Of a stretch of 35,378 nt of DNA, positions 1-35,378 are shown one piece after another (the first letter of the stretch is position 1; the number at the start of each line of letters is the position of its first letter). This DNA comes from Gammaproteobacteria bacterium (GTDB lineage: Bacteria; Pseudomonadota; Gammaproteobacteria; JABXHR01), in assembly GCA_013373515.1 (NCBI GenBank), contig JABXHR010000002.1, positions 1-35,378 of the forward strand. The letters are read 5' to 3'. The notes beneath the pieces were generated by a model. The model worked only from the letters and a program-made list of their open reading frames with translations, did not search any database and was not told the origin of the DNA. A program made the translations under genes and the position numbers.

Positions 1-749
1 GCGCCGCCGCCGGTTTTCCACATGTCGCCGGGCCATGTGGCGTTGAGCGTACCGGTCATGGTGCTCTCTTCACCGTTCAGCGTACCCATATGGCCTTCGA
101 TGACTGGACGCGTCCAAACCAATTCGCCAGTCTCTGCATCACGTGCTTGCACTTCACCGACGATACCGAACTCGCCACCAGAGTTGCCGGTGATGACCAA
201 GCCTTTGACGATCAAGGGTGCAGCTGTATATGAGTAGCCATCGCGGTAATCCGCAATGCGCTTTGACCATACGGTGTTACCCGTTTTGGCATCCAACGCA
301 ACGATTTTTGCATCCAAAGTGCCGAAGTAGATTTTGTCGCCGTAGAGCGCAGCACCACGGTTGATGACGTCACAGCAAGGCAAAATGCCTTCTGGCAAAC
401 GCGCATCGTACTGCCAAAGTTCTTCGCCGGTTTTAACGTCAATCGCAAACAAACGCGAATACGACCCTGTGACATACATAATGCCGTCATGGACCAATGG
501 CTGAGTTTCCTGGCCGCGTTGCTTTTCGCCGCCCATCGAAAACGCCCAAGCTGGCACGAGGTTTTTGACATTATCTTTGTTGAGAATATCCAAAGGGCTG
601 TAGCGCTGCTGGTGGCGCCCCATGCCGTTGGTTAGGATGTCGCCCGTAGTATTCGCATCGTTAAGTAGATCTTCTTCTGTGACATTTGCCGAGTAGGCAG
701 GCATGCCGACGATCAGTGCTGCGACTGCAGCGAGGGTAAAACGCTTCAT
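1..749 (-). CDS. PQQ-dependent alcohol dehydrogenase, N-terminal part (runs off window)
   Basis: This is a periplasmic quinoprotein that oxidises an alcohol using pyrroloquinoline quinone. About 249 codons are visible and the rest lies beyond base 1. The start is an ATG preceded by GGAAGAG at good spacing. Residues 1-21 form a Sec signal peptide ([21 protein letters not shown]). The body shows beta-propeller blade sequence with repeated Ala-x-Asp-x-x-Thr-Gly motifs. It also has the vicinal Cys-Cys pair (ILPCCDV) that forms the disulfide ring over PQQ in the methanol/ethanol dehydrogenase family. The metal-ligand residues that separate lanthanide (XoxF-like) from calcium (ExaA-like) enzymes lie mostly outside the window, so I do not choose between them. 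It is transcribed divergently from the MoaD-like gene. Confidence 0.9.
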
Positions 750-1008
750 AAGTCTCTTCCTTCGGTTTTTTCGATACACCTGACAAAACGTGCGTCTAGC
801 CGAACAGGCGATTGCACTTTGTCTAGTATGGCGGTGATTGTCCGAATTGAGCGCCGCTGTGACCATTGTCCATTAGTCTGATTTCATTGCTGCCTATCCT
901 GAAAAAACCGACTCGAAACGTCTGTTAATTGAGTTTTTACACCACAAGTTTGCAATCGACGTTGCATTAGGCATACTCCACTCAACACCAATTGCTAAAC
1001 AAGTTGAC
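750..1008. other. Divergent intergenic region, alcohol dehydrogenase / MoaD-like gene
   Basis: This 259-bp stretch separates two divergent genes and contains no convincing ORF. It should hold the promoters of both. A plausible one for the rightward gene is listed separately. I could not identify a convincing -35/-10 pair for the dehydrogenase. Confidence 0.6.
950..977 (+). promoter_or_regulatory. Candidate sigma70 promoter for the MoaD-like gene
   Basis: TTGCAA at 950-955 and CATACT at 972-977 are separated by 16 bp. This would start transcription near 984, about 25 nt before the ATG at 1009. It was found by eye only. Confidence 0.35.
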
Positions 1009-1263
1009 ATGCAAATCACGTTAAAACTGTTCGCGACGCTGGCGCCCTACTTGCCAAATCACGCCAAAGGTAACATCGCCCAGATCACCGTTGCCGACGA
1101 CGCAACCATCCATCAAGTGCTCGAGAGCTATAAAGTACCCATTCCAGAGATTCATCTGGTATTGATCAATGGCGTATACATCAATCCTGAAGACCGCGAC
1201 CGCTCAGGCGTTTTGCAAGACGGTGTCACCCTTGCCATTTGGCCACCGGTGGCAGGCGGATGA
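1009..1263 (+). CDS. MoaD/ThiS-family sulfur carrier protein
   Basis: This is an 84-aa ubiquitin-fold protein of the MoaD/ThiS type. It starts with a beta-strand (MQITLKLFATLAPYLP), has the mid-section LVLINGVYI, and ends in PPVAGG. In this family the C-terminal Gly-Gly is adenylated by a MoeB/ThiF-type enzyme and converted to a thiocarboxylate that donates sulfur, for example in molybdopterin synthesis. Which pathway it serves cannot be read here: no moaE, thiG or E1 gene is adjacent. A molybdoenzyme (MsrP) is encoded about 2 kb downstream, but this is only suggestive. There is no strong Shine-Dalgarno sequence before the ATG. Its stop overlaps the start of the next gene (ATGA), implying translational coupling. 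Confidence 0.8.
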   Translation: MQITLKLFATLAPYLPNHAKGNIAQITVADDATIHQVLESYKVPIPEIHLVLINGVYINPEDRDRSGVLQDGVTLAIWPPVAGG

Positions 1264-1553
1264 AGTACTTTGATGGCAAACCCAAGCAGTTTGGTATGTC
1301 TTGGGCAGAAATTAATCAGCGTCTTCCACGCTTGGGTTATGCGGTTGTGGCCGATGAATCCTCACAGCAAATCCAGCTAGAGGTGGAGGAAGGCCAAGCC
1401 ATTATCCACTACGGCCCAGAGCAAAGCCGAAAAATTGCAGGGATTACCCTTGCGTATTGGGATGTTACGTTTGAAGCAAAAAACCTTGATGAACAAGCGC
1501 TTGCGGAGTTTGAGCGCCGGTTTTCATTGTACGTCCAAAAAGGCGGTGGTTGA
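1260..1553 (+). CDS. Hypothetical 97-aa protein coupled to the MoaD-like gene
   Basis: I do not recognise this family. I chose the ATG at 1260 because it overlaps the preceding TGA (ATGA), the usual sign of coupled translation. A TTG further upstream is possible but less likely. The protein is soluble-looking, with no signal peptide or membrane segment. It has an early amphipathic stretch (WAEINQRLPRLGYAVV), alternating strand-like segments and a final helix. It ends in VQKGGG, so it shares a C-terminal Gly-Gly with its partner although its sequence is not ubiquitin-like by eye. The tight coupling suggests the two proteins act together or one is the client of the other; this is inference. Confidence 0.75.
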   Translation: MKYFDGKPKQFGMSWAEINQRLPRLGYAVVADESSQQIQLEVEEGQAIIHYGPEQSRKIAGITLAYWDVTFEAKNLDEQALAEFERRFSLYVQKGGG

Positions 1554-1591
1554 TTTATTGTGATTGCTTTCTCAGTTTTGCAACCTAGCAA

Positions 1592-1619
1592 TTGCGCGTC
1601 AAAACAGCTTCGCTATCAT
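1592..1619 (+). promoter_or_regulatory. Candidate sigma70 promoter for the 64-aa protein gene
   Basis: TTGCGC at 1592-1597 and TATCAT at 1614-1619 are spaced by 16 bp. Transcription would begin near 1626, leaving a ~60-nt leader before the ATG at 1687. Confidence 0.35.
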
Positions 1620-1686
1620 TAGCACCAGATCGAAACAAAACGATCTAATTACTTCCAAACAACTATGAAATTTAAGGAATATAACC

Positions 1687-1881
1687 ATGGCTAATGATGT
1701 ATCAAAAATTGCAAACGGCTCAACTTCTTCACTTGTGAAAGAAATGAAAGACACACAAGCAGAAATGATGAAGTACCAAGTCGAAATGAATACTACAACT
1801 GCGATGTTGCAGGCTGAGTCAACTGCGGTAAACCAGATGGCTAAAGCACTGAACACCTCAGTTCAAAACATCCGCGCTTAA
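1687..1881 (+). CDS. Small helical protein, 64 aa, unknown function
   Basis: An ATG follows AAGGAA at good spacing, and the gene ends just before a strong intrinsic terminator, so it looks like a well-expressed single-gene unit. The product is hydrophilic and almost certainly all alpha-helical. It contains no Cys, Trp, Phe or His and is rich in Met, Gln, Thr and Ala (KEMKDTQAEMMKYQVEMN), with hydrophobic residues spaced like a coiled coil over about residues 14-60. There is no signal peptide or membrane segment. Small helical secreted subunits, such as type III needle or rod proteins, have similar composition, but there is no secretion gene nearby and I make no such assignment. Confidence 0.75.
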   Translation: MANDVSKIANGSTSSLVKEMKDTQAEMMKYQVEMNTTTAMLQAESTAVNQMAKALNTSVQNIRA

Positions 1882-1894
1882 TCTTAGCGCGACG

Positions 1895-1925
1895 AAAAAA
1901 GCTCGGCATTGCCGGGCTTTTTTTT
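1895..1925 (+). terminator. Rho-independent terminator after the 64-aa protein gene
   Basis: The stem AGCTCGGC / GCCGGGCT (1900-1907 and 1911-1918, one G-T pair) is followed by eight T. An A-run precedes the stem, so it may also stop transcription from the other strand. Confidence 0.9.
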
Positions 1926-1984
1926 GGCCAAAATTCAGAGTCAAGACTATACTTTAATTACTCTACATAAAGTATTGATTTGAC

Positions 1985-2596
1985 ATGAGATTGATTGCAT
2001 TTGCCCTGACCGCTCTGGTCGTAGCCCCCGCCACTGCAGGCGGCTTGGACAACCATTACTTTGAGGCCAACTACAGCTTATTGTCGGCCAATCGAACAAC
2101 CGCCACGACACGACTCACAGATGCCGAGGGTAGTCGCATCGGCGCATTGGCCCGTTACCAATATTCACCTGCTGTCGATATCGCGGGCGGCGTGGGCATG
2201 ATCGATCTGACCGACAGTGGTACCGAGAGCTCCGAACTACACGGTGAAGTCGGCTATCGCGTTAAATTCAACGACGCAACCGACCTTCGCTTTTCCGCTG
2301 GAATGAAACAAATCCGAATTGACGATAACACCGCTGCCAACATCGATCAGTCAGAGTCTGGCATGTACGGCGGACTAGAAGCGCGGATGGCGCTTTCACC
2401 GGCATTGGTTGCCGAAGGTGGCATCAATTTCAGTAATGGCGAAGCATTGGCAGGCACCGAATACTATGTGGGCGGCACCTACCAATTGACCAGTGGCATG
2501 CAAGGCATATTGCGCTACAACAATCATTCGTCAAATGCAGGTAGTGGTCTTGATACAGACGGTGTCAGTTTCGGTATCAGAATGGGCTTGAAATAA
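1985..2596 (+). CDS. Outer-membrane beta-barrel protein, 203 aa
   Basis: Residues 1-19 are a Sec signal peptide (MRLIAFALTALVVAPATAG). The mature part alternates hydrophobic and polar residues in about eight short strands separated by Gly/Asn/Asp-rich turns (for example YFEANYSLL, ISFGIRMGLK-like termini and GGTYQLTSGMQGILRY). This is the pattern of small OmpA/opacity-type or porin-family barrels. There is no OmpA peptidoglycan-binding domain. The substrate or role cannot be deduced. A TATACT box at 1948-1953 could be its -10 element. Its stop lies three bases from the stop of the convergent META-domain gene, so the two transcripts must overlap or terminate inside each other. Confidence 0.75.
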   Translation: MRLIAFALTALVVAPATAGGLDNHYFEANYSLLSANRTTATTRLTDAEGSRIGALARYQYSPAVDIAGGVGMIDLTDSGTESSELHGEVGYRVKFNDATDLRFSAGMKQIRIDDNTAANIDQSESGMYGGLEARMALSPALVAEGGINFSNGEALAGTEYYVGGTYQLTSGMQGILRYNNHSSNAGSGLDTDGVSFGIRMGLK

Positions 2597-2599
2597 GCC

Positions 2600-2989
2600 C
2601 TACTGATTAAACACCAAACGATTGCTGGCGGAGGTCAAGATCAATTGCCCCGCCACGGTCGTTAGTTCAAATGAGTTCTCACTCAAAATCCCCAAATATT
2701 TAGCCTCTGCATTGGTCACGTCTCTGTCCAAGCAGGCTTTCCTAGTGGTGGCCAAACCACCAAAGGTGACCGTCGCCCCTTCCATGGTGTAACCGCCCAT
2801 AAACCGATTGCATCCACCCGTGCCACTTACGCGTTGATTTGCACTATCGAATGTCAGACTTTGCATGACTGTTGCCGCTTGCGCTTGACCGTCAATCTCG
2901 GCCAGCGTCCAATCTCCGCTTGGCACTGGCGTAGTGGCACAGGCTGACATGGCAAGTGCAGCCAGCGACAGAGTGATAAATTTGTTCAA
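2600..2989 (-). CDS. META-domain (HslJ-like) lipoprotein
   Basis: A 129-aa lipoprotein precursor. A signal peptide is followed by a lipobox ending at Cys17 (LAMSAC). One META domain (Pfam META family, as in HslJ) follows, with the expected WTL start, [12 protein letters not shown] core and a TTRKAC segment near residue 85. It uses a TTG start: the preceding gene's TGA overlaps it (TTGA), and a clear GAGGAAG lies just upstream inside msrP. HslJ-type proteins are linked to heat and novobiocin tolerance, but their biochemical role is not settled. Coupling to msrP suggests an envelope stress function on the same transcript. Confidence 0.85.
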
Positions 2990-3912
2990 TAGTTCTTCCT
3001 CAAATCCATGCCGCGATACAACTCCGCGACTTCCGTGTAACCATTGAACGGCAGTGTAGGAATCCGCGACTGAAACAGCGCTGAAAATCCTGTGGCGCTG
3101 CCATCGATTCGGCGTTCCGTCGCCTGACTCCAGCGCGGGTGATCAACCTCTGGATTGACGTTGGCAAAAAAGCCGTATTCATTGGGCGCGGATTGATTCC
3201 AAGTGGTCTCCGGCATGTTCTCCGTGAAATGAATTTTCACGATCGATTTAATGCTTTTAAAGCCGTACTTCCAAGGCACTACCAAACGGATCGGAGCGCC
3301 CATTTGATTGGGTAAATCTTGGCCGTAGGCACCGGTGGCAAGTAGCGTTAATGGATGTGTCGCTTCGTCAATCCGCAAGCCTTCGCGATAGGGCCAATCC
3401 AGCGAGCCGGTGCGCTGTCCAGGCATTTGATCTGGCCGGTAAAGGGTCTCAAATGACACATATTTAGCATCGCTAGTGGGCTTTAAGGCTTTGATGACAT
3501 CGGCCAATTGAACGCCCTGCCATGGAACCACCATCGACCAAGCCTCAACACAGCGTAAGCGGTAGATCCGCTCCACGGTTTGTGCCTTGGCAATCATATC
3601 GGCAAGGTCAAACTTGCCAGGCTGCTCGCATGCGCCGCTTACCTCCACCGCCCAAGGATCAGTTACCAGCTGATCGGCATATTTGGCTGGATCCTCTTTG
3701 TCGAAACCAAACTCATAAAAATTATTGTAGGAAAACGCCAATTCTTTTGGCGTGACGAGCTCGTCCTCTTTTGCCACAGATTGCCCAATGCTAGCGGTTA
3801 ACCCAGTGGCCAACGCCCCTTTCAATAGCGCGCGCCGACTGTAGAAAGTCTCTGCTAAGGTGACTTGGTTTTCGGTTGCGTCATACTTATTAAAGTGCTT
3901 TATAACTGTCAT
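2986..3912 (-). CDS. msrP: Protein-methionine-sulfoxide reductase catalytic subunit MsrP (YedY)
   Basis: This is a periplasmic molybdopterin enzyme that reduces methionine sulfoxide in oxidised envelope proteins. It is 308 aa, close to the family length. A twin-arginine signal (SRRALLKG, Arg26-Arg27, then a hydrophobic stretch) sends it through Tat folded with cofactor. The sulfite-oxidase-like molybdopterin fold is recognisable, with the Mo-ligand Cys121 in [15 protein letters not shown] and the [18 protein letters not shown] segment. The usual membrane haem partner MsrQ is not encoded next to it; the next gene downstream is the META lipoprotein, overlapping by four bases. msrQ may lie elsewhere or be replaced. 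Confidence 0.92.
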
Positions 3913-3997
3913 CTAAGTCCCCGTAATATAACAATATATACGTTGAATAATTTCAAAAGCTTTATAGACTCTAGGGGCCTAAACCACTTTTTCAACC

Positions 3998-4267
3998 ATG
4001 CTAAATTTTTCCGATCAATACAACGCGCTGATTCCGCCGAAAACCCGCCAAGTGGATTACGTGGTGTCCAAATCCACCGAGCAGCAGGCCGCAAACCAAC
4101 AGCAGTCGCGAAAGGAACCAGCGATTACTATGTCGGATTGGGCCGCGAAACGAGGCGGCTTTACAGAGGATTTACATCGCCAGCTGCATGCCAACCAAGG
4201 TGCATCAGCCGCCTATGCAGATACCAGCAGCAAAACGTCGATGACGCTGAAATTAGGCGTAGCATAG
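3998..4267 (+). CDS. Hypothetical 89-aa protein
   Basis: I do not recognise this protein. It begins MLNFSDQYNALIPPKTRQVD and has a Gln/Ala/Ser-rich hydrophilic middle and tail. There is no signal peptide, membrane segment or Cys residue. In favour of a real gene: codon choice resembles the neighbouring housekeeping genes, and it fills most of a 448-bp gap. Against it: there is no clear Shine-Dalgarno sequence upstream. It could be a disordered small protein or a chance ORF. Confidence 0.45.
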   Translation: MLNFSDQYNALIPPKTRQVDYVVSKSTEQQAANQQQSRKEPAITMSDWAAKRGGFTEDLHRQLHANQGASAAYADTSSKTSMTLKLGVA

Positions 4268-4331
4268 GTTCGAATCTTGCCCAGCCATATTGGCGTCAAT
4301 ACCTCTGCTCGACATTGCATCGAGAAGGTAG

Positions 4332-4349
4332 GCGGTGCGAACGCACCGC
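4332..4349 (-). terminator. Perfect hairpin downstream of purL, possible terminator
   Basis: Seven base pairs (GCGGTGC / GCACCGC) enclose a four-base loop, 12 bp beyond the purL stop. There is no T-run on either side, so it may act as an mRNA 3'-end stabiliser or a weak terminator. Confidence 0.35.
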
Positions 4350-4360
4350 ACTTCCCAAGA

Positions 4361-7300
4361 CTAATCTGCAAATTTTCTAGCGTTATCAAACATCCGTATC
4401 CAAGGCGAGAACTCGTCGTTGTAATGCTTCGGCACATAGCTCAACTGTGCGCGTCTAAACACCCGCTCCGGATGCGGCATCATAATGGTCACTCGGCCAT
4501 CTTCACTGGTAAAACCTGCAATCCCATCGGCTGAGCCATTTGGGTTTTGCGGATATTGGCTAGCGATGCTTTGGTCTGCCAAGGTGTAGCTCAATGCCAC
4601 ACCCGACTCAGAGGAGTGTGCCACTCTACCCTCTCCATGCGACACCACAATCGGCAAGGTGCTACCGGCCATATCCTGCAATAGCACCGACTTGCTCTCA
4701 GCCACGGTTACCTGAGCCAATCTCGCCTCATACTGCTCAGATTGGTTGCGCAAAAACGGCTGAAAATGATCTGCACCGGGGATCAGTGGCTTGAGCTGCG
4801 ACACCATCTGGCAACCATTACAAACGCCGAGCGTGAAAGTGTCGTCACGATGGAAAAATGCTGCAAACTCATCGCTCAAGCGATCGTTAAACAAAATACT
4901 CTTCGCCCAGCCGCCGCCCGCGCCCAACACATCGCCATAACTGAAGCCGCCACACGCGGCCAAGCCCGCAAACTCGCGCAAGTCGACGTGTTGATTGACC
5001 AAATCAGACATATGCACATCGACTGCTGCAAAGCCCGCTGCACGGAACGCCGCCGCCATTTCAATTTGGCCATTGACGCCCTGCTCGCGCAGGATCGCCA
5101 CCTTAGGCTCAACGCCCTTGGCGATATAGGGCGCAGACGGACGATCGGCTACCTCGAAGGTCGGCACCATCACCAAACCACCCTCTGAGGTGCTGTTGTT
5201 GATCCTATTCTCTTCGGTTGCGCAGGCTGGGTTGTCGCGCAAATAGGTAATGGCATGGCTCACCTTGTTCCAGCTTGCCAACCACTCAGACAGGGGCTGC
5301 TCGACTTTGGTGGTGCCCGCAATCACCGACATTTGGTGATCGTAACGACGCTTAGCAATGGGTAATAGCGCTTCTGCCAAACCAAATTGCGTCACCAAAT
5401 CCAGCCAAGCATCGTCGTCTTGGACTTGCACCACCGCGCCAAGTTCTTCACAGAACAGCGCCTCCATCGAGTCAGACTCGATATCCAAACCACAGCGCGA
5501 ACAAAACGCCATTTCGGCCAATGCCGCCAATGCACCGCCATCGCTACGGTCGTGATAGGCGGTAATCAATCCACGGCTCAAGCCTTCTTGAATCAATGCA
5601 AAGAACGACTTGAAGGTTTCGGCATCGTCGAGATCTGGTGCGATCAGACCAAGCTTATTCTGCACTTCCAGCGCAATCGAGCCCGCCATACGGTTTTGCT
5701 GCAAACCAAGATCCAGCAAATAAAGCTGGTCTGATGCCGATTCGTCTAAATACGGTGTTTTGCTTTGACGTACATCTGCACTGCGGGAGAAAGCAGTCAC
5801 TACCAAGGTCATTGGCGAGGTGACCGCCTTGGGCTCGGCATCGTCCCATACCGTCTTCATCGACAAGGAATCCTTGCCCACCGGAATCGCAATATCTAAG
5901 GCTGGGCAAAGCTCCATACCCACCGCCTGCACTGCATCGTAAAGCGCTTTATCCTCACCCGCATGGCCGACTGCAGCCATCCAGTTAGCGGACAATGAAA
6001 CTTGGCTCAGCTCGCCAATATGCGCGGCAGCCAGGTTGGTCAAAGACTCGCCTACTGCCAAACGCGCAGACGCCGCAGGATTGCACAATGCCACTGGCGA
6101 ACGCTCGCCCATGGCCATGGCTTCACCGGCATAGCCGTGGAAATCGTTAAGCGTAATCGCTACATCAGCCACCGGCACTTGCCACGGGCCAACAAACTGA
6201 TCGCGGTGCGTTAAACCGCCCACGGTGCGATCGCCAATGGTGATAAGGAAGTTTTTATTGGCCACCGTTGGATGGCGCAGCACGCGGTGAATCAGCTCGC
6301 TGAGCTCTAGCGTGTTTTGTTCATCAGAGCTCGCCATTTCGCGCGATTGCACCTCGCGGTGCATGCGCGGTGCTTTGCCAAGCAACACTTCCAACGGCAA
6401 ATGCACCGGGTTATCGCCCAGCAATTCATCAAATACCTTTAAGTCGCGCTTGGCCGTGGTGTCGCCAAGCACCGCAAACGGACAGCGCTCGCGTGCACAA
6501 ATATCGGCAAAGGTTTGCAGGCGTTCTTTATCCACCGCCAACACATAGCGCTCTTGCGACTCATTGCACCAAATTTCCATCGGCGACATATCGGGCGCAT
6601 CGTTCGGCACCTTGCGCAAATTAAACTCCGCGCCCATGCCCGCATCGTTGATTAGCTCAGGCAGCGCATTGGACAAGCCGCCTGCGCCCACATCGTGCAT
6701 GGACAAGATCGGCGAGTACTTGCCCATCGCAATACAGCGATCGAGCACCTCTTGGCAGCGTCGCTCCATCTCTGGGTTACCGCGCTGAACCGAGGCAAAA
6801 TCCAGCTCGCTATCCCCTGCACCGCTATCAACTGAGCTGGCTGCCCCGCCGCCCAGTCCGATCAACATCGCAGGCCCGCCCAGCACAATCACCGGATGAC
6901 CCGGTGTAACTTCAAGCTTATCCACATGCATCGGGCGCATGTTGCCAAGGCCACCGGCAATCATCACCGGCTTGTGATAGCCGCGCTGCTCGGTGGTGTC
7001 GCCAAATTGCGTGGCTTGCTCGAAGGTGCGGAAATAGCCGGTTAAATTGGGTCGGCCAAATTCATTGTTAAACGCCGCCGCGCCCAATGGGCCTTCGATC
7101 ATAATATCGAGTGCACTGGCAATGCGCTCGGGTTTGCCATAATTGCCTTCCCACGGCTCTTGCGCATCAGGCAGGTTTAGATTGGAGACATGAAAACCGC
7201 ACAACCCCGCCTTGGGCTTGCCGCCAATACCGGTTGCGCCCTCGTCGCGAATCTCGCCACCACTGCCGGTGGCCGCACCGGGAAATGGCGAAATGGCGGT

Positions 7301-8149
7301 GGGGTGATTGTGGGTTTCCACCTTAATTTGGATATTAGTGGGCTCTTCCACCTCTTTGTAATTGCGTGATTCTGCATCGACCAGCAAACGCTTGGCCGGA
7401 TGGCCAGTGAGCACGGCAGCATTGTCGCTATAGGCCGATAAAATATCGCCGGGATTGAGCTGGTGCGTATTGCGAATCATCGCAAACAGCGATTTTTCTT
7501 GATCCACGCCGTCAATCGTCCACGACGCATTAAACACCTTATGGCGACAATGCTCTGAGTTGGCCTGCGCGAACATCATCAACTCGGCATCAGTCGGATC
7601 ACGTCCTAGCTCAGCATACGCCTTAACCAAGTATTCGATTTCATCTTCCGCCAGCGCCAAGCCCATGCGCTTATTGGCCGCCGACAATGCCGCGACGCCA
7701 TCCTCACCCAGCTCCACATATTGCAATGGCCTAGCTGCGCCAAATACAAACAGCTGCTCAGCAGTTGGAGCGCCATCCATCAGGGTTTCGGTCATGCGAT
7801 CGAACAAGGCCGACGTATTGACGAGCTCTTCCGGCAAGCCATTAAAACAAACGCTCTGCTCTACCCGCTCGACGCCCTCTAAACCGCAGTTTTTAAAAAT
7901 CTCAGTGGCCTTGCTCGACCAAGGGCTCAGTGTGCCCAAACGCGGCAATACATATTGTCCAGCTGGGGCCTCGCCCACCACAGTGGCTGCCAACAACTGC
8001 TGCGATTTATCGATCGCGCTGTCATCCAGTGACTCGGCATCGACAAAGTAAACTGTTTGCGCAGTTAAGGGATTAGAAGTGCCGAGATCGGCGGCGAGTT
8101 TTTCTAGACGAAAAGCGCTCAGTGCAGGCGCACCGACAAATACATACAT
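4361..8149 (-). CDS. purL: Phosphoribosylformylglycinamidine synthase PurL
   Basis: This enzyme catalyses the fourth step of de novo purine synthesis: FGAR plus glutamine and ATP gives FGAM. At 1262 aa it is the long single-chain form of gammaproteobacteria. The N-terminus ([18 protein letters not shown]) matches the family and supports the ATG at 8149, although the Shine-Dalgarno sequence is weak. A PurM-like synthetase core is evident around residues 275-305 ([19 protein letters not shown]) and again in the second half. The C-terminal class I glutaminase domain has the nucleophile Cys1110 in GVCNGCQ, a later HGEGRVAH, and PHPERVFRR near the end. The gene is intact and monocistronic here, upstream of and opposite in strand to ssrA. 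Confidence 0.98.
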
Positions 8150-8263
8150 GCGGGTATAGAACTAGCAGCGAATTAAGCGCCAAATTTTACCTAATCTGCG
8201 CCCCTGCTGTGGGTTTTCTGCACTGACCAGAGAGTCAAACGTTGCACTCAAAACCAGATATCA

Positions 8264-8293
8264 CTTGAGCTTTACCGGCACCGCCCCCACAAT
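8264..8293 (+). promoter_or_regulatory. Candidate promoter for ssrA
   Basis: TTGAGC at 8264-8269 and CACAAT at 8288-8293 are spaced by 18 bp. This would give a ~35-nt leader before the mature 5' end, compatible with RNase P processing. A TACAAT at 8327-8332 is too close to the mature end to serve as the -10 box. Confidence 0.3.
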
Positions 8294-8334
8294 AAGCTCT
8301 CTTAGCGCCTCGGCGCCTGTTCTTTGTACAATCT

Positions 8335-8682
8335 GGGGGTGTTCTGGCTTCGACGTGGGTCGTGCAGCTGGAGGAGCATGTCGAGGTGTAGGGACCTCGT
8401 AAAAACTCTACTTTTAAACTTAGTCGCAAACGACGAAACTTACGCACTAGCCGCTTAATCCGGCTTACCGGGTCCGAATTTGTCCGTAGATGAGGGTACC
8501 CGGGCGCAGCATACGGAATCGTGGGGAGGCGCGTGTCGAGCCAAACCACTAAAACCTTAGACACTAGCCCTGCGAGAGCCTGTTTGTCGGCGCTCAATGG
8601 GTGACTCCATAGACAAACTAAACATGTAGCGCCAAAAGGGAATCACTTGCGGACGCGGGTTCAACTCCCGCCACCTCCACCA
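8335..8682 (+). ncRNA. ssrA: tmRNA (ssrA), one-piece, tag ANDETYALAA
   Basis: Transfer-messenger RNA rescues stalled ribosomes and tags the nascent protein for proteolysis. The 5' end GGGGGTG pairs with CACCTCC near the 3' end to form the acceptor stem (one G-T pair). It is followed by the conserved TTCTGGCTTCGACG segment at the start and the T-arm GCGGGTTCAACTCCCGC before the encoded ACCA. The resume codon is GCA at 8426. The reading frame to TAA at 8456-8458 encodes ANDETYALAA, ending in the expected LAA degron. The length is 348 nt, and the gene is complete and apparently functional. ssrA 3' ends are common integration sites, and the defence island begins right after it. Confidence 0.98.
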
Positions 8683-8696
8683 ATTTGTTTGAAAAA

Positions 8697-8725
8697 GGCG
8701 AGCTCGACAGGGCTCGCCTTTTTTT
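8697..8725 (+). terminator. Rho-independent terminator of ssrA
   Basis: The perfect 7-bp stem GGCGAGC / GCTCGCC (8697-8703 and 8712-8718) is followed by seven T, 14 nt after the tmRNA 3' end. Confidence 0.95.
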
Positions 8726-8860
8726 GTGTTCTCTCCAGTCAACTCGACAAATCGAGCGAATTCCAACATCCACGCACAGTGCGACATTCTTCCAAAGATT
8801 GACAAAGTTTGTAGATGTGCCCAGCATCAATCCCGTTAATGCGTAATTTTCGAGGTCATC

Positions 8861-9118
8861 ATGCATATCTCCCTGACCGCCGAGCTAGAGTCTCGAGTGA
8901 AGGCCAAAGTTGAAAGCGGCTTGTACAACAATGCCAGCGAAGTGATCCGCGAAGCGCTGCGCTTTATGGACACACACGAAGATTGGATCTACGAAGTGAA
9001 ATTGGCCCGCCTGCGCGAACAACTGAAAGTGGGCACTGACCAACTAGATCGAGGTGAAGGCATTGCTATCAAATCAAAATCTTCCCTAGCTAGACTTTTC
9101 GACGACATTAAAACTTAA
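8861..9118 (+). CDS. parD: ParD-family antitoxin (type II)
   Basis: An 85-aa protein with the ribbon-helix-helix N-terminus of ParD/CC2985-type antitoxins: the strand MHISLTAELESRVKAK, then a helix with YNNASEVIREALRFMDTHE. The C-terminal half is the charged toxin-binding helix region. The start has a GAGG ribosome site. It is a DNA-binding autorepressor that normally neutralises a ParE gyrase inhibitor encoded directly downstream. Here the downstream parE is destroyed while parD is fully open, so this is an orphan antitoxin that could still repress its own promoter or protect against a related toxin. Confidence 0.88.
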   Translation: MHISLTAELESRVKAKVESGLYNNASEVIREALRFMDTHEDWIYEVKLARLREQLKVGTDQLDRGEGIAIKSKSSLARLFDDIKT

Positions 9119-9123
9119 GCCGT

Positions 9124-9422
9124 ATGCCTGCACATCAACTTGTGATTGCTCAGGCGGCCAAAGCCGACCTTAGAGACATATACCAGTATGGACTGCGATA
9201 ATGGGACAAGCCTAAGCAGACTGCTACCTAGAGAATCTAAAAAAACAGTTTTGGTCCCTCACAGAACAACCATTGATGGGCGCGGAGCGACCAGAGCCCC
9301 TCGTTAGTGGTAGAAGCCTAGCAATACAGAGCCATGTACTGTTTTGCAGATTCAATGGTGAGACAGTTGACATTATTCGTGTATTACATGGCCGCCAAGA
9401 TCCACACCGGCACTTAGGATAA
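9124..9422 (+). pseudogene. parE: parE toxin pseudogene (two nonsense codons and a 1-nt deletion)
   Basis: It starts five bases after parD with an ATG. Frame 1 reads MPAHQLVIAQAAKADLRDIYQYGLR, a ParE/RelE-superfamily N-terminus, then a TAA where CAA (Gln) is expected. One base is missing in the following TGG-G run. In the shifted frame a second TAA, again in place of CAA, follows four codons later. After that the frame is open to the end and reads like ParE: ADCYLENLKKQFWSLTEQPL, then SLAIQSHVLFCRFNGETVDI and IRVLHGRQDPHRHL. With these three lesions no full toxin can be made. The remaining sequence is well conserved, so the loss looks recent. Confidence 0.88.
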
Positions 9423-9572
9423 ATTCGCCAGTACACAGGATTAAACTGGAAAGGCGGCAAATTTGTCCTAGAGCTGTCCAACGGGTGGCATCCACCTCTA
9501 TCCGCGTGTTCGCGTGGCCAATATTTTCAGATATCCGCGAAGCGCTGAAGCATTCCAAAGTTAACAGCAGAT
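9423..9572. other. Gap between parE pseudogene and brxL
   Basis: These 150 bp hold no supported gene. I see no T-run terminator for the brx operon; a short CGCG-TGTT-CGCG hairpin lies near 9506-9518. Confidence 0.4.
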
Positions 9573-11642
9573 TTAATTTTCTATCCGTATATATGTCACT
9601 TCAAAGGCCTTACACGGCCTCTGTTTTTGCATTCGATTAGTCAGCTGGAACGAATCGTTCATATCGTAGGGCTGAAAAATATCTAGCCCTCTATCTAACG
9701 ATATTTTCCACCCGGTGTCGGTCACAATATGGCGTGCGTGAAGCGCGCCAGTGTTGTCGAAGGAATAGACAAACTTAATGCCGACCGTCAGCATCGAGCT
9801 CTGTATCTGCTTGAGCCACTCCCTTTGTTGCTCACCTTTAAATTCATCCTCCACGGTAATTAGGCTAACAACGATCTCGTCCTCCTCAGACTTGTGCCTT
9901 ACTAGCATTTCAAGTAATTCCATAAGATTGCGCACTTGAAAGAACAGGCGAATGTATGGATCTGTAATTGTTATATGCCTAGAACCTGAAACGTATGGCC
10001 CAAATAGCTGGTCATAGCTGATCCCCCTCTGATTCTCCATCACAACAATGTGTTGTTCTTTTAACTCAGGTGTTGTGTCTCGAGAGTTTTCAGGTGATGG
10101 AGTTGGAGCGACTGGTAGTGGTGTATCTATGATTTCATTCAGTTCAGGTCGCTTACCGTCATCAAACTCGGTATTTGTTTGAAAGTATTTTGGAAACTCA
10201 AGCTCTTCCAAAGTGCATACAGTAAATTCTTTTCCAGATTTATCACTGTATCGGAAATTCACAGCGGTATAAGTTGAGTCGATGCGAAGAAGTTGATCTT
10301 TGACGCGCTTACGCCCTTCCATCGCCAAACGAAGCACTTTCTCGATTTCTTCAGAACTTGCCCCACCCTGTGGAAACAGAATCTTCATTAAGCCAGAGAA
10401 GGTTTTGTTAATCGCATCTTTGTCACGTGTCGCAAGCGTTGGATCTAATTCCAAAATCCCTTTGTACTGGTCAGAATAATCCTGATTGCGCAGATGCCTC
10501 AGCACCTCTGCAAGATAGTCGACGACAAAGCCGTAGCCACTCGAAAACATCTCTCCGCGGATTATATCGACTTCCCACCCAGGAATATAATGATGAAGAC
10601 GGTCGAGAAATGCTGAGTCGTAGAACTTATCTGGTAGCGCATCGAAGAGATCAGAATTTTTCAGCATGTAAGGCAAGCTATGCTCTGTATTACCCACAAA
10701 GGCCATAGACGCGTCCGCGCCGAGCGTCTCGACACCTCGCGAAAACGATTTATTAGCCATGTAGTTTTTCATAATATCGACGAGCGCTTTATCCACCTTT
10801 TTTTGCTTTCCTGCAAACTCATCAAAGGCCACCGTATCCCAGTAGCCCACAAGGCCAATTTTTCCACTGGAATTATTGACAAATAACTTTGGAACCGTGA
10901 CCTCACCACCAGAAATCAAAATACCATGCGGTGAAAACTCCGAGTAAATGTGCGATTTACCGGTCCCCTTAGGACCCAATTCAATCAAGTTGTAATTCCG
11001 TTCGCAAAACGGAATTAGTCGGACCAATTGGGTGAGCTTGCTTCGTTCACCAAAATATTCGGGATTAAATCCGATGCTCTGCATCAGAACATCGATCCAC
11101 TCATCCAAAGAGAACTGTTTACGTGCCTCTAAGTAACCTTCAAAGTCAAAATGGGACATCTGAATCGGCTTGAGCGAGCTCAAGATCCATGGCACTGCGT
11201 CTTTGTCTTCGATATGCTCGTATTCAATATCTGCAATCACCCAAACACCGCCAACAAGTAGCTTGGGATGCTGTTTCACCGTACTGGCATCGATCAATAC
11301 TTTCTTGATCCCTAAGTTTGAAAATTCAGTCTCGTAGCAGTCTTTTTTGTCATTGAGGGCGACTGTCACCTTGTCAATGATCTTGTGTCTTCCCTTTTCG
11401 CGAATGGTTGAGCGTACAAGGCCTGCCTCATTACGATGAACATAATGTTTCGCCAGTATCTGTTTAACCGTCTCGATGCCGCTTTGGATACTGTCCTCAT
11501 CGTTGGTTGCGCAGTACTGCCCCAGTAAATATTCCAGCACGTACGTCGGAACGATCGCGTTACCTTTTACGGCTTTTACTAGATCTTTTCTCACGACAAG
11601 GCCGGGGAAAATCTCACAAATTTTTGTATTCAGATCTGTCAT
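9573..11642 (-). CDS. brxL: BREX protein BrxL with MITD1-like C-terminal domain
   Basis: This is the last gene of the BREX operon. Residues ~1-200 match the BrxL N-terminal region. Residues ~200-480 form an AAA+ ATPase: Walker A GPKGTGKS at 223-230, Walker B-like VAFDEF at 271-276, and GNTEHSLPY with a sensor Asn near 319. BrxL proteins assemble into ring-shaped DNA-binding ATPases and are usually described with a C-terminal Lon-protease-like domain. Here a Pro/Ser/Thr-rich linker (~505-530) leads to a different domain at ~542-686. It has YDQLFGPY, ITDPYIR, a GW-x-I-x-x-x-RGLDIF segment and RPC near the end, the hallmarks of the MIT_C phospholipase-D-like fold known from MITD1. The start lies 33 nt beyond the pglZ stop with no strong Shine-Dalgarno sequence. 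Confidence 0.93.
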   Translation of the reverse strand: MTDLNTKICEIFPGLVVRKDLVKAVKGNAIVPTYVLEYLLGQYCATNDEDSIQSGIETVKQILAKHYVHRNEAGLVRSTIREKGRHKIIDKVTVALNDKKDCYETEFSNLGIKKVLIDASTVKQHPKLLVGGVWVIADIEYEHIEDKDAVPWILSSLKPIQMSHFDFEGYLEARKQFSLDEWIDVLMQSIGFNPEYFGERSKLTQLVRLIPFCERNYNLIELGPKGTGKSHIYSEFSPHGILISGGEVTVPKLFVNNSSGKIGLVGYWDTVAFDEFAGKQKKVDKALVDIMKNYMANKSFSRGVETLGADASMAFVGNTEHSLPYMLKNSDLFDALPDKFYDSAFLDRLHHYIPGWEVDIIRGEMFSSGYGFVVDYLAEVLRHLRNQDYSDQYKGILELDPTLATRDKDAINKTFSGLMKILFPQGGASSEEIEKVLRLAMEGRKRVKDQLLRIDSTYTAVNFRYSDKSGKEFTVCTLEELEFPKYFQTNTEFDDGKRPELNEIIDTPLPVAPTPSPENSRDTTPELKEQHIVVMENQRGISYDQLFGPYVSGSRHITITDPYIRLFFQVRNLMELLEMLVRHKSEEDEIVVSLITVEDEFKGEQQREWLKQIQSSMLTVGIKFVYSFDNTGALHARHIVTDTGWKISLDRGLDIFQPYDMNDSFQLTNRMQKQRPCKAFEVTYIRIEN

Positions 11643-11675
11643 AGGGGTGTCTTTATCTATTGCACTCGCAACTAT

Positions 11676-14225
11676 TTAAAAATCGAAGTCACTGCTAAAC
11701 GATCGGCGAATGGTGTATTTGAGTTGCTTGTATTCGGTGTATTGGTTTGTCCCAGCCACTGGTGATTCCAGCTTTAGACTAACCTCTTGATTATTGGCTG
11801 CATCTGCATCTTGTGTCAGCACAAATCGCAGCTTCATTTCTCGCTCTCTCGCATTGTCAGTCGTCAAGTCCATAATCAGATTATGGGTATCTGAGATCAG
11901 ATCGCCAGCCGCGGTATAAATACCGCAGCGTAACTCTCGCGGTTTTAGTTTTTCTGTCACGGGTTCGGTTTGATAAAGGGTCACAGACAACTGGCTGGTG
12001 GAGATGATGTTCGTGCCACCTCGCAAAATATCCACCTCAACCATCGAAACGTCATCTTGGCGGCGCTTGTTGACTGAAATAACCGGCACTAAAACCTCTT
12101 GCAATGTTGCCCCACCGTGAACAAATCGGCTGCCGGAGCCCTTTAGACGAAGCCTTTGTGTCCCTTTGGGAATCGCCGCATGCACCTCGCCCGCCAAGCC
12201 TAATTGCTCAGGGCTGAACACCTTCATACTGACATCGCTACTGAGCCCTTTACCAAGTAAGAATCGGCGATCGTGATAGTGCACATCACCTTGGGTGTCG
12301 GTGACGAGAAAATCGCTCTCATCTAGCGGGCGGTTCTGGTAAATGAATCCATGATCAGCAGTGATAACGATATTAGAGGCGTTGTAGCTGGTCAGCTTCT
12401 TGATTAAAGTCAGCAGGTCATCAAAGGTACGCTCGGTGGCGTCAAATGCCTCGCCTTCAGACTGCATCTTATCCCCCGCATGGTCGATGCGGTTATGGTA
12501 GATATAGATGACATCATGATTTTTGAAGAGCTCGCGCCCCTCCGTCTGCGTCATATCCAAGATGGATTTGGCTTGTTGCGCGCAGGCGGTTTCACCGAGT
12601 ACAGCCTTGATCAGTTTATCCCGGTTAACTGTACCTTGCGTTGAGACACCGTCGATGGATACCGAACCGTCGGTCTCTGAAATTGAAAACGCACCACCGT
12701 TAGTTGGCAGCAAAGACGCCATACCCAATTGCGTATAACTGGGTAAAGATGACAGCATGTGGTCAAGAGACGCTTGATAGCCCTTCTCTCGATTAATCCG
12801 TCCAATCATCTCCTCGGCCGCTTCATAGCGGAATGCATCCGATATGATGACACACACCTTGGTACCGCGATTACTGAACGGCTTAACGTATCGGCTGTAG
12901 AACTGGCGTTGCGGAGTGACATCCGGCACGGACCACTTATCCATTGCATCGACTTGCCCCTGCCACTGGGTAGCTAGCGGGTTAAGGAATCGATTGACGT
13001 ACAAGTTTTCAATCGTATCTTCCAACGTACTCAGGAGCGTCATTTGCTTAGACGTCTTCAACGCGTGTATGAATTTGCGATAGAGCTGATCTAATTTGAA
13101 CCAGTGACGCACGTATCCAAGCACAGCTTCAGAGCTGCTACACATACTAAGTTGAGCGGTTTCCAGCTTAAATAAGAACTGGCTAGCTACCTCAATAGCC
13201 GCGTAGAGAGTTTCAAAGTCCTTATACCAATGGCTCTGACGGCGCTCGCGGCAAATCTTAGTGACTTCACCTTCCGATAAGGTTTGCTGATTTACCGCTT
13301 GAACCAGGTCATAGACAACTTTGCTATCAATCAGTTTAAAGTAATCTATCTCCATGACATCGCGCAGATCTCTGTTGTTTAGATCGCTCTCAATATCGAG
13401 AAGGCCGGCATATTCCTCAGATAGCGTTTCAAACACGTTCTCGTGCTTGCGGCTATCCTTCCAGCGCTTAAACAGCACCAACGCATCGTTATTGAGTGAT
13501 GCTCTATCACTCGCTTTAGGATTGGTAATCGAAAGTGCGTAGCAGGACTTAAACAGCTCAATCGAAAAGTCTTTAATCGAGGGCGTTTCAGAGACATATC
13601 CATAGTGGCGCGCTATCTGTTCCCACAACACTGAGGCCAGATTACAGCGTTCAATCATTGCAAAGCGTGTCTGACTCTCTTCAACGAGCTCATCAAATAA
13701 GCTTTCGCAAATGACATCTAGGCGAACATCGGCTAATTGATACAATTCCGCGCACACAGCCAGCATCTTTAAACGAATCTGTTGTTTCAGATCGTCAGGC
13801 TTCAGCAGAGTTTTAAGGCGCTCTTTTCGCGCTTCGGCCTGCTTCGGTGCGCGTCCAGCATCAAAAAACGCCTCATGCTCAACAACGACATCAGAAAACT
13901 CCGGCGGCAGTTCAAGCTCACTGAGCCAAATCGCCGATTGATCCGTGCGGAATACAGCGCTATGAAGCTGCACATCTAGCATCCAATTATTGATGTACTC
14001 CGGCTCCGAACCTTCGCAATACAGCAGGAAATTTTGTTTCGGTGCCTCGCGCAGCATGCGGTATTTGAGGGTGAATTCGTTAGATTTAATCTCGGCCTTC
14101 TCAACCCCGTCCATTTCTAGGTTTTCAAAGGCATCACGAAACTCTTTCTTCTCGTCATACCAGAACACAATGCGCTGGCGCTCAAAGAGTCGAGCTAATG
14201 CATGTTGGATACGGTTTTCAGTCAT
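11676..14225 (-). CDS. pglZ: BREX-1 alkaline-phosphatase-superfamily protein PglZ
   Basis: This is a core BREX component, 849 aa, typical for BREX-1 PglZ. The N-terminus (ALARLFERQRIVFWYDEKKE) is characteristic of this group. The PglZ domain follows the middle of the protein: Asp463 in VIISDAFRYE is the metal/nucleophile-region motif, and Asp624-His625 in ITADHGFIY is the second metal-binding motif. Members of this superfamily are metal-dependent hydrolases, and PglZ is needed for BREX methylation and phage exclusion, although its substrate is not established. The C-terminal ~180 residues look beta-rich. It lies 12 nt downstream of pglX. Confidence 0.96.
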   Translation of the reverse strand: MTENRIQHALARLFERQRIVFWYDEKKEFRDAFENLEMDGVEKAEIKSNEFTLKYRMLREAPKQNFLLYCEGSEPEYINNWMLDVQLHSAVFRTDQSAIWLSELELPPEFSDVVVEHEAFFDAGRAPKQAEARKERLKTLLKPDDLKQQIRLKMLAVCAELYQLADVRLDVICESLFDELVEESQTRFAMIERCNLASVLWEQIARHYGYVSETPSIKDFSIELFKSCYALSITNPKASDRASLNNDALVLFKRWKDSRKHENVFETLSEEYAGLLDIESDLNNRDLRDVMEIDYFKLIDSKVVYDLVQAVNQQTLSEGEVTKICRERRQSHWYKDFETLYAAIEVASQFLFKLETAQLSMCSSSEAVLGYVRHWFKLDQLYRKFIHALKTSKQMTLLSTLEDTIENLYVNRFLNPLATQWQGQVDAMDKWSVPDVTPQRQFYSRYVKPFSNRGTKVCVIISDAFRYEAAEEMIGRINREKGYQASLDHMLSSLPSYTQLGMASLLPTNGGAFSISETDGSVSIDGVSTQGTVNRDKLIKAVLGETACAQQAKSILDMTQTEGRELFKNHDVIYIYHNRIDHAGDKMQSEGEAFDATERTFDDLLTLIKKLTSYNASNIVITADHGFIYQNRPLDESDFLVTDTQGDVHYHDRRFLLGKGLSSDVSMKVFSPEQLGLAGEVHAAIPKGTQRLRLKGSGSRFVHGGATLQEVLVPVISVNKRRQDDVSMVEVDILRGGTNIISTSQLSVTLYQTEPVTEKLKPRELRCGIYTAAGDLISDTHNLIMDLTTDNAREREMKLRFVLTQDADAANNQEVSLKLESPVAGTNQYTEYKQLKYTIRRSFSSDFDF

Positions 14226-14237
14226 CGTTATGGCGTC

Positions 14238-17200
14238 CTAGCTCAAACCCACGATCTTCTTCAGCGCTGTGCCGAACAAGGGGTAATTGTGTTTAACACC
14301 GTCATCCAGATCGATGGCGATATTCTGCCCCGCCAGCGGATAGAGCACTTCACGCTCGTAGTCGTTGACCTCATCAATCGCTTTATTGAGCTTATCGATC
14401 ATCTTGAGTGCATCGGTCTTCTCTTTCTGAGTGGCGCTGCCACTAATCGAAATCTGTTCATTGCTATCTCGGCGGGCTTCGAGCTTGGTGCGGAATTCAC
14501 GAAGGTATTCGTTGAGCACTACACTCACCGTTGAAGGTGTATAGCGGTGCATATAGATCAACGCGTTAAAGGTGCCCTTCGGACTTGAGAACATCCAGTA
14601 GATCGGACGCTTCTTATAGCGTTTCACATGATCGTTGTAGAAGTCTTTGACGAAGTATTTCTGGAGGCTCTTACCCAGTGCGTCTTCGATAAAGGCCACG
14701 TTTTCGCCGTAGTGCTCATCACCAAAGGTCACGCGCAAGAATTGCTTAAAGCGCTCCGTAATATCATCCTCAAACCAGTCGCCATCAAAGTCGATCATCG
14801 GGATGACGTTATCATCGTCAGGCATGAATGTCGGTTCAGGGATACGTGCCAAGTAATCGGCTACGGTTTCGCCTTGGTTCGCCAGAATTAGTCCGGGTTC
14901 GTCCAGTGAGTAGCGACCAAACATACAGCCTACAGCATAGGATAAGAATTCCGCCATGGTGTCGGCTTTTAGGCGTGCCTCGCGTTCTTGTTCAGAGATC
15001 TTTATGCCGTAACGATATGCGGGGTTACAGGTCAGCGTGATCTCTTCGATGGGAACATCGGGTGTTAGCTCGTCTTGTAGGCCATAAGCTTCGATGAAGA
15101 TGCGATTGTTCTCTTCCTCCAAGGCCTGCATTTCGTCCGTCATTGCCTGCCAATAGGTCCGAAGGGCAGTGTAGCTGCCCTCAAGTGTCTCAGCGCCGTG
15201 ATCGGGTAATAGCAGAGGTTGAGTGGCGAAATCCCATGAGGTTTCTTCTGAATCCCAATCTGATTTCGACAACGCAATCGAAGCCTGAATATGTGCAGTA
15301 GGAACGCATGTGAAGGCCTCCAAGATCGGAAGTGACGCTACGTGACCTACCTCAAAATTGAGAGTTGGAGAAATCGCTGACAAAAACCGCCGGGCTGTAT
15401 AAGAGTTCATGAAACCAGTGAGTTTTAGGCGGTGCTCGTCATCTGGTGTGAAGATACAGCAACCTGCCACGTCAAATATGAAACCATTCGGGTAATAACG
15501 CAGTGCCAAGTTTCCGCTTGAGATCTTGGACCAGCTTACACTTGGTTTGAAGTATTCCGACATGCTCTTGATTGTACGAGTGGCACTACCGTACAGCGAG
15601 GCAGCGTAACCCACAACCTCGAAGCCATCGTTCTCCCAGTTAACGACGTGCTCAACGTTTCCATACCACTTGCGAAAGCTTCCACCTTTGTTATAAGGAA
15701 ACCATTTTCCGTCAGATGACCTCGCATCCTCACGGCAAGTCGCTTCGAGATAAAGCTTGAACCTCGTAACCTCCCACCAGCTTCTGAGAAATCGGTTGTT
15801 GTCACTGGTTGCCATACCTTGTCTCGTGTCTCCTCTTCTCTTGAGAGGCTCTCCTGAGAAAAATGCGTCCTTAACTTGCTTGGACAACCAATAAGCCACC
15901 GGACTCCCCGGAATCTTCCCAAAATCCTCGGCGGATGCGCGGTAGAACTGACCATTCGGCGCCTTTGAATTTCTTCCGTTAATCGGCGGAAACTCAATAG
16001 GCTTTCCGTTATCGCCGATGTTTTCGTATTCGACGTAACAATAAGCTCCTTTTTTGGATGCACGACCGCCTTTTTGCCAAACGGTGCCACTCGTCCCGAA
16101 TGCGATACCCATAACCATATTGGCCATGTGGATCATAGATTCAATAGCGGCTTGACTCTCGAGCTTCAAACGGAGCTTTTCAAAAGATGAAAGGAACATC
16201 CAGGATTGCATTGTTACCATTGCGCTGAACCCTTTGCTCGGAATCAGTGCCATTCCTCGCTCGATAAACATCGAGAAGAGATCAGTTTTACTATCCGGGT
16301 ACATCTCCTTTGCAAACTTTCCAAGATAGCCATTCATTCCTTTACCGCCCATATAAGGTGGGTTTGCCACCACCACATGGTATTTCGGCGCCAGATACTC
16401 AGCCATGCGCAGCACTTTAATCAAGCGCTCATACAATTCACTCAATAGCAGATCGCCGGAGAAATCCTTGGCTTCAATTAAGCGCGCTGTCTCTGCAGGA
16501 TCTTTGAGCTTCGGTACGATCAAGGAGCCAAAGTTCTTGGACTGCTCGAATTGAGTGAGTGTTTCATGAAGGTCGGCTGTGTAAAGATCTTTACCTACGA
16601 TGGCGATCACGTCATCCATCTCGGATTGAGAGAAGCTCACATCTTCTAATACACAAACATTCGGCTTAGCCTCCATACGGAAGAAGCGACGACGCCCCAG
16701 TTTCTCAGCGGCTTTCATTTCAAGTGCGAAGGAAGCCAGTGCGCCTGCACGCTCATCAATCTCGATACCATAGAGGTTGTTCTTGAGGATCAGCCCCGGG
16801 ATGTCGAACTGATCGTAGCCCTCCTCCTCGTAGATGGCATAAAGCAGATCAAAGGCATAGGTCAGCATGTGCCCTGAACCCGCTGCGGGATCGGCGAGGC
16901 GTATCTCTTCTGGACTGCTGATTTTTAAAAAGTCAGTCTCAGGTTCTTCAGGGGCAATGTAATACTCCATCTGGTCGGTGAGCTTTGAGTTGGGACGATT
17001 CAGCATCCATAAGCGACCGAGTGAGTTCTCAACGAGGTAACGCACAATCCAGTGGGGAGTGAAGAGCTGTGTCGCCGCCGGAATGTTCTCAGCGGAAATC
17101 TTTTGGTTCTTCCTAAGCCCCTCAAACACCTCGTCTTTCTTCTCAGAGATGTAGAACTGATACAACCAGCCAATGACTTCAACATCCTGACAGGTTTCAG

Positions 17201-17762
17201 CGGTCATCACGGCACGCATCTTCGCCAGAATTGAGTTATCTGAAAGAAGGTCATCCGGCATCAACAGCTCAGTGAAATCCTGTATCCGCTCGAACAGATA
17301 CGGCATGCGCTCATATAATGCATTGCATGAGCCAACGATTAATAGACGGTAGGCTTCACTCTGCGCATCTGGGCTTGGTATGGAACCATTTAGGAGACCA
17401 CGGATTTTCTCAACAACGCGAGTATTGATCTGATCGGTGTCGATCTCGCCAGATTTTGCTTCTGCGAGGATCTCAGGCTGTACCTGACCCTCAGCAGGCG
17501 ATACCACACCCACACGGTTATAGCCGTTCACATCCATAAAACGCAGCGCACAGAAGCGGTTGAACCAGGTGTACGCGACTTGATCAATCAAACCCGCCTT
17601 GCCAGTTGCCGATAAGGCTTTCTCAAGCTCGTTTACAACACCGGGATACTCACGACGCGCAGGGCTTTCTGGCTTCAAAACAAAGGCGAGTTTGCTGCTG
17701 ACCTGCTCGAGTAAGTCCTGACGTGCCGCTTGCGCGAATTTCTTTAGCTTTGCAGTATCCAT
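14238..17762 (-). CDS. pglX: BREX-1 adenine-specific DNA methyltransferase PglX
   Basis: This enzyme methylates adenine in the BREX recognition site to mark self DNA, and its presence is also needed for phage defence. It is 1174 aa, normal for BREX-1 PglX. The S-adenosylmethionine motif I is DPAAGSGH (291-298), and catalytic motif IV is NPPY (467-470), so it is an N6-adenine enzyme with both key motifs intact. The variable region after about residue 600 probably contains target recognition, so the methylated sequence cannot be predicted. Its ATG overlaps the brxC stop (TAATG). No homopolymer tract or repeat that would suggest phase variation was seen. Confidence 0.97.
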   Translation of the reverse strand: MDTAKLKKFAQAARQDLLEQVSSKLAFVLKPESPARREYPGVVNELEKALSATGKAGLIDQVAYTWFNRFCALRFMDVNGYNRVGVVSPAEGQVQPEILAEAKSGEIDTDQINTRVVEKIRGLLNGSIPSPDAQSEAYRLLIVGSCNALYERMPYLFERIQDFTELLMPDDLLSDNSILAKMRAVMTAETCQDVEVIGWLYQFYISEKKDEVFEGLRKNQKISAENIPAATQLFTPHWIVRYLVENSLGRLWMLNRPNSKLTDQMEYYIAPEEPETDFLKISSPEEIRLADPAAGSGHMLTYAFDLLYAIYEEEGYDQFDIPGLILKNNLYGIEIDERAGALASFALEMKAAEKLGRRRFFRMEAKPNVCVLEDVSFSQSEMDDVIAIVGKDLYTADLHETLTQFEQSKNFGSLIVPKLKDPAETARLIEAKDFSGDLLLSELYERLIKVLRMAEYLAPKYHVVVANPPYMGGKGMNGYLGKFAKEMYPDSKTDLFSMFIERGMALIPSKGFSAMVTMQSWMFLSSFEKLRLKLESQAAIESMIHMANMVMGIAFGTSGTVWQKGGRASKKGAYCYVEYENIGDNGKPIEFPPINGRNSKAPNGQFYRASAEDFGKIPGSPVAYWLSKQVKDAFFSGEPLKRRGDTRQGMATSDNNRFLRSWWEVTRFKLYLEATCREDARSSDGKWFPYNKGGSFRKWYGNVEHVVNWENDGFEVVGYAASLYGSATRTIKSMSEYFKPSVSWSKISSGNLALRYYPNGFIFDVAGCCIFTPDDEHRLKLTGFMNSYTARRFLSAISPTLNFEVGHVASLPILEAFTCVPTAHIQASIALSKSDWDSEETSWDFATQPLLLPDHGAETLEGSYTALRTYWQAMTDEMQALEEENNRIFIEAYGLQDELTPDVPIEEITLTCNPAYRYGIKISEQEREARLKADTMAEFLSYAVGCMFGRYSLDEPGLILANQGETVADYLARIPEPTFMPDDDNVIPMIDFDGDWFEDDITERFKQFLRVTFGDEHYGENVAFIEDALGKSLQKYFVKDFYNDHVKRYKKRPIYWMFSSPKGTFNALIYMHRYTPSTVSVVLNEYLREFRTKLEARRDSNEQISISGSATQKEKTDALKMIDKLNKAIDEVNDYEREVLYPLAGQNIAIDLDDGVKHNYPLFGTALKKIVGLS

Positions 17763-20700
17763 TAGACGCGCACCTTCTTACCTTGTTTGACCGTGTCTAG
17801 AAGCACTTTTTTGTAGCTGTCCAGATAGGCATCAATATCCGCCTCGGATTCCAGTAACGGTTTGCTATAGTTCGGCTTCAAGTCCCGTGATCCCACGATC
17901 TCTACAACAGGTTTCGGAGGGTGTGGCGGCTCTTCCGGTTTGTCTCCATCACCCTCCCCTGAAACCGGAGTTACAGGTGGAGCTGGTTCAGGCTCCGGTG
18001 TATTCCAGACTTCGATTTGTTGCAGCAGCAGGCTGTATTGGCTGTTCTCAAAGTTATTCGCCGCATCACGGATCATTGCAATCAAACTTTGAGCATTGAC
18101 CTTTTGCTTGGCCGCCTCAAAGGCCGCCTGAACTTCAGATTTACGGGAATCATCAAGTGATAAATACCCGCCGTATTGTGTGAGTTTGTTTTCGAGATTC
18201 TCGATACCGGTGATTGCTGTGGTTCTCTCATGTTCAATCGCTGAATCCAACTTGGATTTAAGCGACTGCATATCGCTCACAAGCGTCTGAATTGCATTGC
18301 CTTTATAAATATTCGGATCTACCACCGCTGCTTTTATCGCATCAAGCTCATCGGCTTGGATATAGCTTAGGTTGGCTTTATGGTCATTAAGAAGGCGTGT
18401 CGCGTCGTCGAGCTGACCTTTGTTCTGGCCTTTCATGAAACTTACAATCGGGTCGATGATGCGATCTTTATAGTCATCTAACCACTTATCTTCGTCCCTT
18501 GAGAGCTCCGTGACAAACCACTGATAAGGCTTACCCTCAAGCTCGGTTAAATCCTCTATCACACTGGTGAGGATCCTTAGAAATGGATAGCGCTCTGCTT
18601 GAATATGCAAACGCTCAAGCTCTTGCTTCTGGTTCGCGAAGGCTTCTTTCGTTTCATTCGCGAGCGCCTTGGCTTCGGTAGCATGCGCCACTTTGTCGAA
18701 GTAATCGTTGAAGAACTGCTTGAGTTTTTTAACCTGCCCAGGCGTGAATTCAACTTGCGGGTCGAGAATCAAATTACCCTGCACGTTTGAATTCGTCAGC
18801 GCACGTGTCAGCTCTGCATCGTCTAAGAGATTTGTGCTTTCGCGAACTTCTATTTTTCCGCGTGCACACAGGTGTGCAAGGGTGCAAAGAACGGCAGCGT
18901 AAGACCAGCCATAGGGCTTTCGTTCAAACTTTTCTAGAATGGATTTTACCGTGGTTCGAATGCCGCCCCGGTGGTTACTTTGGATATGCGCCAGCATCTC
19001 TTGAAGCGATTCGGGTAGCGATGTTTCATCGCCAAACAAACCCTGTGCACCCTGCGCCAGGATGCTTGAAATCTCGGTCTCTTGATACTGTATACCCCTC
19101 AACATTCTGAGATGCGGATAGGCATGCTTAGCTAACTCAATAAAGGCTCGCTGTACTTTGGTTTGACCATCTTCTCCTGCAATCTCTATCTCGATTCCGC
19201 GGACGTAATAAATTGCTTTGCCCATCAGGGACGACACGAGCGATTTAAGTTGGTTGTAGCGCTCGCCGTTTTGCACGGCTTTCTCGGCCAGAATTCGCTT
19301 TATGGAGTCTTGTTGCGTCGCACGAGTTTCATGTGAGATGTATTTCTCGGTTTTTTTGTAGAGTATGAGGTCGCGAACCAAACGATCGTTTTCAGGCAAT
19401 ATGACCCTCAGCTCGTCGTTATAAATGGTGTCCGTCTTGTGTTTGTCAAATGCATCGCGATGATCGTTGAAAGAGGTCACCACGTGAATAGCCAGCTCGT
19501 GTACTCGACCTAACTGCGCATCATCAAGCTTGCGTGTGTAGGCGTAGTCTTGACCGCTTTCGTCCCAGCGTATTTTGCGAGTTCGAATGACGCCTTCAAA
19601 GACGAGTTTTTCAAGTTCAGAACGAACGGCATCCGTATCGATCTCGGTGTTTTTGATTTCAGCCTCGACATCTTGCTCTTCGTCGGTCAGATATTCGTAA
19701 AACTCGCCATTGCGCTGAATCAGCGTCTGGTTTTCCAGAATGGCGAGCGCTTGCTCGACCTCTTGTTTCAGTTCCGTAATGGACGTGCTGAAATTGCTTT
19801 GCATCAACACACAGATATTGCGCACCGTCGGTTTAAATTCTTTGACGTATTTCACCAGGAAAAGCGCTTTTAGCACTCTGAGCGCAAATTCGTTGGTCAG
19901 TGTCTTTTCTGCACGCAAGATTGAGGATTGGATTGCCCCCTTCAAAGCAGTCCGAATACCCTCGAACATTAAGTCGAAAGTTGCGAGGTCACCGAGCTCA
20001 TGGCCTTTGATCGCTATTGCGACTTGTTGAAACACGCCGAGCATGGAACGTTCACCCACAGAGCTATGTTTACCCTCAAAGGCGCTATGACGTGAGAGAT
20101 TTTGTATTGCTGACTGAAACAGCGTGAATTGGTAAGGAATAAATGGATAACTTTGGACAAAGTGATCGCAATCTTTAAAGTTTGGGTATGAGGCGGAGCC
20201 GTCGGCAAAATCGAACAGGGTTTTAAAGTTGTTTTGCTGTTGTTGATAGAGATCTATTAAGCGGCTCAAATGGTCCTTGCGCTTCGCCAGCAAGCGCATC
20301 TGTATCACTTCAGCAACGTCCTGACTGTTGAGCTTCATCCGGTTTTTAAAACGCGCTTGAATTTTTGAGAAGTCATTTGATTGCTGTGTGCTATCGCCGA
20401 GCACAGCTGACATATCCTCTTGCGCCGTGACCACCACCCACGAACGTCCGTTGCACTTGGTGGCCAATGATTCTGCGACAGTTTGTAGGTTGGTCATCAG
20501 TTTGACGTTGTCAGCAATGTACTGGCCGACTTCATCCACGAAAAAGTTGAGGCGAAAATCACTGCCCTTGGTTTGGATATAGTCGTTGACCTGATCGGCG
20601 AAGTCCTCTATCGATAAGCGGTAGTCATCACGGTATTTGTCTAAGATGTTTGTTACCGGTGTGCCGGTTAGCTTGCAGTAAGCTTGATCGATATGCTGTG

Positions 20701-21304
20701 CCATTCGCTTTGCCCTGCGGCGGCCAGACTCCCAATCCTGACATGCCAATTCGGCAAAGACAGTTTTGAACTTTTCAAATTGACCATCCACATCAAGCTC
20801 GCGCTCAAATTGAGCGATATAGGGGTGTTTGCCGTAGTAGCCACAGTGCTCGTCAAACACTTTGACAAATACAGCTACAAGCGCATCGAGCTCATTCTTC
20901 GAGATGACATCAGCCTTCTGGTCGATGTTGAATAGGATGCTCTCCGAGGGAATTGCGACGGCGCGCTTTAAGTCCTCAGCAGCCATGCCACCCTCTTTGA
21001 ATGGATGTTTGTTTAAAAACAGATCCAGCGGGTAATAGGTACCCTCAATTGGACTGTTCTGTAGCAAAAGCGCAAGCATTTTTAAAAGATGCGATTTTCC
21101 AGAACCAAAAAAGCCCGAAACCCAGACACCGTTTGCCCCGGCATAATTGAGGTAAGCGCCCAAGAACTCATCAAGGCGCTTCGCAACCTCGTTGGTGATG
21201 ACATACTCATCGAGCTCTAGATATAGACTGACATCATCATCGGCCTTGATCACGCCTTCAATTGTGCGATCTACAGGCTTCGAAAATAGCTGTTCTAATA
21301 GCAT
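17762..21304 (-). CDS. brxC: BREX P-loop ATPase BrxC
   Basis: A large ATPase of 1180 aa, the usual size for BrxC/PglY-type proteins. Walker A is GFFGSGKS at 64-71, and a Walker B-like NFFVDEVGQYIAD lies near residue 260. The long middle and C-terminal parts are alpha-helical with probable coiled-coil stretches. A Pro/Glu-rich low-complexity linker (~1105-1140) precedes a final short conserved segment. BrxC is essential for BREX and is thought to form AAA-type complexes with other Brx proteins. A good AAGGA ribosome site precedes the ATG, 14 nt after the brxB stop. Confidence 0.96.
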   Translation of the reverse strand: MLLEQLFSKPVDRTIEGVIKADDDVSLYLELDEYVITNEVAKRLDEFLGAYLNYAGANGVWVSGFFGSGKSHLLKMLALLLQNSPIEGTYYPLDLFLNKHPFKEGGMAAEDLKRAVAIPSESILFNIDQKADVISKNELDALVAVFVKVFDEHCGYYGKHPYIAQFERELDVDGQFEKFKTVFAELACQDWESGRRRAKRMAQHIDQAYCKLTGTPVTNILDKYRDDYRLSIEDFADQVNDYIQTKGSDFRLNFFVDEVGQYIADNVKLMTNLQTVAESLATKCNGRSWVVVTAQEDMSAVLGDSTQQSNDFSKIQARFKNRMKLNSQDVAEVIQMRLLAKRKDHLSRLIDLYQQQQNNFKTLFDFADGSASYPNFKDCDHFVQSYPFIPYQFTLFQSAIQNLSRHSAFEGKHSSVGERSMLGVFQQVAIAIKGHELGDLATFDLMFEGIRTALKGAIQSSILRAEKTLTNEFALRVLKALFLVKYVKEFKPTVRNICVLMQSNFSTSITELKQEVEQALAILENQTLIQRNGEFYEYLTDEEQDVEAEIKNTEIDTDAVRSELEKLVFEGVIRTRKIRWDESGQDYAYTRKLDDAQLGRVHELAIHVVTSFNDHRDAFDKHKTDTIYNDELRVILPENDRLVRDLILYKKTEKYISHETRATQQDSIKRILAEKAVQNGERYNQLKSLVSSLMGKAIYYVRGIEIEIAGEDGQTKVQRAFIELAKHAYPHLRMLRGIQYQETEISSILAQGAQGLFGDETSLPESLQEMLAHIQSNHRGGIRTTVKSILEKFERKPYGWSYAAVLCTLAHLCARGKIEVRESTNLLDDAELTRALTNSNVQGNLILDPQVEFTPGQVKKLKQFFNDYFDKVAHATEAKALANETKEAFANQKQELERLHIQAERYPFLRILTSVIEDLTELEGKPYQWFVTELSRDEDKWLDDYKDRIIDPIVSFMKGQNKGQLDDATRLLNDHKANLSYIQADELDAIKAAVVDPNIYKGNAIQTLVSDMQSLKSKLDSAIEHERTTAITGIENLENKLTQYGGYLSLDDSRKSEVQAAFEAAKQKVNAQSLIAMIRDAANNFENSQYSLLLQQIEVWNTPEPEPAPPVTPVSGEGDGDKPEEPPHPPKPVVEIVGSRDLKPNYSKPLLESEADIDAYLDSYKKVLLDTVKQGKKVRV

Positions 21305-21318
21305 AGAAATTCCTTAGT

Positions 21319-21957
21319 TCAGTTCGCGCGATCAAGTATGTTGAACGCGCGGTAATATTTGTCGTCAGTCAGTTTGTCAAACAGGCGCAGTGAGGCGCCG
21401 CTCGCCAGTGAATGTTGATACTTGCCCGGAAAAAACATCAAAGTGGGCTGCTCTTTGGCAACACGCTGGAGGTTGTTGAGAATGTTGTGAGAGCGAATGT
21501 AGGGGAAAACTTCACCAACACCCGTGATAAAGATGACATCGTAGGCAGTGTTTTTCATTTTGGTGACAATTGCCGGAATCAGTACAGTCTCTGTGTCCAG
21601 AACACCTTGCAATTCTTCTTTAAATTGCTCTCTAGAGAGCGTGGTTTCGTTCTCTAGCAGCCACTCCCAATCGCCCTCTTCTCGCAGAATCTCAATGACC
21701 AAATCGTAAAGATTGATCTCGAGGACGACAATTCCCTTTTCACTTAACTCATTGCGGAGCTGTCGTACGGCAAACCCCATTTGACTTGCAATCTCAGGGT
21801 CGAACGGGCAGATGTGAAAAGGCACTTCGTTATTGAGGCCTTCGTTTTTCAGAAAACGTTGGCTAGATACCACGGTGAGCAGGTGCGCCTGGCAATCGAC
21901 CAAGTTGTTGGCTGACACCGTATTGAGTCGTGAGGGAAGATTTGAAGCCTTGCTCAT
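21319..21957 (-). CDS. brxB: BREX protein BrxB (DUF1788)
   Basis: A 212-aa protein of the DUF1788 family, recognised from its length, its place between brxA and brxC, and segments such as HICPFDPEIA, VIFITGVGEVFPYIRSHNIL and LMFFPGKYQ. It is required for BREX function in systems studied genetically, but its biochemical role is unknown. It has no signal peptide or membrane segment. Its ATG overlaps the brxA stop (ATGA), so translation is coupled. Confidence 0.94.
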   Translation of the reverse strand: MSKASNLPSRLNTVSANNLVDCQAHLLTVVSSQRFLKNEGLNNEVPFHICPFDPEIASQMGFAVRQLRNELSEKGIVVLEINLYDLVIEILREEGDWEWLLENETTLSREQFKEELQGVLDTETVLIPAIVTKMKNTAYDVIFITGVGEVFPYIRSHNILNNLQRVAKEQPTLMFFPGKYQHSLASGASLRLFDKLTDDKYYRAFNILDRAN

Positions 21958-22535
21958 AGACGTATTGCTCCGGGTATAAATGCTAAATCTGTCTCAGGTG
22001 AGCAGTTTTGAACGGCGCTCGAAATCATCTGAGGGATAAGCTGATTGGTGCCATTTAACAGGTCACACTGACGCATCATCTGAAAAAGCGCTTGGCGTGC
22101 ATTGGAGCGCGTTTTATCTGAAACAGCCTCTAGCTCAGGATGCCAATCTGCTTTCGAATTGAAAAAATATCCATAATCGTCGTGATCGATTTTTTGCCTA
22201 CCGCTGAGGTGAGCAGGTACCAACACTTCAATCGTGAAATCAGCAATAAAGGGGTATTGCTTACACAGCGCTATCCAGACCAGTTGATTAACATCTGGAT
22301 AATGATCTTCAGCGAGTACTTCAATTTGTAAGTCGTTTAATAGTGACAGACGCTTTAGGATTTCGGCGGCCATGATCTCACTTGAACGAGCCGTTCTTGT
22401 TTGTAGTGGATTGTCGCGTTTGATTTGCGCGTTAACCAAATTCCAATCACGATGACGTTCAAAGGCTTGGGCCACTAAAACGGTTTCTCGAAGCAATGCC
22501 GGACGAGCAAAGCCAATTTTGTATTGATTACCCAT
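21954..22535 (-). CDS. brxA: BREX protein BrxA (DUF1819)
   Basis: This is a DUF1819 protein, helical and about 193 aa long. Recognisable parts are the N-terminus YKIGFARPALLRETVLVAQ and DDYGYFFNSKADWHPEL. Published BrxA structures show a DNA-binding winged-helix-like fold, but its role in defence is not settled. I prefer the ATG at 22535, which gives the usual MGNQYKIGF start. A GTG four codons upstream, at 22547, overlaps the brxR stop (TAGTG) and is a real alternative. Confidence 0.93.
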   Translation of the reverse strand: MGNQYKIGFARPALLRETVLVAQAFERHRDWNLVNAQIKRDNPLQTRTARSSEIMAAEILKRLSLLNDLQIEVLAEDHYPDVNQLVWIALCKQYPFIADFTIEVLVPAHLSGRQKIDHDDYGYFFNSKADWHPELEAVSDKTRSNARQALFQMMRQCDLLNGTNQLIPQMISSAVQNCSPETDLAFIPGAIRL

Positions 22536-22546
22536 TGATGCACCCA

Positions 22547-23401
22547 CTAAAAGAGCAATCCTTGAATCGCCAAAACACTGTCATCCGCGACCATAAGATG
22601 ATATTTGTGTACTTCTTTACGATTGTCGTTGGTGATCGCCGCTTGAAAACGCTGAAGCGTGTAATGAACCAGCGCTTTTCTGACAGTGATCTCTAGGGCC
22701 CCTTGTGTCATTGCATAATCCAATTCAACGAGTTTTTGCTGAATCGGCGTTAGGTTGTTGTTTGCAACCAACTTAATCGTAATTGACTCATTCCAAAGCT
22801 TATCAGCATCACGGTTGATAGGCTCCTCGTCACTTTCTGCTGGGCTGGTAATGCGCGACAGCACGAAGTCGCGATACTGGTTTCTGAGATGACAATATGC
22901 TCTTACATGCCATCTAAAGCCGGTGTAGATCAAAGCGTGAGGACTGATGACTCGCTGATGTGGGTTGGGGTTGTTCATAGAGGCGTAGGTAATCTTTATC
23001 GCCATCGATAGCCGACATGCCTTTAGCAAGCTTCTTAGAACCTCGGGTTTAACCGATCGGTCGGGCAACTGCACGGCACTAAAATGCTCTTTGGCTTCCA
23101 ATGTGACCGCAATCGATTGGTTGGTGACTCCAGATATTAACTCTAGGTAGTCGTTGACATGCCCATTGGTGAGAACCGGCTTGAAACCCTGTTTTGGGAT
23201 GTAGCCTTTTTCACTTGGCTTGTACACCATAGACCCAGGATTTCGGTCGTTGATGTACCTTTTGATGTCAATCGATGCTTGCTGCCTGCTTACGCCAAAC
23301 CAATCTACGATGTGGTTGGTGATGACTCGACCCTCCCACAGTGCCAGCAACTCAATGGCGCGCAGTCTAAGCAACACTTCATGTTTATCAAAACTCATCA
23401 C
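22547..23401 (-). CDS. brxR: WYL-domain transcriptional regulator BrxR
   Basis: A 284-aa regulator with an N-terminal winged helix-turn-helix (residues ~10-60, including NHIVDWFGVSRQQASIDIKRYI). A central WYL domain (~135-205, with ISPHALIYTGFRWHVRAYC and a conserved Arg-rich strand) and a C-terminal extension follow. BrxR-type proteins head many BREX loci and repress their own promoter; the WYL domain probably senses a nucleic-acid ligand. Here brxR leads the minus-strand brx operon and sits back to back with druH. Its predicted promoter overlaps an inverted repeat (listed separately), in keeping with autoregulation. Confidence 0.94.
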   Translation of the reverse strand: MMSFDKHEVLLRLRAIELLALWEGRVITNHIVDWFGVSRQQASIDIKRYINDRNPGSMVYKPSEKGYIPKQGFKPVLTNGHVNDYLELISGVTNQSIAVTLEAKEHFSAVQLPDRSVKPEVLRSLLKACRLSMAIKITYASMNNPNPHQRVISPHALIYTGFRWHVRAYCHLRNQYRDFVLSRITSPAESDEEPINRDADKLWNESITIKLVANNNLTPIQQKLVELDYAMTQGALEITVRKALVHYTLQRFQAAITNDNRKEVHKYHLMVADDSVLAIQGLLF

Positions 23402-23428
23402 AATTCGATATTTGCTGGGCTTCCGGCC

Positions 23429-23457
23429 AATGTAGTTTATGTTTACAATGATGTAAA
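23429..23457 (-). promoter_or_regulatory. Predicted brxR/brx operon promoter
   Basis: On the minus strand, TTTACA (plus-strand 23452-23457, five of six matches to TTGACA) is followed after exactly 17 bp by TACATT (plus-strand 23429-23434). Transcription would start near 23422, about 20 nt before the brxR ATG. Confidence 0.55.
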
Positions 23458-23476
23458 GTTATTGTACTGTAAAGTT
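23442..23476. promoter_or_regulatory. Putative BrxR operator: inverted repeat plus repeated half-site
   Basis: TTTACA-ATGA-TGTAAA (23442-23457) is a perfect inverted repeat covering the -35 box of the brxR promoter. The half-site with flank, TGTAAAGTT, recurs in the same orientation 16 bp further on (23452-23460 and 23468-23476), placing a second site closer to druH. The layout suits a dimeric winged-helix repressor such as BrxR. Binding is inferred. Confidence 0.5.
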
Positions 23477-23582
23477 TATATGCACTAGTTTCTAGCGCAG
23501 GTTATATTTGTTGTTTGTGTTAACGCTGAGACGTGAGCAATTTTATTGAATTTCTTGTAGTCATCTGAACATGGAGTAAGTC

Positions 23583-26500
23583 ATGGCAGACAATTCACCG
23601 GTTCAAACATGGGTGAACGATTTTCTGAACGCGAGAACACTCGAGAGCCCCACTGGTGCACCACTGTACAGCTATCACGTTACTAAAGAGGAGTTTTCCA
23701 AGCTTCCATCTGCATTGAAGCAGTCCAAACGTTCAATGTATAGCCCGACCTACAGCAGATACTGGGCAGCGGCTTTTTGCATTTTTGTCGCAGAACAATA
23801 TCGACGTGATTATCAAAGAGTCTGGAAATGGCAGAGCTTTGAAGACGTGCTTAATCTTGAGCTTTCCGCAACCGATCGTGCAGAGTTCGTGATCAAAGGC
23901 CTGACATTTTGGAAGCGTGAAATACAGCGTTATGCTCGCGGCAATGACTATCTTGGTTCTTTGTTCTCTGAAGGTGGGATATCTTGGAAACTGATTCAAT
24001 CTGAGCAAAGTGGATTTGCCAGAGCTGTCAGTGGAGGTCTCAAACGCTACTATGCACTGGCTCACTCAACTAACAACCTCACAGACGTTATTCGAGAGTA
24101 TGGCGTTTACTTCCCGAAAACGTTTCAGACGGAAGAAAAATACCAACTCCTAGCAAGCATCGTTGAAGCGCTGATGTATTTTGCCGAGGAGTACGACTTA
24201 AGCGGCTCAACTAACCCATCAGAACAGCTCAACACGCTCTGCCCTGGTTGGCAATCGCGTTTTCCTCTCCCGATCTCGGAATCCAACGGCGCCGCCTTGG
24301 TGAATCAATGGTTAGGCGATGCGGCGCATCAGCGCCGGGAACGTAAGGTTAAACTCAGCGAAGCGAATTACTTTACCTGTCAGCATATCCTGAGATCATT
24401 GTCCCCGCATGAACGTTATGCAACTGAGATTACGCTCGCACCTTCACACATAATTACACTTGATGGCCCCATCAGCACATCGCGCGTTGAGATGGTCTTG
24501 GTTGAAGGTGACCTACCCATTCTGAAATTGGGATCCACTTATGGGAAACTGAATTCGGACAGGTCAGAGCTAGAAATACAGCTACCAAAGGATCCATTTT
24601 CGGTAGAAAGACAGAATATCAATCAAACCCTTGAAGTAGCGCTCTTGGTATCAGGTCAGACTTTAGAGCGCATCTTAATCCGAGAGAGCGAGATACCAAC
24701 CGCAGATGTGCCGGTCGCCTTTGAGCTTGAGGATATTAATCGGTTACAAGATTTAAACGTTATTGGTTGGATGTCGGTACAAACGGGCGCAGATAATCTG
24801 CTTCTTAGACTACCCAACTCATTGAGCAATTCAGATTTTGAAGATCTTTCTGTCGTTCTAAAGACATCGAAAGCCTCGTTCTATTGGGTTAAACAGGATC
24901 TCGACCTAATATCTGACGAGACGCGTTTTAGTATTCGTCTTAACCAGCCCAAAGGAAAGTTGAGCTTCCAAGTTAACGGTCAACTCTATAGAGAGAAAAC
25001 CTATCCAACGCTAACTTACCTAGGCTGGCCAACGATCCGTGTTGTAGACTCAAACGGAGATGGTGTCACCTGTGAGCTTTTCCGCAACGGCGAGTTAATT
25101 AACCGAGATTCAACTTACAGTGTGGCAGGTCGATTTGAAATAACGGCTAAAGGACCTTTCGGTGAGTTACTAGGTCGCAAAACAATTGGCGTCCTACCAT
25201 CGGGGTTTAATTACACAGCATTCGCTGAAACACCCAAGTCACCCGGTCGAATTCTTCTAAGATCCCATCTTTTGCGAAACCCGACGATTGATACAACCCA
25301 CTACACAAGTGAGGTTAATGTTCGCGAAGATGTCATTGAGCTAGGGGTTTTTCCAAAAGACTCGGGTGACGCTAGACCGCCGGTCGACATCACAATTCCT
25401 TCCACCATTCCTAAAGGTGAGCCTTTCACGCTACGCATTCCCTACCCTCGCGAAGGCGCCAAAATTAGCGATGAAATGGGAAACGTTATCAAAGATCGTT
25501 CACTGACCATCGAGCAACTGATGGGTAAACGACTGGAACTGACATCCACAGGTCAGAATCATCAGCAATTTAGCGTCACACTTGAATTGGTCAACGCTAA
25601 GCACAAGCAGACGCGAGCATTTTATTACCAGGTATCGCAGCGCCCTGTCGTTGTGTCCCTCGGTGCGTTAACAGACGAAGTGACAGCGCTACTGAGTAGT
25701 GAACCAAGGCAGGATCTAACTGCCCGTTTGATTATTGAGACCACAAGTCGAATCCTGAGACAGCTCGATATCAAACGGTACAACGGGCAAATGGGGCCGG
25801 ACCGGAACATGCCAAGGCAATACAATCTCGTACCAGAAGACAGCTCATCGGCATATGAGTATCCCGACGTCAGTGCCAGATCCCTTGCAGACCTCTCGAT
25901 TGAACCGATTGTTTTAAGCCCAACGGCTTATGATGAACACTTCGGTTGGCGGTTTGAAATGACGGAGCAGATGTTAGATGGGGATCCGTGGTTGATTTAT
26001 CCGACGCGCGGATCTGCGTTCAAGTTTCGTCCCTCATTCTTCGCTCGCGATATGTTCGAAACCGTTAATGTGGATGAAATTGAACCGGCAACGACGATGG
26101 GTGAAGCGTCCAAAAACTTTCATCCTAAATTGAATCCATTGGCCTTTGAGCCTGTTGTCGCTGATATGGCGACGGACCCAATGAATCCCGGATGGGATTA
26201 CATGAGTGCCACGAAGTCAGAACTCTCTCACCTACCCCTTGCGTCTCTTGAAGCATGGCGAGGGATCGTATCTGACTCAAAAGCCCTTGCGTTTGCTGTT
26301 CTTAGACTCGAGATTGATCATGTCTTTGCGGAGCGCTTATCCAACGAGATGTCAGTGCTGTGGGAAAGTATTCGTAATACCGATTGGCTTAGCGCCATTG
26401 ACACCTATCGCGCGTGGATGAGGACTCTCGTTCGCCTTCCAGAAGAACATATCAATGCCATGTTGATTGAACGACTAAACCGACTGGGCAGCGTGATACC

Positions 26501-26930
26501 GATCTTTGAAGACTTTACCGAAGAACTTGTGATTGGTGGGCGAGGACTACAAAAGGCGCCCCTGCCGCAGATGTATCAGTTTTGGCATATGAATTTGAGG
26601 CGCAGCCATGGAGAAGGCACTTGGCCAGAAATACTCGCGGGGCCGTTAGTGAAGTGGATTAATTCCAACGAGGCGCATTTTCGCTGGTTGGACTTTTCAA
26701 GCCATCCACCCTTTGTCAAAGCGGTCAGTATTGTTCCGCTCTACTTGGCATCACTGACCCTGGGTCAGACCACAGAAGAAGAGCTCGGCGAAGACAAAGA
26801 CTTTATCAGATATGCGCTCAGAACCTTGAAGGACTTTGATCGCAACGACTGGTATGCACCGATTTATAAGACTGTTCTAGTGCAGTATGCACTTAGAGGA
26901 AACCATCAGAATGACTGGTACGATAACTGA
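23583..26930 (+). CDS. druH: DruH-like protein (YjiT / STY4851 family), Druantia type III
   Basis: This is a 1115-aa protein that I recognise as the YjiT/STY4851-ECs_5259 type, corresponding to DruH of type III Druantia. It is paired with DruE. A GGAG ribosome site precedes the ATG. I see no known catalytic motif. The N-terminal ~220 residues are helical and aromatic-rich. The middle (~270-680) is rich in alternating strands, like stacked immunoglobulin-type modules (for example TFEITAKGPFGELLGRKTI-like segments). The C-terminal ~350 residues are helical with many Trp (GWRFEMTEQML, LEAWRGIV, LRRSHGEGTWPEI). Its end overlaps the druE start, indicating coupled translation. The molecular role is unknown; the assignment rests on sequence feel plus the two-gene context. 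Confidence 0.8.
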   Translation: MADNSPVQTWVNDFLNARTLESPTGAPLYSYHVTKEEFSKLPSALKQSKRSMYSPTYSRYWAAAFCIFVAEQYRRDYQRVWKWQSFEDVLNLELSATDRAEFVIKGLTFWKREIQRYARGNDYLGSLFSEGGISWKLIQSEQSGFARAVSGGLKRYYALAHSTNNLTDVIREYGVYFPKTFQTEEKYQLLASIVEALMYFAEEYDLSGSTNPSEQLNTLCPGWQSRFPLPISESNGAALVNQWLGDAAHQRRERKVKLSEANYFTCQHILRSLSPHERYATEITLAPSHIITLDGPISTSRVEMVLVEGDLPILKLGSTYGKLNSDRSELEIQLPKDPFSVERQNINQTLEVALLVSGQTLERILIRESEIPTADVPVAFELEDINRLQDLNVIGWMSVQTGADNLLLRLPNSLSNSDFEDLSVVLKTSKASFYWVKQDLDLISDETRFSIRLNQPKGKLSFQVNGQLYREKTYPTLTYLGWPTIRVVDSNGDGVTCELFRNGELINRDSTYSVAGRFEITAKGPFGELLGRKTIGVLPSGFNYTAFAETPKSPGRILLRSHLLRNPTIDTTHYTSEVNVREDVIELGVFPKDSGDARPPVDITIPSTIPKGEPFTLRIPYPREGAKISDEMGNVIKDRSLTIEQLMGKRLELTSTGQNHQQFSVTLELVNAKHKQTRAFYYQVSQRPVVVSLGALTDEVTALLSSEPRQDLTARLIIETTSRILRQLDIKRYNGQMGPDRNMPRQYNLVPEDSSSAYEYPDVSARSLADLSIEPIVLSPTAYDEHFGWRFEMTEQMLDGDPWLIYPTRGSAFKFRPSFFARDMFETVNVDEIEPATTMGEASKNFHPKLNPLAFEPVVADMATDPMNPGWDYMSATKSELSHLPLASLEAWRGIVSDSKALAFAVLRLEIDHVFAERLSNEMSVLWESIRNTDWLSAIDTYRAWMRTLVRLPEEHINAMLIERLNRLGSVIPIFEDFTEELVIGGRGLQKAPLPQMYQFWHMNLRRSHGEGTWPEILAGPLVKWINSNEAHFRWLDFSSHPPFVKAVSIVPLYLASLTLGQTTEEELGEDKDFIRYALRTLKDFDRNDWYAPIYKTVLVQYALRGNHQNDWYDN

Positions 26931-29900
26931 ACTCGTTCATCAATCTATTGCGCGCACGCGAGAGGCGACGGTATCGATTCTTGGCATCACCGATCCCGGG
27001 CTCAGAGCGCATCTAGTCGAACGACTATCGAATGACGTCCATGCCGCGGAATCGATGTTGGCGTCTCCCCTGTTTGAACACACCTTTGGTTGGGAACCGG
27101 GTGACCTAACTTTGGATCAGTTATCTGGCTCACTGTTAGACGAGCAGACAGTCAAAGCGTTATCCGAAACGGATAATCCGGACTACCGTTTTGATCGCGC
27201 GATGAAACCTTACAAACATCAGTTGACTGCTTGGCAGGCATTAACCGACAACACACCAAAATCAACCGTGGTTACGACCGGTACCGGCTCAGGTAAAACT
27301 GAGTGTTTTATGGTACCTATCCTGAATGACCTGATCCGTGAGCAAAGCGAAGCCGGTAAACCGTTAGTAGGTGTTCGGGCCCTCTTTCTCTACCCGCTGA
27401 ACGCCCTGATAAATTCTCAGCGTGAACGACTCGATGCATGGACAGCACAACAAGGTACCAAAATTCGTTACTGTCTGTACAACGGCAATACAGAGCAGCT
27501 CGAGAGTAAGAAGCGCAAAGAGCAGCGTTTAAAACCCAATGAAGTGATGTCTCGCGAGTTGATGAGACGAGAGCCGGCGCCGATTCTAATGACTAACGCG
27601 ACCATGTTGGAGTACATGTTGGTGCGTCAGGATGACGAATCAATATTCAGCTTATCTCGCGATGCAGAATCACTGCGTTGGATTGTTCTCGATGAGGCGC
27701 ACACATACCTTGGATCTCAGGCTGCTGAGATATCGTTGTTACTCCGACGTGTCGTCGCGGCATTTGGTAAACGCGCGCAAGAAATTCGGTTCATTGCGAC
27801 ATCAGCCACTATTGCAGGCGAGGATGCCAACGACGCGCTTCGTAGCTATCTGGCCTCTCTTGCAGGTGTGCCGGAGTCTCAAGTGGTTGTAGTGACAGGT
27901 AAGCGCACAATTCCGATGCTAGAGCATAGCCCGCCGGAAGACTTGATGCCCTTTGAGCGCGTGCGTGTCATCGATGCAGATCAAGAAGTATCCGCTGCTC
28001 GCTACAAAGCTCTGTCAAATCATCGATTAGCCTATCTCGTGCGCAATCAGATTTTGAACGCGAGCTCACCCCAGAGCCTCGCGGATATACTCGAATCCGT
28101 GGGCGAGATGCTCAGGGGAGCGACACCGACAGAACAACAGAACGAGCTGTTTCAGTGGATCGATCTAATGACAGCTACTCGCCCTTCAGCGGATAAAGAA
28201 CCTTTTCTAAAGCTGCGCGCGCATTTGTTTCAGCGAATGCTCCATGGCCTGTGGACATGCGTGGATCCGAACTGCTCCTACAAAACAGAACAGTTGGCGA
28301 AGTGGCCCTTCGGATATGTCTACACCAAGCAGCGTGCGCATTGCGAATGTGGTGCACCCGTCTATGAATTTGCGAGCTGCAATGAATGCGGTACACCTCA
28401 CATCGTCGCAGAAGATGCGTACGGAAAACTGAGACAAGTCGCACCGTACGTTCAAGACGAATTCTCTCTGCAAGATGATTCAGTAGACTCGCTTGATGAA
28501 CAATCCTCTGCGTCGATTCACAGTGCTGTTCAGCCACTGATTATCGCGCCTCGTGCCAACTCTCATTATCAGCCTTTGTCGCTAGACCTTGAGACTGCGA
28601 CACTGGCGAGTACTTCTGCGACTCGCCAAATAGAGATACATCAAACCATCGATACCGAAGCACGGTGTAGTGAGTGTGAGTTCGCGGGCAGAGCCGGTGG
28701 ATCCTTCTTGCGAAAGGCGTATCTCGGTGCCCCGTTCTATGTAAGTAATGCCGTTCCAACAGTACTCGAGTTCTGTCCTGATCCCGTGGGTGGTAATAAC
28801 CCTGCAGCACTACCTGGCCGAGGACGCAAACTCATCACTTTCACGGACAGTCGTCAGGGTACGGCTCGTATGGCCGTTAGAATGCAGCAAGAGGCCGAGC
28901 GTTCACGACTGCGAGGATTAGTCTTTGAAGTGCTTCGCAACGCACAGAAGCGAGCTGATTCTGAGACAACTAATGTGACCCCAGCTGTAAGTATCGACGA
29001 GCTCAGAGCGAGTATTGCGGCACTCGAGGCAGCCTCACAGTTCGCAATAGCCGATCAACTTAAGAAACAGCTTGCGGCGGCAGAAAATATGGGCACACGC
29101 GCTGCGCAGGTTTCGATTGAGTGGTCTGATATGGTCGCCGAGTTGGCAGCCACAAACGATATGATGTACTCCATTCTCAAGTACAATCGATATACCAACC
29201 CACAGTTGTTCCCAGAACAAGGCGGTGCTAAGCAGCTAGCGGCTCTTTTACTGCTTCGTGAATATGCACGTCGACCTAAAAATCAAAACAGCACTGAGAC
29301 GCTGGGGCTTGTTGAAGTTGGGTACCGCGGGATTGATAAGCTCACCAAGCTACCGGATAGATGGTCCGAGACTGTAGCGCCCAATTACTTAACCGGTGAG
29401 TCCAAGACACTAACACTTGAAGATTGGCATGACTTTTTAATTGTTGCACTCGACTTCTTTGTTCGCGAGAACACTTTCTTAACGATCGATCGGGATGTGC
29501 AGCAATGGATGGGCGCCCGTTTTACGCCGAAGAGTCTGTTACCGCCGGGCTCTGATGATTCAGGTTCAACGCAGATTGTCGCCTGGCCCTCCTGTAATGA
29601 AAAAGGTGGCCAACACCGTTTGGTGAAGATATTAGCGGCTGGAGCAGGGTTCGATCTCGCTAACAGTCTGCATCGGGATATCATCGATCGTTGGCTAAAA
29701 ACAGCATGGGAAGAGTTGGTTCGATGCTCGTTGCTACAGAGTATCAATGATGGCTATCAATTAGCGCGAGCCAGCATGACCTTTCAGTTTCCCCGCAAGG
29801 GATATGTGTGCCCAGTGACGAACCGATTGTTCGCTCGTACCTTCAGAGGCATTACGCCCTACTTACCAAATCGTTTCGATCCTAAAAAGTTCAGCTGTGT

Positions 29901-32900
29901 TGAGGTACATTTGCCGAACTACGCTGAATTCGCGCCATCTGGGTTGTTAACCAATAAAGTCACTGAGATACGCCAACTGATAGACGGCAATGAGGCTGTT
30001 CATTCACTTAGAGGTGCATCGCTGTGGACGGATATTTCAGATCGAACGGTTGAGGGTGGGTATTACTATCGAACCGCTGAACATTCAGCTCAACAAGCAT
30101 CGCAACGACTCGAGCGATACGAGGAAGATTTTAAGTCAGGGCAGATCAACGTATTGAACTGTTCCACCACGATGGAGATGGGCGTTGATATTGGCGGTAT
30201 TTCGGCCGTGGTCATGAACAACGTCCCACCCCACCCTGCCAACTATTTGCAGCGTGCTGGACGTGCCGGGCGACGTTCTGAGTCGTTGGCGGTTTCTTAT
30301 ACGCTGTGTAAAGCTGATCCGCACAATGCTCGAGTGTTCAACGATCCGAAGTGGCCGTTCACTAAACGCATTCCAGCCCCTGTCGTGACATTGAGTGCAG
30401 CCCCTTTAATACAACGGCATGTAAATGCCTATCTATTGGCCGCGTTCCTGCGTGCTAGTGGTGGCTCGAACGATAGTACCAAGCTCAATGCGCTCTGGTT
30501 CTATGGCGGGTTGGAAAGCCGAGCAAGCCGTTTCATTCAGTGGTTAAAAGACACTTCATTCGATCAGAACAGTGACCTTATCAACATACTCAAAGGTACG
30601 GCGTTGCAGGCTCACTCAATTCCGGAATTATTCGAGCGCGCGTCGGATATGATCAAGGTGCTCGAGCAGCACTGGAAGACAGAAGCCGGTCAGATCGAAA
30701 GCCGTTTGAAAGGCGCACTTGAGGAACCCTACAAACGAGCCCTAGAACATGAAAAAGCACGTCATGAAAATGAGTACCTATTAAAGGATCTGTCCGCGCG
30801 CGCTTTCCTTCCCGGTCATGGATTCCCAACCGACTTGGTAACACTCAATACCGCAAATATTGAGGACTTTTCGGCTCGGCGTGCCACCACCGTTGATTTG
30901 GGGCGCGAGGATAACATCTTCACTTTCAAGGCCGAACCCAGCCGAGGTCTTTCAATGGCGCTAAGAGAGTACGCACCCGGTTCAACGATTGTGGTAGACG
31001 GTCGTGTTTACCGATCTGCTGGCGTCAAACTACAAGATTACCAACAACCCGGAAGCAGCAGCCTCAAATTCGATTTGGCTTGGCGCTGCACCCACTGTGG
31101 TACGACGGGATACTCAGAGTACGCCTACTCAGCGGATGACAACTTGCAATGTCATGAGTGCGGTTCCGAAATACGTCCTGCTGAAAAACGACGAGTGCTG
31201 CGCCCGATGGGCTTTACGACAGACTTCTGGGAAAACACGACCAACAATGTGACCTCACAAGTGTTTATGCCCATCGTCGCGCCAAGAGTTCGCGTTGAAG
31301 GCCGTCAATCGTCCATGCCTGATCCTGCTTGCGGTTTTGTTCGCTATGGTGAGGATGGTCACATCTTTTACCAGTCTGAAGGCCAATACGGTAACGGCTA
31401 CGCAGTTTGTCTAAGCTGCGGTCGAGCAGAATCAATGACCGCCAACGGTCATGTACCTGATCAATTACGCGCGGATCGCGATCATCGCCCAATTGGCGGT
31501 TTATCCGGCTCCTCTCAGCTACGTAATTGCTCTGGAGAGTCAGTGATGCAGGATATTTTCCTCGGCTACGAAACCAGAACGCATGTGCTTGAATGGGTAC
31601 CTCGAAACCCTATCAACGGCTCATGGTTATCTGACTCTGACGACGATCGCATAGTAGCGACGACCTTAGCAGTCGCTTTGCGAGATGAAATCGCTGAGTA
31701 TCTCGGTATTGAAAGCACAGAGATGGGCTTTTCTGTTCGCCAAGAGCGGGACACTGAAAACGGCGATGTGAGGCTTGTAGTTCAAGTGTATGACCAAGTT
31801 GCAGGTGGAGCCGGGTTCGCCCTTAGCGCGCTCAATAACCTTATGCTTATGGTTTCAGGCGCGATTGCGCGCCTGCAATGCGCTAATAACTGCGATACGT
31901 CCTGTTCAAGCTGTCTTGCTAGCAAGGATAGCCGTGTCGAGTTTGAACACATTAATCGACTGACAGCCCTAGATTGGCTAAATAATTCCCAGTACACCAA
32001 CTATCTTCAGCTTTCTCCTCCGCTCGATTCCATTGAAGATGCTAAATATTTCTGCCAGAAGCCCATCACTGAGCTCGTTTCCGGACGTCAGGCAATTAAC
32101 GTATCACATGTGTATCTAACTCTTGCTGGCGACCAAAAGTATTGGGAGTTAGGTTCCAATGAGGTACGCAAAGTTTTATCAGAACTTGTTTGGGGGAGGA
32201 ACATTCCGGTTACACTGCGTAGTGAAAAAGAGATTGACGACTCCTCACAAAAAGAACAGTTAATGTTGTTGGCTAGGTTGGGTGTCGGATTATGCATCGG
32301 AGGACATTCATCGCGTGAATTCTACCCTATGCTTCAAGCTGAACTTAAAGACGGTTCAGTAATCACTTTAGCAACTGCCGATATTTCCGAGTCTCACGGC
32401 ATATCATGGCTAACACAGAACTCAGTATCTCCATGGATTCATTCACAAACAATCGAAAAAGTGCGAGCCAAAAAGATTGATGCAGCGAGCTGGTTAGGTA
32501 GTAATTCAACAAAAGTGATCGAGTTAACTTCAAAATTAAATGGCCCAATCGAAAACTTTCCTCATCGCTTTGAGTCGTTGATCAAACATGAGGCACCGGC
32601 ATGGATGGCGAAACTCGAGCTAGATCCGGTTTTATCAATACACTACGAGGACCGCTACTTAAAATCACCGTGGTCAGCATTGCTACTTGCAGGAGTATTT
32701 TGGGTCTTCAAAAGTGACGCTCTCGAAAACGTCTCTATAACTACACATTTTAAAGATGATTACGGTCGACCGAAATGGCTGTGGGATAATTGGACTGAAT
32801 CAAGCGAGTACCTTACTGTGATGCCCAAATTATTCAATGCTATTACTCAAGTCCCATCCAAGATTGATTTGAAAAGTAATCTGAGCGATGTCTCTCATCG

Positions 32901-33132
32901 CCGATTACTCACCCTTACTCTACGATCAGGGAAGAAGGTTAAGTGTAGTTTCGACCAAGGAATGGGCTATTGGAATGTGCATGCACCCAACCCTAGAGAT
33001 CGACTGTTTGATTTTGGTGGGTCAATAGATGACCAGCTACGATGTTTTATTGATGCTTGGTCTAGAGTTAACGTAACCAACAGCGGTACATGGCCTACGC
33101 ACATTCTTCTTTATGATACTGAAGTCTCTTAG
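26911..33132 (+). CDS. druE: DruE-like giant SF2 helicase with DUF1998, Druantia type III
   Basis: A 2073-aa superfamily 2 helicase. Numbered from the ATG at 26911, motif I is GTGSGKT (124-130), motif II is DEAH (261-264), motif III is SAT (298-300) and motif VI is QRAGRAGRR (1114-1122), with MEMGVDIGG just before it. Cys clusters that look like zinc ribbons occur near 450-500 (CVDPNC, CECG, CNECG) and around 1390-1420 (CTHCG, CHECG). The DUF1998 signature follows: VAGGAGFAL (1630-1638) and Cys1657, 1661, 1665 and 1668. DruE is the shared component of all Druantia types. I prefer the ATG at 26911 because AGAGGA lies 10 nt upstream. An ATG at 26887 would add eight residues. Either start overlaps druH. 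The C-terminal ~380 residues are unassigned. Confidence 0.88.
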   Translation: MTGTITELVHQSIARTREATVSILGITDPGLRAHLVERLSNDVHAAESMLASPLFEHTFGWEPGDLTLDQLSGSLLDEQTVKALSETDNPDYRFDRAMKPYKHQLTAWQALTDNTPKSTVVTTGTGSGKTECFMVPILNDLIREQSEAGKPLVGVRALFLYPLNALINSQRERLDAWTAQQGTKIRYCLYNGNTEQLESKKRKEQRLKPNEVMSRELMRREPAPILMTNATMLEYMLVRQDDESIFSLSRDAESLRWIVLDEAHTYLGSQAAEISLLLRRVVAAFGKRAQEIRFIATSATIAGEDANDALRSYLASLAGVPESQVVVVTGKRTIPMLEHSPPEDLMPFERVRVIDADQEVSAARYKALSNHRLAYLVRNQILNASSPQSLADILESVGEMLRGATPTEQQNELFQWIDLMTATRPSADKEPFLKLRAHLFQRMLHGLWTCVDPNCSYKTEQLAKWPFGYVYTKQRAHCECGAPVYEFASCNECGTPHIVAEDAYGKLRQVAPYVQDEFSLQDDSVDSLDEQSSASIHSAVQPLIIAPRANSHYQPLSLDLETATLASTSATRQIEIHQTIDTEARCSECEFAGRAGGSFLRKAYLGAPFYVSNAVPTVLEFCPDPVGGNNPAALPGRGRKLITFTDSRQGTARMAVRMQQEAERSRLRGLVFEVLRNAQKRADSETTNVTPAVSIDELRASIAALEAASQFAIADQLKKQLAAAENMGTRAAQVSIEWSDMVAELAATNDMMYSILKYNRYTNPQLFPEQGGAKQLAALLLLREYARRPKNQNSTETLGLVEVGYRGIDKLTKLPDRWSETVAPNYLTGESKTLTLEDWHDFLIVALDFFVRENTFLTIDRDVQQWMGARFTPKSLLPPGSDDSGSTQIVAWPSCNEKGGQHRLVKILAAGAGFDLANSLHRDIIDRWLKTAWEELVRCSLLQSINDGYQLARASMTFQFPRKGYVCPVTNRLFARTFRGITPYLPNRFDPKKFSCVEVHLPNYAEFAPSGLLTNKVTEIRQLIDGNEAVHSLRGASLWTDISDRTVEGGYYYRTAEHSAQQASQRLERYEEDFKSGQINVLNCSTTMEMGVDIGGISAVVMNNVPPHPANYLQRAGRAGRRSESLAVSYTLCKADPHNARVFNDPKWPFTKRIPAPVVTLSAAPLIQRHVNAYLLAAFLRASGGSNDSTKLNALWFYGGLESRASRFIQWLKDTSFDQNSDLINILKGTALQAHSIPELFERASDMIKVLEQHWKTEAGQIESRLKGALEEPYKRALEHEKARHENEYLLKDLSARAFLPGHGFPTDLVTLNTANIEDFSARRATTVDLGREDNIFTFKAEPSRGLSMALREYAPGSTIVVDGRVYRSAGVKLQDYQQPGSSSLKFDLAWRCTHCGTTGYSEYAYSADDNLQCHECGSEIRPAEKRRVLRPMGFTTDFWENTTNNVTSQVFMPIVAPRVRVEGRQSSMPDPACGFVRYGEDGHIFYQSEGQYGNGYAVCLSCGRAESMTANGHVPDQLRADRDHRPIGGLSGSSQLRNCSGESVMQDIFLGYETRTHVLEWVPRNPINGSWLSDSDDDRIVATTLAVALRDEIAEYLGIESTEMGFSVRQERDTENGDVRLVVQVYDQVAGGAGFALSALNNLMLMVSGAIARLQCANNCDTSCSSCLASKDSRVEFEHINRLTALDWLNNSQYTNYLQLSPPLDSIEDAKYFCQKPITELVSGRQAINVSHVYLTLAGDQKYWELGSNEVRKVLSELVWGRNIPVTLRSEKEIDDSSQKEQLMLLARLGVGLCIGGHSSREFYPMLQAELKDGSVITLATADISESHGISWLTQNSVSPWIHSQTIEKVRAKKIDAASWLGSNSTKVIELTSKLNGPIENFPHRFESLIKHEAPAWMAKLELDPVLSIHYEDRYLKSPWSALLLAGVFWVFKSDALENVSITTHFKDDYGRPKWLWDNWTESSEYLTVMPKLFNAITQVPSKIDLKSNLSDVSHRRLLTLTLRSGKKVKCSFDQGMGYWNVHAPNPRDRLFDFGGSIDDQLRCFIDAWSRVNVTNSGTWPTHILLYDTEVS

Positions 33133-33332
33133 CTGATTAGCATTAAGTGTGGCAATGGCAAATCATTAATGTTACCAGTCTCACATTGATTATCTAAAAT
33201 TTCAGGTGGATTACTCACTGAATCTTGACTTTGCCAAATGTCGGTTTCGACAGCACATTTGTTAAGCAATAGTTGCCTGAGCTGCAGAATTGCAGTTCAG
33301 CAATTGCTCAGATCCGGTAAAACCAGCTTGAA
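33133..33332. other. Convergent gap between druE and vapC
   Basis: These 200 bp hold no supported gene. The notable element is a long hairpin at 33277-33311: outer arms CTGAGC / GCTCAG and inner arms AATTGC / GCAATT around a six-base loop, with a 5-nt bulge (TGCAG) on one side. It lacks a T-run but is placed where a bidirectional transcription stop would be expected. Confidence 0.4.
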
Positions 33333-33728
33333 CTATACCCAGTTTTCTAGCTCTAGCCCCTCTACCCTTTCAAATTCGCGCACGTTGTTGCTCACCAATA
33401 TCCAACCTAAGGCTTTGGCGTGCGCAGCTATCCAGAGATCGTTGTTTCCAATCATGTTTCCCTGTTTAGTGAGCTGTGAACGTATGTCACCATACTGCGT
33501 TGCAGTATCTGCAGACATTGGCAGCGCAGGAACACTGAGAAGCAGTTGCTGAATCACACCGAAAGCCTGCTCACTGTTTTGGCTTTTTGCTGCGCCATAC
33601 TCAAGCTCACCGAGAGATATGACTGACATTGCCACTGAACTTGGCTCCAGCGTCTCAAATTTTTGCAACACTGAGGGTGGGCGCTGCTTGAGTAAATAAA
33701 TAAGAATGTTGGTGTCGAGCAAGTACAT
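33333..33728 (-). CDS. vapC: VapC-family PIN-domain ribonuclease toxin
   Basis: A 131-aa PIN-domain protein with the acidic metal-binding set in place: Asp5 in YLLDTNILIYLL, Glu41 in ISLGELEYGA, Asp97 in GNNDLWIAAHA, and a final LVSNNVREF motif. VapC toxins cleave specific RNAs, often initiator tRNA or rRNA, to halt translation. The active site looks complete, so the toxin is probably functional. It begins two bases after the vapB stop, in the usual antitoxin-toxin order. Confidence 0.94.
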   Translation of the reverse strand: MYLLDTNILIYLLKQRPPSVLQKFETLEPSSVAMSVISLGELEYGAAKSQNSEQAFGVIQQLLLSVPALPMSADTATQYGDIRSQLTKQGNMIGNNDLWIAAHAKALGWILVSNNVREFERVEGLELENWV

Positions 33729-33730
33729 GC

Positions 33731-33958
33731 CTAAAACTCGACTCGCGCTTGCGGCATCTCATCAACTCTGCCCTCCTGCATAAAGTCATCTGGCATAGCG
33801 CCTAGCTTACTTAACGCCACGGCGAGGTTGGCAGGCCTGGGGCGAAGTACCAATTCATCGCCACGCTTAAAGATCTCTACCGTATTGACATCAAAGCGAA
33901 ATTCCTTCGGTATGCGGACCGCTTGGCTATTGCCGGATTGGAAAATTTTGGCTTCCAT
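33731..33958 (-). CDS. vapB: VapB-family antitoxin (AbrB/SpoVT type)
   Basis: A 75-aa antitoxin. The ATG at 33958 gives MEAKIFQSGNSQAVRIPKEF, the classic start of the swapped-hairpin AbrB-like DNA-binding domain of VapB. The longer in-frame extension to 34069 has no similarity and would run through the predicted operator. The C-terminal part (DDFMQEGRVDEMPQARVEF) should wrap the VapC active site. The complex normally represses its own promoter. Confidence 0.93.
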   Translation of the reverse strand: MEAKIFQSGNSQAVRIPKEFRFDVNTVEIFKRGDELVLRPRPANLAVALSKLGAMPDDFMQEGRVDEMPQARVEF

Positions 33959-33977
33959 AGGTGGCATCTCATTAATG

Positions 33978-33999
33978 TGTATACGGTTTAATATATACA
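33978..33999. promoter_or_regulatory. Putative vapBC operator
   Basis: The inverted repeat TGTATA-N10-TATACA lies 20 bp upstream of the vapB ATG in an A+T-rich patch that must contain the promoter. This is the expected place for VapBC autorepression. Confidence 0.5.
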
Positions 34000-34186
34000 T
34001 ATCAAAAAAATATTCAATAGTTGTTCGCTTAAGACACATCGTATCAATCAGCTTCGATTGAGAGAACAATCCGTTTCCAAATCTGCCCCCGCCCGCAAAC
34101 GCCCAGTTTAAGCGCTTTTCAGCCTGAACCCTGCACCTAGCCCGTTCTGTAAACTTGCAATGACCACCCTGCTTCCCAACTTTGTG

Positions 34187-34205
34187 GCCATATCTGCGCT
34201 ATGGC
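34187..34205. promoter_or_regulatory. Inverted repeat upstream of the globin-like gene
   Basis: The perfect inverted repeat GCCATA-N7-TATGGC ends 23 bp before the ATG at 34229, upstream of a good AGGAG ribosome site. It could be an operator or a 5'-UTR hairpin. I could not assign it to a known regulator. Confidence 0.35.
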
Positions 34206-34228
34206 GCAAACAGCTTTAGGAGATTGCC

Positions 34229-35005
34229 ATGACGGCGGCAACACAATTGAAATTCGATTATCCGCACCACCCAACGGCGGAGGGCTATATGACCCAATCG
34301 ATCAAAATGAAATATATGGAAGCGGCGATTAAGCAGCGCTTGCTGCCCGATGAGGCGTTTCGGATAGCCGATATTTTATCGCTCACAGCGGCCAATGATC
34401 CGAAGCAGCCGATTCAGTTTTGGCAGCTCTATAGCGTGGTGGGACAAGATTGGATTGTGGACCTTGTGACGCGCTTTTATCGGCGCGTGTTTGCCGATGA
34501 GGTGTGGTTTAAATCGGTATTTGAACGTGTGGGCGGGATGAATCGGCATGTGATGACGCAAGCTGGGATGTGGATTGATTGCATGGGCGGCGGTCAGGCG
34601 TATCACGGCGGCGAGTATCGGCTGAATTTTCATCACTATCACAATGCGATGGAGCTGATGAACGACAAAGGCGCAGCGCGCTGGGTGGAGCTGATGGTGC
34701 AAACGCTAAATGAACCCGATATTGACTGGACGGATGACCCGCGCGTGCGTGTGGCGCTCAATACGTTTTTGGCTTGGTTTATGGGCAAGTATGCGGCGGA
34801 TTTTAGCTTTAAAGATGCGTTTGACAGTGCATTTGGCGAGACAAACGGGCGTTATAAGCGACGCATTAACTTTTTGAAAATGAGCGAGGCTGAGATTGAA
34901 GCGCTGCGCTATGAGGAGTTATTTGATGCGCTGGAGGCACGCCGTGTGAAGGTGGATGAGGACATGACAAAGCAAATGTTGGTGAGCAAAGCATTGGCGT
35001 TGTAG
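34229..35005 (+). CDS. Truncated-haemoglobin-like (globin-fold) protein, 258 aa
   Basis: A soluble protein. Residues ~65-165 read like a truncated haemoglobin: the helix-B/E pattern WIVDLVTRFYRRVFADEVWFKSVFERV, then MNRHVMTQAGMWIDCMGGGQAYHGG, then HHYH (135-138), one of which is the probable haem-ligand His, and ARWVELMVQTL for the G helix. Truncated haemoglobins bind O2 or NO, or serve in redox chemistry. Unlike typical ~130-aa members, this has a ~60-aa N-terminal and a ~90-aa helical, charged C-terminal extension. A strong AGGAG precedes the ATG. The assignment rests on pattern only, so another helical family is possible. Confidence 0.6.
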   Translation: MTAATQLKFDYPHHPTAEGYMTQSIKMKYMEAAIKQRLLPDEAFRIADILSLTAANDPKQPIQFWQLYSVVGQDWIVDLVTRFYRRVFADEVWFKSVFERVGGMNRHVMTQAGMWIDCMGGGQAYHGGEYRLNFHHYHNAMELMNDKGAARWVELMVQTLNEPDIDWTDDPRVRVALNTFLAWFMGKYAADFSFKDAFDSAFGETNGRYKRRINFLKMSEAEIEALRYEELFDALEARRVKVDEDMTKQMLVSKALAL

Positions 35006-35018
35006 AGCAGATTGCTCT
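35004..35018 (+). other. Short hairpin at the end of the globin-like gene
   Basis: The perfect 6-bp inverted repeat AGAGCA-GAT-TGCTCT overlaps the TAG stop. There is no T-run, so it is at best a weak terminator or an mRNA end structure. Confidence 0.35.
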
Positions 35019-35020
35019 CT

Positions 35021-35378
35021 TGTCGTGCTTCGCACGATTCGCGGCAGCGGAATGCCGCTCCCACTTTTGGCGTTGTGCACTGCTGCGAAAGCCTCTGTGG
35101 GAGTAGCTCTCCGAGCTACGAATAGCTCTGTGTCGTGCTGCGCACGATTCGCGGCAGCCGAGTGCCGCTCCCACTTTGAGTGCTGTGCGCTGCTGCCTGA
35201 GCTTTTGTGGGAGTAGCTCTCCGAGCTGCGAATTGCTCTGTGTCGTGCTGCGCACGATTCGCGGCAGCGGAGTGCCGCTCCCACTTTGAGTGCTGTGCAC
35301 TGCTGCCTGAGCTTTTGTGGGAGTAGCTCTCCGAGCTGCGAATTGCTCTGTGTCGTGCTGCGCACGATTCGCGGCAGC
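35021..35378. repeat. 110-bp tandem repeat of paired REP hairpins (BIME), 3.25 copies to window edge
   Basis: Units begin at 35021, 35131, 35241 and 35351 (the last is cut by the window), an exact 110-bp period. Units 2 and 3 differ at only two positions; unit 1 has diverged more (about 15 differences). Each unit opens with a TCGTGC-N3-GCACGA hairpin. An inverted REP follows (TTCGCGGCA..TGCCGCTCCCAC), then a forward REP (GTGGGAGTAGCTC-TCC-GAGCT.CGAA). Both REPs share the GTGGGAG head and CGAA tail of Pseudomonas-type REP sequences. Such elements are mobilised in trans by RAYT (TnpA-REP) transposases, and none is in the window. ORFs across this region are repeat artefacts. Confidence 0.92.

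Follow-up and report, generated by a model that had tools for sequence, protein, structure and literature searches.

The window, a stretch of 35,378 nucleotides of contig JABXHR010000002.1 of a gammaproteobacterium (assembly GCA_013373515.1), carries on its minus strand a full type-1 BREX operon which, according to Pfam, NCBIfam and PADLOC, comprises genes for a WYL regulator, brxA, brxB, brxC, pglX, pglZ type A and, as the last gene, brxL. The operon opens with the WYL-domain gene (22547-23401; PF13280, E=2.3e-16), for which a role as BrxR-like regulator is suggested by analogy (PMC9122589), followed by brxA (21954-22547; PF08849, E=1.4e-33), brxB (21319-21957; PF08747, E=7.4e-42), the BREX ATPase gene brxC (17762-21304; NF033441, E=0), the BREX-1 adenine methyltransferase gene pglX (14238-17762; NF033452, E=0) and pglZ (11676-14225; TIGR02687, E=2.6e-249), encoding the BREX-1 phosphatase/nuclease PglZ type A. 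The brxL gene itself (9573-11642, minus strand) encodes a protein of 689 amino acids that is recognised as BrxL by Pfam and by NCBIfam TIGR02688, with 639 bits against a cut-off of 329.

The operon is adjoined divergently by a type III Druantia system (23583-33132, plus strand), composed of DruH3 (23583-26930, plus strand; PDLC00050, E=8e-235; NCBI name STY4851/ECs_5259 (YjiT) family) and the DruE3 helicase (26887-33132, plus strand; PDLC00037, E=0). A PIN-domain protein (PF01850) and a MazE-type antitoxin domain protein (PF04014), together a VapBC-like pair, are encoded at 33333-34069 on the minus strand. A tmRNA gene (8335-8682, plus strand; tag ANDETYALAA) stands between a purL-like gene (4361-8149) and the defence genes. 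The tmRNA gene is a classic integration spot; a search of the window for att-like repeats of its 3' end was negative. Just downstream of it (8862-9450, plus strand), inspection by eye revealed a small ParD-like antitoxin frame followed by an apparent broken ParE-like remnant.

Domain architecture of BrxL and the fold of its tail

In a Pfam scan of the 689-residue protein, BrxL_N covers residues 10-141 (E=9.8e-49) and BrxL_ATPase residues 152-463 (E=2.5e-129), the Walker A motif GPKGTGKSH being present as well, and phmmer comparison with PDB sequences matches residues 4-471 to Acinetobacter BrxL (8EMC/8EMH) with E=5e-140. The two proteins are alike in their N-terminal and AAA+ domains but differ in the C-terminus, which is Lon-like in the Acinetobacter protein and in the window BrxL is a MIT_C domain (PF16565; residues 540-686, window 9585-10025, minus strand), matched over profile positions 1-142 of 142 with E=1.8e-43 and 148.3 bits against a cut-off of 25. 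A PF16565 search of the organism's own genome gave E=2.2e-44 for the same domain. The original prediction, which held that a MITD1-like domain takes the place of the Lon-like end of this BrxL, is borne out by these matches: the Lon-C profile matches none of the MIT_C proteins, profile comparison of the BrxLs yielded no protein with both Lon-C and MIT_C, and TIGR02653, a Lon-related model of 675 positions, matches the window BrxL only up to residue 475 and under its cut-off. The motifs from which the domain had been recognised (YDQLFGPY, ITDPYIR, GWKISLDRGLDIF and RPCKAFEV) all occur in this order, and the region assigned to them, window 9576-10022, corresponds correctly to BrxL residues 541-689. 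They are preceded by the Pro/Thr/Ser-rich linker that had been described as joining the tail to the ATPase (residues ~489-524, window 10071-10178, minus strand), which is predicted to be disordered (pLDDT < 50 in the full-length AF2 model). This full-length model, built with 16 homologues, was used for the linker and MIT_C parts only, because its ATPase core is poor (mean pLDDT 65).

Residues 527-667 match human MITD1 (2YMB/4A5Z) with E=5e-14 in the phmmer search of PDB sequences, and the tail domain queried alone does so with E=7e-15. An AF2 model of residues 525-689, built with 22 homologues, reached a pLDDT of 92.3 and a pTM of 0.87, and its top five Foldseek matches in the PDB are without exception chains of MITD1, with TM 0.82-0.84 on the query and E between 2.5e-17 and 2.6e-15, the next relatives, at a distance, being PLD1, PLD6/Zucchini, PLD2, phosphatidylserine synthase and PLD3 (a 5' exonuclease). 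The BrxL tail is a MITD1-type PLD fold, and a chance match is excluded; profile search and predicted structure, set beforehand as the test, agree with each other on this point. That the C-terminus would instead be a diverged Lon-like domain, as database names reading 'Lon protease-like' suggest, is refuted by the missing Lon-C matches and the Foldseek result, these names stemming from the ATPase half only. The C-terminal domain of human MITD1 (4A5Z, 2YMB) has the whole fold (TM 0.83-0.84/0.88) and the DPYIR, HxR, GW and RGLD motifs in common with the BrxL tail at 30% identity, and carries Asn where the tail has D642. Unlike BrxL, human MITD1 has an N-terminal MIT domain and no AAA+ part; Pfam found no MIT domain anywhere in the 689 residues of BrxL, which sets it apart from a MITD1/ESCRT accessory protein.

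Distribution of MIT_C and phylogeny of BrxL

In an even sample of 398 Pseudomonadota genomes, BrxL was above cut-off in 17 genomes, seven with a MIT_C and ten with a Lon-like end, and all above-threshold PF16565 matches are BrxL. Four sub-threshold PF16565 matches (L008-L011, E about 3e-4 to 6e-4) were rejected as noise, being ABC-transporter ATPases. Across 84,980 species genomes, 322 MIT_C loci were confirmed, the best 80 of which come from Pseudomonadota, Thermodesulfobacteriota, Bacteroidota, Bacillota, Chloroflexota, Lentisphaerota, Cloacimonadota, Cyanobacteriota, Spirochaetota and others. Among these best 80, 79 are BrxL or BREX-linked, as is almost every plasmid match (25 plasmid records, mostly annotated brxL); eight IMG/VR contigs with MIT_C encode whole BREX-type BrxLs, and phage records gave no MIT_C match. 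In 75 of the 76 MIT_C loci from elsewhere that have upstream sequence, pglZ lies upstream on the same strand. This linkage, together with the complete operon in the window, indicates that the domain belongs to BREX rather than being a peculiarity of this genome.

The exception among the best 80 is Stutzerimonas stutzeri KOS6 (L084, 5998-6495), where an isolated MIT_C frame of 165 aa has neither BrxL nor PglZ nearby and is perhaps a BREX remnant. A Paenarthrobacter plasmid (L102, 5440-6489) encodes, away from BREX genes, a 349-aa protein whose N-terminus is IF2_N-like and which ends in MIT_C (HGRTITANSGW). On a Candidatus Thiodictyon plasmid (L101, 5631-8474) a dynamin-family GTPase (Dynamin_N, E=2.8e-20) is fused to a C-terminal MIT_C (E=2.7e-21) with HDRYVVCDHG in a protein of 947 aa, possibly a membrane-linked use of MIT_C.

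Trees of residues 1-465, which span just the N-terminal and ATPase domains, place the main MIT_C BrxLs on a single, coherent branch apart from all Lon-type BrxLs (support 99/100 and 100/100 in two trees). L124 (a Thioflavicoccus plasmid) and L135 (genome G420) lie outside it, on a long branch whose exact place is unsure. Since the tail labels on the ATPase tree require more than one gain or loss, BrxL most likely gained a C-terminal MIT_C twice or exchanged it. This second lineage, which also includes a split gene on a Hymenobacter sp. BRD67 plasmid (L100, 6391-8432; brxL annotated in several short pieces, MIT_C last), has BrxL_N, BrxL_ATPase and MIT_C as does the window BrxL, but differs in its HDRE motif, in its ATPase outside the main MIT_C clade and in its greater closeness to MITD1. 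The gammaproteobacterial genome G420 carries both kinds on different contigs, L135 with HDRE and L140 with HAR.

The proposal, made from the window protein, that bacterial immunity is evolutionarily linked to an ESCRT accessory domain is right, and the link is stronger in the second lineage: against human MITD1, L135 gives E=6e-38 and the window BrxL 5e-14, identity to MITD1 is 44% for L124 and 30% for the window domain, and a stretch of 25 residues in the L135 domain is almost the MITD1 sequence, L124 being nearly the same. In a small domain tree MITD1 groups with the HDRE set (90/83), away from the HAR set; this tree holds one eukaryotic sequence, from which the direction of transfer is not readable. 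We consider it possible, though doubtful, that eukaryotic MITD1 owes its membrane-binding PLD-fold domain to a bacterial anti-phage domain of the BrxL type, nearest to the HDRE lineage of L124 and L135.

Putative active site and proposed function of the tail

An alignment of 103 MIT_C BrxLs locates in the tail an HxRx4D motif, H635-A-R637-H-I-V-T-D642 (window 9717-9740, minus strand), in which the Lys of the PLD HKD motif is replaced by Arg. D561, Y563, R565, Q569, N572, H635, G644, W645, R651, G652 and R675 are invariant in this alignment; R637 is present in 102 of the 103, the remaining one having Cys at the catalytic-Lys position, and D642 in 95, the other eight being without it. The window protein lacks the HxKx4D form with its catalytic Lys, HARHIVTD keeping the His and the Asp, and the GSxxN element of the PLD motif is absent as well, LDRGLD standing six residues past D642. 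The first BrxLs of this kind were reportedly described by Li et al. in 2025. The fusion, of which the novelty had been left for checking, is known: a 2026 NAR survey (PMC12839542) reports in its main text that 1030 of 2913 type-1 BrxLs carry a C-terminal 'HKD-endoDNase' (HRD variant) in place of LonP, PADLOC model PDLC02508 covers the architecture full-length (residues 1-687 of the window BrxL), and PF16565 already appears among BREX-associated families in a 2025 paper (PMC12715929). As far as that survey's main text describes it, the BrxL-HKD (HRD) endoDNase of type-1 BREX has the same domain order, HxRx4D tail and operon partners as the window system, with no difference in kind. From the shared architecture and HRD motif, the nuclease-like tail of the survey is identified as the MITD1 domain, and because the survey's main text mentions neither MIT_C, MITD1, MIT nor ESCRT, we count this identification, together with the second, MITD1-closer BrxL lineage, as possibly new.

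The tail would be a module that acts on or binds phosphodiesters, most likely those of DNA. PLD-fold enzymes work as paired half-sites, and PLD-fold domains of defence systems mostly act on nucleic acid. In the solved BrxL, DNA is surrounded by the AAA+ ring, and two such rings are held tail-to-tail by paired C-terminal domains within a wide chamber (PMC10164562). The window BrxL would likewise assemble as a DNA-encircling AAA+ ring, as Acinetobacter BrxL does, and its flexible linker would put MIT_C at the DNA. We infer that MIT_C domains pair in the place of the Lon-like domain, because BrxL C-terminal domains pair rings and PLD enzymes use half-sites; this pairing would occur via the PLD fold, possibly at the ring-ring contact that the Lon-like domain makes in the Acinetobacter protein, and each pair would unite two H635/R637 centres into a composite phosphodiester-binding site. 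Such a site could nick or hold phage DNA after PglX and BrxC have marked it as unmethylated. To this reading, a type-1 BREX BrxL of a known PLD-fold variant whose MIT_C pairs provide phosphodiester sites that nick or hold phage DNA, we assign a probability of about 0.5.

Whether the site cuts is another matter, as the survey's main text names the motif HRD and expects activity (PMC12839542), whereas PLD1 K898R and PLD2 K758R, which bear the same Lys-to-Arg change, are employed as catalytically inactive mutants (PMC3648575); no MIT_C BrxL was found to have been assayed for nuclease activity. Because this change kills the mammalian enzymes, the HRD site of BrxL should not be assumed active. The tail might, as a weaker but serious contender, be a catalytically dead structural module that dimerises the rings and clamps DNA, the backbone being bound by the conserved Arg cluster while PglZ cuts. 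The Lon-like domain that MIT_C replaces is itself a catalytically dead dimeriser (PMC10164562; main text of PMC12839542), the Arg in the HKD motif is the very change used for PLD1/2 inactivation, and PglZ is kept adjoining the MIT_C BrxL. Conservation of H-x-R in nearly all aligned proteins across many phyla exceeds what a scaffold needs, although a phosphate-binding pocket could account for it. Our preference for a nuclease over such a clamp is guarded, because the PLD1 and PLD2 mutants are inactive and GSxxN is missing.

The original prediction also envisaged coupling to a membrane or to ESCRT, in which case MIT_C would target the ring to acidic lipids or to the inner membrane, either to meet injected DNA there or to attack the membrane. 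Hadders et al. in 2012 are said to have characterised the MITD1 PLD fold as membrane-binding. MITD1 is moreover listed as a PI(4,5)P2-associated ESCRT-III partner (PMC9776629), and the dynamin-family fusion shows MIT_C joined to such a GTPase in a bacterium. We nevertheless regard this as unlikely for the window BrxL, because its ATPase half corresponds to a soluble ring that encircles DNA, the domain exchanged for MIT_C points into the chamber, a MIT domain is absent and the linkage to BREX is tight; the usual action of defence PLD folds on nucleic acid points the same way.

By the identification made above, the 'HKD/HRD endoDNase' tail of about one third of BrxLs belongs to one domain family with the part of an ESCRT accessory protein that binds membranes. 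Two questions thereby become open to test: does the PLD site of BrxL, with Arg for Lys, act as a live nuclease or as a dead DNA clamp, and did MITD1 arise from bacterial defence? If the latter were true, an ESCRT accessory domain would have been borrowed from a BREX-type DNA-defence protein, with its substrate switched from DNA to lipid.
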